Shown: piece by piece, positions 1 through 64,000 of the stretch
Layout of the letters: each line of letters opens with the position of its first letter
Position numbering within the stretch: position 1 is the stretch's first letter
Assembly (NCBI RefSeq): GCF_007747995.1
Contig: NZ_CP036276.1
Location: forward strand, 2,967,001-3,031,000
Source of the DNA: Symmachiella dynata
GTDB taxonomy: Bacteria; Planctomycetota; Planctomycetia; Planctomycetales; Planctomycetaceae
Reading direction: 5' to 3'
DNA: 64,000 bases
The notes under the pieces: generated by a model
Databases searched by the model: none
What the model saw: only the letters and a program-made list of their open reading frames with translations
Told to the model about the DNA's origin: nothing
Translations under genes and position numbers: made by a program

Positions 1-1
1 C

Positions 2-520
2 GCCCGGATTTCATTCCAAGTGGCCAGCAAGACCGACAGCCGCGTCGTGTTGGATGAAATGGGGGCCGAACGATTGTTGGGCAACGGCGACATGCTGTAT
101 CTCGCACCCGGGACGAGCAAAGTCACCCGGGCACAGGGGACGTTTGTGTCCGACGATGAAGTGAATAACGTCATTGAATTCTTCAGTGACCAAGAGCCAC
201 AATACAGCCAGGAATTGGCGCAGATCAGCACCTCAGGCGGTGGCGCTGCTGGCGGCATCGAAGCGATGCGCAAGCGTGACGATCTGTACGAATCGGCAAT
301 CGACGTCGTCATTCGCGAAGGCCGCGGTAGCGTCTCGTTGTTACAGCGGGCACTGGGCATCGGCTACGGACGGGGTGCGCGGCTGATCGACTACATGGCC
401 GAAGACGGCATCGTTGGCGACTACAACGGCAGCCAAGCCCGCGAGGTGCTCTACACCCCGGAACAATGGCGGGCAATCGTCGAAGGGGTTGAGGAAGACG
501 AATACGCGATGGCGGAGTGA
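2..520 (+). CDS. ftsK: DNA translocase FtsK, C-terminal part (5' end outside window)
   Basis: The reading frame is open to the left edge (first full codon at base 2), so only the last 172 residues are present. They begin inside the RecA-like motor domain, with the typical stretch ARISFQVASKTDSR and then LGNGDMLYL. A linker follows, and then the winged-helix gamma domain (DLYESAIDVVI, SLLQRALGIGYGRGARLID). In the known family, the hexameric motor pumps DNA at the septum and the gamma domain reads polarised KOPS octamers and activates XerCD at dif. The protein ends in a short acidic tail. No terminator is visible just downstream. Both the family and the truncation are clear; nothing can be said about the membrane part. 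Confidence 0.96.
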   Translation, partial: ARISFQVASKTDSRVVLDEMGAERLLGNGDMLYLAPGTSKVTRAQGTFVSDDEVNNVIEFFSDQEPQYSQELAQISTSGGGAAGGIEAMRKRDDLYESAIDVVIREGRGSVSLLQRALGIGYGRGARLIDYMAEDGIVGDYNGSQAREVLYTPEQWRAIVEGVEEDEYAMAE

Positions 521-661
521 ACGGCGCATAAGCGGGCTTACTACACGCCGCCCCCGGGAACAGTGCGAGAGTGGGCCAAGTCCGAACTGAAGGTCGCCAT
601 CACGATCGATCTCGCCCGACGGTTGCTCAGGGGGTATTCACTGCGGTTCGTTCTAATGCTA

Positions 662-678
662 CACAGTTCACTGTGAAC
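662..678. repeat. Short overlapping palindromes, possible operator
   Basis: Two overlapping perfect dyads occur: CACAGT-TC-ACTGTG (662-675) and GTTCAC-T-GTGAAC (666-678). The spacing is operator-like, but no regulator gene lies nearby. The role is unknown. Confidence 0.3.
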
Positions 679-910
679 GGCAGGGGGCTATGCGGGCGGT
701 TATCGCACGTCTGACGTCGATGTGCCTCAAACGGTCTCTATTCGGGCAACCAGCGTCTGTTGCAAGGTGAATCCGGGACCTGGAAGATGATAGGGCACCA
801 CGCAGGCTTATTGCCGTTTCTGAAGAAGTGATTCTTGCGGCAATAACTGGAAATTGGATGTTATCTCGAAACGCTGACGCCCCGAAGTTTGGTCATTCGA
901 CAGGTTCGTC

Positions 911-939
911 TTGACTAAATCCCAACTTTCGAGAGAATT
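911..939 (+). promoter_or_regulatory. Possible sigma70-type promoter for the acidic protein gene
   Basis: TTGACT at 911-916 and AGAATT at 934-939 are separated by 17 bases, and the next gene starts at 1075. The -35 is good and the -10 mediocre. Planctomycete promoters are poorly characterised, so this is only suggestive. Confidence 0.3.
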
Positions 940-1074
940 CCGCTCCGAATTGTCCTGTCAGTGATTTTGCGTGCGGAGAAAAGGATTTCATCCCGCGCGG
1001 TCAAATTGCCGATAGTGTTATTCGCAAATTCCCCACCACCCCGTTCCAGCTGAAATCGACACAAGGAGCAGTCA

Positions 1075-1353
1075 GTGCCCGAAGACCAAAACCTCGAAAT
1101 GGATTTCGAAGAAATTGAAGGCGAAGAAGAGTACGAAGAGATCTCCGGCGAAGAAGTCGATCGCGTCGTGGAGTCCTTGGAACAACTGATCGCCTCGGTT
1201 GACAGTGAAAACGTCAAGGCTTACCTCGACGATGCTCTGAACAACATCTATTACCTCATCCATGACGAGGATGAAGAAATGGACGATGCGGAAATCGAAG
1301 CCGATGCCCAAATCGACGACGAATTGGACGATACGTTCTCCGAAGCCGCCTAA
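1075..1353 (+). CDS. Small, strongly acidic conserved-type hypothetical protein
   Basis: The 92-residue protein starts with GTG at 1075, six bases after a clear AAGGAG at 1063-1068. It is dominated by Glu and Asp, with acidic runs at both ends (near EEIEGEEEYEE and DEDEEMDDAEIEAD). A more ordinary middle, about residues 28-63 (RVVESLEQLIASVDSENV, YLDDALNNIYYLI), looks helical and could be a small folded core. There is no signal peptide or membrane segment. It has its own promoter candidate and a strong terminator, so it is probably a single-gene unit. The function is unknown. The composition would suit a nucleic-acid mimic, a chaperone-like or a counter-ion protein, but that is guesswork. Confidence 0.8.
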   Translation: MPEDQNLEMDFEEIEGEEEYEEISGEEVDRVVESLEQLIASVDSENVKAYLDDALNNIYYLIHDEDEEMDDAEIEADAQIDDELDDTFSEAA

Positions 1354-1400
1354 GCATCGAAGCGTCAATTGCGAGTCATGACTCGCATCCCAAAACAGAA

Positions 1401-1436
1401 ACAGCCGCCCCGATTCCTCAGGGCGGCTGTTTTTTT
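1401..1436 (+). terminator. Rho-independent terminator after the acidic protein gene
   Basis: A perfect 10-base stem (ACAGCCGCCC at 1401-1410 with GGGCGGCTGT at 1421-1430) closes a 10-base loop and runs straight into seven T residues. This is a textbook intrinsic terminator. Confidence 0.9.
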
Positions 1437-1651
1437 GTAACTGAGTACCAATCCGCATGTTCCGTAGAATCGTTGGAATCCCTTCAGCGTAAGTGGATGA
1501 GAGGCCGATAAAATAAACGAATGCATTCGAGTCGATGCGAAAGTCATCCGAACAATTTTGTCGGATTGGAACAGATCGAATAGCCTTCGCGCGTTATTGG
1601 AAATAAGGCATTCAGGTAGAGGTCCAACGGATCGTTGGGCCCGAAAGTGCT

Positions 1652-2053
1652 ATGAAGTTTTTCCGCCTATTCATGTTGCTGTTGATACTGCGACCCTGCC
1701 CAGCGTGTCTGGCCCATGAGGTTGTCGTAGAGATTGCAACGCCGCAGGCGGTAGAAACGTTGTCTGCCAATGCAATCCAAGTTGATTGCAATTGCCCGTG
1801 TCCTCATCGTCAAGGGCACGATCATGCACCGCAGCAATCACCCGCTCAACATACGTGTCCTTGTTGCTTCAATAATTATTGGGCCGCACGGGTCACTTCA
1901 ACGCTCAGTCTACCGCGCAATGGCGCAGATGAGGGGACCTTGCTGGGTTTTCAGGAAGTCGATATCACTCAATCGACTTTTCGAAAAGCAATTGAAACGA
2001 CTCGCATCGCGCTCCCTGACCGTAACGAAATTTCGTTGCCACTGCTGATCTAG
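1652..2053 (+). CDS. Exported Cys/His-rich small protein, possibly metal-binding
   Basis: This 133-residue protein has a hydrophobic signal-like N terminus (FFRLFMLLLILRPCPACLA, with a likely cleavage near LAHE). A dense cluster of possible metal ligands follows around residues 46-72: CNCPCPH, GHDH, then QHTCPCC. The C-terminal half (about residues 75-133) has no feature I recognise. It is the first gene ahead of a thioredoxin-fold protein and a MacB-type exporter on the same strand, 239 bases upstream. The motif pattern suggests copper, zinc or a similar soft metal outside the cytoplasm. That is inference, as no family could be assigned. The start at ATG 1652 fits the signal peptide, although no strong ribosome binding site precedes it. 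Confidence 0.65.
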   Translation: MKFFRLFMLLLILRPCPACLAHEVVVEIATPQAVETLSANAIQVDCNCPCPHRQGHDHAPQQSPAQHTCPCCFNNYWAARVTSTLSLPRNGADEGTLLGFQEVDITQSTFRKAIETTRIALPDRNEISLPLLI

Positions 2054-2292
2054 CGAACCTGAGGTCGATCGCGCGCTGATCCAGCGATCCCTCTGCTGCT
2101 GACGCTGGTATTTCAAGACAACCAGTGGGATGCGCTGCATGAGTGCTCTCCTGCTGGCCTGCGTCAAGAAATCGCTCGTCGATAACATCCCGATCCTGGT
2201 GCGATGATGTCTGCGGATAGTCACCGTTCAATCAGGAATCGCAATAAAATAGAGAGACTTCCCTAATCCCATTATTGTGGAAAGCCATCCCA

Positions 2293-3069
2293 ATGAATCT
2301 TAAACCTTTTGGACCGCTTCGGATCATTTTGACCTGCGGAAGTATCCTCGGCGCAATGGCGCAGTGCGAGGCGGCTGATCCCGTCAAGATTGCAACTCGC
2401 AGCAAGACCGAAACCTCCATTGCTGCCAGCTCGCAGCAGGAAAAATATTCGTTCATCATGTTTTGGAAGAAACAGGATGAAGCGACGAACGCCATGTGGA
2501 AGAACTTGCAGGCCGGTCTGGCGGATCGGTCGCAGCTAGCCACTCCCGTAGCGGTGAACGTCAATGCCCCTCAAGAAGCGGCAATCGTGAAACGCTTTGG
2601 CGTCAGCCGCGCGCCGATGCCATTGATGCTCGCTGTCGCTCCCAATGGAGCCGTGACCGCTTCGTATGCCAAAGTGTTGGACACAACCAAAATCGACAAC
2701 GCGTTTGTCACGCCGACCATGACCCGCTGTATGTTGGCCATGCAGCACCGCAAGGTCGTTTTGCTCTGCGTCCATGGCGATGATCAAACGGCCCCACCGG
2801 CGGGTGTGACCGAGTTCAAATCCATCCCGTGTTACCAGAACACCTCGGAAATCGTGCACATGCATGTCAGCGATCCTGCGGAAACGAAATTCCTCAAGGA
2901 ATTGGAAATCCCACGAACGTCGCAGACGACGACAACGGTATTCATGGCACCGCCGGGTGTGCTGCTTGGCAAATATCCGACCAACGTGACCAAGGCGCAC
3001 TTGATTTCCAAACTACAGGCCGCCGGAAAGGGCTGTGGAGACAAAAACTGCAAACATTGCAGGCAGTAA
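2293..3069 (+). CDS. Exported protein with degenerate thioredoxin-like folds and Cys-rich tail
   Basis: The 258-residue protein has an N-terminal signal peptide ([19 protein letters not shown]). A thioredoxin-like region follows: [16 protein letters not shown] stands where a WCxxC active site would be, then VAVNVNAP and the cis-proline-like [13 protein letters not shown]. The second half repeats the same pattern more weakly ([17 protein letters not shown]). Neither half has CxxC, so ordinary disulfide exchange is unlikely. The tail reads [10 protein letters not shown], a C-x4-C-x2-C cluster that could bind metal. The ATG at 2293 starts right at the signal peptide; a TTG 18 bases earlier is an alternative. 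It lies 31 bases before the permease gene, so the two are probably co-transcribed. Confidence 0.75.
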
Positions 3070-3100
3070 CTCTGAAACCAACTCTGGGAAGGATTCCAAT

Positions 3101-4318
3101 ATGACACTCACATCCATCATCTGGAAAGAGTTACGAGAACGGCCGACGGCTATGTTCACCAGCGTCCTGGCGATCCTGCTGGGCGTGACCGCACTCGTAG
3201 CCATTCGCAATGTTACTGTCTTCTCTGAACAAGAAGTCGCCGGCAAGCTCGATGCCTTGGGCGCCAATGTGTTGGTTTTGCCTAAAGGAGTCACGCTCCA
3301 AGATTACTACGCCGCCGACATGCACAAAGAAACGATTCCTGAAGAACATGTCGCCGAATTGGCGATGGCCGGACTGACCGGTGTCGAGGGCTTGTCGCCG
3401 AAACTGTGCGTGCCGATTACATTGCAGGAGAAATCCGCCACGCTGACCGGGATTTTACCGCAGGCGGAGCTGCAAACTATGGCTGCTTGGCAAGGCGGTC
3501 AGTTGTTTAAAAAACATGTCGGCTGCAAAGCTAAGATCAACGTAGCGAATGCGACAGACGATGCCCCGGAAGCCTTAGCACGTCGACGCACGGTTCAGGA
3601 TCTGCAGGAAAACGATGCCATTCTCGGCGCGGACCTAGCCGCCCGCACAGGGCTGAAAACGGGTGATTCCATTAATCTATTGGGCGAATCGTTCACCGTG
3701 ATCGCCGCACTGGAACCAACCGGAACCATCGACGATACACGTGTCTTCGCGCATCTGCACACCGTACAACGGTTGTCGAATGCGGGGGAAGTCGTCAACG
3801 TCATTGAGGTCATGGGGTGTTGCGAAGATGTCGCCAATGGACTGGTGACGGAATTGAGCACGATGCTGCCTAATACGAAAATCGTGACCATCGCCAATGT
3901 CGTCGAGACACAGGTTTCGATCAATCGCATGATGACGCGGTTGTCGTATTTGTTTCTGGCAATTCTGATTGCCGTCGGCGGCGCGAGCATGGCCAGTGCG
4001 ATGTATGCCAATGTGATGGAACGCCGCCGCGAAATCGGGACCTTGATGGCGCTGGGAGCGACACCGCATTTCGTCACCCGCTTGTTCCTGTTCAAAGCCG
4101 GACTACTGGGCTTGGTGGGCGGGATCGGCGGGTATCTGGTGGGTAGCGTTTTGGCGCTGGTCCTTGGCCCTAACTTTGCGGGCGTCGCCGTGCAACCGAT
4201 TCCTTCGTTGGCATTGATTGCCGCGGGGACCGCCATGTTGGTCTCCTTCGCCGCCAGTTACTTTCCGGCTCGCCGTGCGGCAGGCCTTGATCCTTGTCTT
4301 TGCTTCCAGGAGGTTTGA
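3101..4318 (+). CDS. MacB/FtsX-type ABC transporter permease
   Basis: This 405-residue permease begins at ATG 3101 behind GGAAGG. It has one N-terminal membrane helix (about residues 17-37), a large extracytoplasmic domain of some 230 residues, and three C-terminal helices. The family hallmark [16 protein letters not shown] lies between the second and third helix. MacB-type systems work mechanically from the inner membrane on lipoproteins, peptides or cell-wall enzymes rather than as simple channels. The periplasmic domain carries GCK and GCC cysteines, and the C terminus reads DPCLCFQEV where relatives usually have a DPVEAL-like ending. The ATPase gene follows four bases after the stop. With the Cys-rich exported proteins upstream, a role in metal or redox handling of envelope proteins is plausible but unproven. 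Confidence 0.93.
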
Positions 4319-4322
4319 TCGC

Positions 4323-5015
4323 ATGTTACGACTCGAACAGGTCAGCAAACTGTATCGCAAACGGCAAGAAGAAATCGCCGCACTGCAAGCGACCGATTTG
4401 GAGATTCCCGATGGAGACTACGTGGCCATTATCGGTCCCAGTGGCAGTGGCAAAACGACGTTGTTGTCATTGCTGGGAGGCATGTTGGCCCCCACGGCCG
4501 GCAAGATGTGGATCGACGACGAGTCGGTCTATGATTTGCCAATTGTGGACCGCGCCCGTTTGCGGCAGAAGAAAATCGGGTTTGTGTTTCAAACGTTTAA
4601 CCTCGTGCCGTATATGACGGCCCGCGAAAACGTGCAAGTCCCGTTGTTTTTAGCAGGCACAAAGCCTGCCGCGCAGCAAGTACGAGCGACGGAATTATTG
4701 GAAAGCGTTGGTTTGGCGGATCGAATGGATCACAAACCGTGCGAATTGAGCACCGGCCAGCAACAGCGTGTCGCTTTGGCCCGCACATTGGCCAACGATC
4801 CCGATTTGATCCTGGCGGACGAACCGACCGGAAACCTCGACCCAGAGTCGCGGCAGATGGTTTTGTCTTATTTTGAGAAGTTCAATCAAGACGGGAAAAC
4901 CATCGTGATGGTCACACACGACATCGCCGCTGCCCGTACGGCACAGCGGTTGATGCAACTCTCTGAAGGAGTGCTCGTCGAAGTGCCCTATAAACCCATT
5001 TTGAAGTCTGCTTAA
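4323..5015 (+). CDS. ABC transporter ATP-binding protein (MacB/LolD type)
   Basis: The 230-residue ATPase has every expected motif: Walker A GPSGSGKT (residues 38-45), Q-loop [13 protein letters not shown], signature [15 protein letters not shown] (Thr in place of the usual Gly), Walker [13 protein letters not shown] and switch His in VMVTHD. The insert typical of the LolD/MacB group is present. The ATG at 4323 follows a strong AGGAGG at 4308-4313, which sits at the end of the permease gene and indicates coupled translation. It should power the preceding permease. A terminator follows directly, so it is the last gene of the unit. Confidence 0.96.
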
Positions 5016-5037
5016 AAACTTCACTGTCGCAAGACCT

Positions 5038-5075
5038 CGCCCGGCCGGTGTTTATTCCCGGACCGGGCGTTTTTT
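5038..5075 (+). terminator. Rho-independent terminator after the ABC operon
   Basis: The stem CGCCCGG (5038-5044) pairs with CCGGGCG (5063-5069) and is followed by a T-rich run (5070-5075). It lies 23 bases past the ATPase stop. Confidence 0.85.
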
Positions 5076-5178
5076 ATTACTGATGCTTTATGGCACGGTC
5101 GCGTGGTTACGATTTCTATAATGAATGTCTTGATACCCACGCTTGAGCGCGATGCCGAAGGTATCTTTGAAATCGGTT

Positions 5179-6450
5179 TTAATCGAGAACATTGTTGAGC
5201 GTCGGCAAATCTGCTCGTTGTTCTGCAGTTCGCTCAGGATTGTCGGCTAGCTGTCTGCGAAACGCACTCCCCATCGCGTCGCCTTGCCAGGGGACAGAGG
5301 CCAGGGGCCCATAAAGGTGACGTTGTAGTTCGATTGCAGCATCACGAAGTGCGGGGACTGGTTGAAAGTCGGTCGGCTGATGGAGTCTCCACGCCAGCCA
5401 CGCCGCTTCAGCAGCATGCGGGGCGTGTCGGCGGCAAGCCCTTCTCAGTTTCCTGGCTGCGATTTTTTCCGGTGGGTTGAATTGAATCCAGAATGCGCGC
5501 GCCCACTTGCTGATTTGGTTTCGCTGCCAAATGAGAATACCGCCTAGCGTCGCTGCTAACAGAATCCCCATCCGCCAGCGGCCATTCTGTCCAGAGGATT
5601 GCTTGACGGTCTCTGTGTGCGGCGTGGCGGCCACCTGGAAGGTGACTGCGGGCAAGACCTTCGATCCGTACTGCTGAGATTTCGGATTCCACCAAATGTA
5701 TTTTATAGCGGGAAGGGTCCAGGTCCCGGGTTGCTGAAGGACATACGTGATTGTGTCCCGGCGCGTTCCAGTGAACTCGCCCCGTTCGGTTTTGTCGGTG
5801 ACTTCAGGTTTTCCAAGATAGACTCGAATTCCACTCGGCACGTCTGTCGGCGGCGGCGAGAGCGCCATGCCTGTCATTTGGTCAGCCGTTTGCGTGATGG
5901 ATCGGTGAAACACCGCTCCCTGTTTGGCCGGCCCAGGTTCTGGCTGCCATGTCTCGGTGACGGCAATCTCATTTGTGGTCACCAAGAAACCGATGTCTGA
6001 GCTGTCGGGAGGTCGCTGGATTGTGAAACGCATTGCAGGCACTTTTTCGACATGCTCGATACCCGGACCGACGAAGTCGTTGCGGCTGGTAAAGCGGACC
6101 TCGAAGCTAGGAAGTTCGATGTCACCCGCAATTTGAGAGAACAGAGCAAATTCGTGCGTTTGGATGAACCACGTCTCTCCTTCGAGGACTTTGGAGGAGA
6201 CCACCGGATTGCTGACTTTGACAATCACGCATCGTGGAATCTGTGGCAGGGAAAAACCGGCCGCGCCCACAAACGGACCGGGGCTTCTTAATTCGACATA
6301 AAACGTCGTTCGCTGGCCGACCCATGTTTTTTTCGCAGGAGCGGAGATGTCCACGAGTTTCACAGCTGCATGGGCCGGCTGGAGGAAGACGAACGCGGTG
6401 CACAGACCTGCGAGCCAACACATGGTTTGTTTGAGACGACGCCGGTTCAT
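5179..6450 (-). CDS. batD: BatD-like protein (oxygen-tolerance family)
   Basis: This 423-residue protein is the last gene of the moxR-bat cluster. It has a signal peptide (MCWLAGLCTAFVFLQPAHA) and two beta-sandwich-like extracytoplasmic regions of the BatD type (near WVGQRTTFYVELRSPGPFVG and VRVYLGKPEVTD-like stretches). A single membrane helix near residue 290 (MGILLAATLGGILIW) is followed by a basic, helical cytoplasmic tail. BatD partners the VWA proteins BatA and BatB at the membrane. The physiological role of Bat proteins, once linked to aerotolerance, is still debated. Its ATG overlaps the stop of batC by four bases, so translation is coupled. Confidence 0.85.
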   Translation of the reverse strand: MNRRRLKQTMCWLAGLCTAFVFLQPAHAAVKLVDISAPAKKTWVGQRTTFYVELRSPGPFVGAAGFSLPQIPRCVIVKVSNPVVSSKVLEGETWFIQTHEFALFSQIAGDIELPSFEVRFTSRNDFVGPGIEHVEKVPAMRFTIQRPPDSSDIGFLVTTNEIAVTETWQPEPGPAKQGAVFHRSITQTADQMTGMALSPPPTDVPSGIRVYLGKPEVTDKTERGEFTGTRRDTITYVLQQPGTWTLPAIKYIWWNPKSQQYGSKVLPAVTFQVAATPHTETVKQSSGQNGRWRMGILLAATLGGILIWQRNQISKWARAFWIQFNPPEKIAARKLRRACRRHAPHAAEAAWLAWRLHQPTDFQPVPALRDAAIELQRHLYGPLASVPWQGDAMGSAFRRQLADNPERTAEQRADLPTLNNVLD

Positions 6451-7031
6451 TTCTCGTCCCCAGCTTCGCCGTCGGCTTGTTGATAGGCAAATTTGGCCTT
6501 CAAAAAATCAGCCGGGTTGGTTTGAACCTGGCGAAGCCAAATCGACTGAATCGCTGCATCGGACATCGCCTGTGCCCCGGCAACCTCGGTCTCTTGTCCG
6601 CCGGGGAGCTTATCCTGATCGAAGACGACCTTGTCAGCTCCCTCGCGTTGGTCTCCGACATCGCCGCCTGTGCCATGAATCAATTTCGCCCGTGCCACGG
6701 CGAGATCGCGGTTTTCTTGAGCTGCTATCCAAGCGGGGCGCGTTTCGAGGGCCTCGTCATAGCTGGCAATTGCTTGGTCGTATTTGCCGAGCATCAGCCA
6801 AGCATTTCCCAGGTTGAATTTTGATTCTGGTGAGGCGACGCGCGAAAAAGCTTGTGTCGCCTTTTCAAATTCTCCGGCGCGGTACCAAGCAACCCCTTGC
6901 CGCAACGGATCGTCAAACCGTTTGGCCGCTTCGGCAAACTGACCGCGACTCATCAGCCGTTGTCCCTGTTGGTCGGGAGTTAACCACAATCCGAGCCATG
7001 AGATTGCCAAGACCATGCAGAATCCTCTCAT
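6447..7031 (-). CDS. batC: TPR protein of the Bat operon (BatC-like)
   Basis: The protein has 194 residues, a hydrophobic N terminus, and at least two tetratricopeptide repeats (YRAGEFEKATQAFSRV, LMLGKYDQAIASYDEALE) in the first two thirds. The C-terminal third is acidic and has no recognised motif (KVVFDQDKLPGGQETEV). TPR proteins in this operon position act as scaffolds for the Bat complex in the periplasm. It overlaps its neighbours by four bases on both sides, which is strong evidence for one transcript and coupled translation. Confidence 0.85.
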   Translation of the reverse strand: MRGFCMVLAISWLGLWLTPDQQGQRLMSRGQFAEAAKRFDDPLRQGVAWYRAGEFEKATQAFSRVASPESKFNLGNAWLMLGKYDQAIASYDEALETRPAWIAAQENRDLAVARAKLIHGTGGDVGDQREGADKVVFDQDKLPGGQETEVAGAQAMSDAAIQSIWLRQVQTNPADFLKAKFAYQQADGEAGDEK

Positions 7032-7969
7032 GATGGTTTCTCCGCTTCGGCTAATTCACGACGGCGAAATGAAAATGCCACAATAAGCGCCAAGAGAGGG
7101 GTCAGCCAATAGCCCGCTTCCTGCCAACGGGAGCTCTCTCCTGCGATGCCGGCGGATGCATTGCGTTCGGCAAAGTCTGTGATGGTAGAAACATCTTGGT
7201 CGTCGATTGTGAGCTCCTGAACGTTGGCGTTTAGTTGCTCTGCGGCATCGCGCAATGTTGTCGTTTCGGGCGAGTCGGCATCGGCGAGTGCCAAAAACTG
7301 GATCGGAACGGGGTTTGCCGTTTGATTTGTTGAAGTGAGGGTTTGTGAATCCGCAGCGACGGTGTCGGCAATCACTAACAGCGATCCTCCATGCGATTCT
7401 TCCTGCAACAATGCGGTGGCCTTCTGAATGGCCAAGTCGAGCCGATCCCCCGGGACGGGCATGATGTCGGGGCTGATCTCCGCGGCCATTTCGGCGACGA
7501 CTGCGGTGTCGGCCGTGGGGGGAAGGACGAGGTGGGCGGATCCGGCGTAGGCTATCAGCCCCAGCGGCTGGCCTTTTCGTGCTTTGGCGAGGTCGGCAAT
7601 TTTTAGCTGGGCGCGTTCCATGTGCGTTGCGGAAGAGGAATCGGTCTGCAACATGCTCTTATCGGATTTCAAGAGGATCATGAGTGGTTGTGCATCTTCA
7701 ACAAACGGATTCGGTTCCAACTTCCATGTCGGGCCGGCAATCGCAATGATGCCGAGCAGCCATGCCACGGGCAACAGATACCGCGCCAGGTTTCGCTTGG
7801 AGTGTTCGCCAACGAGCAATGCGTTCAGTAAATCAGGATGCATTTGCGCGCGCCATCCGCGCAAGGGATCCCGACTTCGCTGCCAAAGCCACCACAGACC
7901 AAGCGATAGTGGTAGCAACAGCAGCCATTCGGGCCGTAGCAAGTGAAAATTCGCCCACATTTGGGTCAT
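7028..7969 (-). CDS. batB: BatB-like VWA membrane protein with degenerate MIDAS
   Basis: The 313-residue protein has two N-terminal membrane segments, a von Willebrand A domain and a C-terminal helix (YWLTPLLALIVAFSF) ending in a basic tail. The metal-ion-dependent adhesion site is abnormal. Where a VWA domain has DxSxS, this protein reads LKSDKSM, so the first Asp is missing. The later Asp motif is replaced by IADTVAAD. It therefore probably does not coordinate metal like BatA next door, and may be a structural partner. Position between batA and batC and four-base overlaps on both sides support the name. An alternative label is simply VWA domain protein. Confidence 0.85.
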   Translation of the reverse strand: MTQMWANFHLLRPEWLLLLPLSLGLWWLWQRSRDPLRGWRAQMHPDLLNALLVGEHSKRNLARYLLPVAWLLGIIAIAGPTWKLEPNPFVEDAQPLMILLKSDKSMLQTDSSSATHMERAQLKIADLAKARKGQPLGLIAYAGSAHLVLPPTADTAVVAEMAAEISPDIMPVPGDRLDLAIQKATALLQEESHGGSLLVIADTVAADSQTLTSTNQTANPVPIQFLALADADSPETTTLRDAAEQLNANVQELTIDDQDVSTITDFAERNASAGIAGESSRWQEAGYWLTPLLALIVAFSFRRRELAEAEKPS

Positions 7970-9003
7970 TTTTGTAGCTCCAGTTTGCCCGTGTCTGGAT
8001 TGACCCGAATCACCAGGTTTTTCTGCACCGGTGCGATCGAACTACGGTTTGAAAGCAGCAGATAGGCTGTATGTACCAACGATAATAATAGCCCGGCGGC
8101 AAGGGGGAGATAATACAGCTGGCGACGGGGACGATGGCTGAAGGTTTTGACTTTGCTGGTCTCGATCTTGTCGAGCTCCGCATAGATCTCCTGCAAATGT
8201 TCCCGGTCCGCTGCGAAAAAATAGGATCCGCCTGTTGCGGAGGCGACGTCGCGCAGTGCCTGTTCGTCCAATTTGTCTTCGCCCACCGTGGTCGCGTCGC
8301 CGATGGCGACAGTATAGATACGGATGCCTTGCTGCGCTGCGATGCGTGCCGCTTCAATCGGGGGAACTTGGCTTTTCGTATCGTTGCCGTCGGTGAGCGC
8401 AATCATCGTTTTGGCCGGCGCTTGACTCTCTTTGAAAAGGTTGACACCCAGGCCGATGGCATCACCAAACGCGGTGCGTGGTCCGGCCATGCCGACTTGG
8501 CATTCGTCGAGCAGCCGTCGCGACAAATCCAAATCGGTGGAGAAAGGCGCCTGGAGATACGGGGCATCACCAAAAACGACTAGTCCGACTCGATCCCCGT
8601 CGCGTCGCTCAAGGAATTCGCCCAGGACTTCTTTGACAGCGGCGAGGCGATCCACTTTTTGTCCCGCCTGGTTGGTGAAATCTTTTTGTTTCATCGAGGC
8701 CGAGAGATCAACAAGGAGCAGCAGGTCGCGCGTGGGAAATTCCTTCGTGATCGGGGGCTCGATCCATTGGGGACGCGCCAGAGCACTCAACGCAAGCAAC
8801 CACAGCAAACAGGGGATGATCAAACTTTGTGATGGTCCTGACGAGGAGTCGGAGTTAGCCTTGCGACCTGAGGCTTGAGCGATTCGCTCACCAAAGGGGA
8901 CGCGTACCGCCCGTTGATGGGTTTTATGAGCGGGCACGAAGGCGCGGAGCAGCCACGGTAGCGGCAAGAGCAGAAACATCCATGGGTAGTCGAATGCAAA
9001 CAT
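7966..9003 (-). CDS. batA: BatA-like VWA membrane protein
   Basis: The 345-residue protein has an N-terminal membrane anchor (YPWMFLLLPLPWLLRAF), a second helix before the VWA domain (LIIPCLLWLLALSALA), and an intact MIDAS. DLSASMKQKD gives DxSxS, GPRTAFGDAIG supplies the Thr, and ALTDGND the last Asp. A C-terminal membrane helix follows (YLPLAAGLLLSLVHTAYLLL). VWA domains bind protein ligands through the metal. MoxR ATPases are thought to remodel such VWA partners. It overlaps batB by four bases and lies 21 bases after the DUF4381 gene. Confidence 0.92.
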   Translation of the reverse strand: MFAFDYPWMFLLLPLPWLLRAFVPAHKTHQRAVRVPFGERIAQASGRKANSDSSSGPSQSLIIPCLLWLLALSALARPQWIEPPITKEFPTRDLLLLVDLSASMKQKDFTNQAGQKVDRLAAVKEVLGEFLERRDGDRVGLVVFGDAPYLQAPFSTDLDLSRRLLDECQVGMAGPRTAFGDAIGLGVNLFKESQAPAKTMIALTDGNDTKSQVPPIEAARIAAQQGIRIYTVAIGDATTVGEDKLDEQALRDVASATGGSYFFAADREHLQEIYAELDKIETSKVKTFSHRPRRQLYYLPLAAGLLLSLVHTAYLLLSNRSSIAPVQKNLVIRVNPDTGKLELQK

Positions 9004-9024
9004 TGTAAGAGACGTCGTCCCGAA

Positions 9025-9489
9025 CTACGTGTCAGTTGGTACCGGTTTCCGGTGGTGGCGGATCCAGTGTGTTGCATAGTGTCGCAGAGCCTCCACATCG
9101 TGCGGACCGTCTGCATCACGGTATATTTCGTTGGCCAACTGTTCGCCGACCTGTTGGGGCAGGGGAGTTGGTGAATGCGTGGCCAACCATTCCGTCCATT
9201 GTGGGCCTGACAAGCCTGCCAATGTGATTCGCGGTGTCGTGACCAGCGCGGTGCGTCTTAAAATTTCCGATACGGCTGCGGCTGTGTGCGCAGAATCCAG
9301 CTCACGAAGCGCCGCGCGGCGATACGCATTGGCCCGCCACTTTTGCCAGGCCCGAATCGTGAAAAAAAACAGCAGCGCAACCAAGAGTGCCAACAGCACA
9401 TACCATCCGGGCGCCGGCGGCCACCAGGGAACCGGTGGGGGCACGACGATATCGTGCAAGCGATCAAGGCTAGTGGCGGAGCCATTCAT
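9025..9489 (-). CDS. DUF4381-type membrane protein of the Bat operon
   Basis: The protein has 154 residues and starts at the ATG at 9489, which overlaps the upstream stop as ATGA. A Pro/Trp-rich leader (HDIVVPPPVPWWPPAPGW) precedes one membrane helix (YVLLALLVALLFFFTI). A basic cytoplasmic part with conserved-looking helices follows (LRELDSAHTAAAVSEILRRT, LSGPQWTEWLATHS). This order is typical of DUF4381, which is nearly always found in moxR-DUF58-bat loci. It has no known enzymatic role. A longer frame upstream overlaps the DUF58 gene heavily and is not the start. Confidence 0.87.
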   Translation of the reverse strand: MNGSATSLDRLHDIVVPPPVPWWPPAPGWYVLLALLVALLFFFTIRAWQKWRANAYRRAALRELDSAHTAAAVSEILRRTALVTTPRITLAGLSGPQWTEWLATHSPTPLPQQVGEQLANEIYRDADGPHDVEALRHYATHWIRHHRKPVPTDT

Positions 9490-10406
9490 GAAAAGCGAGG
9501 ATGGTTTCCCAAAATTGCTCGGACTTGGGCCGGGACGGAATGTGCGGTTGAGATCGGCATTACGGGGACGCGCAGCACGCGGAAGATCTCCTTCCACTGA
9601 TCCAGCCGCTGTTGAAACGCGTCTTGAAAACGCTGCGAAAATTCCGTACCCACAGGGACTTCGCGAATTGCCGTCGAGTCGCTCGCGAGCATTCCAGGTG
9701 AACCGGAGAGGGAGATGCCCAACGGATCGTAGACGGCGACCACCAGGACATCGTTATGGGCGGAAAGCAATGCCGCCAATTGCCGCGTTTCGTCATCCGC
9801 GCCGTCCAGATCGCTGATCAGCACCACAAGGTGATCATGTTTGGCAACTTGCAATGCACGCTGGAGGGCGTGATTGAGCGTGACTTCTCCACCGGTAAAT
9901 GCCGCTTCGGCGAGGCGATTGTTGGATTGTTCGATGACATGCAACAACTGCAGCACGCGAGTTTGACTGCGGTGCGGACGGACTTCGATGAGTTCCTCGT
10001 TATTGAAGACGATACCGCCGACACGGTCGCCCCCGTCGAGCGCTCGCCAAGCCCCTAACGCGGCCAATTCCGCTGCGGCGACTGATTTCATGGACAACCG
10101 GCTTCCAAAAAACATGGGGGAACGTTGATCGACAACGAGCAGGACCGGACGTTCTCGTTCTTCATTGTAGACGCGCACGTGCGGCTTGCGGAGCCGCGCC
10201 GTTGCTTTCCAGTCGATGGTGCGAACATCGTCACCTTGGTGGTAATGGCGTAATTCCGCAAAGGCTAGGCCTCGTCCCCGCAGGCGAGAAGCGTGTCGCC
10301 CGGATAACAAAGAACCAGCCGGTTGACGTGGCAGTAATGAAAACCCGCGCGCATCTGCCTTGAGCAGCATTAATTCTTCTAATGTGACAGTGATGCGTGC
10401 TTGCAT
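9486..10406 (-). CDS. DUF58 domain protein
   Basis: The 306-residue cytoplasmic protein carries the DUF58 core: GRGLAFAELRHYHQGDDV, TIDWKATARLRKPHVR and a VWA-like fold thereafter (VLLVVDQRSPM, LVVLISDLDGADDE). DUF58 proteins are encoded beside MoxR and Bat proteins and are thought to be partners of the MoxR ATPase. It lies 10 bases after moxR and overlaps the DUF4381 gene by four bases. The VWA-like MIDAS is incomplete (DQRSPM), as is usual in this family. Confidence 0.93.
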   Translation of the reverse strand: MQARITVTLEELMLLKADARGFSLLPRQPAGSLLSGRHASRLRGRGLAFAELRHYHQGDDVRTIDWKATARLRKPHVRVYNEERERPVLLVVDQRSPMFFGSRLSMKSVAAAELAALGAWRALDGGDRVGGIVFNNEELIEVRPHRSQTRVLQLLHVIEQSNNRLAEAAFTGGEVTLNHALQRALQVAKHDHLVVLISDLDGADDETRQLAALLSAHNDVLVVAVYDPLGISLSGSPGMLASDSTAIREVPVGTEFSQRFQDAFQQRLDQWKEIFRVLRVPVMPISTAHSVPAQVRAILGNHPRFS

Positions 10407-10416
10407 AGGGTTTGCC

Positions 10417-11376
10417 TCAAACCGGCACCACGTTTTTCAGTAGCGACTCGATGACTTCGGTGCGGGTGACTCCGGCCGCTTCGGCCTCATAGGTGAGGTG
10501 AATCCGGTGAGCCAGGCAGGCCGGAGCGACTGCCCGGATATTGTCGGGAGAAACGAAGTCTTGTCCCTGCAACCAAGCATGTGCACGGGCAGCTGCATCG
10601 AGGGCTAATGTCCCTCGGGGGCTGGCGCCTAAGCGAATCCAATTGGACAATTCGCCTTCATATTGCTTTGGATTACGCGTCGCAAGCACCAGATCGACGA
10701 GGTACCGCTCGGCCGCTTCGGCCACATGCACGGCATGCACTTGCCGTCGTGCTTCGAAAACGACCTCCTGTGGAATCGGCGAAATCGGCGCCACAGCGGT
10801 TCCCGATTTCTCACCGCGGACCAGCCGCAAAATCGCTGCTTCGTTTTTACTGGCGGGATAGTCGACACGAACATAAAGCAAAAAACGATCCATTTGCGCC
10901 TCGGGCAATGGATAGGTGCCTTCTTGCTCGATGGGATTCTGTGTGGCCAACACTAGAAATAATTCCGGTAGCTTGTGCGTCTGGCCAGCCACGGTGACTT
11001 GCCGTTCTTCCATCGCTTCGAGCAGGGCCGACTGGACTTTGGCGGGCGCCCGGTTGATTTCATCGGCTAAAATCAAGTTGCCGAAAATCGGTCCCGGTTG
11101 AAATTCAAACGTCGCCGTCTGCTCGCGATAAATCTCCGAACCGGTCACGTCCGAGGGGAGCAAGTCGGGGGTGAATTGAATGCGGCCGAAATGGCTTTCG
11201 ACGAGACTGGAAAGCGTTTTGACGCTGCGAGTTTTTGCCGTACCGGGCAACCCCTCCATCAAGACATGCCCATCGGCCAGCAGGGCAATCAGAATCCGCT
11301 CGACAACATCCCGCTGGCCAATCACCGAAGCGTTCATGGCATCCGCGATTTTCAATACCGCCTCACGGGGCTCCAT
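10417..11376 (-). CDS. moxR: MoxR-family AAA+ ATPase
   Basis: The 319-residue AAA+ protein has Walker A GLPGTAKT (residues 42-49), Walker B ILADEINRAP, sensor region ATQNPIEQEGTYPLPEAQMD and a C-terminal lid (NWIRLGASPRGTLAL). MoxR ATPases act as chaperones that activate or assemble complexes containing VWA proteins, here most likely BatA/BatB and the DUF58 protein. It is the first gene of a seven-gene minus-strand unit running to 5179. No strong promoter was recognised in the 230 bases upstream. Confidence 0.96.
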   Translation of the reverse strand: MEPREAVLKIADAMNASVIGQRDVVERILIALLADGHVLMEGLPGTAKTRSVKTLSSLVESHFGRIQFTPDLLPSDVTGSEIYREQTATFEFQPGPIFGNLILADEINRAPAKVQSALLEAMEERQVTVAGQTHKLPELFLVLATQNPIEQEGTYPLPEAQMDRFLLYVRVDYPASKNEAAILRLVRGEKSGTAVAPISPIPQEVVFEARRQVHAVHVAEAAERYLVDLVLATRNPKQYEGELSNWIRLGASPRGTLALDAAARAHAWLQGQDFVSPDNIRAVAPACLAHRIHLTYEAEAAGVTRTEVIESLLKNVVPV

Positions 11377-11564
11377 TTCACACTCCGTCTATAAATCGAT
11401 GAGCCGCGCCCAATAAAAAACTATCGGCGAGATTGTTATAAACGATGATCTGTCGCGGTGAGGTGGATTCGTCGCGGCGGCTACACATCCGCGAGACAGC
11501 GGAATTGCTCGACTGTTTTTTACCGATGGCGGGAATCGTGTTCACAGTGCTCACAGCATGAAGT

Positions 11565-11596
11565 AAAAACCGGGCGCCTGGATGAGACGCCCGGTT
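11565..11596 (-). terminator. Rho-independent terminator after the sulfatase gene
   Basis: On the minus strand, ACCGGGCG (11588-11595) pairs with CGCCCGGT (11569-11576) over an 11-base loop and is followed by T residues (complement of 11565-11569). It sits 14 bases past the sulfatase stop. Confidence 0.85.
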
Positions 11597-11609
11597 CCAA
11601 TCGACAGGG

Positions 11610-13166
11610 CTAGTGAGTTGCGCCGGAAAGCTTTTCCATGACCTCATCCAGATTGAAGCTCGCCGGCTTTTGCCGCGGCGGGTAATCCTTGAAGGTCGCT
11701 AAGAAATTGCCGGCATATTGTTGTGCCGGGACAAGCAGAAAAGCGTGGTCCAACAGCCAATCGTAATAGGTGTTGGAGGTGATGTCGGCTTGCTCGTACG
11801 GGTCGGCGCGCAAGTCAAACATTTTGGGGAGTCGCAGCGCGGTAAACGGTTCGGCCCAAACCTTGAGTGTTCCCCGGGCACGCTGTTCAAGGAATACGAG
11901 TTTCCAGTTCTCAAACCGCATTCCCACGATCTGACCGTCATCATTAAAGTAAAAGAACGACTCTCGCGGAGACCTCTCCTCTTTGCCGGTGAGGTAGGGA
12001 AGCAGGTTGTACCCATCGAGGTGCACTTTGAACGTCTTCCCGTCCGCTTTGTGTCCCTTAAGAAGTTTCTCCTTGACATCGTCCTCACCCACGGCGGCGA
12101 GAAACGTGGGCAGCCAATCCAGCCCGCTGACAATCTCGTTGGAAACGGTGGCTGGTTTGATCTTGCCGGGCCAGCGGATCGCGCAGGGGACGCGGAAGGC
12201 GCCTTCCCAGTTCGAGTTCTTTTCATTACGAAACGGGCTTAGACCAGCGTCGGGCCAAGTGTTCTTGTGCGGACCGTTGTCGGTTGTGTAGAGCACGATC
12301 GTATTGTCGGCGATCTTTAGTTCATCGAGTTTGTCCAGCAGTTTGCCCACATCGGCGTCATGCTCAAGCATCCCGTCCGCATACTCTGTGCGGGAGGTTA
12401 AACCGGGTTTGTCGCGGAGTTCATCCCGGACGTGCGTGCGAAAGTGCATCCGTGTGGCATTCCACCAGCAAAAGAAGGGCTTATCCGCCTTCGCTTGCCG
12501 TTCAATGAAGTCGATGGCTGCATTGGACGTCTCATCGTCGATGGTTTCCATCCGCTTTTTGGTGAGCGGACCGGTGTCTTCAATCTTGCCATCAGCGCTC
12601 GACTTGATGACGCCGCGGGGACCGAATTTTTTTCTGAAATCAGGATTTACAGGGTAGTTCCGGTTTTCCGGTTCCTCTTCTGCGTTGAGGTGGTAAAGGT
12701 TCCCCAGAAATTCGTCGAAACCGTGATTCGTAGGCAAGAACTCGTCGCGGTCTCCCAAGTGGTTTTTGCCAAATTGTCCCGTCGCATAACCGTGCGGCTT
12801 GAGCAACTCCGCGATCGTGGGGTCTTCGGCCTGCAGGCCCAATTTGGCGCCGGGAAGGCCCACTTTGGAGAGTCCGGTGCGGTAAGTGCACTGTCCGGTC
12901 AGAAACGTCGACCTGCCAGCCGTGCAACTTTGCTCGGCGTAGTAGTCAGTGAAGATGACCCCTTCTCGGGCAATGCGGTCAATGTTCGGTGTGCGATAAC
13001 CGACAAGTCCCATCGTATAAGCGGAGACATTTGTCTGCCCGATATCGTCACCAAAGATGACGAGAATATTGGGCTTTTTCTCTTGGGCACGTGCGTCAGA
13101 AACACCGACCGCAAATACGGCCAGGACCAACAGGGAAAGAGACAAGGTTCGAATCGTGGGCCTCAT
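11610..13166 (-). CDS. Exported arylsulfatase-type sulfatase
   Basis: The 518-residue enzyme has a signal peptide (LSLSLLVLAVFAVGVSDARA). The type I sulfatase signature CTAGRSTFLTG has its Cys at residue 81, which needs oxidation to formylglycine for activity. Metal ligands are visible as FGDD (residues 39-41) and TTDNGPHKNTW. It probably removes sulfate from a polysaccharide or glycan outside the cytoplasm. Planctomycetes carry many such enzymes, and the substrate cannot be read from this sequence. No formylglycine-generating enzyme is encoded in the window. The gene stands alone with its own terminator. The C terminus (about residues 430-518) is typical of family members with a small C-terminal subdomain. 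Confidence 0.96.
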   Translation of the reverse strand: MRPTIRTLSLSLLVLAVFAVGVSDARAQEKKPNILVIFGDDIGQTNVSAYTMGLVGYRTPNIDRIAREGVIFTDYYAEQSCTAGRSTFLTGQCTYRTGLSKVGLPGAKLGLQAEDPTIAELLKPHGYATGQFGKNHLGDRDEFLPTNHGFDEFLGNLYHLNAEEEPENRNYPVNPDFRKKFGPRGVIKSSADGKIEDTGPLTKKRMETIDDETSNAAIDFIERQAKADKPFFCWWNATRMHFRTHVRDELRDKPGLTSRTEYADGMLEHDADVGKLLDKLDELKIADNTIVLYTTDNGPHKNTWPDAGLSPFRNEKNSNWEGAFRVPCAIRWPGKIKPATVSNEIVSGLDWLPTFLAAVGEDDVKEKLLKGHKADGKTFKVHLDGYNLLPYLTGKEERSPRESFFYFNDDGQIVGMRFENWKLVFLEQRARGTLKVWAEPFTALRLPKMFDLRADPYEQADITSNTYYDWLLDHAFLLVPAQQYAGNFLATFKDYPPRQKPASFNLDEVMEKLSGATH

Positions 13167-13794
13167 GACGTCGAATCTCCAGCAAGAAGTGAGTGTTGTT
13201 GAAACGGCCAGAGGTGTACGGCTTGAGGTGCTGGGAAATGGTACACGTTTGGCCCTCTCTACGGATTGAGATCAGTGTCGTATTTCTAACTTGATTTCCG
13301 CTCGGTTGCAAGTTCCCTAGTATGGGGAATTGTCGTACGTTCACTGTTTGAAATTGCTCAGTGAGCGAAGTCTTTACATTGGAGTATGTGCATGTTCTTA
13401 AGGATGCGTGAAGAGACTACCTCACTGGGGCTGGAAACAAACTTGATTCAATCCCAATCTTCGGTCCACCCCTCGATACACGGTTGAATTGTATGTTGGA
13501 CGAAGTTCGTTTTAACCGAACTTGATACGCATAGCTCTATGCCAACACAGTTGCGTTCGCGCGTAAAGTGCCGTATGCAATAGCCAGAGAACTCATGAAG
13601 AGATGAATCGAGAACGCATCAACATCCTCGCAATCTTTGCACGGTATCGAACAACTCTAGTGCATTGTCACGATGGATGGTTGGGGTAGAGTCCCGATGG
13701 CTGTACCAGTGCCACCACAGACCTATCTGACTACACCAGAATACTGGCAGAGAGCGTGGCGACTGTCTGTTCGGCATCCGCGAAGCGGATGACG
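13167..13794. other. 628-base intergenic region without a convincing gene
   Basis: No open frame here has a credible start or composition. An open frame reaching in from 14089 on the minus strand is the shifted shadow of pgsA. A compact hairpin at 13775-13791 is listed separately. Nothing else could be assigned. Confidence 0.5.
13775..13791. repeat. Perfect hairpin just after pgsA
   Basis: CATCCGC (13775-13781) and GCGGATG (13785-13791) form a 7-base stem with a GAA loop, four bases beyond the pgsA stop. There is no T run, so it may stabilise the 3' end rather than terminate. Confidence 0.4.
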
Positions 13795-14415
13795 TTACCC
13801 CTGCCGCAGCAGTTTCGCTCCGCGGACGATATAAATCAGCCCGCTCCAAACAGTGGAGATGATCGCTCCCCACAACAGGATGTCGCGGAGCAGGAAAAAC
13901 TGATCGGCAGAGGGCGATTCGGTGATCTCGGGTGCCAGCGACATTAAGCTGGCGGCGACAGCAACGCATTGTAGGGCCATTTTGATTTTTCCGCTCCAAG
14001 CTGCGGAGAAGTCCTTGCCTTGTTGCTCTAAAAACCCGCGCAGGCCAGTGACGAACATTTCGCGGCCGATCACGATCATCACCATCCACGCGTTGATTCC
14101 TGATCCGGTTTTGGCCAACAGGAAGATAAACGCCCCGCAGATGATGAATTTGTCGACGAACGGATCAAGAATCCGCCCCAGCACGGTCACCATGCCGTAT
14201 CGGCGAGCAATGAATCCATCGAGCGCATCGGTCGCAGCTGCGATCACGAAAACAACGACGCTCGTCTTCCAATACCCCCGATAGTCTATCAGCGCAAAGA
14301 GCACGATCGCCAAGATCAATCGGCTCATGGTGATCGCGTTCGGCCAATTCAGCGAATTTCGGCCGAGATGATTGTCAGACGCAGTGGACGTCTTTTCTGG
14401 TTTTGTGGTAGCCAT
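13795..14415 (-). CDS. pgsA: CDP-diacylglycerol--glycerol-3-phosphate 3-phosphatidyltransferase
   Basis: This 206-residue integral membrane enzyme belongs to the CDP-alcohol phosphatidyltransferase family. The active-site pattern is complete: D63, D66-G67, A70-R71, G80, D84 and D88 (in TDALDGFIARR and GRILDPFVDK). It transfers a phosphatidyl group from CDP-diacylglycerol to glycerol-3-phosphate, the first committed step to phosphatidylglycerol. The length fits PgsA, and the order rimO-pgsA is common in bacteria. It lies 15 bases after rimO, so the two are likely co-transcribed. Another CDP-alcohol specificity cannot be fully excluded by eye. Confidence 0.9.
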   Translation of the reverse strand: MATTKPEKTSTASDNHLGRNSLNWPNAITMSRLILAIVLFALIDYRGYWKTSVVVFVIAAATDALDGFIARRYGMVTVLGRILDPFVDKFIICGAFIFLLAKTGSGINAWMVMIVIGREMFVTGLRGFLEQQGKDFSAAWSGKIKMALQCVAVAASLMSLAPEITESPSADQFFLLRDILLWGAIISTVWSGLIYIVRGAKLLRQG

Positions 14416-14430
14416 AAAATCGTCGATTGC

Positions 14431-15867
14431 CTATGCCGTTTCCAGTTCCGATGCAATTCCCACAAGATCATAGTCATGCCGTGCGGTGATTTCGACCGGC
14501 ACCATATCTCCGACGTTGATGTCGGTTCCCGTCACATAGATATTGCCGTCGATTTCCGGAGCATCGGCATACGTACGTCCGAGCCACGTGTTGTCTTCGA
14601 CATGCGCGTCGATGAGTACATCCAATTCATAGCCGACCAAGGAATCACTGAAATCAAACGCAATTTGTTGTTGCGTCGACATCAACTCATCCATCCGTTG
14701 CTGTTTGACTTCTTCGGGCAGATGGTCGGGCAACTTCACTGCGGGAGTGTCCGGTTCTAACGAATAGGTGAAGACGCCCATGCGTTCGAATTTGATGTCG
14801 CTCACAAAATCCTTGAGTTCGCGGAATTGCGCATCCGTTTCGCCCGGGAAGCCAACCACAAATGTTGTTCGCATGACAACATTCGGAATCCGTTCTCGTA
14901 GTTTTTTTACCAGCGCTACGCTGTCCGTTTTGTTCACGCGTCGTTGCATGCGTTTGAGCATCGTGTCATTGATGTGCTGCAGCGGCATGTCGAGGTAGGG
15001 GATGATCTTGTTTGATGCGGCGATCGTGTCGATCAATTGATCCGTGAAGTTGATGGGATACAAATACATCAGCCGGATCCAGTCAATGCCCTCGACCTGC
15101 TCCAATTCTTTGAGCAACTCGGTGAGGCGGACTTCGCCATACAAATCCAATCCGTAGTACGTGGTATCCTGGGCCACGATATTCAATTCGCGGACCCCGT
15201 CGGCGGCCAATTCCTGGGCCTCAGCGATCACCAATTCAATCGGTTTGGTGGCATGCTTGCCGCGCATTTTGGGGATTGCACAAAAGGTGCAGGTACGATC
15301 GCACCCTTCGGATATTTTCAGGTATGCGAAATGCGACGGTGTGATGCGAAGTCGCGAGCGGTCATCGAGTGCGCGGATGGGGGCGGGGCGGAAGACCTCG
15401 CGTTGTTCGCGTGCTCCACCGATCAAACGGTCGGCGACTCGGGTGATTTCTTCGCGTCCGAAGACTCCGACCACATGATCAATTTCGGGCATCTCCTCCA
15501 GTAGGCTGCCTCCCATGCGTTCCGGCAGGCAGCCGGCCACAATCAATCCCTTGGTGCGGCCGCGGCGTTTGAGATCCAACATCTCATGAATCACACCTTT
15601 GGATTCATCCCGCGCGCTTTCGATGAAACCGCAGGTGTTGACGATCACAAAATCGGCCCCGTCCGGTTCCGACACAAGGGAATAACCATCCAATGACAGC
15701 GCACCGAGCATGCGTTCGCTGTCAATTAGGTTTTTGGGACATCCTAAACTGACAAATGCGTACGTCCCCTTGGAATAGCGCGTTTCCCCTTCGGGGTCGG
15801 CGACCTGGGGCAGGGGAGGGGCTGGCTGGTCAACAATCGGCAAAGATTTCATGGACAAACTCGGCAT
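14431..15867 (-). CDS. rimO: Ribosomal protein uS12 methylthiotransferase RimO
   Basis: The 478-residue enzyme has the three domains of methylthiotransferases. The N-terminal UPF0004 domain has three cluster cysteines (C43, C79, C113). The radical SAM domain has CDRTCTFC (C189, C193, C196). A C-terminal TRAM domain binds the substrate (near LVGYELDVLIDAHVEDNTW). The start region FVSLGCPKNLIDSERM and the sequence GCDRTCTFCAIPKMRG are diagnostic of RimO rather than MiaB. RimO attaches a methylthio group to an Asp of ribosomal protein S12. An N-terminal extension of about 33 residues precedes the domain. ATG 15867 is used here; ATG 15852 is an alternative. Confidence 0.96.
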   Translation of the reverse strand: MPSLSMKSLPIVDQPAPPLPQVADPEGETRYSKGTYAFVSLGCPKNLIDSERMLGALSLDGYSLVSEPDGADFVIVNTCGFIESARDESKGVIHEMLDLKRRGRTKGLIVAGCLPERMGGSLLEEMPEIDHVVGVFGREEITRVADRLIGGAREQREVFRPAPIRALDDRSRLRITPSHFAYLKISEGCDRTCTFCAIPKMRGKHATKPIELVIAEAQELAADGVRELNIVAQDTTYYGLDLYGEVRLTELLKELEQVEGIDWIRLMYLYPINFTDQLIDTIAASNKIIPYLDMPLQHINDTMLKRMQRRVNKTDSVALVKKLRERIPNVVMRTTFVVGFPGETDAQFRELKDFVSDIKFERMGVFTYSLEPDTPAVKLPDHLPEEVKQQRMDELMSTQQQIAFDFSDSLVGYELDVLIDAHVEDNTWLGRTYADAPEIDGNIYVTGTDINVGDMVPVEITARHDYDLVGIASELETA

Positions 15868-16044
15868 TCGCTGTTGGCGACTCCCACCAATTGCAATGCC
15901 GGTTCATACGCGTTTTGGGCGCGTGGCGACCCCAAAAGTCGAAGTGACTTGCAACGGGCGGGTAATCAGATGATTCGCCAAGAGTTTAGCGGTCCTGGAG
16001 CGAACTTGATAGGGAACGCCGCTGCTCTCGCGATTTGGGCAAGC

Positions 16045-16641
16045 TCAGTCATTGGCCGGGTCGAGACCATGCTTGGCATAGATTTCGGCCTTCAATTTGA
16101 GATCCTGTAGGACCGCAAGTTCGCCCGTTGTCTCGTCATAGCCATACATTTCGTACGGCCGTAATTTGGCGAATTCGACGTTATTCTCCTTCATGATTTT
16201 CTTGAATTCCTCCAGGCTGGGGAATTTTTCATGCTGGGCTTGATAAAGTTTGACCGCATTTTGCATCCCGAACATGCTCACCCGGCCCGCCATACGAAAA
16301 TACAACGTTCCAGCACCGGAGATCGGATCGGTGATGTTTAGCTTTTGATCAGCCACCGATTGAATGTTCGGATCATCCCGAATGGCAGCCATGTCGACGA
16401 CCTCAGCAGTCGTTTTGCCGATGATGCTTTTGGACTTACGCTCGGGGGCTTTGTTTTGATTGGGCTGCTGTTGTGCGTTGGCATCCTTTTTAGGGGCCTC
16501 CATTCCCACCATGCCGCCGCCGGCACCAGGAACGGCAATACCGGGTGGGGCGGCCGGTTGGCGTTTTTCTTCGCCCACGTCATTCATTTCATCACAGCCT
16601 ACGCAGACGGTTAATATCGCCGCTATCATTGCATAGCGCAT
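16045..16641 (-). CDS. Putative lipoprotein, paralogue of its upstream neighbour
   Basis: Starting at ATG 16641, the protein has 198 residues, a lipoprotein signal (MRYAMIAAILTVCVGC, lipid-attachment Cys at residue 16) and a Gly/Pro/Gln-rich linker. The C-terminal third (YQAQHEKFPSLEEFKKIM, RPYEMYGYDETTGELAVL) matches the end of the neighbouring lipoprotein residue by residue, including the YGYD motif. The two are therefore tandem paralogues that have diverged in their linkers. The longer frame from 16710 would begin inside the upstream gene and lose the lipobox. The function is unknown; it should be anchored to a membrane facing the periplasm. The gap to the neighbour is 46 bases. Confidence 0.75.
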   Translation of the reverse strand: MRYAMIAAILTVCVGCDEMNDVGEEKRQPAAPPGIAVPGAGGGMVGMEAPKKDANAQQQPNQNKAPERKSKSIIGKTTAEVVDMAAIRDDPNIQSVADQKLNITDPISGAGTLYFRMAGRVSMFGMQNAVKLYQAQHEKFPSLEEFKKIMKENNVEFAKLRPYEMYGYDETTGELAVLQDLKLKAEIYAKHGLDPAND

Positions 16642-16687
16642 GTTTGGCCCTTTGTTGTCGAGTTGTGTTTGAATTGTCTTCATCCGT

Positions 16688-17155
16688 TTAATCCCTTGCC
16701 CATTCCCCATCTTCGTTGATGCCCGCTTTTTTATAGCGTTCTGCTTTGTCCTTTTTGTCTTCCAGAACCATCACGCGGCCCGATTCTGCATCGTAGCCGT
16801 ATTTTTGGTAAGGGGGGAGCATGACGAATTTCATGCCTTCCCCTTTGACGAGCTTCATGAATTCTTCGTAGGTCGGATAGCGATTGTTCTCGACCTCGTA
16901 CATCGCCACCCGTTGTTGCGCCTGCATGGTGCTGAATTGGCTGGTTATGGCGGTATAGGCTGTCATCGACTGCGAGATGGGGTCGTTGCCCCGCAGCTTA
17001 TTTTCCACTTCCACAATGTTTTTATTCTGCAGTTCGACCTGGGCGTCAAAAACTTCCTGCGTCATTTTTTTAAAATTGCTCTCACGCTTTGGCTTCTTGG
17101 AGTTTTCGCACCCCAGACAAACCAGTAACGATAAACAGGCGAGCAGAAAACGCAT
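16688..17155 (-). CDS. Putative lipoprotein with YGYD-type C-terminal domain
   Basis: The 155-residue protein has a classic lipoprotein signal (LLACLSLLVCLGC, Cys at residue 16). A Lys-rich stretch and a coiled-coil-like middle follow (FDAQVELQNKNIVEVENKLRG). The C-terminal domain contains MYEVENNRYPTYEEFMKLV and PYQKYGYDAESGRVMVLED. This domain recurs in the downstream gene. The pattern of a helix, then YPTYEEF, then a short beta hairpin resembles small domains seen at the ends of pseudopilin-like proteins, but the match is not good enough to name a family. It is the first of a two-gene minus-strand unit. Confidence 0.78.
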   Translation of the reverse strand: MRFLLACLSLLVCLGCENSKKPKRESNFKKMTQEVFDAQVELQNKNIVEVENKLRGNDPISQSMTAYTAITSQFSTMQAQQRVAMYEVENNRYPTYEEFMKLVKGEGMKFVMLPPYQKYGYDAESGRVMVLEDKKDKAERYKKAGINEDGEWARD

Positions 17156-17335
17156 GGCAAACTAGTCCTTAGGAATCGATTGTCGCGTTGCACGAATCGG
17201 ATGGGCGGAGGTGAATTGCTGCGTCCCACGAACGTTTCTTATCTCCGCCCTAGGCCCAAGATTCAAGCCCAATCGACTGATCGACCGCATCGGACTCTGA
17301 AATCGGGAGCACAGCCCGTCGCCAACATTCAACAA

Positions 17336-18118
17336 TCAACGGGGCGGCAGCTGCCATTCGATGTCGCTGATGCGCTGCATTTCGTCGGTGCAGGTGAGAT
17401 TGAAATTCAATGGTGTGATCGTCACGAAGCCTTCGGTCAGGGCGGCGACGTCGGAGTTCAGTTCCGTGGGCGGGGTTTGTTCGGGATGCAAACCGCTCCA
17501 ATAGTAGGTCCGTCCACGGGGATCGGTCCGTTTTTCGAGCATCTCGCGATAGCGTTCCAACCCCATGGGGACGACTTTCACACCTAACGGCCAGTCTGCT
17601 TGGCATTTGGGAAAGTTGATATTCCATAGCGAACCGGGGGAGGGGTTGCCGGCGAGTAATTGTCCGATGAGATCGGTCGCCATCGCAGCGGTCGCTTCGT
17701 AGTCGGGGCGGGAATGAGTCGACAGTGAAACCGCGATCGATGTGACGCCGAAAAAGGCTCCTTCAATTGCAGCCGCGACCGTGCCGGAATACAGCACATT
17801 GATTCCCGCATTCGATCCGGAATTGATTCCGCTGACCACCAAATCGGGCTTCGGATCGCACAATTCCAACATCGCCGCTTTCACGCAATCCGCCGGACTC
17901 CCACCAACGGCGCGGCCGAAAAGTTCCTTCTCGCGATAGACATCATCGATGATCAACGGTTCCAAATAGGTGATCGAGTGGCTGACACCGCTCTGTTCAC
18001 TCGCCGGCGCCACCACCTGTACGTTTCCGAGTTGATCCAGCGACTGGCGCAGCGCCGCCAATCCCGGAGCAAAAATCCCATCGTCGTTGGTGAGCAAGAT
18101 ATTTCGACTGTTTCCCAA
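17336..18118 (-). CDS. surE: 5'-nucleotidase SurE
   Basis: The start is taken as TTG 18118 because a strong GGGAGG lies at 18125-18130, six bases upstream. The resulting 260-residue protein begins NSRNILLTNDDG, exactly where SurE proteins begin. An in-frame TTG at 18166 would add 16 residues that do not fit the fold. Metal ligands are visible in LTNDDG, in SGVSHS and in SGINSGSNAG. SurE is a cytoplasmic phosphatase acting on nucleoside monophosphates and is often tied to stationary-phase survival. The gene is not close enough to its neighbours to suggest an operon. Confidence 0.95.
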   Translation of the reverse strand: MGNSRNILLTNDDGIFAPGLAALRQSLDQLGNVQVVAPASEQSGVSHSITYLEPLIIDDVYREKELFGRAVGGSPADCVKAAMLELCDPKPDLVVSGINSGSNAGINVLYSGTVAAAIEGAFFGVTSIAVSLSTHSRPDYEATAAMATDLIGQLLAGNPSPGSLWNINFPKCQADWPLGVKVVPMGLERYREMLEKRTDPRGRTYYWSGLHPEQTPPTELNSDVAALTEGFVTITPLNFNLTCTDEMQRISDIEWQLPPR

Positions 18119-18314
18119 TGCATCCCTCCCTGCGGTGTTTTTCCTAACGGCGTAGCCGACCGTCAACGACTACCCCGCATCATTGAATGTAGTGCAGGAC
18201 AGCTTCGAGCCACGTGTTCAAAGATCTATCCTCAACGCATCTATGTACTTCATCGTAAGGGACAAAAACGCTGGGTGCCACTGAACACCGGCAGTGGCAA
18301 AAGGAGTCAGTTTG

Positions 18315-18647
18315 TTAGTTTTGCGTGGACACTGGCTGAATCTTCGAAGGTTTCTTCCATACGAAATACCTCCGAATTGTCTTTGGGAGGAATAAACGAA
18401 CGACACCAAACAACATTGCGACAGATGCGGTGACGGTAATTGGGGTACCAATCAAGAATAGCCACGGTGGATTGTCTTCGTGCAATGCGTGGAGTATTGG
18501 CAGCCTCGGCGGTAATTGGTTAGCGTAACGTCCGGCTTCGATAGCCGGAAGAACGATTGCGAACAAAGTCGAAAGGATTGCAACCACAGAGAGCCACTCC
18601 AAAATTGACACCGTGAAACGTGGCGATTCGAGGGAATCCTTTTGCAT
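18315..18647 (-). CDS. Small membrane protein of unknown function
   Basis: The protein has 110 residues and two predicted membrane helices (LEWLSVVAILSTLFAIVLPAI and PWLFLIGTPITVTASVAMLF), separated by a short loop and followed by a basic C terminus (RRYFVWKKPSK). There is no clear ribosome binding site, and the region is more AT-rich than its surroundings. It was called because the helices are well formed and no other frame is better. No family was recognised. Confidence 0.45.
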   Translation of the reverse strand: MQKDSLESPRFTVSILEWLSVVAILSTLFAIVLPAIEAGRYANQLPPRLPILHALHEDNPPWLFLIGTPITVTASVAMLFGVVRLFLPKTIRRYFVWKKPSKIQPVSTQN

Positions 18648-18817
18648 GGATTTACCGTATTAATGGTATTTTGCTAGGACAGTCAGGTTTGCACTCAGTA
18701 TGCGAGGAAATATTCAACGTATCCACTTGGTTTCGCGTAACAAACATAGCAGCGAAGGCGTCCGCACTTCTTGGATATGGTGACTTCTGCCGCGACCTTA
18801 GGCAAGTCCCGAGTCAA

Positions 18818-18846
18818 TTGCCGCCGATTTTGCCGCTTGCTATGAT
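18818..18846 (+). promoter_or_regulatory. Likely promoter of the first exported oxidoreductase
   Basis: TTGCCG (18818-18823) and TATGAT (18841-18846) are separated by exactly 17 bases, and a TGC just before the -10 adds an extended -10 element. Transcription would start near 18853, about 70 bases ahead of the gene. Confidence 0.45.
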
Positions 18847-18923
18847 ATAAGCCGCGTTGAATATGTATGAACATGCAACTTTGCCCTAAATAGACGCGTT
18901 CAAACCGCGAGGAGTCCCATTCG

Positions 18924-20204
18924 ATGGCTGCCGATCAACACGACAAAAATGTTTCAAGACGCCGATTTCTGGCTACCAGCGGCGTTGCCGCCACAACAGT
19001 GGCCATGACCGCTAAAAGCTATGGCAAAGTGCTGGGCGCCAACGACCGCATCCGGGTCGGTTTTATCGGTGTGGGCGGCATGGGCGGCGGGCATGTGAGG
19101 GCCTGTTTGAAATTGAAAGAGTCGGACAATTTGGAGTTTCTAGGCGTTGCCGACTGCTGGAAGACCCGCGCCGATGCAGCCGCCAAGCAATTGGATACCG
19201 ATAGCTACAGCGATTACCGCAAAGTGCTGGACATCAAGGAGATCGACTACGTCACGATTGCCACTCCCGAACATTGGCACTCGACAATGACCGTCGATGC
19301 CATGGACGCCGGCAAAGACGTCTATTGCGAAAAGCCGATGACGCACTCGATTCCTCAAGCGCAAGAAGTCATCAAAAAGCAAAAAGAGACCGGCAAGGCT
19401 ATCCAGGTCGGTGTGCAGGGCATGTCGGACGATAGTTACAGCTCGGCGGCCAAGGCGATCGAAGAAGGCGTCATCGGACAAGTTGTCCAAGCCCAAATCG
19501 AATACGTCCGCCGCTACGATACGCAAGGTCCTTGGCGGAAACGTCCTTCGGTCGAAGGGCAGCCGCAACCGGCCGATTTGGATTGGGATGCCTGGTTGGG
19601 GCATGCTCCTAAACTGGACTGGAATCCGCATCACTATTTTGAGTGGCGGAACTATTCGCAGTATTCGGGCGGCATTTGCACCGACTTGTTCATCCACCGC
19701 ATTACGAGGATTATGAAAGCCTGCAACTTGCTGTATCCTCGCCGTGTTGTCGGCATGGGTGGCATTTGGCAATGGCCCGATGGACGGGATCTGCCGGACA
19801 ACTTCGAGATGATTTGCGAATATCCCCGCGGCATGACGGTGTACGTATTAGGAACCATGAGCAACCGTGTTGGCATCGACCATTTGGTCCGCGGCTATCG
19901 GGGCACGTTGTACTTTACCGGCAGCGGTTGGGTCGCCAAGGACAAAGATGGAAAGATCTTGGCTCAACACAAGAAATCCGGCGGCGAAGATATTGTGTTG
20001 CACCACAACAACCTGCACAACCACCTCCGCAACGGTGAAGAATTGAAGTGCCCGACCGAGTTGGGACTTGCCGGCGTTGTGGCTGTGAACATGGCCAATG
20101 AATCGTGGCGAACCAACCAAATGATGGGTTGGGATCGCAAGAACGAAAAAATGGTCCCCGCCAACGAGTTGGACCAATCGCACATGCCTGAAGAAGAGGC
20201 ATAA
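18924..20204 (+). CDS. Tat-exported Gfo/Idh/MocA-family oxidoreductase
   Basis: The 426-residue protein starts with a twin-arginine signal (SRRRFLATSGVAATTVAMTA). An NAD(P)-binding Rossmann fold follows (VGFIGVGGMGGGH), and then the family motif CEKPMTHS. The C-terminal half is the larger alpha/beta domain that shapes the sugar pocket (DWDAWLGHAPKLDWNPHHYF). GAGGAG precedes the ATG. Related planctomycete proteins are exported with their cofactor and are thought to act on sugars or inositols in the periplasm; the substrate here is unknown. It is probably a single-gene unit, with a promoter upstream and a strong hairpin downstream. Confidence 0.93.
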   Translation: MAADQHDKNVSRRRFLATSGVAATTVAMTAKSYGKVLGANDRIRVGFIGVGGMGGGHVRACLKLKESDNLEFLGVADCWKTRADAAAKQLDTDSYSDYRKVLDIKEIDYVTIATPEHWHSTMTVDAMDAGKDVYCEKPMTHSIPQAQEVIKKQKETGKAIQVGVQGMSDDSYSSAAKAIEEGVIGQVVQAQIEYVRRYDTQGPWRKRPSVEGQPQPADLDWDAWLGHAPKLDWNPHHYFEWRNYSQYSGGICTDLFIHRITRIMKACNLLYPRRVVGMGGIWQWPDGRDLPDNFEMICEYPRGMTVYVLGTMSNRVGIDHLVRGYRGTLYFTGSGWVAKDKDGKILAQHKKSGGEDIVLHHNNLHNHLRNGEELKCPTELGLAGVVAVNMANESWRTNQMMGWDRKNEKMVPANELDQSHMPEEEA

Positions 20205-20214
20205 TTCACGCAGC

Positions 20215-20248
20215 GAGCGGATTCTCTCCAAAGCGGGAGAATCCGCTC
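20215..20248. terminator. Hairpin between convergent genes, likely bidirectional terminator
   Basis: GAGCGGATTCTC (20215-20226) is perfectly complementary to GAGAATCCGCTC (20237-20248) over a 10-base loop, and a further CGCAGC/GCTGCG pair flanks it. It sits between the oxidoreductase (plus) and glycosyltransferase (minus) ends and touches the latter stop. There is no long T run. Confidence 0.6.
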
Positions 20249-21287
20249 ACGGCGCTGCGGCGGAATTGAGTACCTCTTCCCACAGCGTCACGTTCTTTTC
20301 CACGCTATACGATGCTTCTACGGTCGCGCGTCCCGCGGTTGCGAGTTTCCGACGTAAATCGATATCGTCAGCCAACCGCTCAATCGCTTCGATCCACGCG
20401 GCGGTCGAATCCGCTAGCAAGCCGTTTTCGTCGTGCGTGAGAATTTCGCTGTTCACTCCCACCGGAGAAGCAATCGCCGGAATTCCCAGCGCCAAATATT
20501 GCAGGACCTTAAGGCCGCATTTGTACCGCGCCCATTCATCATCCGGCAGCGGCATCAGGCCGATGTCGAATGCTCGCAAATCCTCGATTTCACGCTCCGC
20601 ATTCCACGGCTGAAAACGGACTTTAATGTTGTCGAGCGACGTCAATTCCGTTGGCGGTTCGCGTTCAGCGATGATTCGTAATTCATAGCCCCGCTCCGCC
20701 GACAATTTCCGTAGTGCTTCCGTGATCAAACCGAGCTGCGGATAATTCCCCGCAGTGCCGGTCCAACCGAGCACAATGGGTTGATCTACGCGCTGCATCG
20801 GCGGTTGGTATTCATAACGCGACAGGTCCAACGATGTGGGAATCAGGACGGTACGCGGATTATGTTTATCGCTATAGGCCGCAATCAACCGATTGCCAGC
20901 AACGACGGTGTCGCAGAGCGCTGCCAGTTCTTGAAACTTCTGCGGTGCACTCAGGAAAATACCATCGTCGACATCCAATACGATGGCCGGAGCGACGCGG
21001 CGGAATTGCTTTTCAAAGAATGTGATTGAGCTGCTGAACAGTTCCCGTTCAACCACCACCACATCAAACCGCGACCAAGCGGCCCGCAATAAATCGAGCG
21101 TGCGCGCACCCGCACGGGGAAACTCACTCAATCGGTTCCCCAGCCACGGCCAACCACGGTACTTGGGCGGTCTGCTCGGTGCGACGACACAATGATGTCC
21201 CCGCTGCTCAAAATACGGCACGTATTGCAGAACCCGGAAGCGACTGCTGGGGACTTCGCGGCCGGATGTAAGAAACAATATCCGCAT
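20247..21287 (-). CDS. Glycosyltransferase, GT4-like
   Basis: The 346-residue enzyme has two Rossmann-like halves of the GT-B fold. The N terminus reads MRILFLTSGREVPSSRFRV, and the donor-binding half contains LGWTGTAGNYPQ, then KCGLKVLQYLALGIPAIAS with GVNSEIL. The last block is the nucleotide-sugar site of group 1 glycosyltransferases. It should be a cytoplasmic retaining enzyme adding a sugar to a lipid-linked or surface glycan. It follows the methyltransferase after seven bases and belongs to a three-gene minus-strand unit with a flippase-like gene, which suggests polysaccharide or glycolipid assembly. Confidence 0.9.
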   Translation of the reverse strand: MRILFLTSGREVPSSRFRVLQYVPYFEQRGHHCVVAPSRPPKYRGWPWLGNRLSEFPRAGARTLDLLRAAWSRFDVVVVERELFSSSITFFEKQFRRVAPAIVLDVDDGIFLSAPQKFQELAALCDTVVAGNRLIAAYSDKHNPRTVLIPTSLDLSRYEYQPPMQRVDQPIVLGWTGTAGNYPQLGLITEALRKLSAERGYELRIIAEREPPTELTSLDNIKVRFQPWNAEREIEDLRAFDIGLMPLPDDEWARYKCGLKVLQYLALGIPAIASPVGVNSEILTHDENGLLADSTAAWIEAIERLADDIDLRRKLATAGRATVEASYSVEKNVTLWEEVLNSAAAP

Positions 21288-21294
21288 CGTGTTC

Positions 21295-22329
21295 CTATTC
21301 CGCCGAATCGCTGGAGGTGAGAGAATCTGTCTTCGGCCGCGCCACGACGGTCAATCCGCCCCCTTGCCGTAACCACGCCCAAACCTTGGCGGGTATTGCT
21401 AAGAGCAGTACCAGTCCGGTTCGCGGTGCATCGCAATGTCGAATCAAAGTCGCCGCCAAACGCGAGTTGGGAAAACGGTCGCGCCACCAATAGCCGAGAC
21501 TACCCACGAGATTGTTGGCCGTTCGCTGGTAAATGATTCGATCGGTTTCAAAACCCGTTTCGCTCAGCAATCGCTTTACGGTACGGGGAGTGAAATGTTG
21601 CAGATGACGCGGCAAGTCGAGTGCATACCAAAACCGACCAAAAAATCGTCGGTCCCAGGCACCGAAATTGGGCACACTGAACATCAACCAACCGTCCGGC
21701 TTGAGGATGCGGTGAATCTCTCGCAACGTCGCCTGAGGATCATGAAGATGCTCTAAAACCATCCACAGAAAAACAGCGTCGAAATGGTTCTCGGGGAGAT
21801 TGGCCGACTCCAACGTGCCGAGTTGTACGTCCAACCCGCGTTGCTGCGCGGTGGCGACCGCATCGGGTGAAAATTCAACGCCGCTGACTTCCCACCCCTG
21901 GGTTTTCAGTCGCTCCAGAAACCATCCGTCCGCGCAACCGATTTCCAGCGCCCGCCGCGGGCTTTGCGTGAGCGGCGGAATGAATTCCCCCTGCGGATCC
22001 AAAAACCACCGCAGACAACGGCGTAGTGGCCCGACACGTTTGGCCGCCGTGGTTTGCGGTTTCGCAGCAGCATCATCCGGGGCGTGGTAGGGCGCATATT
22101 CGGGGGGGTAGTACGCGCCGATTGTTTCCTGTGTTGGTCGCGGATTCAGGTAAGCGTGTCCACAATCGCCGCACTGCACCAAGCGAAACGTACCCGGCAG
22201 GCCCAGCAAGCGATCCGGTCCGGTCAGCATCAAGTGGGGTTGGTCCGCGCCGCACAACGGGCAGGAGGTCTGTTCCCAGTCGACGCCTAATTCCACGCCT
22301 TTCGACTGGGTTGATTCACTGGTCGGCAT
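21295..22329 (-). CDS. Class I SAM-dependent methyltransferase with N-terminal zinc ribbon
   Basis: Two domains are visible in 344 residues. The first is a zinc ribbon of the type CPLCGADQP ... VQCGDCGHAYLNPRP. The second is a Rossmann methyltransferase domain with ALEIGCADGWFLERL (motif I), LPENHFDAVFLWMVLEHL and WLMFSVPNFGAWDRRFFG. This architecture is common in sugar or surface-glycan methyltransferases. The chosen ATG (22329) overlaps the flippase stop by 14 bases; an ATG 15 bases earlier is also possible. The position between a flippase and a glycosyltransferase supports a glycan substrate, which is inference. Confidence 0.88.
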   Translation of the reverse strand: MPTSESTQSKGVELGVDWEQTSCPLCGADQPHLMLTGPDRLLGLPGTFRLVQCGDCGHAYLNPRPTQETIGAYYPPEYAPYHAPDDAAAKPQTTAAKRVGPLRRCLRWFLDPQGEFIPPLTQSPRRALEIGCADGWFLERLKTQGWEVSGVEFSPDAVATAQQRGLDVQLGTLESANLPENHFDAVFLWMVLEHLHDPQATLREIHRILKPDGWLMFSVPNFGAWDRRFFGRFWYALDLPRHLQHFTPRTVKRLLSETGFETDRIIYQRTANNLVGSLGYWWRDRFPNSRLAATLIRHCDAPRTGLVLLLAIPAKVWAWLRQGGGLTVVARPKTDSLTSSDSAE

Positions 22330-23851
22330 TGCTGTGGTCCCCATTTTGCCGAATGCGATCTCTCAAGCCTACCAGATAGGTCACAAACATGACTGCAAAT
22401 TCGTTGCGGATACCGTACATCACTCCGCCATAGGCAGCGGCTGCGGCGAGAGCGGCTACGATGGAAGATAATCGAAATCCCAGCAGGATAACACAGTATG
22501 CCACGGCTATGGCGACAACAGCGCCGAACATCGAATCGCGGACCATGCGTAATACTCCGCCAAACCCAACTCCTTGAATCCGCTTGCGTAATAGCCACAA
22601 CATGCTGGATGCATTGAATAAATAATAAGCCGACGTTGCCGAAACGATGCCAATGACTCCCCACTGCGGCGCGACCAAGAATTTGGTGATTGCGCCCAGC
22701 GTGAAGCCGACGACCGAAATCCGCACCGGTGTCCACGTATCATTGAGCACATAGAAGACGCGGGAAAGCATCTCGCCGAAGCTTCCCGCGATCATGACCA
22801 AGGTATAGATTTTGACCAGCCGCGAAACCATTTCGGTATCGGCCGGGGTAAACTCACCGCCTTGGAATAAATCCTTGATGACCGGCGTGCTGAAAAACAA
22901 CAGACCGACTACCACCGGTGTGAGCACAAACGCCAAAAACCGCATGGCATAGGCCAACTCATCTTTGAGGCCTGCTCGATTTCCGGACGACGAATGTTGG
23001 GCAATCACGGGAAAAACCACCACCGACAGGCCGCTGGATGTGAGAATTAGCATCGCGCTGGTGATGGCCCAGGAGTAGTCCAACAGCGGAATGCTGGTCG
23101 GCTGCAACAAATACCGGTCGACCAACGGATCGAGTTTATAGTAAGCCGCTCCTGCGACCAGGGGCGCCATCATGTGGAGGATTCGTGATAATCCCGCGTC
23201 GGTTCCGAGCCGCATACGGGCATGCCGTAGGAATAACGGCAACTGGATGGCGGCTCCGAGGATGGCGCCGATCAGCACGCCGTAGGCAGTGGCGGCGATC
23301 CCTAGTTTTTCGTGTAGCAGCCAGGTCGACAGCACCGCGATGCCGCTACCCAGAATCGGGCTCAGCGCCGGCAACAGAAACCGGTGGTGGCATTGATGCA
23401 GCGCCTGCAGCACGCCGATCATTCCGTTGGTGACCGTCAGCCAGACCACAATGCGAAACAGACCGACGGTTAGCTCCAACTGCTCGCCGGAGAAATTCGG
23501 ATTCAGCCGAGCAATGAGCGGATGGGCGGCTAAGCTAGCAAAGATGGCAAAACTGATCGTGACCAGCAGCATCAATCCCACGACAGATCCGGCGGTTTCC
23601 CAAGCGGCGCGGCGTCCGAGTCGTTCGCGGCGTTCGACAAAAATCGGCACGAAGGCAAAATTCAGGGTGCCAATCAATATCGTGCTAATCACCAGCGGGA
23701 TCGCACGTGCTGCCGAATAGGCTGCCTTTTGTTCGCCCGTGCCGTACAGATCCGCTAGGATTTTGAGCAGCACAAACTGCAAGACCAAATGCCCAAACGA
23801 ACCGGCGCTCAGCAGAAACACGGATTTCAAAGAACTCTGCCGTCCGGCCAT
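22316..23851 (-). CDS. MurJ/MviN-like lipid flippase
   Basis: The 511-residue protein is almost entirely membrane-embedded, with about 14 helices. It carries features of the MurJ branch of the MOP superfamily: an N-terminal helix pair (SVFLLSAGSFGHLVLQFVLL), the loop GTGEQKAAYSAARAIP, and the central block LDPLVDRYLLQPTSIPLLDYSWA. MurJ flips lipid II for peptidoglycan. Relatives encoded with glycosyltransferases may instead flip other lipid-linked sugars, which seems likelier here given the next two genes. It is the first gene of the three-gene unit. Confidence 0.87.
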   Translation of the reverse strand: MAGRQSSLKSVFLLSAGSFGHLVLQFVLLKILADLYGTGEQKAAYSAARAIPLVISTILIGTLNFAFVPIFVERRERLGRRAAWETAGSVVGLMLLVTISFAIFASLAAHPLIARLNPNFSGEQLELTVGLFRIVVWLTVTNGMIGVLQALHQCHHRFLLPALSPILGSGIAVLSTWLLHEKLGIAATAYGVLIGAILGAAIQLPLFLRHARMRLGTDAGLSRILHMMAPLVAGAAYYKLDPLVDRYLLQPTSIPLLDYSWAITSAMLILTSSGLSVVVFPVIAQHSSSGNRAGLKDELAYAMRFLAFVLTPVVVGLLFFSTPVIKDLFQGGEFTPADTEMVSRLVKIYTLVMIAGSFGEMLSRVFYVLNDTWTPVRISVVGFTLGAITKFLVAPQWGVIGIVSATSAYYLFNASSMLWLLRKRIQGVGFGGVLRMVRDSMFGAVVAIAVAYCVILLGFRLSSIVAALAAAAAYGGVMYGIRNEFAVMFVTYLVGLRDRIRQNGDHSNADQ

Positions 23852-24136
23852 CCGCGGTCACTTTATTGGGGTTTGGTTGCCAGATCGTCCACAAAAATCA
23901 GCAGGGCAGGGGGGGATCCCGCCGGGGAGGGCGAAATCAAATCCCGTCACCCTGCGACATGGCACAATTGCATTCCGCCACGCGTTCGTCCTTGAGCAGC
24001 GGAGAAATCGTATACGAAGCTTCCACCGCCACATCGGCCCAATCCTTGGCGGCTTGCTCGGAGACAAACGGCCCAAAAAATTGAAAACCTCTGCGAATCG
24101 TGCCCAGACAGACGATGAATTCGTGTTCGACACTCA
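23852..24136. other. Short intergenic stretch with G-rich octamers
   Basis: Apart from the 3' end of a small gene (23937-24137), this stretch holds two GGGNAGGG octamers at 23904-23911 and 23924-23931, discussed under findings. No promoter or terminator was recognised. Confidence 0.4.
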
Positions 24137-24137
24137 T
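23937..24137 (-). CDS. Small hypothetical protein (66 residues)
   Basis: From ATG 24137 the protein reads MSVEHEFIVCLGTIRRGFQF and continues with FFGPFVSEQAAKDWADVAVE. This is a compact alpha/beta pattern with Cys residues near the C terminus (AECNCAM). A longer frame from 24206 adds 23 residues without a better start. There is no signal or membrane segment. No family was recognised, and the role is unknown. The composition and the conserved-looking GPFVSE turn support a real gene over the shifted frames. Confidence 0.55.
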   Translation of the reverse strand: MSVEHEFIVCLGTIRRGFQFFGPFVSEQAAKDWADVAVEASYTISPLLKDERVAECNCAMSQGDGI

Positions 24138-24288
24138 TGGACGGCTCCGCGGCGAAAATTGCATTTTGTGTTCAGATTGTTCCGGGGCTGCTTTCGAAGG
24201 GAACAAAGGTTTAGATTAAGCAAACCGCTGGATTTCGCCAACCCCTGAAGCGGCCGCTTCCCGCCTGTCACGGAAAAAAGCAGCGTGA

Positions 24289-24912
24289 TTAGGGGCAAAA
24301 CCCAAAAGCCTCCACGTAACGATCGAAGACGATCGCCTCGTATTTGAAAGCATAGGCTTCCGCGTACGGCTCCCCGCGAGAGGCGTCCTGACTCCAGTTG
24401 GTGATTCGATCATGGTGGTGGCCGAGTTCGTGCAGGAAGACGTGAAGCAGTTGATACGCCCTCACCGTCGATTCATTAAACTGCACATGGTAGAACGGGC
24501 CAATATCGTCTTCGTCCTTCGCAAACGGGATGCTCAATCGTTGGTACAACTCCGCATGTTGCTCTACGAATTCAACATCGTGGTACGAAATCAGTTCGCG
24601 TTCCCACGCACAAATCGCGACCTGACCGGAGTTTTGCCAGCCACTGCAATCCTGGTTACCGCTATCCAGAATGATCTCGTTGAGCCCCACGGAGAGCTCG
24701 TCCCAATCGGGCAACAAATCGACGAACATCAGCACATCGCGTTTGCGTACGAAATGCCGATAGCCTTTACCCGGCTGTTCGCGACGGATGAGCGGAGCCG
24801 TCCGCGTCGGCGCACTGCGGTTCTTACGCTGCGCACGTCCGTCGACGACCTTGGGTGTCGACTTGCGTTGTGAATAGCGGCGTGTTGGTTTCTGTGGATT
24901 TTGACGAGGCAT
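24289..24912 (-). CDS. Putative zinc-dependent peptidase with HELGH motif
   Basis: The ATG at 24912 has GGGAG eight bases upstream and gives 207 residues; a GTG at 24966 overlaps the previous stop but has no ribosome binding site. The first 60 residues are very basic (RRYSQRKSTPK, RAQRKNRSAPTR) and look disordered or nucleic-acid binding. The C-terminal half has HVFLHELGHHHDRITNW, a HExxH-like zinc site, followed by GEPYAEAYAFKYE, whose Glu could be the third ligand. It is therefore likely a small minimal gluzincin-type metalloprotein. There is no signal peptide. Substrate unknown. It is 50 bases after the DUF6817 gene and probably in one unit with it. Confidence 0.72.
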   Translation of the reverse strand: MPRQNPQKPTRRYSQRKSTPKVVDGRAQRKNRSAPTRTAPLIRREQPGKGYRHFVRKRDVLMFVDLLPDWDELSVGLNEIILDSGNQDCSGWQNSGQVAICAWERELISYHDVEFVEQHAELYQRLSIPFAKDEDDIGPFYHVQFNESTVRAYQLLHVFLHELGHHHDRITNWSQDASRGEPYAEAYAFKYEAIVFDRYVEAFGFCP

Positions 24913-24962
24913 CGCGGACTCCCAATTGTGCGGACAATCGACCCGCATTCTTGACAGGGATG

Positions 24963-25523
24963 TCACACAGCAGGTTCGCTAGCAAAGACGCGGTCATAGG
25001 ACTCTAACGCAATTCCGCCCAACCGCTCGGCCATATTTCGATACGCTTCTCGGCGGTAATCCCAATGATCGGCCCGGGCGACCTGCTCCAGCCAATCGCA
25101 CAGATGGATTCGGCACAGGTCGTCGAAATCCTCGGTCGACAATTCCGCCTCTTCCCCGGTGACGCGATTCCGAATGATGAACGGCGGCGTGCCGCGTTTG
25201 GCGCAGGCGTCCAACGTCGAGCGGTCCATAAAACAATTCCAAAACGCCAACCGCTCCGCCCGCTCGCCGATCAACTCCGCCACTTCGTCCCGTTTTTCCA
25301 AGGGGAGCGTGAAGTCTTGAAAAAGCTCGGTTCCGTAGATCGAATGGAACATCGCCGCCCGGCACAATTCATCACTACAGCCCCACGCACGAAGGTCATT
25401 GTGCACGCCGATGGCATGGGCGATGTATGATTTCTTCGTATGCGCAACATCATTCGCCCCAGCGGCGATGAAATAGTCGGTGAGTTGTTTGAAGGTGGGG
25501 GAGGTCATAGTGTGCGGATCCAT
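24963..25523 (-). CDS. DUF6817-type protein
   Basis: The 186-residue soluble protein begins with a helical region (FKQLTDYFIAAGANDVAHTK). The HD-like run follows: YIAHAIGVHNDLRAWGCSDELCRAAMFHSIYGTELF in two overlapping helices. Its conserved His, Asn and Asp residues resemble a metal site of HD-superfamily hydrolases. The C-terminal third includes LCRIHLCDWLEQVARADHWDY. My assignment to DUF6817 rests on recognition of this pattern, not a search. The reaction is unknown. It sits just ahead of the HELGH gene on the same strand. Confidence 0.75.
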   Translation of the reverse strand: MDPHTMTSPTFKQLTDYFIAAGANDVAHTKKSYIAHAIGVHNDLRAWGCSDELCRAAMFHSIYGTELFQDFTLPLEKRDEVAELIGERAERLAFWNCFMDRSTLDACAKRGTPPFIIRNRVTGEEAELSTEDFDDLCRIHLCDWLEQVARADHWDYRREAYRNMAERLGGIALESYDRVFASEPAV

Positions 25524-25601
25524 TTTTAAAAATATTGAGTCGTGTTTTATACCGATGGATACGTGAGCGACTGGAATCAGTTGACGTGGATTATTGCCGT
25601 T

Positions 25602-26795
25602 TTACTCAAAATTCTCCATCCACTCAATCGCTTGAGGGATACCCTGTTCCAGCATCGGGAAATAATGATCCCCTTCGGGAATCGTTTCAAACGTGACATT
25701 TTTTCCTTGTGCTTCCAAGAGACTGACAAACTGCCGCGACTCCGAGATGCGGACGACTTGATCTCCTTCGGCATGGAATAAAAACAAAGGGCATTGAAAA
25801 TCTGCCACATGCGTCTGCGGGCAACTGCGGGTTAAGAATCTTTTGACGTGAGGGAACACCAGACGCAAAAGCGGATTCTTGTCGAGTTCGACCTGCAGTT
25901 CCGTAAAGTCTGATCCAGGCGCATAGGCAGCACAACCGCACAAGCGCGGTTCATGCTCAGCAAACAATAACGCCAACGTTCCGGCCGAGCTGTGCCCAGC
26001 GGTGAAAATTCGCCGAGGATCGATCGCGGGGACCTTGGTGAGTGCAAACTCCAAGGCGTTGCGCGCATTCACAAGTCCGGCCCGAGCCAATACAAACTCG
26101 TCATAAGCGTCACCGATGTCGGAGCCATCCGCATTTTCGGGATCGTCGATATTTCCATCCAGGGAGTAGGCGACCACTGCAAAGCCGGCGTTCACATAGG
26201 GGATGTGCTCCGGCGCCGAGCCTTCACCCAGATTGCTTCCCCTTAGTAAATTTGTGCCCGCAGGCGCTACCAACACGCAGGGCAGTGATTTGTCCGCATG
26301 CTCTCCCACCGGCAAATACAGCCACAACTGCATCGCCGTCCCCGGGCCGCCCCAATTGTTTTTGAGTTGGACTTTGGCGATTTGGAATGCGTCTTCCCCA
26401 ACCGTTTCCAGTTCCGGGTCCGGAAAATCGGGGATCGTTACGGCAGCCAGATTGTAGAGGTCCTCGTTTCCTCCAAAGTCATCACTCTTCCAAGCCAAGA
26501 AAGCCAATGCACCAATTACACACATCACGAGTAGCGCAATGGCTCCTGAACCGAGCAGGAGCTTGGTCGATTGTGACATCGGTGCGGCTGCCCGCTGGGG
26601 GGATTTCGGCTGAGTCGCCTTCTTCCGCGGACGAACCTTTTTCGTTGGCAAGGGGGCCAGTTCTTCTATGACTTCTTCCTCAACTTCCACATCAATCCCC
26701 GCCCCGCATTCCTGGCAACGCACCCGTCTCCCCTCAAGGTCGTCCTTGACGCGATACGTTTGAAAACATTCGGGGCAAGTAATATCGATCGCCAT
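25602..26795 (-). CDS. Zinc-ribbon, membrane helix and alpha/beta hydrolase fusion
   Basis: Three parts are visible in 397 residues. The first is an N-terminal zinc ribbon of the MJ0042 type (CPECFQTY ... VRCQECGAGI). A Lys/Pro-rich linker and one membrane helix (LLLGSGAIALLVMCVIGALAF, about residues 79-100) come next. An extracytoplasmic alpha/beta hydrolase domain ends the protein, with the nucleophile elbow GHSSAG, an Asp in HAEGDQVV and a His in PEGDHYFP. The hydrolase part resembles prolyl-oligopeptidase or dienelactone-hydrolase families, so an ester or peptide substrate is likely. The zinc ribbon would face the cytoplasm. This fusion is a planctomycete-style architecture. Confidence 0.85.
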   Translation of the reverse strand: MAIDITCPECFQTYRVKDDLEGRRVRCQECGAGIDVEVEEEVIEELAPLPTKKVRPRKKATQPKSPQRAAAPMSQSTKLLLGSGAIALLVMCVIGALAFLAWKSDDFGGNEDLYNLAAVTIPDFPDPELETVGEDAFQIAKVQLKNNWGGPGTAMQLWLYLPVGEHADKSLPCVLVAPAGTNLLRGSNLGEGSAPEHIPYVNAGFAVVAYSLDGNIDDPENADGSDIGDAYDEFVLARAGLVNARNALEFALTKVPAIDPRRIFTAGHSSAGTLALLFAEHEPRLCGCAAYAPGSDFTELQVELDKNPLLRLVFPHVKRFLTRSCPQTHVADFQCPLFLFHAEGDQVVRISESRQFVSLLEAQGKNVTFETIPEGDHYFPMLEQGIPQAIEWMENFE

Positions 26796-26983
26796 GGTGA
26801 GCGCCTATGAACCAGTAAGACTTATCTGGGAATTATAATCAACGTCTGTTGCAGCGATGGTCCGTTGCTTCGTTGACGATCGCAAGCAGTATAGATCGGC
26901 CAAGCAGTCGCCCGGCTCTCGCGCTGATTGATCTATAATCTACGCTTTCCTGGCGCTCAACACTACAACATTTCTCGACAGGC

Positions 26984-27994
26984 TTAACGTCTGAACCAAA
27001 ATAACAAGACCAGAGCAGACAACAGTACAATCCAGACGGCAATCGACCGTCGCGTCGCTGTTTTGGCACGCTTGGCTTCCCACCAGCTTCGTGGTCGAAC
27101 CCCCTGGATCAAAAACGTACCGACGCCGGCCAAATTTACCGAGATCACGTTTGCTACGGTTAATAACATCGCTCCGCTTGCGAGATGATACTGGCCGGAA
27201 CCAATCAGCATGCCGCACGCAACAAGCGGCGGCATCAGCGCTACTGCAACCATCACGCCGATCACTGCTCCCGAAAGTCCGCGGGTAAAAGCCAAAGTCC
27301 CGGCAGCGCCGGCGGCCAATGCTAAGAGAATGTCTCCCAGATTTACATCCGTCCGCGCTGCGATGGCTTTATTGTCTGGATCGACTCCGAAAATGAGCCC
27401 GACGATCACAGCTACCGCAAACGCCGCCACGACGCCACTGACATTCGCGACGAATGCCCGCCGCATTAACTGCCAATCTCCCAATGTTGTTGCCAGTGAC
27501 AGTGCAACATTCGGTGTCAACAGCGGTGCAATCACCATCGCCCCAATGATCACCGCCACATCGTCGCGAATCAGTCCCACGGCAGCCACGATGGCTGAGA
27601 GAAACGTCATCGCCAGAAAAACAGAGGTGACGCCAAGATCCTCGACCACATTCGTATACAGTTCCTCGCGACTGATCCGCTGTTTTTCACCGAGGGCGGC
27701 ATCGGATTCGCCGTTGAGGGACTCATCGGTTTCCTCTTCTTTGACCGGTTTGGGGCGTGGCAGGACTGCTTCGACGGGGGAGAGGATCACGTGAAAGCCT
27801 TCGAGGTTGGCGTAGCGTTCCTCGAACCGGTCCATGATCGGCTCAGTTTCCTCAGCCGGGACCAGCAGATGCAACACGATCTGTTGCGCATCCTCATCGC
27901 GCCACCGCCCAATCACCTCCCGCCCCTCTAGCAATTCGTCGAACTCTTGGTCCGAGTTATCGGGTAAGAAAATCTGCATCAACCGCAGTGCCAT
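26984..27994 (-). CDS. DUF389 / TIGR00341-type membrane protein
   Basis: The 336-residue protein has a soluble N-terminal domain of about 120 residues (MALRLMQIFLPDNSDQEFDE, then HVILSPVEAVLPRP). The family core of five or six membrane helices follows (VAVIIGAMVIAPLLTPNVAL, GVMVAVALMPPLVACGML). These two motifs are typical of DUF389. The biochemical role of the family is not established, although transport has been proposed. No operon partner is obvious: the next gene upstream is 92 bases away and unrelated. Confidence 0.9.
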   Translation of the reverse strand: MALRLMQIFLPDNSDQEFDELLEGREVIGRWRDEDAQQIVLHLLVPAEETEPIMDRFEERYANLEGFHVILSPVEAVLPRPKPVKEEETDESLNGESDAALGEKQRISREELYTNVVEDLGVTSVFLAMTFLSAIVAAVGLIRDDVAVIIGAMVIAPLLTPNVALSLATTLGDWQLMRRAFVANVSGVVAAFAVAVIVGLIFGVDPDNKAIAARTDVNLGDILLALAAGAAGTLAFTRGLSGAVIGVMVAVALMPPLVACGMLIGSGQYHLASGAMLLTVANVISVNLAGVGTFLIQGVRPRSWWEAKRAKTATRRSIAVWIVLLSALVLLFWFRR

Positions 27995-28086
27995 GAATTG
28001 CTTTCTGTTTAGAGGCTACTGACTAACCTGAAGTTCGCCGATGTGAAATCATCCGCCCCTAAAGCCGAGAGGGGCAGCACGCCCAA

Positions 28087-29436
28087 TCACACCACCGGCA
28101 ATTCCCACGGTTTGCGATATTCCGGACGTGTCCGCAGTGCATTCGCTTCGTCATCGTCGATGAACGTTTCCGTTTCCGGGTCCAAATGCACTTGCCGACC
28201 GACGCGCCAGGCGATGTTACCGGCGTGGCAGAGGACTGAGGACGGGTGGCCGACTGTTTCTAGGTCGGCGTTTGGTTTTTTGCGGCTCTTCACGCAATCC
28301 ACGAAATTCTGAATGTGCGAAAGGCCATCGTTGTTGCCCGATTGTTCGGCCAACAATTTGTGCTTCGGTCCGTAAGCTCGCCAGCGGCGGTTGCCGATTA
28401 CGATGTAGCCTTGATCGCCGTAGATCACCGCTCCCTCGCCTTCTCCCTCATGATTGTAGGGCGTCCAGACCCGCATTTCGTAGGTGAGAATTTTTCCCGG
28501 TCCGTCCTCCTCACCGGGGTACTCGTAATTGACTTGCAAGGTGTCGGGCCACTCTTGGATGTCATCGAAGTACCACTTGCCTCCCAGTGCGGAGATCTTC
28601 GTGGGCATGTGCAGCGGTTTTCCCCCTTGGGCTTCGACAGCGGTGCTGAGTGCCCAACGCGCATAGTCCAAGCGATGCACGCCGTCGTTGCCGAGATCCC
28701 CGGCGCCCAGTTCAAAGAACCACCGCCAATTGGCATGAAACCGCATTTTGTTGAATGGTCGTTTCGGGGCAGGGCCGAGCCAACGGTCGTAATCGATACC
28801 CGCCGGGGGGCTGCTGTCTTGTGGATGCCCCAACGAACCTTGCCGCGTACTTTCCCAGGCTTTAGCCACCAGAACCTTACCCAGCGCGCCGGTGGCAATG
28901 TAATCGATCGCTGCTTGAAAATGCTCACCCGTCCGAGCTTGCGTCCCCATTTGTACGATGCGGCCATGTTTACGCATCGCCTGCACCATGCGTTGTCCTT
29001 CGACCATGTTATGGCCGTCCGGTTTCTCAACGTAAACATCCTTGCCCGCTTGGCAGGCCATGATGGTGGGAATTGCGTGCCAATGATCGGGAGTGCCTAC
29101 GACGATCACGTCCAGTGTCGGATCATCGATCAACTTCAGGAAATCAGTTTCGGCTTTTGGCGCACGGCCTTGAGCAATTTTAACCACCTCGACGCCGCGC
29201 GACAGTCGCTCGGGATCAAGATCACAGACGGTGGCAACATCGCATTCGGCCAAGCCCGCAAATGCGGTAATCAAAAACTGCGCCCGCCCACCGGTACCGA
29301 TGCATCCCACACGCAGACGCTCATTGGCGGGGGCCTTTGCCGCTTGCGCTTCTCCCAACAAGGCCGCGGCTGCGGCAGCGTTAGTGGCCACAGCTGCTGA
29401 ACTTTTCAAAAAACCGCGCCGATTCGTCGCCGACAT
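28087..29436 (-). CDS. Tat-exported Gfo/Idh/MocA-family oxidoreductase
   Basis: The 449-residue protein starts at ATG 29436 behind GGAGGAG and has a twin-arginine signal (NRRGFLKSSAAVATNAAAAA). The Rossmann motif is VGCIGTGGRAQF and the family motif VEKPDGHN. The C-terminal domain has WLGPAPKRPFNKMRFHANW, typical of planctomycete members. It likely acts on a sugar outside the cytoplasm using a tightly bound NAD(P). It is a second copy of the family in this window but clearly diverged from the one at 18.9 kb. Its gene stands alone with a good promoter candidate. Confidence 0.93.
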   Translation of the reverse strand: MSATNRRGFLKSSAAVATNAAAAAALLGEAQAAKAPANERLRVGCIGTGGRAQFLITAFAGLAECDVATVCDLDPERLSRGVEVVKIAQGRAPKAETDFLKLIDDPTLDVIVVGTPDHWHAIPTIMACQAGKDVYVEKPDGHNMVEGQRMVQAMRKHGRIVQMGTQARTGEHFQAAIDYIATGALGKVLVAKAWESTRQGSLGHPQDSSPPAGIDYDRWLGPAPKRPFNKMRFHANWRWFFELGAGDLGNDGVHRLDYARWALSTAVEAQGGKPLHMPTKISALGGKWYFDDIQEWPDTLQVNYEYPGEEDGPGKILTYEMRVWTPYNHEGEGEGAVIYGDQGYIVIGNRRWRAYGPKHKLLAEQSGNNDGLSHIQNFVDCVKSRKKPNADLETVGHPSSVLCHAGNIAWRVGRQVHLDPETETFIDDDEANALRTRPEYRKPWELPVV

Positions 29437-29492
29437 ATTCGTCTCCTCCTGGTAAGCCATGGATGCACTGGGAGCCGTCTGGGCAGATGCCC

Positions 29493-29522
29493 ATTATAGG
29501 AACCTTGTCGGCAAACAGGCAA
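29493..29522 (-). promoter_or_regulatory. Likely promoter of the second exported oxidoreductase
   Basis: On the minus strand TTGCCT (29522-29517) and a perfect TATAAT (29498-29493) are 18 bases apart. Transcription would begin about 50 bases ahead of the start codon at 29436. Confidence 0.45.
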
Positions 29523-29678
29523 ACGGAGAACGAAAAGCACTTTTAGAATCGCGCGAGGCGTTAATTTGTCCGTTGGCAATGTGCAAAGACGTGCACACCG
29601 CGCGCCCGAATGGGGCACGGGTGTGCAATCCATTGCAGATCGACAGAGGCGAGCGTGCCTATCGCAGATGCACGCCGA

Positions 29679-31073
29679 TTACTTGATGAACGAATCCAAC
29701 GCGCCCGTCTTGGAGAGAATCACGATCACAATCAACACCGGTGACACGAATCGAATCGTGAACAACCAAGCCGCTGCCAACATCTCTCCCACGACGCCAA
29801 ACGGAGCAAAGCCGCTGTTACGATCTTCATAGCTGACAAACCAGCCGGCGAAAATTGCGATGGCTAATCCGCCCAGCGGAAGCATGTAGCGTGTGGTTAA
29901 GTTATCCAGAAAATCCAAGACGCTTCCGTCACATGCCGAAGCAATCCCCAGCCCCCAGACCAACCCCCCGAAAACACAAGTAGCAATGGATCGTTTCATC
30001 TTCCATTCGTCGACGAAATACGCAACCACAACTTCCAACAAGGAAACGGCGGAAGACCAAGCCGCGAACACCACCAGCAAGAAAAAGAAGCTGGAGACAG
30101 CCGCACCGTATGGCATTTTAATGAATAGGGCCGGCAGCGTCTTGAACAGCAACCCCGGTCCTCCCTCAGCTTCCAGGCCAGCATGAAATACGACGGCAAA
30201 AATCACGGTACCGGCCATCAAGGCGATGAGCGTATCGAGAAACGCAATCGCTATGCCGTCACGAATGACATGCCGCTCGCTCTTGAGATACGACCCGTAC
30301 GTCACGATCGCCCCCATGCCCAATGACAAGGTAAAGAACGCGTGCCCCAAAGCCTCTAGCACGGCCGCGGCGCTCAGCTTGTGAAAGTCGGGTTTGAACA
30401 AAAACGTCAACGACTCTTCCAAGCCACCGGTGTAACCGACGTAGATCAACAGAGCGATGAGCATCAAAAAGAGGACTGGCATCAGGATTTTACACAGTTT
30501 CTCAATCCCACCATGAATCCCGCCCATCACCACGATCATCGTTAATGCCATAAAGATCGTATGCCAAAGCGAAGAAAGTTTTGCGCTGCCCGCCACTTCA
30601 GCAAATGTTCCCTCGGCACCCAATTGAGCATCGGGCATGAGACCCAATGAAACCGCCAGAAAATGCAGCGCCCATCCAGCGACGACGGCGTAAAACGAGA
30701 GAATCAAAAACCCCGAGGCCACCGCCATACCACCGGTCAGATAAGCGAGTATCCGTCCCAACACGCTTCCTTCAGCGGCGAGGTTCCGCATCGCTCCTAG
30801 AATATCGCTGCCGCCGCGACGACCGATGATTAACTCCGCATACATCAACGGCAATCCGACGACGGCAATGCAGATTAAATAGACCAACACAAACGCGCCG
30901 CCACCGTATTCGCCGGTGATGTAAGGGAATTTCCAAATATTCCCCAACCCCACGGCGCTCCCGACCGCCGCCATGATAAAGCCAAAGTTCGTGGCAAACC
31001 CGCCACGGTCCGGGTTGCCTTTAACGCTTGCATCGGCGAGTTCTACGCCGTTTTGATTCGGTTGGCCACTCAT
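29679..31073 (-). CDS. Neurotransmitter:sodium symporter (NSS/SNF) family transporter
   Basis: The 464-residue protein has about 11-12 membrane helices. It opens with the unmistakable family block FATNFGFIMAAVGSAVGLGN followed by IWKFPYITGEYGGGAFVLVY, which contains the sodium and substrate sites of helix 1. The GMGAIVTYGSYL motif of helix 6 is also present. NSS proteins take up amino acids or related compounds driven by sodium. The specific substrate is not evident. It is a single gene, divergent from the helicase gene. Confidence 0.94.
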   Translation of the reverse strand: MSGQPNQNGVELADASVKGNPDRGGFATNFGFIMAAVGSAVGLGNIWKFPYITGEYGGGAFVLVYLICIAVVGLPLMYAELIIGRRGGSDILGAMRNLAAEGSVLGRILAYLTGGMAVASGFLILSFYAVVAGWALHFLAVSLGLMPDAQLGAEGTFAEVAGSAKLSSLWHTIFMALTMIVVMGGIHGGIEKLCKILMPVLFLMLIALLIYVGYTGGLEESLTFLFKPDFHKLSAAAVLEALGHAFFTLSLGMGAIVTYGSYLKSERHVIRDGIAIAFLDTLIALMAGTVIFAVVFHAGLEAEGGPGLLFKTLPALFIKMPYGAAVSSFFFLLVVFAAWSSAVSLLEVVVAYFVDEWKMKRSIATCVFGGLVWGLGIASACDGSVLDFLDNLTTRYMLPLGGLAIAIFAGWFVSYEDRNSGFAPFGVVGEMLAAAWLFTIRFVSPVLIVIVILSKTGALDSFIK

Positions 31074-31404
31074 TGTCGCTCCCCCCCTCCGAATGATTAT
31101 CGTAGGCCACAGCGCGCAGCTATGGTGTTATAGTTACGGTCACATAATAACTGAAGCGCAAATGAGTGGCGTTTGTTACAGGATAATTTCTATCAAAGCC
31201 GTGGAAATTAGAAAATTCTGGGGGCGGGCAGATTGTCCGACAGAATCATTCTGGACAGCGGTGAACGGGGCAGGGGAGTGTTCCTCAGTCGTCGGAATGA
31301 CAATTGGCTGGTCAAAACGCGAGCGCATTCTTTATGATTGCTGGAACGGGCCGTGGACGGAGCGCGGCCCTTGCCTCGAGTTCCGATTTTACAAGCAGCG
31401 ACTT
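31074..31404. other. 330-base divergent promoter region of the transporter and helicase genes
   Basis: The stretch is AT-richer than its surroundings. An open frame from 31093 runs through it into the helicase gene, but that part has no helicase similarity. It holds a dyad (31234-31257, listed separately) and a GGGCAGGG octamer at 31268-31275. No clear -35/-10 pair was found. Confidence 0.45.
31234..31257. promoter_or_regulatory. Dyad-symmetric element upstream of the helicase gene
   Basis: TGTCC (31234-31238) pairs with GGACA (31253-31257), and inside it AGAA pairs with TTCT around TCA. This is an imperfect operator-like dyad about 150 bases before the helicase start. It does not match the known LexA boxes I can recall. 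Confidence 0.3.
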
Positions 31405-33660
31405 TTGAACAATCTCACAGCCAGCCAACAACAGGCGGTCGACCACAAGGAGGGACCGCTGCTCGTGCTTGCCGGTCCCGGTTCGGGCAAGACGCGGGTG
31501 ATCACGCACCGTATCGCCCAGTTGGTGCAAAGCGGCGTGCATCCCTACAACATTCTGGCGATCACCTTCACCAACAAAGCGGCTCGTGAAATGGGTGAGC
31601 GTGTTGAAGCGCTGTTGCCGGATGCCAAAATCTGGGTCAGCACGTTTCACCGGTTCTGCGCACAATTGCTGCGCAAGCACGCACGCGGCGTCGGACTGCA
31701 GCCGAACTACACGATTCTCGACACCTCGGACCAACGACGGTTGCTCAAATCGGTGCTTACCGAGTTGGGGCACGATGTCAAACATTTTCCACCCGCCAAA
31801 GTGGCGGCGCGGATTAGCTCCAGCAAAAATCGTCTCGTCGGCCCCGAGGAGTTTGCCCTCAACCCTGGGGGAGGAATAGGCGATACAATGTTGCGGGTTG
31901 TGACGGAGGCCTACCCCGCCTATCAACGCGCGTTGCAAGACAGCAATGCGGTCGACTTCGACGACCTGTTGCTGCACGTGGCGCGCTTGCTGGAAGAAAA
32001 CCCCGCCTTGCGGAGCCAACTGGACGAGCGGTTTCAATACGTTCTCGTCGATGAATATCAGGACACCAACCTACCGCAATACCGCATCGTCCGCGCGTTG
32101 TCACAGGATTATCCCAATCTATGCGCCACCGGTGATCCCGATCAATCGATCTATGCCTGGCGGGGGGCCGAGATCGGCAACATCTTGCGTTTCGAACAAG
32201 ATTATCCCGATGCAAAAGTCGTCCGCCTGGAACATAATTTCCGCAGCACTAAGGCCATCTTGCGGCAAGCGGATCTGTTGATCGGTCACAATTTTAACCG
32301 CAAAGCCAAGGAATTGCTGACGGAGAATGATGAAGGGCCGCCGGTCGAGTTATTGACGTTCACCGACGGCGCTGCCGAGGCAGAAGGGATCGCGCTGCGG
32401 ATTCAAGACCTCGTGGATCAAGCAGGCAGAGCGTGGTCGGACTTCGCAATCTTTTATCGGGTCAACGCACTTTCGCGAAGCATCGAACGAGCATTGGCCC
32501 GCTTTCACATTCCGTATCAAGTCGCCGCCGGTGTTGGGTTTTACGACCGGGCCGAAGTCAAAGACATCGTCGCCTACCTACGGCTGATCGCCAACCCGGC
32601 TGACCGGACCGCGTTTGAACGAGTCGTCAACGTCCCCGCGCGGGGCATCGGCAAAACATCACTGACGCGTTTAACCGCTTGGACAACGGGGCAGGGGGGC
32701 GGTTTGTTGGAAGCAGCGGCGCGTGCGGAGGAGGTCCCCAAGCTAACAAAGCGCGCCGTCAAAGCACTGCATGGGTTTTACGAATTGATCTCCCAACTGT
32801 CGCAACGCACGGCGCAGGGAGTCGCCGAGTTGATCACGCAGGTCGTTACACAAACCGGCTATGATCATTCTTGGCTGGATGACCCCACGGAACAAAACAT
32901 GGAGCGGGCTGCCAACGTCGATGAATTGATCTCCGCAGCCCGGCAATACGATGCAGCGCACGGCGACGATGCCACGTTGGAAGGATTCCTGGAAGAAAGT
33001 TCGCTGATCAACGATGTGGATAGCCTGGATGAACATGCGGGCAGCGTAACATTGATGACGTTGCACGCCGCTAAGGGGTTGGAATATCCGGTGGTCTTCA
33101 TCGTCGGTGTTGAACAAAACCTGTTACCGCACGAACGGGCAATCAACAGTGACGACCCGCATGAACTGGAAGAGGAGCGACGTTTGTTGTTCGTGGGCAT
33201 GACCCGTGCGGAAGAGCAGTTGATGCTCACGCAAACAGCAGTGCGGGATATCCGCGGCCAGCGACTCTCGACGATCCCCAGCCCGTTTTTGTTCGAGATG
33301 GATCTCGCCGCCACCGTCGTCGAAACCGACAGCGAATATATCGCGTGGGACGATGACTATGCCCACGACGATTCGCTGGACGACTTCGAACCGATCATCA
33401 AACAGCGCCCCGAAGAAGACGCGCCGCGACCACAAATGATGACCGCCGCCGACTTGCTCAATGGCACCAACACCCCGACGGATATTCCGCGCGGTTTCAG
33501 CATTGGCATGGACGTCCGCCATCCGCAATACGGTGTCGGCACCGTCCGCAACGTCGACGGCTTCGGTCGCCGCAAAACAGTCACGGTCGAATTCGCAGCA
33601 GGGGAGTGCCGCAACTTCGACATCGCCAAAAGCCCGCTGCAACCGGTCGGGCAGCGTTAG
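31405..33660 (+). CDS. UvrD/PcrA-like superfamily 1 DNA helicase
   Basis: Starting at TTG 31405 the protein has 751 residues, the usual size. Motifs in order are: Q-motif LTASQQQAV, Walker A AGPGSGKT (residues 23-30), motif Ia ITFTNKAAREM, motif II VDEYQDTN, motif III TGDPDQSIYAWRGA, motif IV LEHNFRSTKAIL, motif V TLHAAKGLEYPVVF and motif VI RRLLFVGMTRAEEQL. The C terminus carries the small Tudor-like domain of PcrA/UvrD (HPQYGVGTVRNVDGFGRRKT). It is a 3'-5' helicase for repair and clearing of replication forks. The open frame extends 104 codons upstream, but that part is not helicase-like and lacks good starts. The start choice is moderately certain. Confidence 0.95.
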   Translation: MNNLTASQQQAVDHKEGPLLVLAGPGSGKTRVITHRIAQLVQSGVHPYNILAITFTNKAAREMGERVEALLPDAKIWVSTFHRFCAQLLRKHARGVGLQPNYTILDTSDQRRLLKSVLTELGHDVKHFPPAKVAARISSSKNRLVGPEEFALNPGGGIGDTMLRVVTEAYPAYQRALQDSNAVDFDDLLLHVARLLEENPALRSQLDERFQYVLVDEYQDTNLPQYRIVRALSQDYPNLCATGDPDQSIYAWRGAEIGNILRFEQDYPDAKVVRLEHNFRSTKAILRQADLLIGHNFNRKAKELLTENDEGPPVELLTFTDGAAEAEGIALRIQDLVDQAGRAWSDFAIFYRVNALSRSIERALARFHIPYQVAAGVGFYDRAEVKDIVAYLRLIANPADRTAFERVVNVPARGIGKTSLTRLTAWTTGQGGGLLEAAARAEEVPKLTKRAVKALHGFYELISQLSQRTAQGVAELITQVVTQTGYDHSWLDDPTEQNMERAANVDELISAARQYDAAHGDDATLEGFLEESSLINDVDSLDEHAGSVTLMTLHAAKGLEYPVVFIVGVEQNLLPHERAINSDDPHELEEERRLLFVGMTRAEEQLMLTQTAVRDIRGQRLSTIPSPFLFEMDLAATVVETDSEYIAWDDDYAHDDSLDDFEPIIKQRPEEDAPRPQMMTAADLLNGTNTPTDIPRGFSIGMDVRHPQYGVGTVRNVDGFGRRKTVTVEFAAGECRNFDIAKSPLQPVGQR

Positions 33661-33739
33661 TTAGTGGTGTTTATTAGCCACAGATGAAACACGGATTGAA
33701 CACAGATCAAACAAAAGACGTGCATTCCATGCAGGAAAT

Positions 33740-33827
33740 CTCACGCCAAGGCGCAGAGGCTGCAAGGAGTCGGGCATGGTGAGTTACTTTGCTTTGCGAT
33801 CTTTGCGCCTTTGCGTGAGGTTTTTTT
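33740..33827 (+). terminator. Large inverted repeat with T run after the helicase gene
   Basis: Arms 33740-33758 and 33801-33819 match at 17 of 19 positions (outer CTCACGC with GCGTGAG, inner AAGGCGCA with its partner) and are followed by seven T residues at 33821-33827. The sequence, together with the nearby AGCCACAGATG, resembles dispersed intergenic repeats seen in many bacterial genomes, so it is both a probable terminator and a repeat. Confidence 0.65.
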
Positions 33828-33862
33828 CGTAGTGCCAAGTACAGCGGCGCTTTTTTAGAACA

Positions 33863-34354
33863 TCAGTCCAACACCTTCTGCAGTATCACCACATCCAACA
33901 ACCGATCAAACTTACGACCGATTTCCTTGAGCACGCCGACTTCGACAAACCCGAACATTTTGTTCAAATGCAGACTTGCTTCGCTTTCGGCTGTGACGAG
34001 GGCGATTAGCGAATGGAAACCGTGGTGGCGGGCTTCTTCGATGATTGCTGCTTTCAGCGCGCGGCCGATGCCTTGTCCGCGATGTTCGACAGCCACATAG
34101 AAGGTCGTCTCCGCACTGATGTCGTACGCCGGTTTTTGATTCCAGTGGGACAGGGAAGCCCAGCCCACGACATCGTTGTCGACTTCGGCGACGAGAATGG
34201 AATAGCGCGGGCCGTGGTCGTCAAACCACTGTTGTCGTTCGGCGAGTGTTTTTTCATCGGTGTCGAACGTGGCTGTCGAATCGCGAATGGCGGCGTTGTA
34301 GATGTCGTTGATCGCGTTCAGGTCGCCCTGCTGGGCCGGTCGAATCACAGGCAT
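33863..34354 (-). CDS. GNAT-family N-acetyltransferase, phosphinothricin-acetyltransferase-like
   Basis: From ATG 34354 (GGAG upstream) the protein has 163 residues. It shows the PAT/MnaT subfamily pattern: MPVIRPAQQGDLNAINDIYN, VGWASLSHWNQKPAYDI, the acetyl-CoA loop VAVEHRGQGIGRALK and the end NKMFGFVEVGVLKEIGRKFD. Such enzymes acetylate methionine sulfone or sulfoximine-like amino acids, or act broadly on small amines. The exact substrate is not visible. Fifteen extra residues upstream in frame are not part of the fold. It is transcribed away from the FAD oxidoreductase. Confidence 0.92.
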   Translation of the reverse strand: MPVIRPAQQGDLNAINDIYNAAIRDSTATFDTDEKTLAERQQWFDDHGPRYSILVAEVDNDVVGWASLSHWNQKPAYDISAETTFYVAVEHRGQGIGRALKAAIIEEARHHGFHSLIALVTAESEASLHLNKMFGFVEVGVLKEIGRKFDRLLDVVILQKVLD

Positions 34355-34397
34355 GAAATCGCTCCGTATCAGGTGAGCTGTTGGAGGGCAGGGGCCC

Positions 34398-34425
34398 ATT
34401 ATAACGTGGCTATGTGAATCGTCAT
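34398..34425 (-). promoter_or_regulatory. Possible promoter of the acetyltransferase gene
   Basis: On the minus strand ATGACG (34425-34420) and a perfect TATAAT (34403-34398) are 16 bases apart, giving a start site near 34391 and a short leader before 34354. Confidence 0.38.
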
Positions 34426-34525
34426 TCTCTAAATCGAATTTCAGGTTGTATGGCGATTCACAGTTCCCAGCGGGCGGGTCGCTAGACTACGATCAATCGA
34501 ACACTTCCTCAGACTGAGCGGTTTC

Positions 34526-35809
34526 TTGAATCACACACAAAATTCAAATGCGACGAAACGCATTGCCATCATTGGCGGCGGCCCGATTGGGTTGGAGGCA
34601 GCTCTTTACGGCCGTTTGGCGGGCTTTGACGTTGAGCTCTATGAAAAAGGTCCGTTGGCCGCTAACGTGCGGGACTGGGGACATGTGCGCCTGTTCAGCC
34701 CGTTTCGCATGAACGCCTCCAACTGGGGGCAACGCGCGATCGCCGAGCAACTACCCAATGTGGGGCTGCCCCAAGGCGAACAATATCTTACTGGCCGCGA
34801 ATACGCCGACCATTACCTGCTCCCGTTGAGCCGACTCCCGAAACTGTCTGAATGCCTGCACGAACAGACGACGGTCGTCGGCATCAGTCGCATGAATTCT
34901 TGGAAAGCGGACCTGATCGGAAATCCTGCCCGCGGCAATGATCCGTTCCGACTTCTTTTGCGAGATCGCAGCGGAATAGAACGCGATGTGTCCGCTGATT
35001 ATGTGCTCGATTGCTCGGGCGTTTATCCGCATCACAACTGGCTCGGAGCAGGGGGGCTGCCGGCAGTGGGGGAGACTTCAGCGGCCGGCGCGATCGAATA
35101 CGGCATCCCGGACATATTGGGCAACCGCCGCGATTTGTATGCGGGGCAGACGACGTTGGTCATTGGCGGTGGTTATTCGGCAGCGACAGCGATTACAGCA
35201 TTGGCACGACTAGCCGAATCGGATAAAAATACGCGGGCGATTTGGATCACCCGCTCCGAGCGCACACCGCCGCTGGTGGCCATCGAAGAGGACCCCTTGC
35301 CCGAGCGCGGTACATTGACGGCGAAGGCCAACCGGTTGGCGATGTCAGCGGACTCGCCGATTACGTTGATGCCGCAACGCATCATTCAGGGAATTCAATG
35401 CTTAGCTGGGCAGGGGGGCTTTCGCGTGATTGTTCGTCACCGCGAGGAGCATGAAATTCTCTCCATCAATCGCATCATTGCCAATGTAGGATATCGGCCC
35501 GACCGGTCGTTATACAGCGAACTGCAAATGCACGAATGCTATGCCACTTCAGGACCGATCAAGTTGGCGGCTGCGTTGTTGGGGGAGACGTCAACCGATT
35601 GCCTGAATCAGTCCAGCAACGGAGCAGAAACGTTGCGCAATCCCGAGCCTGGTTTTTTTATCTTGGGGGCAAAAAGTTATGGGCGCGACTCGCGGTTTTT
35701 GATTCGCACGGGTTTGGAGCAGATCGCCGATGTCTACGGTTTGCTGACCGCGGAACCGGGGGCACCCATGTCGCAAAAAAGCGAGCAGGGGGCGCAGCAA
35801 CAGCAATGA
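34526..35809 (+). CDS. FAD/NAD(P)-dependent oxidoreductase of a coupled three-gene unit
   Basis: The 427-residue flavoprotein opens with a dinucleotide-binding fold (IAIIGGGPIGLEAALYGRLA). A second one sits near the middle (TTLVIGGGYSAATAITALA). A flavin-binding end reads GFFILGAKSYGRDSRFLI. The arrangement matches flavin monooxygenases and thioredoxin-reductase-like enzymes, but there is no CxxC redox pair and no FMO fingerprint that I recognise. The region DWGHVRLFSPFRMNAS probably lies near the flavin. The start is TTG 34526; no ATG is in frame nearby, and the ribosome binding site is weak. Its stop overlaps the radical SAM start as ATGA, so the two proteins are made together. Substrate unknown. 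Confidence 0.88.
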   Translation: MNHTQNSNATKRIAIIGGGPIGLEAALYGRLAGFDVELYEKGPLAANVRDWGHVRLFSPFRMNASNWGQRAIAEQLPNVGLPQGEQYLTGREYADHYLLPLSRLPKLSECLHEQTTVVGISRMNSWKADLIGNPARGNDPFRLLLRDRSGIERDVSADYVLDCSGVYPHHNWLGAGGLPAVGETSAAGAIEYGIPDILGNRRDLYAGQTTLVIGGGYSAATAITALARLAESDKNTRAIWITRSERTPPLVAIEEDPLPERGTLTAKANRLAMSADSPITLMPQRIIQGIQCLAGQGGFRVIVRHREEHEILSINRIIANVGYRPDRSLYSELQMHECYATSGPIKLAAALLGETSTDCLNQSSNGAETLRNPEPGFFILGAKSYGRDSRFLIRTGLEQIADVYGLLTAEPGAPMSQKSEQGAQQQQ

Positions 35810-36723
35810 GCATCGCAGACATCCCGTCCGTTGAACTTCAAGCATTGGATGAGCTTTGGTTTCAGGTCTCTGGCACATTGTGCAATTTGCAGTGCACGCA
35901 TTGCTTCATCAGTTGTAGTCCGCACAATGACAGCTTCGGGTATCTGTCGCTCGATGAAGTGCAGCGGCGACTTGAGGAATCGGTCGCCTTCGGTGTCAAA
36001 GAGTATTACTTCACCGGTGGCGAACCATTTCTGAATAAAGAGTTGATCGCCATGCTAACCGCGACGTTGGCTTATGGCCCCGCCACCGTGCTCACGAATG
36101 CGACGGTTCTCAAACCGGAGTGGTTGCGCGAACTTCGCGCTGCGGAAGAGGGGGCGGTCTACAGTTTAGAAATCCGTGTCTCCATCGACGGACCGACTGC
36201 TGCGATCAACGATCCGATACGCGGCAAAGGCACATTCGAACGCGCGATGCAGGGCGTAAGACTGCTGGTTGAGCATGGCTTTCTACCCATCATCACGATG
36301 ACGCGCACCTGGGACGAAGCAGACGATCCCGAAATCATCAGCGCCTTTCGCACAGCGCTGCATGAGTTGGGTTATCGGCGACCGCGATTAAAGATTTTGC
36401 CGCGATTACAAATCGGAGCAGAGGCGCAACGGACTCACGGTTACGATGCCAATGATGTTGTCACGCAAGAAATGCTGGCCGATTACGATGTGGGGCAATT
36501 GATCTGCGCGCACAGTCGCGTGATCACCGATCAGGGGGTCTGCGTTTGTCCGATCTTGCTCGACTCACCGGCCGCGCATTTGGGGGAGACATTAGCGGAA
36601 TCGACATCGCCCTTCCCACTTGTCCACGGCGCATGCTACACCTGTTATCAGTATGGCGCGATCTGCACGAATCCTTCGTCACAGGTTGTCGAACAACAGC
36701 GCGCCGCGGATGGCGAAAACTGA
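35806..36723 (+). CDS. Radical SAM protein with six C-terminal cysteines
   Basis: The 305-residue enzyme carries the 4Fe-4S/SAM motif CNLQCTHC (C26, C30, C33), the GGEP motif (71-74) and VSIDGPTAAINDPIRG, typical of the SPASM/Twitch-type lineage. The C-terminal part has C234, C246, C248, C277, C280 and C287 (GVCVCP, GACYTCYQYGAICTN), enough for an auxiliary iron-sulfur cluster. Family members with auxiliary clusters modify peptides or other complex substrates. No precursor peptide gene was found next to it. A long in-frame extension to 35536 lies inside the upstream gene and is not used. Translation is coupled to the FAD oxidoreductase. Confidence 0.9.
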   Translation: MSIADIPSVELQALDELWFQVSGTLCNLQCTHCFISCSPHNDSFGYLSLDEVQRRLEESVAFGVKEYYFTGGEPFLNKELIAMLTATLAYGPATVLTNATVLKPEWLRELRAAEEGAVYSLEIRVSIDGPTAAINDPIRGKGTFERAMQGVRLLVEHGFLPIITMTRTWDEADDPEIISAFRTALHELGYRRPRLKILPRLQIGAEAQRTHGYDANDVVTQEMLADYDVGQLICAHSRVITDQGVCVCPILLDSPAAHLGETLAESTSPFPLVHGACYTCYQYGAICTNPSSQVVEQQRAADGEN

Positions 36724-36748
36724 AACGAATGAGTCGGGGAGTTGCGCG

Positions 36749-37540
36749 GTGCATTTTGCGGTCTTTGGCGGCATCTACAACAACTATCTCGCGCTGCAAG
36801 CGGCGATTGAGGATGCAAAGCGCGCCGGTGCCGAGGCGCTCTATTGCCTGGGCGACATGGGGGCGTTTGGTCCGTATCCCGATCGCGTGTTCGCGCCGCT
36901 GCGCAACAACAGTGTGATTTGCATTCAAGGCAATTACGACAACAGTATCGGCAACGACCTGCAGGATTGCCAATGTGGTTACACCGATCCCCGCGACAAT
37001 TATTTTGCCAAGCTGAGTTACGATTACACATACGCCAATACGTCGGCGGAGAACCGTCGTTGGTTGCGCGACTTGCCGAGCGAGCATCGTATCGAAGTGG
37101 ATGGCCTGAGAATTCTGATGTGTCACGGCAGTCCGCGCAAGACCAATGAGTTTCTCTGGGAGTCGACAACCAGTACACAATTTCTCGACAAGCTCGCCGA
37201 TGATTATCAGGCCGATCTGATCCTGGCCACGCATACGGGAATTCATTGGCAGCGCGAATTGACCGGCGGGCGACGGTTCGTCAATGTGGGGGTGCTGGGC
37301 CGACCCGAAAACGATGGCCGGACGGTGGTTTGGTATGCACAAATTCGCACCGGCAGTGATGCGGTTGCTGGGGGGATTGACATTCAATTCGTACCTCTGG
37401 AATATGACCACCTACGTCTGGCGCAAGAGATGCGCGACGAACGTCTACCACAGGAATTTGTGTCGACGATCCAGACCGGTTGGTGGACGACTTGCTTGGA
37501 GGTGTTGCCCAGCAAAGAGCGTCGTCGTGGGCCGTTTTGA
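36749..37540 (+). CDS. Divergent calcineurin-like metallophosphoesterase
   Basis: GTG 36749 is preceded by GGGGAG at 36736-36741 and starts right at the fold, giving 263 residues. ATG 36710, which overlaps the radical SAM gene, is an alternative. It resembles the YfcE/MJ0936 type: GDMGAFGPYPD (D36), GNYDNS (N62), CHGSPRK (H126) and THTGIHW (H162, H166). The first motif, normally DxHGN, reads FGGIYNN, so the Asp and His ligands of the first metal are absent. The usual GHTH is altered as well. The protein may have a different metal site, a changed activity or only a binding role. A Cys pair (QDCQCGY) lies in an insert. It closes the three-gene unit. Confidence 0.85.
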   Translation: MHFAVFGGIYNNYLALQAAIEDAKRAGAEALYCLGDMGAFGPYPDRVFAPLRNNSVICIQGNYDNSIGNDLQDCQCGYTDPRDNYFAKLSYDYTYANTSAENRRWLRDLPSEHRIEVDGLRILMCHGSPRKTNEFLWESTTSTQFLDKLADDYQADLILATHTGIHWQRELTGGRRFVNVGVLGRPENDGRTVVWYAQIRTGSDAVAGGIDIQFVPLEYDHLRLAQEMRDERLPQEFVSTIQTGWWTTCLEVLPSKERRRGPF

Positions 37541-37560
37541 AATAGCAAAGGACGGATCAA

Positions 37561-38010
37561 TTGAGAGCAGTTGTGCAAAGGGTTTCCCGGGCTCAGGTTT
37601 CGGTCGCGGGTGAAGTCACCGGAGAGATCGGCAGCGGCTATTTGGTGCTGTTGGGCGTCACTGCCGAAGATGGCCAGGATGACGTCATTTATCTGGCCGC
37701 CAAGATTGCCGGACTGCGGATTTTTGAAGATGAGGCCGGCAAAATGAATCTCTCGCTGGCCGATGTCGGCGGAGCGATGTTGGTCGTCAGTCAATTCACA
37801 CTTTTGGGCGATTGTCGGAAAGGGCGTCGCCCCAGTTTCATCGCGGCGGCCCGTCCGGAAATTGCGAATCCGCTTTACGAAAGTTTCGTTGCGGAAGTCC
37901 GCGGCCATGGGATCGAAGTGGCGACCGGCCGGTTTCAAGAACAGATGCAAGTCGAGTTGGTCAACGAGGGACCGGTGACCATTCTGGTCGACAGCCGCAA
38001 GGAATTCTGA
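37561..38010 (+). CDS. dtd: D-aminoacyl-tRNA deacylase
   Basis: The 149-residue protein is a complete Dtd: [15 protein letters not shown] at the N terminus, the catalytic-loop motif SQFTLLGDC and the second signature near the C terminus ([13 protein letters not shown]), the Gly-cis-Pro region. It removes D-amino acids wrongly attached to tRNA. The start is TTG 37561, supported by AAGGAC upstream and by conservation of the first residues. It follows the phosphoesterase by 20 bases and may share its transcript, although the function is unrelated housekeeping. Confidence 0.97.
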
Positions 38011-38107
38011 TGTGTGAATTCAAAATGTTGCCAGCACATTTGGCAGGGGAGTTCGCCGCAAAAAACAACGTCCGCATTTGGCTGGCGAACGAAAGGCTAT
38101 TCTCGTG

Positions 38108-38131
38108 AAACCCTTATAATACAGGGTTTTT
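38108..38131 (+). terminator. Weak terminator-like hairpin after dtd
   Basis: AAACCCT (38108-38114) pairs with AGGGTTT (38123-38129), followed by only two more T residues. The loop contains TATAAT by chance. It is AT-rich and of modest strength. Confidence 0.38.
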
Positions 38132-38143
38132 AGGGTATTGTTA

Positions 38144-38171
38144 ATGAAACATAACGGACATTATCGGACGT
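38144..38171 (-). other. Candidate dif site for XerCD recombination
   Basis: Read on the minus strand, the 28 bases split into an 11-base left arm (ACGTCCGATAA), a 6-base centre (TGTCCG) and an 11-base right arm (TTATGTTTCAT). The right arm matches the XerD arm of E. coli dif (TTATGTTAAAT) at 9 of 11 positions. The inner ATAA/TTAT symmetry and the spacing are exact, while the left arm matches only in its inner part. It lies between converging genes, as dif sites usually do. The polarity of GGGNAGGG octamers changes around it. The identification is inference from pattern. Confidence 0.5.
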
Positions 38172-38180
38172 TGCGGATAT

Positions 38181-38202
38181 GCTGAAATACTGGTGTTTCA
38201 GC
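38181..38202. repeat. Hairpin next to the dif candidate
   Basis: The bases 38181-38190 and 38193-38202 form a 10-base stem with a single T-G wobble (GCTGAAA with TTTCAGC on the outside) and a two-base loop. It lies beyond the accA 3' end without a T run. The role is unknown; it could be a protein-binding site or a Rho-assisted terminator. Confidence 0.4.
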
Positions 38203-38294
38203 AATGCGTACTTAGCTGTTGGGCTGCGACGTTCTCTGGCGACTGTTCGCGCACCGGGCCATCGAGATGATCACTTGCCACTCTGATCGACCGG

Positions 38295-39341
38295 TTAGCT
38301 ATTGGCGTCGGGAGTCATCTCAGCATCCGTATCAGCATCAGCGGCGGGGTCGTTGTCGGTGGCCGCGAGCGTTTCCTCAATAGCGGTTTCTTCAAAGACT
38401 CCGATGCGGCGGAATTTCTCATAACGCCGATCGAGTAGTTCCTCTTTCGAAAGTCCATCCATCGATTTGAGGCTTTCGGTCAGACTGGCTTTGAGAGCCA
38501 TCGCCATCCGCCGGTGGTTGCGGTGTGCGCCTCCCAACGGCTCGGGAATCACCTCGTCGACAATCCCCATTCTCAAAAGGTCGGCTGAGGTAAACTTGAG
38601 CGCCTGGGCCGCCTTGTCGGCATGTTTCACATGCTTCCATAAAATGCCCGCACAGCCTTCGGGGCTGATCACCGAATAGTAGGCGTGCTGCAAGACGGCA
38701 ACGTGGTCGGCGATGCCGATTCCCAAAGCTCCACCTGACCCCCCTTCCCCCAGCACGACCGCCGTGATCGGTGTCGGGATGCGCGACATCTCGCGGAGGT
38801 TGTATGCGATCGTGTAGGCTTGACCGCGTTCTTCGGCACCGATCCCCGGATAGGCGCCGGGCGTGTCGATGAAGCAGATGATCGGCAGTCCATATTTGGC
38901 CGCCATTTGCATCCGTGACAGCGCCTTGCGATACCCTTCGGGATGAGCGCAGCCATAGTGGCAATCGCTTCGCTCCTGGATCGTCCGTCCTTTTTGCTGG
39001 CCGATCAGCATGATCTTGCGACCGTTGATTTTGGCCAGTCCGGTGAGAATGGCGCGGTCGTCTCCAATCGCTCGGTCGCCATGCAGCTCGACAAATTCGT
39101 CGAACACCAGTTCGATGTAGTCGGGCGTTTGTGGCCGACCGGTCTGTCGGGCCACCTGCACCGTTTCCCAGGCACCAAGATTGTCGAAAATTTCGCGCGT
39201 CAATCGCGTGATTTCCAACTTCAATTGGCGGATCTGTTCGGCGTGTTCAGGCGTCGAATTTTCTTGCGCATTGAGATCGGCCAGTTGCTTTTCGAGTTCT
39301 TGAATCGGCCGCTCGAACGGGAGCGGTTGATATGTCGCCAT
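38295..39341 (-). CDS. accA: Acetyl-CoA carboxylase carboxyltransferase subunit alpha
   Basis: From ATG 39341 the protein has 348 residues and begins PLPFERPIQELEKQLADL, the normal N terminus of AccA. The active site blocks LIGQQKGRTIQERSDCHYG, FIDTPGAYPGIGAEERGQA and VLGEGGSGGALGIGIADHV are intact. With AccD it forms the carboxyltransferase that makes malonyl-CoA for fatty acid synthesis. The C-terminal 30 residues are acidic and Ala/Asp-rich, beyond the usual end. A longer frame from 39419 adds residues unlike AccA. Confidence 0.97.
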   Translation of the reverse strand: MATYQPLPFERPIQELEKQLADLNAQENSTPEHAEQIRQLKLEITRLTREIFDNLGAWETVQVARQTGRPQTPDYIELVFDEFVELHGDRAIGDDRAILTGLAKINGRKIMLIGQQKGRTIQERSDCHYGCAHPEGYRKALSRMQMAAKYGLPIICFIDTPGAYPGIGAEERGQAYTIAYNLREMSRIPTPITAVVLGEGGSGGALGIGIADHVAVLQHAYYSVISPEGCAGILWKHVKHADKAAQALKFTSADLLRMGIVDEVIPEPLGGAHRNHRRMAMALKASLTESLKSMDGLSKEELLDRRYEKFRRIGVFEETAIEETLAATDNDPAADADTDAEMTPDANS

Positions 39342-39518
39342 CGCTGATTCTTGTTCGCGGAGGGTGAATTGAGTGACATGCCGGATAGGGCGGTACGCCC
39401 CAGATGGTCGCGACTTCAACGCCCCAGGTCAAGCAAGCCGCGATTTTCTGTTCGCGCAGTTTTCGATTTGCAGGCTGCTGGCTGCAAACGGACCTGCGAC
39501 ATGAATGGCGATGGCCAC

Positions 39519-41054
39519 TTAGACATCGGGGAGCGTCTTGAAGATATCCTCCATATCGTCGATGCTCATGATCGTTCCTTCAGATTCTTTTTCCGGAGGC
39601 TTTTGCTCTTGTGGAGGGGCTGGTTTGGGTTGGGGCGGTTGTGCTTGGCCTGGATCCGGCGCCGGAGGTTGCTGAGTGGCTTGGGGCGCAGTTGGTTGCG
39701 GAGGCTGTTGCTGCTGCGGCGGCATCGGTTGTGGCGGCATTTGCGGTGGCTGCATACCTGGAGGCTGCATACCCGGGGGTTGCTGCATACCCGGTTGCGG
39801 ATACATTTGATTCTGCATGGCTTGCTGGTGCATCATCTGCTGGTAATACGCCTGTTGCTGTTGGAGCATTTGCTGATGCATGGCCATTTGTTCGGGGGTC
39901 ATCGCCTGCAGCGGCATGCCTGGTTGCGGGAAGGGTTGCGGAGGCTGGCCTGTTGGTTGTTGGGGCGGCTGCTGGGCAGGTTGCTGCTGTGCTGGAGGCG
40001 CAGGAGCTTTCGGCTTTTCGATGGGCTCGGCTTTGATATTGACCTTCGATTTGGTTTTCTCAGGGGCTTTGACAGAGCCAGGATTCTTTTTGAGCGCCTC
40101 GGTTCGCATCGCGTCCAATCGACTGTCGATGCGTGACGCGATGCCCTCATCTTGATCTTTGAGTTTATCCTCGTTGATTTCTTGTTCCGTCCGTTGCGCC
40201 TGCTCGGGGAGAGATTCTTTGAAGATTTGGACGTTACGGAATTCGGACAAAAATTCATCGATGCCGCTTTGACGGTTCTTCGGCAATTTGGCGAGCATCT
40301 TCAAAACGATCTGGTCCATTTCCGCCGTAATGTTGTCGTTGAATTCCGAAGGGGGGGCGGGAGTGGTCTTCAGATGGTCCATCAATAGTTCGTCGGGGTG
40401 CGGCGAACGAAACGGGGGCCGCCCTGCCAAGATTTCATACACCGTAATGCCGAAGCCATAAATATCGGCGATGGGTGATAACGGCTGATTGCGAATTTGC
40501 TCAGGAGCCATGTAAGTCCGCGTACCTTGTACGGGCCCCTTCTTTTTGCGATTGACCATTTTGCCCAACGAACCGGCCGGCCGGCCTGACAATGAAAAGT
40601 CAATCAACCGCACCTCGGAGGATTTGTTAATGAGAATGTTCTCTGGCTTAACGTCCTTATGGATCCAACCGCGTTCGTGCATATGGGACAGCGCCATGGC
40701 TGTCTGTTCGATCAACTTGCGCGCTCGCCGCTGTATGGAGGCTTTATCGCTGACCAATTGCACCTTGGCGTTGGGAGCGCGAAATAACTCCATGGCGATA
40801 TAGGCGTGGTTGCGGCTCACAATGCATTCGTAGACCCGGATAATATTGGGATGCTCCAGTGACTTGCCCACCTTGGCTTCCAACTTCAAGATCTGCTTTT
40901 GTTCCTTGTCTGCAAATGCCTCGGGGAGCAACACCTTCAGCGCAACGGTCCGCCCACTCCCGGAATCGTTCGCTTCCCAGACTTGGCTGTGTCTCCCTTG
41001 CGACAGACAGCTGGACAATTTGTAGTTGTCGATAGATGATTCATTTTCTGACAC
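39519..41054 (-). CDS. Ser/Thr protein kinase with Pro/Gln-rich tail
   Basis: In 511 residues the kinase domain covers about 10-275: LSQGRHSQVW (loop), K40 in VALKVLL, E59, the catalytic loop HKDVKPEN (132-139, D134) and APEQ (183-186). The magnesium motif is DFS (152-154) instead of DFG, as found in a few active kinases. The glycine loop is also poor in Gly. A charged helical region follows (QRTEQEINEDKLKDQDE), then some 130 residues dominated by Pro, Gln and Met (repeats like MQPPGMQPP). The acidic end is EGTIMSIDDMEDIFKTL. There is no membrane helix, unlike many bacterial kinases. Substrates unknown. Confidence 0.9.
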   Translation of the reverse strand: MSENESSIDNYKLSSCLSQGRHSQVWEANDSGSGRTVALKVLLPEAFADKEQKQILKLEAKVGKSLEHPNIIRVYECIVSRNHAYIAMELFRAPNAKVQLVSDKASIQRRARKLIEQTAMALSHMHERGWIHKDVKPENILINKSSEVRLIDFSLSGRPAGSLGKMVNRKKKGPVQGTRTYMAPEQIRNQPLSPIADIYGFGITVYEILAGRPPFRSPHPDELLMDHLKTTPAPPSEFNDNITAEMDQIVLKMLAKLPKNRQSGIDEFLSEFRNVQIFKESLPEQAQRTEQEINEDKLKDQDEGIASRIDSRLDAMRTEALKKNPGSVKAPEKTKSKVNIKAEPIEKPKAPAPPAQQQPAQQPPQQPTGQPPQPFPQPGMPLQAMTPEQMAMHQQMLQQQQAYYQQMMHQQAMQNQMYPQPGMQQPPGMQPPGMQPPQMPPQPMPPQQQQPPQPTAPQATQQPPAPDPGQAQPPQPKPAPPQEQKPPEKESEGTIMSIDDMEDIFKTLPDV

Positions 41055-41287
41055 GGGATACTCTTCCTTCCTTAGTGCCTACTTCAGGCATATAAACTGA
41101 GCAACGCATTCCGACCTGCCCTACGGGGTGCGTCGTTGTGCGGAATACAACCTGGAATTCGCAATTGCCCCAACTGCTTGGGCAATTTTCAGCTGTGATG
41201 TCGAGTCAGGTTGCGTGAGCGCGAATCCCGCCGTGTTTTGTGCGGACATCGCAGTGAGCCACATGACTAGCACGCGTCGTGACGCTA

Positions 41288-42436
41288 CTACAAACCTCTA
41301 GATTTTGTCTTACGCGGCTGCGACTGAAACTGCTTTTTACTCTTTTCGGTTTCTTCAGGTGCGTCGAACTCCTGAACCCACGGACGCAATTTTGTTCCAT
41401 CGGTCAATTCCATCGACGCGTTGACGATCACTTCGTCGTTTGGTGAAAATTCTCCCGATACATAGATCCGCTCCGAATTGATTTGGGCCAACGGAGATAT
41501 CTTGATGTCGCGAACGACATACTCTCGAACAACCTGGACCTTCCGCTGCCCGTTGTCAGAATTGGAAATCGCCAAGGCTGGGACCACAGCCACCGGTTCG
41601 GTCGGAATCAGATCGACATAGACCGCTTGGCCGGGGTGAAAATTTCCTTCGCTGTTTTGAATTTGAATCTTCGCCATCGAGAGCGAATCGATCAACGGGC
41701 GTAATGATTCAAATCGCGGTGGCGGTGCATGGATTGATTCCACGACAGCCGAAGCTGCTTGGTTTTCTACTGTGACCGACATTTTGTCGCCCGCTTTGTA
41801 TTGTGCTCGACCTGCAGGAATCTCCGCGACCAGACTCGTCAAATCGGCCAATTCCGCCACTGCCTCCCCTGCTCTCACGAATTGGCCCGGGACAACATGC
41901 ACTTGCAAAATGGTGCCCGCAAATGCGCCGCGAACAACCATTCGATCTTGATTTAGTTCAGCCAATTCGAACGCCGCCCGCGCTGCTTCCAAATTCGCGT
42001 CAGCCAAGGCGATTTCATCGGCCGCACCGCTTTTTGCCTCGGCAATTTTTCTTTCAATTTGCCGCGCTGTCACTTCAGCTTTGGCTTTGCGTGTTAATAG
42101 TTCCGCACGCGTATCATCCATGCGAACCACGTCAGCTTGCGACGGGATCACATCTCCCGGTTTGACGTGGACACTTCGTACAATGCCATCCACCGGCGCG
42201 ATGACAGCGATGGAACGGACCGGCTCCAGCCGCATCGGAATTTGATAGGTGCGTGGATCTTCAAGCACCACAGCCCGGCGTTTGATCACCAAAGCCGCGG
42301 GGGCTTCTTCAGCGTCTGCCTGTTTCGTAGACCGCCGATTCGAATTCCGGTCTTGTGCAACACTAGCAACAAGTCCCAAACAGGAAATCGTGGCTGATAT
42401 CGTGATGATTTTGAACGCCATACTTCTCGAATTCAC
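41288..42436 (-). CDS. HlyD/RND-type periplasmic adaptor protein
   Basis: GTG 42436 lies eight bases after AGGAGT and gives 382 residues; ATG 42421 is the alternative. A signal peptide (FKIITISATISCLGLVASVA) is followed by a lipoyl-like half (IAVIAPVDGIVRSVHVKPGD), a helical hairpin (LTRKAKAEVTARQIERKIAE), the second lipoyl half (VVRGAFAGTILQVHVVPGQ) and a beta-barrel. These proteins bridge inner-membrane pumps and outer-membrane channels. No pump gene lies beside it, so its partner must be elsewhere, or it serves another role. The Lys/Arg-rich C terminus is unusual. Confidence 0.88.
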   Translation of the reverse strand: MNSRSMAFKIITISATISCLGLVASVAQDRNSNRRSTKQADAEEAPAALVIKRRAVVLEDPRTYQIPMRLEPVRSIAVIAPVDGIVRSVHVKPGDVIPSQADVVRMDDTRAELLTRKAKAEVTARQIERKIAEAKSGAADEIALADANLEAARAAFELAELNQDRMVVRGAFAGTILQVHVVPGQFVRAGEAVAELADLTSLVAEIPAGRAQYKAGDKMSVTVENQAASAVVESIHAPPPRFESLRPLIDSLSMAKIQIQNSEGNFHPGQAVYVDLIPTEPVAVVPALAISNSDNGQRKVQVVREYVVRDIKISPLAQINSERIYVSGEFSPNDEVIVNASMELTDGTKLRPWVQEFDAPEETEKSKKQFQSQPRKTKSRGL

Positions 42437-42798
42437 GATATTTGACTCCTGGTTTACTGCGCATGCGCTTTCAGTCACTCCGCGCATGACGCGGAGCCCG
42501 GCTGATTAACTCCTTAAGCCGTCTACTTATAGGATACGGGTGCTGGTGAGGGTGTGTCAACATTTGTCACGGTGGCTGGGGCTTCTGGGCAGGGGGCCCC
42601 CCGCCCCACTTTGTCGTCAGTGTGTGACGTAGAAATTTCTTCCCCATTGCCCCCTGCTCTCTTTCGCTGGATGGCGAAATCTACTCAGAATATGCTATTC
42701 TGAATGGGTTTCGTGGAACTTGGACAAACCGCTATCAAGTGGCGATGTCCCAGGCATGATCTCTGTAATCGATGAATTCGCCTCGGGAGGCGCACGAT
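42437..42798. other. 360-base divergent regulatory region
   Basis: It separates the adaptor (minus) from the redoxin-like gene (plus). It contains a GGGCAGGG octamer at 42587-42594 and two neighbouring dyads at 42662-42703 (listed separately). No convincing -35/-10 pair was found. Confidence 0.45.
42662..42703. promoter_or_regulatory. Two adjacent perfect dyads, possible operators
   Basis: The first is TTTCGC (42662-42667) with GCGAAA (42674-42679) over six bases. The second is TCAGAATA (42685-42692) with TATTCTGA (42696-42703) over three bases. They lie about 100 bases before the redoxin-like gene start, a position suited to a repressor or activator. Confidence 0.42.
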
Positions 42799-44163
42799 AT
42801 GACCGCTTTATTGTCCAACCTCGTCGTCCTGTCTGTTCTCGCGTCCCCCTTGGCCGATTCCAATGCCGTCGAGCTCCGCTATCGCGGTGCTTTGATCGAA
42901 ACGGGACGAGAATCCAACGGCGACACCGTCAAACGGTTCAATCTCTACTGCCTCGTGAGCAAGGCCGAAGGAGATGGGCAGCGTTTAGCGTTTCTGGTTG
43001 ATGAAAACGGCGGCGGTTCCTGGGCCTGGCCCGAACAATACGGCCAGATCGATCTCGATGCCGCGCTGCGGCCCACCAATCCGGCTCAAATCCGTCTGCT
43101 CTATACGCATGAAGGCGAACCGACTTCGATTCGCGTTCGGCGTCCACTATTTGAACATCACGATAAACTGGCCGAAAATGCCAACTGGACCGTCGGCAAT
43201 TCCAAGTACTCAGTCGTCGGCTCCGCCAAGGTTCAGGATTGGGACTGCTGGCGCGTGGAGGCGGTCACGAATTTTGGCCTTCGCGAAGAACTTGCCGTAG
43301 AAAAACAAACTGGGCTGATCGTCAGTGCCCGTCGCGATTTAACGCGTGGCAAAGGGGTCCCCTTCTCTCTTTCCTTTGAGCTGCAATCGCACAAACCGCT
43401 CGAAAAAGCGGATCACGACAAATTGCAAAAGCCGATCAGCACGCTGGCCAAGTTGCAAGCGGACCTCAAGCGTCCGGAAAACGAAATGAATGCCGAATTG
43501 ACCTCCGATCAACTCAAGGTCACCGAATTGATCGCCGAACAATTGCAGCAAGAAGCCGAGGACACCCCCTATGCCCGACTGGCCGCGTCCATTCGTCGTG
43601 ATCTCAAGCGTCAGATGCGGCGTTATGATGAGGTCGAGAAACTCTCGGCAAATTTTGTCGGCAAAGCAGCTCCTGAATTTTCTCTGCAGCCACTACGCGG
43701 TGAGGCAATTGATGCCGCAGCCATGAAAGGCAACGTGGTCGTTCTGCATTTTTGGGACTACAAATACGACCCGCTCGTCGAACCATACGGCCAAGCCCCC
43801 TACCTCGACTATTCATATACCCGATATAAAAAACTCGGCGTGCAAGTTTACGGCGTGGCCGTCAACAGCCTGTTTTCCGACGCCAACACCCGTGGCGCTG
43901 CCTTGCAGAGTACGCGAAAATTCAAGTCCTTTATGAATCTCAGTTATCCATTGGCGATCGACGCTGGTGAACTGGTCGCAAAATTCGGTGATCCACGACG
44001 CGTGGGTGCGAAACTTCCCTTGTGGGTCGTCATCGGAGCCGATGGCAAGGTGGCGCACTACAGTATCGGGTTTTACGACATCAATCCCGACGAAGGCCTG
44101 CGTCCGCTTGATAAAGCAGTTGGCAAAGCAGTTCGAGCCAAACGCGAAGCGAAGAACGACTGA
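42799..44163 (+). CDS. Exported protein with redoxin-like C-terminal domain lacking CxxC
   Basis: ATG 42799 follows GGGAGG, giving 454 residues with a signal peptide (LLSNLVVLSVLASPLADS). The first 200 residues are a beta-rich domain of unknown type. A helical stretch follows (about residues 210-280). The C-terminal third has the TlpA/AhpC-like fold: GKAAPEFSLQPLRGE, then VVVLHFWDYKYDP (residues 317-325 hold HFWDYKYDP), then LPLWVVIGADGKVAHY. The position normally occupied by WCxxC is DYKYDP, so it cannot be a normal thiol oxidoreductase. It may bind a partner or ligand through the fold. Confidence 0.82.
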   Translation: MTALLSNLVVLSVLASPLADSNAVELRYRGALIETGRESNGDTVKRFNLYCLVSKAEGDGQRLAFLVDENGGGSWAWPEQYGQIDLDAALRPTNPAQIRLLYTHEGEPTSIRVRRPLFEHHDKLAENANWTVGNSKYSVVGSAKVQDWDCWRVEAVTNFGLREELAVEKQTGLIVSARRDLTRGKGVPFSLSFELQSHKPLEKADHDKLQKPISTLAKLQADLKRPENEMNAELTSDQLKVTELIAEQLQQEAEDTPYARLAASIRRDLKRQMRRYDEVEKLSANFVGKAAPEFSLQPLRGEAIDAAAMKGNVVVLHFWDYKYDPLVEPYGQAPYLDYSYTRYKKLGVQVYGVAVNSLFSDANTRGAALQSTRKFKSFMNLSYPLAIDAGELVAKFGDPRRVGAKLPLWVVIGADGKVAHYSIGFYDINPDEGLRPLDKAVGKAVRAKREAKND

Positions 44164-44221
44164 CACGCCCACGATCCAGTCGTGAAATCCTAGCGGTTTG
44201 TTATGGTTTCTATTTTGCGTT

Positions 44222-44296
44222 GGGTGCCACTGGCTTTGCTCGTGGCACTTCAAATCAGTGCGATACTCGGGAACGCTGGTAGAGTCAGTGGCACCC
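44222..44296. repeat. Inverted repeat between the redoxin-like and acyltransferase genes
   Basis: GGGTGCCACTG (44222-44232) and CAGTGGCACCC (44286-44296) are perfectly complementary over 11 bases, with a 53-base spacer. The GTGCCACTG core resembles dispersed intergenic elements. No T run follows except CTTTCTTC, so termination is uncertain. Confidence 0.45.
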
Positions 44297-44376
44297 TCTT
44301 TCTTCGATGAGACGATGCACGAGCCCGTGCGGCGGATGTGCCTGATTTCCCTTACCCAAGGATGACCGATCATCAC

Positions 44377-45576
44377 ATGACCACCACGCCAGCCGCCTCG
44401 CTGACACCCGCGCCGCGTTTAATCTCGCTCGATGCCTATCGCGGATTCACGATGTTGGCGATGGCGTCGGGCGGATTGGGATTGGCCGAGGTGGCCACGC
44501 ATCATCCCGACAGTGCCGTGTGGCAGGAAATTGCCCGTCAGATGGAGCATCTGCCCTGGGTGGGCTGTGTGGCTTGGGATTTGATTCAACCCTCGTTCAT
44601 GTTCATGGTCGGCGTCTCGATGGCTTATTCGTACGCCAGCCGGCAACGCCGTGGCGATTCTTACGGCCAGATGTTTCGCCATGCGTTGTTTCGCGGAATC
44701 ATCTTAACGCTGTTGGGTGTCTTCCTGCGCTCGAACCACAAACCGGAAACCTACTGGACGTTCGAAGATGTCGTTTCGCAGATCGGGCTGGGGTATGTGT
44801 TTTTGTTTCTGCTCTGGGGCCGCTCCGCCAAAGTCCAATTCACCGTGGCCATGCTGGTGCTGATTGGGTATTGGGCGCTGTTTGCCTTCTGGCCGTTGCC
44901 CGGCACCGATTTCGACTACGCATCCGCCGGTGTCGATCCCGATTGGGAGTACAACCTCTCAGGATTCGCCGCACATTGGAATAAAAACACGAATGCCGCA
45001 CATGCGTTTGACGTTTGGTTTTTGAATCTCTTCCCACGCAGCACCGTGTTTCAAAATAACGGCGGCGGGTATCACACGCTCAGTTTTATTCCCTCATTAG
45101 CCACGATGATCTTTGGATTGATGGCTGGGGAACTGCTCCGCAGCCCGCGCGGCGGCGGACGCAAGTTCTTGATTCTCGTCGGCACCGGTGCTCTGGCCAT
45201 GGCGGTCGGTTACGCATTGGATTTCTACGACATCTGCCCAATCGTGAAGCGGATTTGGACGCCAAGTTGGACGATCTACAGCAGCGGGATTTGCTTATTG
45301 ATCCTAGCGGCGTTCTACGGCGTCATCGACCTGGGTGGCATCCAGTTTTGGGCCTGGCCGGCAGTGGTTGTCGGCATGAATTCCATCGCCATTTATATCA
45401 TGACTTGGTTGTTCAAAGGTTGGATTCGCGAGACATACCAAACACACCTTGGCCAAGAGATATTCAACATCTTTGGCGAACAGTATGCATCGCTCGTCGA
45501 GCATATGGCGATCCTGTTGGCCATGTGGTTGATTTGCCTGTGGATGTACCGCCGTAAGATTTTCCTCCGTATTTAA
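44377..45576 (+). CDS. DUF5009 / heparan-alpha-glucosaminide N-acetyltransferase-like membrane protein
   Basis: The 399-residue protein has about ten membrane helices. It opens with the family signature RLISLDAYRGFTMLAM and then WDLIQPSFMFMVGVSMAYS. Related proteins transfer acetyl groups from cytoplasmic acetyl-CoA across the membrane onto sugar amines. A conserved His is expected, and several are present (HHPD, HALFRG). ATG 44377 is favoured with AAGGAT upstream; ATG 44362 and GTG 44338 also fit the frame. The genes on both sides are unrelated. Confidence 0.87.
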   Translation: MTTTPAASLTPAPRLISLDAYRGFTMLAMASGGLGLAEVATHHPDSAVWQEIARQMEHLPWVGCVAWDLIQPSFMFMVGVSMAYSYASRQRRGDSYGQMFRHALFRGIILTLLGVFLRSNHKPETYWTFEDVVSQIGLGYVFLFLLWGRSAKVQFTVAMLVLIGYWALFAFWPLPGTDFDYASAGVDPDWEYNLSGFAAHWNKNTNAAHAFDVWFLNLFPRSTVFQNNGGGYHTLSFIPSLATMIFGLMAGELLRSPRGGGRKFLILVGTGALAMAVGYALDFYDICPIVKRIWTPSWTIYSSGICLLILAAFYGVIDLGGIQFWAWPAVVVGMNSIAIYIMTWLFKGWIRETYQTHLGQEIFNIFGEQYASLVEHMAILLAMWLICLWMYRRKIFLRI

Positions 45577-45636
45577 ATCGCCGGCTTAAACGCCAATAAC
45601 TTTTTGCGAAATAAATTGACAGAACTGGGAATAATA

Positions 45637-46581
45637 ATGACTCAAATCCCCATTATGGGTGACGGATTGCCGCAACCGTTGTTGGAGATGCTCGGCGCGG
45701 AATTTGAAGTGCTCCCCTGGGACGACGCTCCTGACTCCCCTGCCCTGGCCCGTGCTGAAGCGGTCATCGCTTACGGACATCCTCCAGTCGATGGTTCCCT
45801 GATGGACCGGGCACCCCAACTGAAGGTGATTAGCAATCACGGTGTGGGCGTCGACCACATCGACGTAGCCGCTGCCCTTCAACGCGGTATTCCGGTCGGT
45901 AATACGCCCGGTTGTCTCGATGCTGCAACCGCCGATATGACGATGGCGCTGATGTTGGCGACGGCCCGGAACGTGGTGGTTGGCGACAAGTATGCGCGTA
46001 GCCCGGAGTTTCTCCACTACGATCCGGCCATTCTCATTGGACAGGAAGTGACCGGCAGCAAGCTGGGGATCATCGGCATGGGCCGTATCGGCAAACAGGT
46101 TGCCAAGCGCGCCACCGGTTTCGATATGCAGATCACATACCACAACCGGCACCGCGATTCCGAGGCGGAAAGCGAATACAAAGCGGAGTATCGCAGCTTA
46201 GATGATTTGTTGGCTGAGAGTGATTTCGTGGTGCTCAACTGCCCGCTGACTCCGGAAACGACGGGACTGATCTCCGGGCCACAGTTTGAAATCATGAAAT
46301 CATCGGCCATCTTGATCAACATGGCTCGCGGTCCGGTCGTCGATCCGGCCGCACTCTTTACCGCGCTCTCAACTGGGCAAATTGCCGCGGCGGGAATCGA
46401 TGTCACTGATCCGGAACCATTGCCGCGTGGACATGAACTGTTGACGCTGGAGAACCTGATCATCACGCCGCACTTGGGCAGCGCCTCGAACCGCACCCGC
46501 GAGCGAATGATGCGCATGACGGTGGAGAATCTTCACGCTGGATTGCAGGGGAAACCGCTTCCCTATTCTGTTGACAAGTAG
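45637..46581 (+). CDS. D-isomer-specific 2-hydroxyacid dehydrogenase
   Basis: From ATG 45637 the protein has 314 residues. The NAD(P) site reads LGIIGMGRIGKQVAKRA, the substrate-binding loop HGVGVDHID, the catalytic Arg lies in NMARGPVVDP, the Glu in DPEPLPRGH and the His in TPHLGSAS. It belongs to the glyoxylate/hydroxypyruvate reductase group, judging by the start of the N-terminal domain and its length, but phosphoglycerate dehydrogenase-like activity cannot be excluded. It acts in the cytoplasm. Sixty bases separate it from the membrane acyltransferase, so co-transcription is possible. Confidence 0.92.
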   Translation: MTQIPIMGDGLPQPLLEMLGAEFEVLPWDDAPDSPALARAEAVIAYGHPPVDGSLMDRAPQLKVISNHGVGVDHIDVAAALQRGIPVGNTPGCLDAATADMTMALMLATARNVVVGDKYARSPEFLHYDPAILIGQEVTGSKLGIIGMGRIGKQVAKRATGFDMQITYHNRHRDSEAESEYKAEYRSLDDLLAESDFVVLNCPLTPETTGLISGPQFEIMKSSAILINMARGPVVDPAALFTALSTGQIAAAGIDVTDPEPLPRGHELLTLENLIITPHLGSASNRTRERMMRMTVENLHAGLQGKPLPYSVDK

Positions 46582-46727
46582 TTTCAAAACCCTCTGACGT
46601 GTCCTAACGACACTGATCTGAAAGTCCGAGAACCAGCGCAACCCGGTTTTGAAACTGGTTCGAGCGAAACTACCCCCCTGCCCTGCTGCTGTTGAATCCT
46701 GCAATGGGTGCGGTCTTAAACGGGCAA

Positions 46728-47837
46728 TTACGTGGCCGGAGACGGTTCTTGCGGCGGATCCAAGGTTTCGCTGGAGAGCAGGTCTGGCTCCGACTTTGGT
46801 TTGGTGAGCATGTAATAGCCGGCTCCCATCACCGCCGTCACGACGCTTGTGACCCGAAATACCAGCGCTGCCGCCACACCGGTGGCTTCCGCGGTTTGCT
46901 TGGCGACGTGTCCTACAGCTGTCAAACCATAGAAGAACGAGATCGCGCCTTCCAATGGTCCCACGCCGCCGGGGACCGGAATGACCGAGGCGAACAACTC
47001 TGCAGCAGGCATGAAGTAATAGTGTGCCCACAGATTGGGGACCCACACATTCAGCGACCGGGCACAGCAATAAAAGCCCGCCACCAGTCCCGCATGTCCG
47101 ATGAGGCTGATCACCACAGCTAGGGCCACGACACGCCGTTTGGTTTGATAGAGGGCGATCCCGTTGAGCAGATCTGCCAACGTTTTTCCAACGTATTTCA
47201 GTCCGACCAGTTTTTGCAGAATCGGCCAGCGGGTTGAACCGGGCGTGAGCATGATCATCAGGCCCGCAACACCTGCAATTGAACCACCCCACAGACTCCA
47301 GCCCACCACCGACATCATGGGCACCGACGCTAAAAAGCCTTGTTCTTGGGACTTATCGGCCGCGGCAGCCGTCGCTGCCGCTTCGTTCAAGGCGGCGGTG
47401 TCGAAGTCGACGAAAAGCGTTGCCAAGGCGCCGACCATAAACAGCGCGAGCAAGCCTAAAATGCGATCCAAAACGACCGTAGCGGCAGCAACGGCGCGGC
47501 GTGACTGTTGATTGCGAGCGACCATGGCCGCTTTGAGTAAATCCCCACCGACAATGCCCGGTCCGCCGTAGTTGCAAAGCAGTCCAAATCCGCCCAACCG
47601 AAAAGCGTCTTTGAGCGTGAAGTCAAACTCCTGCGCCCAGACCAACAGGTACCAACGGACGAACGTTAAAGCAGCGCAGCCGGCGACCAGTGTGAATCCC
47701 AAAGCAAAAAAGCCCCAGTCCTTTTGGCCGTGACGTAGCTTTTCGAAATTATCCCAATGTTGAAACAGCAAATAGGCCAGCATGCCAATGGCAAATGGCC
47801 ATTTGAGTTTACCGGCGATCGCAAAAAGCTTATCCAA
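46728..47837 (-). CDS. Flippase-like (lysylphosphatidylglycerol synthase TM domain) protein
   Basis: The start is TTG 47837 with a strong GAGGAG nine bases upstream, giving 369 residues. A 32-codon longer frame lacks such a site. Eight or so membrane helices are present, with the family blocks FGLLCNYGGPGIVGGDLLKA, VLDRILGLLALF and ELFASVIPVPGGVGPLEGAI. UPF0104 proteins resemble the flippase half of MprF and are thought to move lipids between leaflets. An Ala-rich loop (NEAAATAAAADKSQEQG) sits between helices. It may form one unit with the small tail-anchored protein upstream. Confidence 0.9.
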   Translation of the reverse strand: MDKLFAIAGKLKWPFAIGMLAYLLFQHWDNFEKLRHGQKDWGFFALGFTLVAGCAALTFVRWYLLVWAQEFDFTLKDAFRLGGFGLLCNYGGPGIVGGDLLKAAMVARNQQSRRAVAAATVVLDRILGLLALFMVGALATLFVDFDTAALNEAAATAAAADKSQEQGFLASVPMMSVVGWSLWGGSIAGVAGLMIMLTPGSTRWPILQKLVGLKYVGKTLADLLNGIALYQTKRRVVALAVVISLIGHAGLVAGFYCCARSLNVWVPNLWAHYYFMPAAELFASVIPVPGGVGPLEGAISFFYGLTAVGHVAKQTAEATGVAAALVFRVTSVVTAVMGAGYYMLTKPKSEPDLLSSETLDPPQEPSPAT

Positions 47838-48008
47838 CGGTCGAGTCTCCTCAGCATCGTGGAATGTCGTCAACAATCCCCAACAAGCGCACATTCGATG
47901 CTGCGGTTGGATCTGCTCAATCGTTTCTTGCACGATCGCTCGCTTAAGTCAAGATGGCTTAAGGCGTAACAAGCAATGGAAACGAGTGTTGGTCGATGGA
48001 GAGACGGC

Positions 48009-48236
48009 CTAATTGCTGGTAGAAATCCACCAGGCCCAAAGCGTGACGCACATCATCGCCAACAACGAATAGAAGAAGAAGATCGTCAACATCTTCCCGA
48101 TATTCGCTGTGACTTCAGTGTCGTCGGAGGAAAAATGAGCGAGTTCTTGGCGGTCGAATTCGCTGCCGGGGAATGTCGAGGCCTCCTCGGTTTCCGTCGA
48201 AACGCTCTGCTCTACAGTGGTCGCCTCATCTGACAT
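48009..48236 (-). CDS. Small tail-anchored membrane protein of unknown function
   Basis: From ATG 48236 (AGGAG about ten bases upstream) the protein has 75 residues. An acidic, Ser/Thr-rich cytoplasmic part (TTVEQSVSTETEEASTF) precedes a single C-terminal membrane helix (MLTIFFFYSLLAMMCVTLWA). A longer frame from 48275 lacks a good site. It is encoded 170 bases ahead of the flippase-like gene on the same strand. No family was recognised. Confidence 0.6.
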   Translation of the reverse strand: MSDEATTVEQSVSTETEEASTFPGSEFDRQELAHFSSDDTEVTANIGKMLTIFFFYSLLAMMCVTLWAWWISTSN

Positions 48237-48446
48237 GACGAAAAAACTCCTGACTTCTGAACTTTCAAAATCCACTGAGAGATGGCCGCGGTAGCGTCAC
48301 CATTACGTAATACCGAATCCTCGAAGGACGCAGTTTAATTCTTTTGCCCCTATGACTCAATCGATTTTAGGCAGGATTGATCGTCATCGGACAAGAACTA
48401 CAGCAATTATAGGGCAGTTTTTTAGAATGCGATGCCAGATTTTGCT

Positions 48447-49217
48447 CTAGGACGAGGAGTTCAGCAACTCCAACAGCCGATTGTCTCCGGGATAGGGATG
48501 CCCACTGTGCTGGCGAAACCCTTCGCCGTATGCGACTCCTGCTTGCTGACCGCGAGCAGCGCTCCAGCGACGGCTACTTTCCAAATATTCGTCGATTCCA
48601 TGCTGACGGAGCAGCCAATTTCGTTGACTTGCATGACAAGCCAGCATCTCTTGCTTCAATTCGATCGTGCGGCTGATGTCGACGATGAAATCCGGCGGAA
48701 TGTTGTTGCCGAACCAGTCAATTCCCTCCACCGAATCAGTGTAATACAGGTGGGGAATCGCGTCGATCGGAGGGGCGGGATCCCACTGTTCAGTCGAATA
48801 ATTCGGGGCCGGGGCCATGAAACAGGCGTCCCGCACCAAGCGGCTGGTCATTTCGTGGTCGCTCATATAATCGACCGGCGGCGCCGTCAGTACAATATCG
48901 GGCCGCGCGCGACGGACGGCTTCGGTGGTTTTCCGCCGCCCTTCATGGTCGATGATGATGCAAAAGTCACGGAATTCCAGGCACATATAATCTGCGCCCA
49001 ACAAATCCGCTGCGGCCTGGGCCTCGCCGCGACGGACGCGGGCGATTTCCTCCGGTCCCATCTCAGCGCTCCCACAATCCCCGGCCGTCATGGTGGCAAT
49101 CGTGATATGGCAGCCCTGCTCTTTGAGCAACGCCAAGGTTCCCGCGCATTGAATTTCGACATCATCGGGGTGGGCATGAATGGCCAAAATACGAGGCGGT
49201 CGGTGTTCGTCTGACAT
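48447..49217 (-). CDS. PIG-L/LmbE-family deacetylase
   Basis: The 256-residue protein has the zinc-binding motif [15 protein letters not shown] at its N terminus, and later [13 protein letters not shown] supplies the third ligand His. This family removes N-acetyl groups from GlcNAc-type sugars attached to lipids or small thiols (PIG-L, MshB, BshB). The C terminus ([15 protein letters not shown]) resembles BshB1-type and related proteins. It is transcribed away from a NagB/PIG-L fusion gene 400 bases to the right, so amino-sugar chemistry is a plausible shared theme. There is no signal peptide. Confidence 0.92.
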
Positions 49218-49623
49218 CAGTAAACGGATTCCAGGTTGATTGAAGTAAAACGGGTCGACGCGGCCATTGTAGCGTATCGTTTCCGATTCGTCCGGTACGG
49301 GCGTAACGTTTGTGTCATTTGTACGGACTAGGTAAAGCTACGTTTATTTCAGGTTGTTTCATGAATTTTGAATAAAGTCTCAAGAAAATCCTTGCCGGTT
49401 TTGAGCAAAACACCGCTGTTTTTGGTAAAATCGACTTTCAAGTCAATTCGGAACCCCGGTTTCATCAATTGTGCGCTGCCAACACGATTTGTTATTACTG
49501 AGCGGAACGATCTGTCGCGACATCGTTTTCGGACTCGGTTTTCGTATGTCATTCACATACGCGTTGTCAGTTCGCGGCAAAACTGCCCCCCACCACCGTT
49601 TATATTGAAGAAGTCTTGATCAC
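49218..49623. other. 406-base divergent region between the two deacetylase-containing genes
   Basis: AT-rich, no gene supported. A weak promoter pair for the plus strand can be read: TTGTGC (49469-49474), 17 bases, TTATTA (49492-49497), about 120 bases ahead of the fusion gene. Nothing else is certain. Confidence 0.4.
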
Positions 49624-51519
49624 ATGGACACCAACGTTGTCAAACGTCCGCGCTCAAATCAATCCGCCCAGTATCTACGTCAAACAAAGATTCCCACGTT
49701 GATGTTTGAGACGTCGGTTGAAGCCGACAAGCATGTCTCGCTCGTCATCGAGAGTCTCATCCGTGAAAACAATTCCGCGGGAACCCCCACAGTGCTGGGA
49801 TTGCCGACCGGTTCGACGCCCATCGGTGTTTACCGAGAATTGATCCGGCTGCATAACGAAGAAGACCTCGATTTTTCGCGTGTGATCACGTTCAATCTCG
49901 ACGAATACTACCCCATGGATCCAACGTCGATTCACAGTTATCGGCGGTGGATGAATGAAACCTTCTTCGACCACGTCAACATTCCCGAAGAGAACATCCA
50001 TATCCCCAAAGGGGACATTCCTCGCGAAGAAGTGGAAGCGTTCTGCGACGATTACGAACGCCAAATCGAACGCGCCGGCGGCATCGACATTCAATTGTTG
50101 GGCATTGGCCGGACCGGGCACATCGGTTTTAATGAGCCGGGCAGTTCGCGGGAGAGTCTGACCCGTAAGGTCACACTCGATCCTGTCACGCGGGGCGATG
50201 CGGCTGATTCGTTTTTCGGACTCGAAAACGTCCCCATGGAAGCGATCACGATGGGGGTCGGCTCGATTTTGTCCGCTGGAAAAATCTTCATCATGGCCCT
50301 CGGCGAACACAAAGCGCCGGTCGTGAAGCGGGCCGTCGAAGGAGAAATCACCGAAGAAGTCTCCGCCAGTTTCTTGCAAAAACATCCTCAAGCTGTCTTC
50401 GTGGTGGATGTTGCCGCCGCGAGCAAACTGACCGCGGTCGAAACCCCGTGGATTGTCGGTCCGGTCGAATGGACACCGGAACTGACAAAACGCGCTGTCA
50501 TCGGCTTGTCGGAAAAGATCGGCAAGCCGTTGCTGAAATTGAACCGCGATGATTTTATGGGAAACCACCTGCACGATTTGCTCCGCCACAACGGTGAAGC
50601 GGAAGCGATCTGCATGAAGATCTTTGATGAGTTCATGCAAGGGATCTGCACGCATCCGGCCGACAAGGAAAAACAAACCGTCATCGTCTTCAGCCCTCAC
50701 CCGGACGACGACGTGATTTCCATGGGTGGCACGCTGATCACCATGGTCGACCAGGGACACGATGTCTACATCGCCTATATGACCAGCGGCAATATCGCCG
50801 TTTTTGATCACGATGCCTTGCGACACATTGACTATGTCGATGAATATGAGGCAACTTTCGGACTCGCCACCGAAGAGACACGCGCCTTCCATCAACGTTG
50901 CCGCGACAGCCTGGCGACCAAGCAGTCCGGCGATCCTGATACCGAAGAACTCTTGAACATCAAAGGCTTGATTCGCAAAACCGAAGCGACAACCGCTGCG
51001 ATTGCGGCGGGTGTTCCGCGTGAAAAATTGCGGTTCCTGGATTTGCCGTTTTATCAAACCGGTAAGGTCACAAAACGGCCTATCGGCGAAGACGACGTGC
51101 ACATTGTTGCCGATCTGTTGTCCGATTTGAATCCGGGACAAATCTACGTGGCGGGCGACCTGTCTGATCCGCACGGCACACACCGCATGTGCGCCAAAGC
51201 CATTCTTGCCGCTCTGGAAGAAGTCGGCGAAGCGGTCAAGCCGGAAGTCTGGTTGTACCGCGGTGCTTGGCAGGAATATGATCCGCACGAAATCGACCGC
51301 GTTGTGCCGCTCAGCTTCGAGTTGATGCATCGCAAGAAATTGGCAATCTTCCGGCACGAGTCACAAAAAGATGCCGCTCGTTTCCCCGGTTCGGACAAAC
51401 GAGAATTTTGGTTGCGTGCCGAGGAACGGACGAAAAAGACCGCCGATGTTTACAACAACCTCGGGCTGCCTGAGTTCTACGGGCTGGAAGGTTTTGCCCG
51501 CTGGCGTGGGCAGCTTTAG
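49624..51519 (+). CDS. NagB-like glucosamine-6-phosphate deaminase fused to PIG-L deacetylase
   Basis: This 631-residue two-domain protein has a NagB-like N-terminal half: LPTGSTPIGVYREL (phosphate loop), NLDEYY (D93) and GIGRTGHIGFNEPG (H166, E171). The C-terminal half is PIG-L/LmbE: FSPHPDDDVISMGGT (H359, D361-D362) and DPHGTHRM. In E. coli NagB the residue before GH is a catalytic Asp; here it is T164, as I recall for related fusions in Bacteroidota. Deacetylation and deamination of amino sugars would be combined in one protein, but the changed residue makes the deaminase activity uncertain. It is cytoplasmic. ATG 49624 is preceded by only a weak site. Confidence 0.92.
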   Translation: MDTNVVKRPRSNQSAQYLRQTKIPTLMFETSVEADKHVSLVIESLIRENNSAGTPTVLGLPTGSTPIGVYRELIRLHNEEDLDFSRVITFNLDEYYPMDPTSIHSYRRWMNETFFDHVNIPEENIHIPKGDIPREEVEAFCDDYERQIERAGGIDIQLLGIGRTGHIGFNEPGSSRESLTRKVTLDPVTRGDAADSFFGLENVPMEAITMGVGSILSAGKIFIMALGEHKAPVVKRAVEGEITEEVSASFLQKHPQAVFVVDVAAASKLTAVETPWIVGPVEWTPELTKRAVIGLSEKIGKPLLKLNRDDFMGNHLHDLLRHNGEAEAICMKIFDEFMQGICTHPADKEKQTVIVFSPHPDDDVISMGGTLITMVDQGHDVYIAYMTSGNIAVFDHDALRHIDYVDEYEATFGLATEETRAFHQRCRDSLATKQSGDPDTEELLNIKGLIRKTEATTAAIAAGVPREKLRFLDLPFYQTGKVTKRPIGEDDVHIVADLLSDLNPGQIYVAGDLSDPHGTHRMCAKAILAALEEVGEAVKPEVWLYRGAWQEYDPHEIDRVVPLSFELMHRKKLAIFRHESQKDAARFPGSDKREFWLRAEERTKKTADVYNNLGLPEFYGLEGFARWRGQL

Positions 51520-51562
51520 TCTTAGACCATAGGCTGTAGACTTTAAGCCGTAGGAGTGGTTT

Positions 51563-52771
51563 GTGGAGCGTCTCTCTTTCGCTGGGCGATCGTTGCTTGC
51601 CGCTGCAGTTTTGCTCTGCGCCATTTCTTCGGCGGTCAGTGCCCAGGATGCGACTCCTGCAGATTCGCTGATTGGCTATACGCAATTGCGTGTGAATCTT
51701 CCCGGCGGCCGACACGCGAATGCTTCGACAATGCGAGCGCATGTCGTACGCGGCGACGGCAGCGCTCCGCGCGAGGTGGCTGCCGAATTAATTCCCAATG
51801 CCGACACCTGGACGCAGTTCGCCGGGTGGTCTCCCGACGGAGAGACAGCCATCATTGGCTGCGGCTGGCAAGATCCCGAAAATGCCGTCTGGGAAGAAGA
51901 ACACAAGACCTTCCGCATGGCGAACGGTGGCTGGACGTACGACATGCATACGCTCGATCTGCCGACCGGCAAGATCGTCAACGTCACAGCCGTTGAGCGC
52001 GTCAGTCCCTACAATTCAGGCTTGTTCTACTGGCCCAACAATTCCGCTCAATTCGGCTTTCAAGCTTTGATCGACGGCGTTTCGCATCCCTACCGCATGG
52101 ACCGGGATGGCCGCAATAAAGTCGATCTAAGCAGCGGAGCGGACGGCTTCACGTATGGGTTCAATGCCTCCTCCGATGGAAAGCGGATTGCCTATCACAA
52201 GAACTACCAGATCTATCTGGCCGATGCTGATGGCTCGAACGCGGTTCACGTCGAAACCGGGAATCCATTCAACTTCGCCCCCACCTGGTCCCCGGACGGT
52301 CAGTCGCTCGTGTTTGTCTCAGGCGAGCATTATGACTGTCATCCGCACATTGTGCGGCGGGATGGAAGTGGGCTGAAAAAAATCGGCGATCGCAACGGGT
52401 ATCGCGGTGTAGTGACGATCTTCGATGTGTTCGATTTCCACGGCGGCAGCAGCGACTTGCCGGTCTGGAGCCCCGACAGCCAGTCGGTCATTTTTGCCAG
52501 ACAAACCGGTAAAGCGGAAACACAATTATTCCGCACAACGCTGGATGGAAAAACCAAACAGCTCACGCATTCCAAGCCGGGTACGCTGAATTACCACCCT
52601 GTGGTCCACCCCAGTGGTGAACGGATTGTGTTTGGCTCAACGCGTAGCGGGACGCGGCAACTGTATGTCCTGGACTTGGAGAGCGGAAAAGTGCATGCGG
52701 TCACCGATGTCCCCGTCGGGCACGGGGCGATGTGGCCGCATTGGCAACCGCGCCCGTCGGTCACTCGCTAG
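51563..52771 (+). CDS. Exported TolB-like beta-propeller (PD40 repeats)
   Basis: GTG 51563 follows TAGGAG. The 402-residue protein has a signal peptide (SLLAAAVLLCAISSAVSAQ). PD40/WD40-like blades follow, with their typical SPDG or SPDS turns: FAGWSPDGETAII, APTWSPDGQSLVFV, VWSPDSQSVIFAR and HPSGERIVFGSTR. It resembles the propeller of TolB and of prolyl-oligopeptidase-type proteins but has no enzymatic domain. It probably binds or scaffolds a partner outside the cytoplasm. It starts 43 bases after the NagB/PIG-L fusion and may be co-transcribed. Confidence 0.85.
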   Translation: MERLSFAGRSLLAAAVLLCAISSAVSAQDATPADSLIGYTQLRVNLPGGRHANASTMRAHVVRGDGSAPREVAAELIPNADTWTQFAGWSPDGETAIIGCGWQDPENAVWEEEHKTFRMANGGWTYDMHTLDLPTGKIVNVTAVERVSPYNSGLFYWPNNSAQFGFQALIDGVSHPYRMDRDGRNKVDLSSGADGFTYGFNASSDGKRIAYHKNYQIYLADADGSNAVHVETGNPFNFAPTWSPDGQSLVFVSGEHYDCHPHIVRRDGSGLKKIGDRNGYRGVVTIFDVFDFHGGSSDLPVWSPDSQSVIFARQTGKAETQLFRTTLDGKTKQLTHSKPGTLNYHPVVHPSGERIVFGSTRSGTRQLYVLDLESGKVHAVTDVPVGHGAMWPHWQPRPSVTR

Positions 52772-53135
52772 CTTCGCGTGCTTTACGGCGTCGCCGGGCA
52801 TCGATGAACGACTTGACGCACAGGGCGACAAAAATTGCGCTAATCACCGCCAAAGCCGATTGCTCCAGAGGCGCGGCATCCGTGTTCCCTTTAAGAACTT
52901 TAGGGATTCCCATTGCTCCTCCGCCAGCCAAGCCAATAAGGCCCAATAGCACTGCAACATGCATGGCGTGCATTTTCAAACTCTCCTTCATCTCAGCTAA
53001 TATGCCACATAGTATTACTGGGATGCCAAGAAAAGTAGGAATCAGTGCAGTCACGCTTTTCGAGCCTGTTCCGATAAACCAGCCGATTCCCATTACGACA
53101 AGAATCAGCCCATATCCAATTGTGAGTTTGCCCAC
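52761..53135 (-). CDS. Small integral membrane protein of unknown function
   Basis: The 124-residue protein has four hydrophobic segments (LTIGYGLILVVMGIGWFI, ALIPTFLGIPVILCGIL, MHVAVLLGLIGLAGGGAM, ALAVISAIFVALCVKSFI) and a basic C terminus (DARRRRKAREASE). It overlaps the 3' end of the propeller gene by 11 bases on the other strand. No family was recognised; it looks like the small DUF-type membrane proteins common in this phylum. Confidence 0.68.
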   Translation of the reverse strand: MGKLTIGYGLILVVMGIGWFIGTGSKSVTALIPTFLGIPVILCGILAEMKESLKMHAMHVAVLLGLIGLAGGGAMGIPKVLKGNTDAAPLEQSALAVISAIFVALCVKSFIDARRRRKAREASE

Positions 53136-53241
53136 GGTGTTTTTCTCCTGGTAGTTATTCGTTTTTTCAGAAACGGCGCTTCACAAGCACCGCAATTGTT
53201 TTAGATATCCTCCTCTCCGGAGGCAAGGCGCACTTGCAAAC

Positions 53242-53763
53242 TTAATTATGGCCAATCACGACCATCCGACGACTATTCGCCGTTTTGGCGATAAGTGTGC
53301 AGTGCTTCGTTCGCCCGTCGGCAAATAATCCGCGAATCGGACAATCCGCAGCTGCTATTGGGCAACGAAAATCGCAGTCTACCGAGCCGTCGCTACGAAC
53401 CTTGCGAGCAGCGGGATGATCAACACAAATGTGAAACGTGCGGATCGTGGCTTCGGTGGGGATGATCATTTCCTCGTGATCGAGCAGATGCTGAAAAAAC
53501 TCCAATTGCTGTTGTTTCGTTTCGTCCTCGTCGTCATCGGCAGGCCAAGGCTCGTCGGCTAGTGGCAAAGTCCGCCACTCCGCGACGCTCCCGTCCTCCG
53601 CCGCGGCGAAAACGAACGCTCGCGCATCCTGCCGGCGGTCCAACAACACGCAGACGGAATTTCGCGAATCATCGCGTAGTCCGCCCCACCACGATTGGAC
53701 TTCGGCACGTTCATCGTCATTGCATTTTTCTAAAAACTCAGCCGGCAGATCAGGAGTGTGCAT
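53242..53763 (-). CDS. Hypothetical soluble protein with C-terminal Cys cluster
   Basis: The 173-residue protein has acidic and Gln-rich middle sections (DDDEDETKQQQLEFFQHLL) and a C-terminal region with CDFRCPIAAADCPI and then KHCTLI, which may bind a metal. There is no signal peptide or membrane helix. The N terminus (EFLEKCNDDERAEVQSWWGG) looks helical. No family was recognised. Sequence composition and the absence of a better frame support a real gene. Confidence 0.65.
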   Translation of the reverse strand: MHTPDLPAEFLEKCNDDERAEVQSWWGGLRDDSRNSVCVLLDRRQDARAFVFAAAEDGSVAEWRTLPLADEPWPADDDEDETKQQQLEFFQHLLDHEEMIIPTEATIRTFHICVDHPAARKVRSDGSVDCDFRCPIAAADCPIRGLFADGRTKHCTLIAKTANSRRMVVIGHN

Positions 53764-53916
53764 TGCCGATCCTCCGAAGGTAAATAGGTATCCACTTTCC
53801 CCTGGTTCCTATTTGGGAAAGTTAATTTCTCGAAGCTTCACTTCCAGTCCAGCGCTTGATTACCGCTGCGAGTTGCATACGTTATCATATCAGTGAAGCA
53901 GAGCTTCGCGAAGATG

Positions 53917-53941
53917 CGTTCCCACGCGGAGACTGGGAACG
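53917..53941. repeat. Dispersed-type palindrome upstream of the esterase
   Basis: CGTTCCCA (53917-53924) and TGGGAACG (53934-53941) form a perfect 8-base dyad, followed by AGAAG. This GTTCCCA/TGGGAAC pattern is a well-known dispersed intergenic repeat type in many bacteria. Confidence 0.45.
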
Positions 53942-53991
53942 AGAAGAAATAGTCCGCCCCTCTTTGATTCGCCGTGGGAGAAAATCACAGA

Positions 53992-55137
53992 ATGTTCGAC
54001 CGACTCATCTGCCGATGCCTTTTCAGTGCTGCCCCCCTGCTCTGTTTAATTGGGACGCTGCATGCTGCCGAGGACGCCTCACCGGTCCGTAAACGCTCCG
54101 ATCCGCCCGCCATTCACTCCTCCTGGGATGATCTCTTAGACGGAATTAAAACCCCGGAGCAATGGTTGGCGCACAAGAAGATATTGCGGCAACGTTATCT
54201 GGAACTACTCCGCGACGATCAAAAACCGGACAAACCGACGCTTGACTTGCAGGTCCATGAAACGGTGGAGGTGGATGGCAAGTACATCCGCAAATTGATC
54301 AGCTACAACGTCGAAGCGGACGAACGCGCACACGCCTATTTGGCAATCCCGCTCGGACTCAGCGAACCGTCAGCGGCGATAGTCGCCTTGCATGGCACAT
54401 TTGCACAGGGGATGAAACGAGCGGCCGGGCTGGTCGACGATCCCGACAAGGCATACCTCGATCACCTCGCACGCCGCGGATACGTGGTCATCGCGCCGGA
54501 ACATTTTGTCTCCGGTAAGAGGATTCCTGAGAAAGGGTCCTACGAGACCGAGGCATTTCACAAAAAACATCCTGAGTGGACAGCTGTCGGGAAATTCACC
54601 TACGAGCACTCGATCGCTGTTGACGTGTTGCAGTCGCTGCCCGAAGTCGACGACGATCGCATCGGAGCATTGGGGCATTCGCTGGGGGGGCATGGCACGT
54701 TTTTTCTAGCCGCCTACGACGAGCGCATCAAGGTCGCTGCTTGCAATTGCGGCGCAAGTTTTTTCCGCCACAATCCAGCCGTTGAAAAATGGTCCCGCAA
54801 TAATTGGTACGTCTACTTTAAGCACCTGCGGCCCGAGTTGCTGAATGGGAACTTGCCGCCGATCGATTTTCACGAAATCATCGCCCTGATCGCCCCCCGC
54901 GCCTTTTTGGATGTCTCGGGGCTCAATGATGGCAGCCCGCCAGTTCAGCGGCAGCGTGTGTTGATGAACCTGAAGATCATGGAGGTGTTTGAGTTGGAAG
55001 GTGTTCCGCAGAATTTTGGGTTTTACGTACATGGCCAAAAGCATTCCGTGGAGCATGCCTCCCGTGCATTGATTTATGCCTGGATGGACAGCCATCTGCG
55101 CCCCGAAATCACAACCACACACCTCGTCCAAGAATGA
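53992..55137 (+). CDS. Exported alpha/beta hydrolase (dienelactone hydrolase or acetyl esterase-like)
   Basis: ATG 53992 gives 381 residues with a signal peptide (RCLFSAAPLLCLIGTLHAAE); GTG 53974 is an alternative. The core has VALHGTFAQGMK (oxyanion region), the nucleophile elbow GALGHSLGGHG, an Asp in LDVSGLNDG and a His in VHGQKHSVE. It is a Ser-His-Asp hydrolase of the dienelactone-hydrolase or acetyl xylan esterase type, acting outside the cytoplasm, probably on carbohydrate esters. The extra N-terminal helical region (about residues 40-80) is common in planctomycete members. Confidence 0.86.
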   Translation: MFDRLICRCLFSAAPLLCLIGTLHAAEDASPVRKRSDPPAIHSSWDDLLDGIKTPEQWLAHKKILRQRYLELLRDDQKPDKPTLDLQVHETVEVDGKYIRKLISYNVEADERAHAYLAIPLGLSEPSAAIVALHGTFAQGMKRAAGLVDDPDKAYLDHLARRGYVVIAPEHFVSGKRIPEKGSYETEAFHKKHPEWTAVGKFTYEHSIAVDVLQSLPEVDDDRIGALGHSLGGHGTFFLAAYDERIKVAACNCGASFFRHNPAVEKWSRNNWYVYFKHLRPELLNGNLPPIDFHEIIALIAPRAFLDVSGLNDGSPPVQRQRVLMNLKIMEVFELEGVPQNFGFYVHGQKHSVEHASRALIYAWMDSHLRPEITTTHLVQE

Positions 55138-55578
55138 CCGGAACAGGGGCCGTTCAACTCTTGCGGTACATGAATTTCCGGCAATTTACCGGCTAGATTC
55201 TTGGACAATCCCACTGCGACTGCACCCCTTAGGCAATCGTTGAACTCCCTGCTCAGGTTGTTATAATGCGGACGCGTGTTGCGAACGCTTTTGCAGGTCC
55301 AACGTGTTGACACGGTAGACGAGCAGGTTGGGTCAAAAACCTGCAAAACAAGCGGGTTCAGCAGTTTTGACTCCTGCGGCCGTCCGCCACCGGCTGGATG
55401 ATGCGAGTTCAATGGTCCAGTGTGGGATTGGCTGAGTGGCCCCCTGCGAAAAAGATTCCGGCGGTGTTGATGCGCTCCAGGCGACATCTTCGGAATACGT
55501 TGCAACCGAATCGTTGTCGGCAGCCGCGCAGAGTATCAAATGAATGGGTGTTTTATGGAAGTTCTGAAAGGGAAATCA
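55138..55578. other. 440-base intergenic region upstream of citrate synthase
   Basis: It contains the promoter candidate below. No gene is supported: open frames here have no good start or family. The long leader could carry regulation, but no riboswitch was recognised. Confidence 0.45.
55240..55267 (+). promoter_or_regulatory. Likely promoter of the citrate synthase gene
   Basis: TTGAAC (55240-55245) and a perfect TATAAT (55262-55267) are 16 bases apart. Transcription would begin near 55274 and leave a leader of about 300 bases. Confidence 0.45.
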
Positions 55579-56694
55579 GTGTCGACTAAAGGTCTTAAGG
55601 GCATCATTGCAGCCGACAGCTCCATTTGTAAGGTCAACGGCCTGGAAGGCCGATTGATGTATCGCGGTTATAACATCCACGAACTGGCTGAGCACAGCAG
55701 CTTTGAAGAGGTTTCCTACCTGCTGCTCAAAGGGGAACTCCCCAATACCGAACAACTGACCACCTTTTCCAAGATGTTGGCCGACAGCCGCGAAATCCCG
55801 GCCTCCACACTGGAACTGATCAAATCATTCCCCAATGACATTCCGCCGATGACGGCATTGCGCACTGCCATCTCAGCCCTGGGAATGGCCGATCACGATG
55901 CTGAAAATAACGATCCGGAAGCGAACTTTGAAAAATCAATTGGCCTGATCGCCCGCCTCTCTTCGGTCATCGCCGCCATTCACCGCGTTCGCCACGGCCA
56001 AGAACCGTTGGCGCCCAAACCGGAACTCAGTCATGCCGGGAACTACATGTGGCAACTCAACGGACGAGACCCCTCGGCCGACGAGACGAAAGCCATGGAT
56101 ATGATTTTGATTTTGCATGCCGAACACGGGCTCAACGCCAGTACGTTTGCCGCACGCGTGATCATTGCGACACTCACCGACATCTATTCCGCCGTCACCG
56201 GCGCCATTGGCGCATTGAAAGGTCCACTCCACGGCGGTGCCAATGTCGAGGTGCTCAAAGCCCTGCATAAAATTGACGACGTTGCCAATGTTGCCAAATT
56301 CGTGGAAGATGTCCGTGAGTCCAAAGGCAAATTCATGGGCTTCGGGCACGCCGTCTATCAGGTCGAAGACCCCCGCGCGGCGCATCTCAAGGAACTCTCC
56401 CGCCGCTTGGGCATCGAAAAGGGAGAGACGAAATGGTACGACATTTCGATCGAGCTCGAGAGCCAAGTCAAAGAAGCCATCAATAAAAATTGCAACGTCG
56501 ATTTCTATTCGGCGAGCTTGCAACACTACATGGGAATCCCTGGTGATATCTTCACCTGTATCTTCGCCGCAAGCCGCATTTCTGGATGGTGCGCACACAT
56601 TCTGGAACAATTGTCCAACAACAAAATCATCCGTCCTTCGGCCAATTACATCGGAAGCGAAGAACGCTCCTACGTGCCGATGAGCGAACGCTAA
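55579..56694 (+). CDS. Citrate synthase
   Basis: The protein has 371 residues from GTG 55579 (AAAGGG upstream); ATG 55540 and 55555 would add 13 and 8 residues. The three catalytic residues are visible: His in LILHAEHGLNAST, His in GFGHAVYQVEDPRA and Asp in CNVDFYSASLQ. KGPLHGGANVEVLK is the conserved loop. It condenses acetyl-CoA and oxaloacetate, the entry to the TCA cycle; a 2-methylcitrate synthase activity cannot be excluded. The Ala after the active-site His is normal in some citrate synthases. It is a single gene. Confidence 0.94.
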   Translation: MSTKGLKGIIAADSSICKVNGLEGRLMYRGYNIHELAEHSSFEEVSYLLLKGELPNTEQLTTFSKMLADSREIPASTLELIKSFPNDIPPMTALRTAISALGMADHDAENNDPEANFEKSIGLIARLSSVIAAIHRVRHGQEPLAPKPELSHAGNYMWQLNGRDPSADETKAMDMILILHAEHGLNASTFAARVIIATLTDIYSAVTGAIGALKGPLHGGANVEVLKALHKIDDVANVAKFVEDVRESKGKFMGFGHAVYQVEDPRAAHLKELSRRLGIEKGETKWYDISIELESQVKEAINKNCNVDFYSASLQHYMGIPGDIFTCIFAASRISGWCAHILEQLSNNKIIRPSANYIGSEERSYVPMSER

Positions 56695-56715
56695 CGGATG
56701 CACTCGTAGCTTAAA

Positions 56716-56765
56716 CTGTGCATGACATTTTCATGGCAGGGTCAACTGCGCTTCGTCATGCACAG
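56716..56765. terminator. Long inverted repeat between convergent genes
   Basis: CTGTGCATGAC (56716-56726) and GTCATGCACAG (56755-56765) are perfectly complementary over 11 bases with a 28-base spacer. It lies between the citrate synthase and YiiX-like gene ends and may terminate both, although no T run follows. Confidence 0.5.
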
Positions 56766-56800
56766 CATGACCTACGGGGAACAAATCGCCGCCGCGTCGC

Positions 56801-57478
56801 TCAATAACAGCAAAACCAGCCTCGCATTTTTAGATAGCAGCGCTTCGTGCAGCGTTTGGTGTCGAGCCAAGTTTGACTGCACCAGCTGTCCCCTTTCTCC
56901 GGGGTGACCTCACAGACTGTCACCGTCAGCTCCGGGACGTAGGTCTGCTTCTTGTGCGCGCCGGTATGCAGGCTAGCAGGAGAAACGCGGGGGGGATTCT
57001 TGGCCGTCATTACATTGGCCGCCATCAGGGCATCCATTACGTATTCCGCACAATGCAGACCCTCAGCCCGGTTGCCGGTGAGGTGATGTTTCACACTGTA
57101 GGGCCGTCCGAGTTGTTCTTCCAACTCCGCGCGAAATCGGCGGCATTGCAGTTTTGTGAATTGGCAACGCGGGCGAACGATATGGATCTCGCCGGGTGAC
57201 TGCGATTTCAAATACGTGGCCAAATCTTGTCGTCGCACGCCTGCTCCGTTGTCACTGTCATAGACCGTCATCTTGCCTTGATCCGAGACAACGGCGGCGA
57301 CGTGCGTGAAGCGACTTTGCGTATAGACCCGTACCGCCAAGCAATCGCCGGCACTAAAGATCAACGTACCGGTCGGCAACGCATCGATCCGTTCTGCGGC
57401 TTGCGTGGCGGTCAATTCTATAGCGGGCATCTCGGTCGGCTGCGCCGTCAGCAGCGCGGCGGCAAGGATCCAAGACAT
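56801..57478 (-). CDS. YiiX-like permuted papain-fold (NlpC/P60) enzyme
   Basis: The 225-residue protein has a short signal-like N terminus (SWILAAALLTAQP). The permuted NlpC/P60 arrangement has the His motif first (AGDCLAVRVYTQSRFTHVA, then VVSDQG) and the Cys motif near the end of the domain (GLHCAEYVMDALMAANV). These enzymes hydrolyse amide or thioester bonds, and some act on peptidoglycan or lipids. The substrate here is unknown. The C-terminal 30 residues are Cys-rich (DSWCSQ, RCTKRCYLK, WFCCY), which is unusual for the family and could form disulfides or bind metal. Confidence 0.8.
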   Translation of the reverse strand: MSWILAAALLTAQPTEMPAIELTATQAAERIDALPTGTLIFSAGDCLAVRVYTQSRFTHVAAVVSDQGKMTVYDSDNGAGVRRQDLATYLKSQSPGEIHIVRPRCQFTKLQCRRFRAELEEQLGRPYSVKHHLTGNRAEGLHCAEYVMDALMAANVMTAKNPPRVSPASLHTGAHKKQTYVPELTVTVCEVTPEKGDSWCSQTWLDTKRCTKRCYLKMRGWFCCY

Positions 57479-57597
57479 GCGTTTATCTCCCTAAAATTCT
57501 CGATCAAAGTAGGACCTGAGGAGACGGATTCTCCCACACGTAATTCGGTCCAACTTCCGGAATCTTAGCAGATATTTTCGTTTTTCGCGAAAATTCG

Positions 57598-58698
57598 CTA
57601 TTTCTGCCGCCGTCGATTCACTGCGCCGGCAATGATGTAGTGCCCCGATTCGGCCGTTCCCACGTCGTCAAACAGCTCCGCCATGCGTTGTTTATACCAG
57701 GCGATACTTTTGCTCACGATCATGATTTCACCACCCGGCTTGAGCATCCGCACCGCGGTTTGTAGGAATAGCTCGGCGATCTGGTAGTTCGAAAAGTAAG
57801 GCGGGTTCCCTAAGAACAAGTCGTAACTCCCCTCCCCTTCGCAACTGCCGTCGGCGGTATGAACTGCGTTGAAGTTGGCCAGTTCGTTTGCGGCCGCTCC
57901 CTGCTCCGCACACCACACCGCGCGTGCATTGGAATCGACGCCGGTTACGGAAATCTTGGCGTTACGTGCCGCCAGCGCCAGTCCGACAGCACCGGCGCCG
58001 CAACCCATATCGAGAATCCGGTCGTTGTCGCGAACCTCCACAACTTTCAGCAGTGCTCGCGCACCGTCGTCTAAACGACGGTGGCAAAACACCCCCGGAC
58101 GGCTGACAATCGTGATCAGGCGGTCATGATCGGGAAACGTGAAGCGGGCCTCGAAGGATTTGAGTTTTTTCAGCGGCGCGGTCTTACGAGCGATATACAC
58201 CACGCCTCGTTTTTTTGTCGCAATCCGCGTGACTTTATGAAACATCGACTGCATCAGCTCGTGCAGCCAACTGTCTTTGGGGTCGTTGGTCGAGACCGCC
58301 AATCGTCCCCCTTCGACCAACGCTTGATGCGTGGATTGCAAACGATCCCGCGTCAATTCCGGTTCCACACCCGAATGCGTGGGAATCACTGCCAGATCGA
58401 TCGCAGCCTCGGGAAATTCGGCCGAACATCCGGTCTCGAAGTTGAGCGAAGCCCCAGCAAATTCACGTGTCAACTCGGCGAGGTAGGCGTCCAAAAAATG
58501 ACATGTGACCTGGGCCGCGGGACATGCCGCCGCAAGCGCCGCCGCTGCTTGTCCCCGGCTAAGCGTTGTGCACAGCACGCGTATCTCAGCCGTCTGGTCT
58601 TCGAGAAGCGGGCAAACCGCATCAATCAGCAGTTGTTCCTGCACCGGTGTGGGGAGAGTTTTGACATTTGTCGTCGACTTTTTACTGCGGCGGGGCAT
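57598..58698 (-). CDS. RsmC/RlmG-like class I SAM methyltransferase
   Basis: The 366-residue protein has two related domains, as in RsmC. The N-terminal half lacks a SAM motif and is probably inactive. The C-terminal half carries ILDMGCGAGAVGLALAA and the catalytic NPPY motif (LGNPPYFSNYQ), typical of enzymes that methylate the exocyclic amine of guanine in rRNA. An N-terminal Arg/Lys stretch (RRSKKSTTNVK) could bind RNA. Which nucleotide is modified cannot be told. A gap of 120 bases separates it from the next gene. Confidence 0.86.
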   Translation of the reverse strand: MPRRSKKSTTNVKTLPTPVQEQLLIDAVCPLLEDQTAEIRVLCTTLSRGQAAAALAAACPAAQVTCHFLDAYLAELTREFAGASLNFETGCSAEFPEAAIDLAVIPTHSGVEPELTRDRLQSTHQALVEGGRLAVSTNDPKDSWLHELMQSMFHKVTRIATKKRGVVYIARKTAPLKKLKSFEARFTFPDHDRLITIVSRPGVFCHRRLDDGARALLKVVEVRDNDRILDMGCGAGAVGLALAARNAKISVTGVDSNARAVWCAEQGAAANELANFNAVHTADGSCEGEGSYDLFLGNPPYFSNYQIAELFLQTAVRMLKPGGEIMIVSKSIAWYKQRMAELFDDVGTAESGHYIIAGAVNRRRQK

Positions 58699-58875
58699 AG
58701 GCTGACATCAACTTCTCGTAGATCAGGCAGCTGCCTGACGGATATCGATCTTGAACCTGAACAATGGGAAAGAAGAGCGGCCACGACGATAACAACCCCT
58801 CTTGCGAGTTTCCATGACCCGACCGGGAAAATGCCGCGGATTCCGGGCAGCAAAGCGATCTCTTCGTAGACCCAC

Positions 58876-59385
58876 TCATCGATCGGCTGCCAGATACTCC
58901 TGCAACCAGATACAACCGCCCAGCAGACCGAGTATCGCCAAGCTCAGATAGACGATTCGCCCAGAGACCAACCCCGCAAATTCGTTGCCTGCGGCGAACG
59001 GCCAAAACGGCTCGACTTCTGCATGCACCAGGCTGTCAAGAAAAATGTGAGTTAGACCGCCAATCAAACCGGCTGCGATGGATTGAAACAGCAGCATGGG
59101 CTTTGAGGATTTCGCCTTCGGCGGAATGGACCACCGTCTCGGCCAAACGCGTGCGGCAAGCATCGCAACGGCAAATGTGCCGGCACCCGCCAGCAAGCCT
59201 GCGACCATTCCTCCCAGGTACGAGTGAGCATAGCGGTGAAACGGTCGCGAACGAGTCCACAAATAATACAGCACCTCGACATCGATCAACACGTTCGCAG
59301 CGACAAACGAGGTTAACCAAAACATGCGGCCGGTCAGGGATTTGATCAGCAATCCCGGCCCAAAGTGAAACGGCGTAAACGGCAT
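58876..59385 (-). CDS. YdjM-like membrane-bound metal-dependent hydrolase family protein
   Basis: The 169-residue protein has four or five membrane helices and metal-ligand-like motifs: MPFTPFHFGPGLLIK at the N terminus, IDVEVLYYLW, HRYAHSYLGG and LTHIFLDSLVHAEVEPFWPF. This is the pattern of DUF4184/YdjM proteins, which are linked to membrane lipid or stress responses without a proven reaction. The gene sits between the methyltransferase and the large cytochrome protein on the same strand, 39 bases after the latter. Confidence 0.83.
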   Translation of the reverse strand: MPFTPFHFGPGLLIKSLTGRMFWLTSFVAANVLIDVEVLYYLWTRSRPFHRYAHSYLGGMVAGLLAGAGTFAVAMLAARVWPRRWSIPPKAKSSKPMLLFQSIAAGLIGGLTHIFLDSLVHAEVEPFWPFAAGNEFAGLVSGRIVYLSLAILGLLGGCIWLQEYLAADR

Positions 59386-59424
59386 GCGGCGGTCCTTCGT
59401 AGGGTCAAACCATTGAAAAGCGAA

Positions 59425-62400
59425 TCACGGCGTTTTCAACCGCACGAAATCCAACCCGACCATATACGCCTTGGCCGCTTTGGGATGCGCGCCGAGGATC
59501 TCGATCGTCAGCTTGTGATTACCGGGTGTCAATCCGCTGACTGGAAACGACAACACGCCGGTTGTCACCACATCGGGCGCGTTATAAAGATCAATCGGTG
59601 CGCCCAGCTTTTGACCGTCCCACAATAACTGCACGATGCCATAATCCCGCGCACGGGTCAGGACGATTTCTAACTCGGCCGCACCGGCCGTTTCAACGGG
59701 GATTTCTAGCTCCAATTTTTCGCCCGGGCCGGCGCCGGTCCACCAAAAGTGATCGTTGCCACTCCAGCGGTCGGCGTGAAAACCGCCCATCGGTTGGCTG
59801 CGGGCATTCCCGGCGGTTTTGCCAATGATCTTGAGCGATTCCCCTTCCAGCGCATCCGGCACGCGGCCGGTCTTCGCGTCGATCGGAGCACGAGGACCGC
59901 GGAGTGAGACTTGATGCGGACTGGCCAAGTAACCAATCAGGTCGCGGACTTCCTCCGGCTTGAGCGGATCCAACAAACCTTCGGGCATCATCGATTGATC
60001 AGACAGCATCCGCTCTTCAATATCCTGTTTCGCAACCACCACCGTGTCGTTGATGGTGCGAATCGTCACCGCACTGTCGGTCTCTTTTTTCACCAGGCCC
60101 GAAACGACTAGTCCATCCACCGTCACCAAGACTGTCAGACGGTAATCCTTGCCCATCACCGCACTGGGGTCGAGTACGTTTTCCAAAATGTAATCCAGAT
60201 TCGCGCGGTTCGATCCTGTGATGTCGGGGCCAATTTTACCCCCTTCGCCAAACAACGTATGGCACGATGCACAGGTCTTGGCAAAGATCCGCCGTCCGTT
60301 GCTAGCATCGGACGCCTTCAACGTTTTCTTACTGAGCAGCTTCTTATGGCGAGCGATCAATGCCTTTTTATCCGCTGACGTATCGCGAATCTCACCCCAG
60401 ACCTGTTTCAAGCGACTGTTCAGTTTTTCATTGTTGAACCGTAAAAGTTGCCGCACGTTATACGCATGCAAATCGGTACGCGGCACTTTTTGTTGTTCAA
60501 CCGCATCTAACAGCACCATCGCAAAACCGGGCCGCGCGACCAATGTGTTGATCGCATCTCGCCTTTCCTCTTCAGTCAATTTGCCGTATTCAGCAAGTAC
60601 GGATTTCGCGATCTTTGGATTGTCAAAAGCGACCAGCGCGCGAATCGCTGCGCCGCGCAGTTCCGGCTCGCCTAGCACTGCCTGAAACGCTTCCGCCGCT
60701 TGTTGATCGCGACCACGCACCAGAATCGCCAATGCCTGTTGGCGTTTTTCCATAGCCTCTTGGGGATCGACCAGTTGTTGACGCATCCGTGGGAAGATCC
60801 GCTGGTCCCCCAATACCACGGCCACCTGATCCGCTCGGTCACGGACGGTCCGATCAGAGCTATTCGACAACCGGTCATAGGCAGGCTTCCAAGATTCGGG
60901 CATGGGAATATTCACGCGCCCCTGAAACGCCTGCAGCATTTCCCCCAGAATCAATTTCTGGGTCGACGCATCTGCGGTTTTTGCTAGTAACTGGGTGACT
61001 GCTCCCAAACTCCCATTCTCCGACGCTGCCCGGCGAATGATGAAATGCTTGACGATCGGGATTTTCGTCGCTGCTGCCAATTCCATCGCCCGTTTCGTAT
61101 CAGCAGTGACCAGCGGCTCGATGCCATACCAGTCCATGAGTGGCAGGTTGTGGTCGTCGCTATCCTCCGCATGCTGAACCAACTCGCGGGCAATAGGCCA
61201 GCGCTGCTCCAGCGGCAAACGTTGCAGTGCCGACGCCAAATACAACCGCACGACCGCCGACGGATCCGATTTCGCCATGTCGGCCATTTGATTGAGTCGG
61301 CGCGATGAGACCTGACGATTCTCCAGTCCCAATTGAATCGCCCAGCCGCGGATGTATTCGTCATCGTTTTGCATGAAGTTTTGCAAGTCGTCGTCGGTCA
61401 ATCCGCCGATGACGTGCAGCGTCCAGATCGCCCGTAATTTGAGCGCCACATCATCCGTCGACTCTAGAATTGTAAACAGCGCCTTGCGGACGCCCGCGTC
61501 TAGTTTTCCCTCAGCGGCACGCTGTTGCAAAATTCGCCGGGCGGTGCGGGGGTACCATTCGTTCTCGCGGTTGTGTAACTCGACCAATTCCAGGTCGCTC
61601 AACGTGCGCAAATCGCGGTGATCCCATTCCGGCTTGCCGTAAGAAATGTTGTACACCCGGCCATTCGTGCGGTCCCAGATTTCGGGATTCGTGCGGTGGC
61701 AAGCGTTACGGTCGTACCAGTCGATCACATACACCGACCCGTCCGGTCCATATTTCATATTGATCCCGCGAAACCATTTGTCGTTGGCCAACATCAAATC
61801 GGGCGCGCGATCCCCCACGTAACCCGACCCGGCCCGCTGCAACGCGTCGTTGTTCATGCGATTGCCGTGGATGTTGTGCATGAAAATTTGGTTGCGGTAT
61901 TTCTCGGGCCAATTGTCACCCAGATAAATCATCGCCCCACAATGCGCATGCCCACCGCCGGCGGCCAGCGTGTCCTGCGGCACATCGGGTTCTTTGCCCC
62001 ACCAAGCATGGTCGCGGATATTGCCGACATAGTGCCGGTGCTTGGCAATTGTCTGGATGTCTGAGTAGATGTGTGGGTTGAAGTGCTGTCCCCCCTGTCG
62101 TTGGTAACGGCCCCCTTGAATCATGTGCCACAGGTGCGGAATCACACAAGCGGTGATGAACGCTTGCCCGCGGTCATTGAAATCAAGCCCCCACGGATTG
62201 CTCGTCCCCCAGGCAAAAACCTCGAATTCATGTCGCGTGGGATGATACCGCCACACGCCGGCGTTCAGCGGAACGCGATCGTCGTCAGCCGTCCCCGGCT
62301 TGCCGACATTGGAGTACGTAAACACACCGTGGCAACCATACAACCACCCATCCGGCCCCCAAATAAACGCGTTGAGCGTTTCATGCGTATCGCGATAGCC

Positions 62401-63999
62401 GAATCCATCCAGCAGGATTTGCGGTTCCCCGTCCGGTACGTCATCGCCATCTTTGTCGGGAATAAACATCAGGTACGGAGCAGCACCTACCCACACACCG
62501 CCAAAGCCGACTTCCATGCCGCTGACGAGATTCAGCCCTTCGATAAACACCTTCCGCGAATCGAGCACGCCGTCGCCGGTCGTATCTTCCAGGATGATGA
62601 TCTTGTCTTTGCCCTGCCCTTCTGGAGCACGCACGGGATAGGTGTGCGCCTCGGCCACCCAAACCCGGCCCCGTGGATCGATCGCAAACGCCACCGGCTG
62701 ATGCACCTGCGGTTCGCCCGCCGCCAATTTGACAGAAAACCCCTCGGGCACCGTCATATGCGCCGCTGCTTCCTCGGGACTCAATCCTGCGGCTAGCCGT
62801 TTGATTTCCCGTGGCTGCGCATCCAAATACGCTTGTTTGTCAACGGTCTGTTGCTCATGCAATAACGCATGCGCCCCCTGCATGCCGCCCACCACAATGT
62901 CGGGCAGGTTGTCATGATTCAGATCGCCGACAACCACCTGTCGCCCCACCCCTGTGTCATCGGCCGCTTTGTGTGGGATCCAATTCACCGTACCGTCGGG
63001 CTTGCGGACCAATTCAAACCAGTAGACCACCGCCCCGGCGTCCCACAGCGGGCTTTGCTCGTGATGCGACCAATAGGTCTTGCCGGTGACGATGTCCTTC
63101 AGCCCATCGCCGTTCATGTCAGCCAGATTCACCGTATGTAATTCGGTGAAGACCAAACCATAACGGTTCTCATCCGGCTCGCGGCCCATGATCAAATGCC
63201 GCTCAAACGTGATGCGTCCTTTTTCTTTGACCTGTTCAAACCACGCCAGTCCATAGGCGTGTGCTTCGAGGCTGGTAATCACATCGTTGTCACCATCACC
63301 GTCGACATCGTAGGCAAACATATCCGCCCCGCCCGGTCCGCTGAACTTGGCAGGATGAAACGTCCACAACGGATCGCCTTTCAGCTTCGGCGGCTGCGCG
63401 AACCAACCATCTTTGGTCATCACATCCGCGCGACCGTCGCCGTTGATGTCTCCCACTCCTAGCCCGTGTGAAAACGGTCCAGGCGCAACCTTTTCGGAGA
63501 TCTTATGGAACGTCCATTTCTCAAACGGCCGCTGCCAATCAATCACGGCATAGCCAAAATGGCCGTCGCGGGTGCAGATCAACTCGGGACGTTCATCGCC
63601 GACAATATCGACGAATTGTGGGGATTCGTTGGAGACCTGGTCGAAGACTTCGTGTTTGGTCCACAACTGATCCAGATTCTGCGGGCCGGGATTTTCGTAG
63701 ACAGAAGCCGGTGTGCCGGGAAAGCCCACGACGAACACATCAGGCTGTTTGTCCCCGTTGAAATCATGCACCCATGAAAAGAAATTGTCCGCGTAACGTT
63801 CGCGGGGTTGCGGCTGGGCGGGATAGATCTCGTGTTTGGTTTTGAAATCGGGACCGGCAAACCAATACGGGCCGTAGACGATATCGTTCGCACCGTCGCC
63901 GTCGATGTCTCCAAACGAGATGCCTTCGGAGAAATAGACATCGGTCAGCGGGACTGTTTGAAAACGATCTAACCGGTATTCATCCGCTGTGGCGAGGCT
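59425..63999 (-). CDS. FG-GAP repeat, PVC dehydrogenase-like propeller and cytochrome c fusion (5' end outside window)
   Basis: The frame is open to the right edge (first full codon ends at 63999), so at least 1524 residues are present and the signal peptide is missing. In order come FG-GAP/VCBS-type repeats (FGDIDGDGAND, VGDINGDGRADVM, LADMNGDGLKDI). A propeller of the PVC membrane-bound dehydrogenase type follows (VPEGFSVKLAAGEPQVHQP, PRGRVWVAEAHTYP). HEAT-like helical repeats come next, then a cytochrome c domain with CASCH (60259-60273) and its Met region (DQSMMPEGLL). A beta-sandwich C terminus closes the protein. It should be an exported heme protein, perhaps oxidising or binding sugars. 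The GTG at 63771 is not a start. Confidence 0.92.
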   Translation of the reverse strand, partial: SLATADEYRLDRFQTVPLTDVYFSEGISFGDIDGDGANDIVYGPYWFAGPDFKTKHEIYPAQPQPRERYADNFFSWVHDFNGDKQPDVFVVGFPGTPASVYENPGPQNLDQLWTKHEVFDQVSNESPQFVDIVGDERPELICTRDGHFGYAVIDWQRPFEKWTFHKISEKVAPGPFSHGLGVGDINGDGRADVMTKDGWFAQPPKLKGDPLWTFHPAKFSGPGGADMFAYDVDGDGDNDVITSLEAHAYGLAWFEQVKEKGRITFERHLIMGREPDENRYGLVFTELHTVNLADMNGDGLKDIVTGKTYWSHHEQSPLWDAGAVVYWFELVRKPDGTVNWIPHKAADDTGVGRQVVVGDLNHDNLPDIVVGGMQGAHALLHEQQTVDKQAYLDAQPREIKRLAAGLSPEEAAAHMTVPEGFSVKLAAGEPQVHQPVAFAIDPRGRVWVAEAHTYPVRAPEGQGKDKIIILEDTTGDGVLDSRKVFIEGLNLVSGMEVGFGGVWVGAAPYLMFIPDKDGDDVPDGEPQILLDGFGYRDTHETLNAFIWGPDGWLYGCHGVFTYSNVGKPGTADDDRVPLNAGVWRYHPTRHEFEVFAWGTSNPWGLDFNDRGQAFITACVIPHLWHMIQGGRYQRQGGQHFNPHIYSDIQTIAKHRHYVGNIRDHAWWGKEPDVPQDTLAAGGGHAHCGAMIYLGDNWPEKYRNQIFMHNIHGNRMNNDALQRAGSGYVGDRAPDLMLANDKWFRGINMKYGPDGSVYVIDWYDRNACHRTNPEIWDRTNGRVYNISYGKPEWDHRDLRTLSDLELVELHNRENEWYPRTARRILQQRAAEGKLDAGVRKALFTILESTDDVALKLRAIWTLHVIGGLTDDDLQNFMQNDDEYIRGWAIQLGLENRQVSSRRLNQMADMAKSDPSAVVRLYLASALQRLPLEQRWPIARELVQHAEDSDDHNLPLMDWYGIEPLVTADTKRAMELAAATKIPIVKHFIIRRAASENGSLGAVTQLLAKTADASTQKLILGEMLQAFQGRVNIPMPESWKPAYDRLSNSSDRTVRDRADQVAVVLGDQRIFPRMRQQLVDPQEAMEKRQQALAILVRGRDQQAAEAFQAVLGEPELRGAAIRALVAFDNPKIAKSVLAEYGKLTEEERRDAINTLVARPGFAMVLLDAVEQQKVPRTDLHAYNVRQLLRFNNEKLNSRLKQVWGEIRDTSADKKALIARHKKLLSKKTLKASDASNGRRIFAKTCASCHTLFGEGGKIGPDITGSNRANLDYILENVLDPSAVMGKDYRLTVLVTVDGLVVSGLVKKETDSAVTIRTINDTVVVAKQDIEERMLSDQSMMPEGLLDPLKPEEVRDLIGYLASPHQVSLRGPRAPIDAKTGRVPDALEGESLKIIGKTAGNARSQPMGGFHADRWSGNDHFWWTGAGPGEKLELEIPVETAGAAELEIVLTRARDYGIVQLLWDGQKLGAPIDLYNAPDVVTTGVLSFPVSGLTPGNHKLTIEILGAHPKAAKAYMVGLDFVRLKTP

Positions 64000-64000
64000 C

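Follow-up and report, generated by a model that had tools for sequence, protein, structure and literature searches.

Is a 28-mer lying between the converging genes dtd and accA the dif site of the Symmachiella dynata chromosome, and does the DNA around it also contain the replication terminus, as a sequence-only reading of the region had proposed? In the survey of 641 organisms by Kono et al. (2011), dif prediction failed in Cyanobacteria and Planctomycetes (PMC3025954), and no later report of a planctomycete dif was found in the open-access literature; dif is a known kind of site, and a planctomycete dif fills the gap left by that survey. The window analysed here is the whole stretch of 64,000 nucleotides, positions 2967001-3031000 of one 7,767,809-base contig (the 7.77-Mb chromosome of genome G000). 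As set out below, the 28-mer is very probably dif, judging from its sequence and genomic context, and the compositional terminus appears to lie elsewhere.

On the minus strand, the 28-mer reads ACGTCCGATAA-TGTCCG-TTATGTTTCAT, that is, two 11-bp half-sites with partial dyad symmetry separated by a 6-bp centre, the layout of dif (Table 1). The inner ATAA/TTAT symmetry was exact on re-reading, as had been described. In a comparison with the dif sequences of E. coli, B. subtilis and V. cholerae, the 28-mer equals E. coli dif at 17 of 28 positions (XerC arm 5, centre 3 and XerD arm 9, the last as originally counted) and B. subtilis dif also at 17 of 28 (8, 2 and 7, respectively). The left arm had been said to agree only in its inner bases; although only 5 of its 11 positions equal the E. 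coli XerC arm, the remark understates its likeness, because the B. subtilis XerC arm matches at 8 of 11. Thus, the site shares with the E. coli and V. cholerae system the 28-bp 11-6-11 layout, the XerD arm and a centre beginning with TGT, but not the XerC arm, which is ACTTCC-like as in B. subtilis-type (Firmicutes) dif, from which the centre and the XerD arm diverge. The gene calls agreed with a gap between convergent genes, and short stems were present on both flanks. In a folding check, no strong hairpin was found within the 28-mer itself; the folding excess on either side was small, and the idea that the downstream hairpin is a conserved part of dif was rejected.

Table 1. Features bearing on the candidate dif site, in coordinates of the 64,000-nucleotide window
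Feature	Position	Strand	Remark
Candidate dif	38144..38171	-	28-mer; arms assigned by analogy with E. coli dif
XerC arm ACGTCCGATAA	38161-38171	-	part of 28-mer
Centre TGTCCG	38155-38160	-	part of 28-mer
XerD arm TTATGTTTCAT	38144-38154	-	part of 28-mer
Conserved CA directly before XerC arm	38172..38173	-	in 97 loci, C 91% and A 98%
dtd (D-aminoacyl-tRNA deacylase), next to candidate dif	37561..38010	+	TIGR00256
accA, acetyl-CoA carboxylase alpha subunit	38295..39341	-	PRK05724/TIGR00513
Hairpin AAACCCT...AGGGTTT, between dtd and candidate dif	38108..38129	.	stem; probably dtd terminator
Hairpin TGCTGAAA...TTTCAGCA, between candidate dif and accA	38180..38203	.	stem; probably accA terminator
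ftsK, C-terminal end	2..520	+	PRK10263, E 2.2e-32
FtsK-gamma domain	272-454	+	PF09397, E 1.4e-23; 37.7 kb from candidate dif
Twelve GGGNAGGG left of candidate dif	5710..35415	+	all on plus strand
GGGNAGGG, exceptions in left half	1694 and 36610	-	
Five GGGNAGGG right of candidate dif	38742..62619	-	38742, 45738, 46676, 57830, 62612
GGGNAGGG, exceptions right of candidate dif	39928 and 42587	+	

We found that the 28-mer occurs once in the 7.77-Mb chromosome, with no second match at up to 3 mismatches in the chromosome, the window or shuffles of the window; a chance origin of the match is excluded. Searching the chromosome for a generic dif core turned up five other weak places, none with both ATAA and TTATGT intact; no better dif match was found elsewhere.

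Among 59 relatives (own genome counted), 26 carry the 28-mer at up to 3 mismatches anywhere, each once, and a reversed-pattern control gave no match. Two congeneric genomes carry the 28-mer unchanged, and the changes in the 24 sites tallied are confined to position 14 (once), positions 15-16 in the centre and positions 25-27 in the XerD arm. With a relaxed pattern (22 fixed positions plus the final T, up to 3 mismatches), 184 of 393 Planctomycetota genomes matched, mostly in single copy, and variants from distant families retain the dif core; about half of the sampled genomes had no match at this threshold, possibly owing to divergence of the site. Named matches include Planctomycetes bacterium Pan216 and Thalassoglobus neptunius, and also MAGs labelled Phycisphaerae and Omnitrophota. 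While full conservation of the 22 core columns is by construction, the flanking CA and T29 columns were outside the search pattern and are also conserved, with CA before the 28-mer and TT at positions 28-29 (T29 in 91% of 97 loci). Multi-copy matches in termite-gut MAGs (Pcl387_bin141 and others) were rejected as dif and excluded from the conservation count: in L127 and L134 the 24-mer sits within an RHS-type protein gene (NITYIIGR...DGHGSTRVL around it), and shared flanks suggest that the remaining ones lie likewise within RHS-type genes. The 24-mer core recurs many times in the termite-gut JAITIZ01 contigs (L111, L112, L127, L134, L167, L171, L197 and others); in two of these loci, read through, it is inside RHS-type genes (NITYIIGRNKIAQITVKNGT) and may represent a chance coding match or a captured Xer site.

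Such conservation might also be expected of a non-coding element belonging to accA/dtd, for instance a terminator or a signal in the 3' UTR, whose likeness to dif is accidental. Of 142 loci scanned, 89 had accA close to the site, frequently no more than 400 bp away, and the 3' end of accA adjoins dif in many Planctomycetia, so that conservation may partly reflect common descent; the flanking hairpins also fit such an element. However, the core occurs without accA or dtd nearby (e.g. L109, L110, L121 and L159) and its orientation relative to accA varies (L217, L220 and L221), and gene neighbourhood alone is therefore insufficient as an explanation. The 28-mer itself lacks a strong hairpin, neither the octamer switch, seen in genomes with different surroundings, nor the phage integration described below is accounted for, and we regard an accA/dtd element as very improbable.

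In E. coli, FtsK reads GGGNAGGG octamers (KOPS) that point to dif (PMC5357621, PMC6199493). Octamers were scanned in about 1.66 Mb sampled from the S. dynata genome and then in a further 0.77 Mb on the right-hand side of the window (3.03-3.98 Mb) as held-out DNA. On either side of the site, GGGNAGGG is directed at it, with a strand switch within a few kb: 63 copies on the plus and 20 on the minus strand were counted to the left, and 5 and 27, respectively, from the site to 4.07 Mb. In the held-out DNA, 18 were on the plus and 68 on the minus strand (p 5e-8). Of all the ways to arrange six G, one A and one N, GGGNAGGG scored best (z 8.1; next 5.4, median 1.3). Furthermore, an unbiased scan of the sampled genome gave GGGCAGGG, whose optimal switch point coincided exactly with the site; the highest-scoring poly-T/poly-A octamers of that scan were discounted as an artefact of masked N being taken for A. 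In the held-out DNA, GGGCAGGG had the strongest minus bias among 40,304 octamers (3+/40-, p 3e-9). Bootstrapping placed the octamer switch point at 2.93-3.01 Mb (5-95%). The octamer family TAGGCAGT/GTAGGCAG also shows strong strand bias in this genome (17+/2- left of dif and 3+/25- beyond 4.07 Mb).

Two other genera, represented by G109 and G034, were tested untuned, except that a ninth base was added for a shorter list. In G109, all 21 copies (of GGGCAGGGS) over the 0.75 Mb before dif were on the plus strand and all 22 over the 0.75 Mb after it on the minus strand; the switch falls in a 16-kb gap between 3549605 and 3565513, with dif inside at 3561729. In G034, the counts were 27+/1- and then 1+/12-, with the switch between 3698487 and 3734897 and dif at 3705274. 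Among the first 100 matches listed for G039, 74 were on the plus and 26 on the minus strand up to 3.18 Mb, and beyond this 50+/125- remain, which agrees with dif at 3.58 Mb. A KOPS switch at dif was thus found in the S. dynata genome and in two other genera. These octamers are of the proteobacterial GGGNAGGG type, unlike those of B. subtilis-type systems.

Two or three copies of the site were present in a minority of matching genomes, and both pairs examined flank a phage-like element. Specifically, in the Gimesia-like genomes G109 (L345 2729-16926) and G220 (L346), a filamentous-phage-like element lies between two dif copies, the second of which, ACGTCTGATCATGTCCGTTATGTTAA(A/G)T, is in direct orientation 14.2 kb and 8.7 kb away, respectively. 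The element encodes a secretin/protein IV (pIV) homologue, a Zot-like ATPase, a G2P-like Rep and a repetitive CPPG-rich protein; no integrase was recognised in the ORF list or by Pfam, and the phage-collection search gave no protein relative of the Zot-like ATPase. In three Gimesia-like loci the site is empty, the alignment running through dif on one side and resuming at the second copy on the other. The XerC arm is the sole difference between the two copies (the distal XerC arm reads ACGTCTGATCA), which fits an origin of one arm in the element. With its position at dif, dif-like flanks, empty site in relatives and no recognised integrase of its own, the element has the properties of an IMEX. 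CTXphi and similar filamentous phages exploit dif in this way (PMC5357621), from which the present case differs in its planctomycete hosts, its distal XerC arm and its Zot-like ATPase. The G109 element also encodes an HD-CE domain protein (PF24391), possibly a defence or cargo gene. At G418:C1:1332184-1332288, two oppositely oriented dif-like copies are separated by about 77 bp, and G145 and G163 (family f44) each have three dif-like copies with differing centres; the extra copies in the latter two may represent additional insertions of elements at dif, or secondary sites.

The use of this same sequence by the elements of G109 and G220 raises the alternative that the S. dynata 28-mer serves an integrated element for attachment, or is left over from one, rather than being the resident dif. 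This too appears very improbable: the 28-mer is single-copy and the window has no phage genes between dtd and accA, most matching genomes carry one copy, relatives with the empty site have the same sequence, and chromosome scans and the bootstrap found no second, better dif at another octamer switch in G000.

The genome encodes the machinery that a resident dif would need, with XerD (gene at G000 1967646; 338 bits, cut-off 329.6), XerC (gene at G000 6217785; 342 bits, cut-off 335.15) and a single FtsK-gamma domain, as in E. coli and V. cholerae. The distance between ftsK and dif is about 90-120 kb in G034, G109 and G220, and far in G003 and G039. Unlike in E. coli and V. cholerae, FtsZ (TIGR00065) was not found in six complete planctomycete genomes (G000, G003, G034, G039, G109 and G220), with 13 of 14 controls positive; FtsK-gamma is present in these FtsZ-negative genomes, as are, where tested, XerC/XerD-type recombinases and polarised octamers.

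Unlike that of dif, the proposal that the window contains the replication terminus is not supported. dif is usually near the compositional switch (PMC3025954), although a skew shift near dif is a usual correlate and no requirement, as in P. aeruginosa (PMC6199493) and several replicons (PMC13342612). The site is at 3.005 Mb, whereas the sampled cumulative GC skew peaks at about 4.0-4.1 Mb, a gene-level model of third codon positions switches at 3.75 Mb for GC3 and 3.95 Mb for TA3, and the combined measure switches at 3.7-4.4 Mb (5-95%; best 3.95). The extremum sought at the site thus falls about 0.7-1 Mb away, a departure from the E. coli and V. cholerae pattern. For k-mer strand bias as a whole, the switch is at 4.07 Mb. 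That the window is nevertheless the replication terminus, with the displaced switch being noise, is an unlikely reading: GC skew is weak, is negative for about 100 kb directly right of dif (3.03 to 3.12 Mb) before becoming mixed and net positive to about 4.0 Mb, and switches near dif in the asymmetric chromosomes surveyed (PMC6199493), and GC3 alone does not reject 3.0 Mb (12% of bootstraps), but TA3 does (0.2%), and the combined and k-mer measures both switch far to the right. It is only the link with replication that the distant extremum refutes, as the strand switch of the octamers coincides with the site rather than with the extremum of the skew. A recent inversion of 3.0-4.0 Mb is unlikely, since the octamers are mostly on the minus strand throughout. 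GC skew, a weak signal pointing elsewhere, was rejected as the deciding test for dif. The distance to dnaA was likewise rejected as an origin test, nearly every genome having two dnaA-like genes, full-length and short, neither consistently opposite dif. In S. dynata, the short gene (about 355 aa; G000:C1:82-1038, plus strand) lies where the contig begins, close to the minimum of the skew, and the full-length one (G000:C1:4256549-4257865, minus strand) is located at 4.26 Mb, close to the maximum. Nearly all complete genomes examined have a comparable pair.

The segregation and compositional termini look separated, and most likely the replication forks converge close to the point opposite position 0 and segregation ends at dif. 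P. aeruginosa PAO1-UW (PMC6199493) is similar in that dif is well removed from the point opposite the origin, KOPS polarity tracks dif and replication terminates at a distance from it. GC skew also tracks dif in that chromosome, whereas the skew switch in S. dynata is remote from dif and close to the point opposite position 0. We lean slightly toward the view that, in this lineage without detectable FtsZ, dif and the octamer polarity lie stably about 0.7-1 Mb from the compositional replication terminus, with skew following a point near 180 degrees from position 0. If true, such a stable separation would be the opposite of the published pattern for asymmetric chromosomes, in which GC skew follows dif.

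Taken together, single copy, phylum-wide conservation, the KOPS switch in three genera, phage integration and the presence of XerC, XerD and FtsK-gamma bear out the candidate, and we are highly confident that it is a chromosomal dif acted on by XerCD/FtsK, marking the end of segregation and not the compositional terminus. Conservation, copy number, octamer switch, use for phage attachment and machinery genes are read from sequence here, while binding, catalysis (including cleavage order) and FtsK activation are proposed by analogy with other bacteria; for XerCD binding and dimer resolution at the site, the phage insertions of G109 and G220 provide indirect evidence. By this analogy, XerC would bind ACGTCCGATAA and XerD TTATGTTTCAT; FtsK would load on GGGNAGGG-type octamers directed at the site from both arms and pump the terminal region toward the plane of division; once at dif, the FtsK gamma domain would activate XerD, and XerCD would recombine two dif copies, resolving the chromosome dimer. 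The site would then be the end of segregation, with the compositional (replication) terminus about 0.7-1 Mb off, near the point opposite position 0.

The motif ACGTCCGATAATGTNNGTTATGTTNNNT may thus serve as a marker of the segregation terminus across much of Planctomycetota, and S. dynata offers a case in which the skew terminus and the segregation terminus can be distinguished. As a natural integration site, dif, together with the phage-like element, may be a resource for genetic tools. Persistence of the FtsK-KOPS-XerCD architecture in bacteria in which FtsZ was not detected makes segregation in such cells directly testable.
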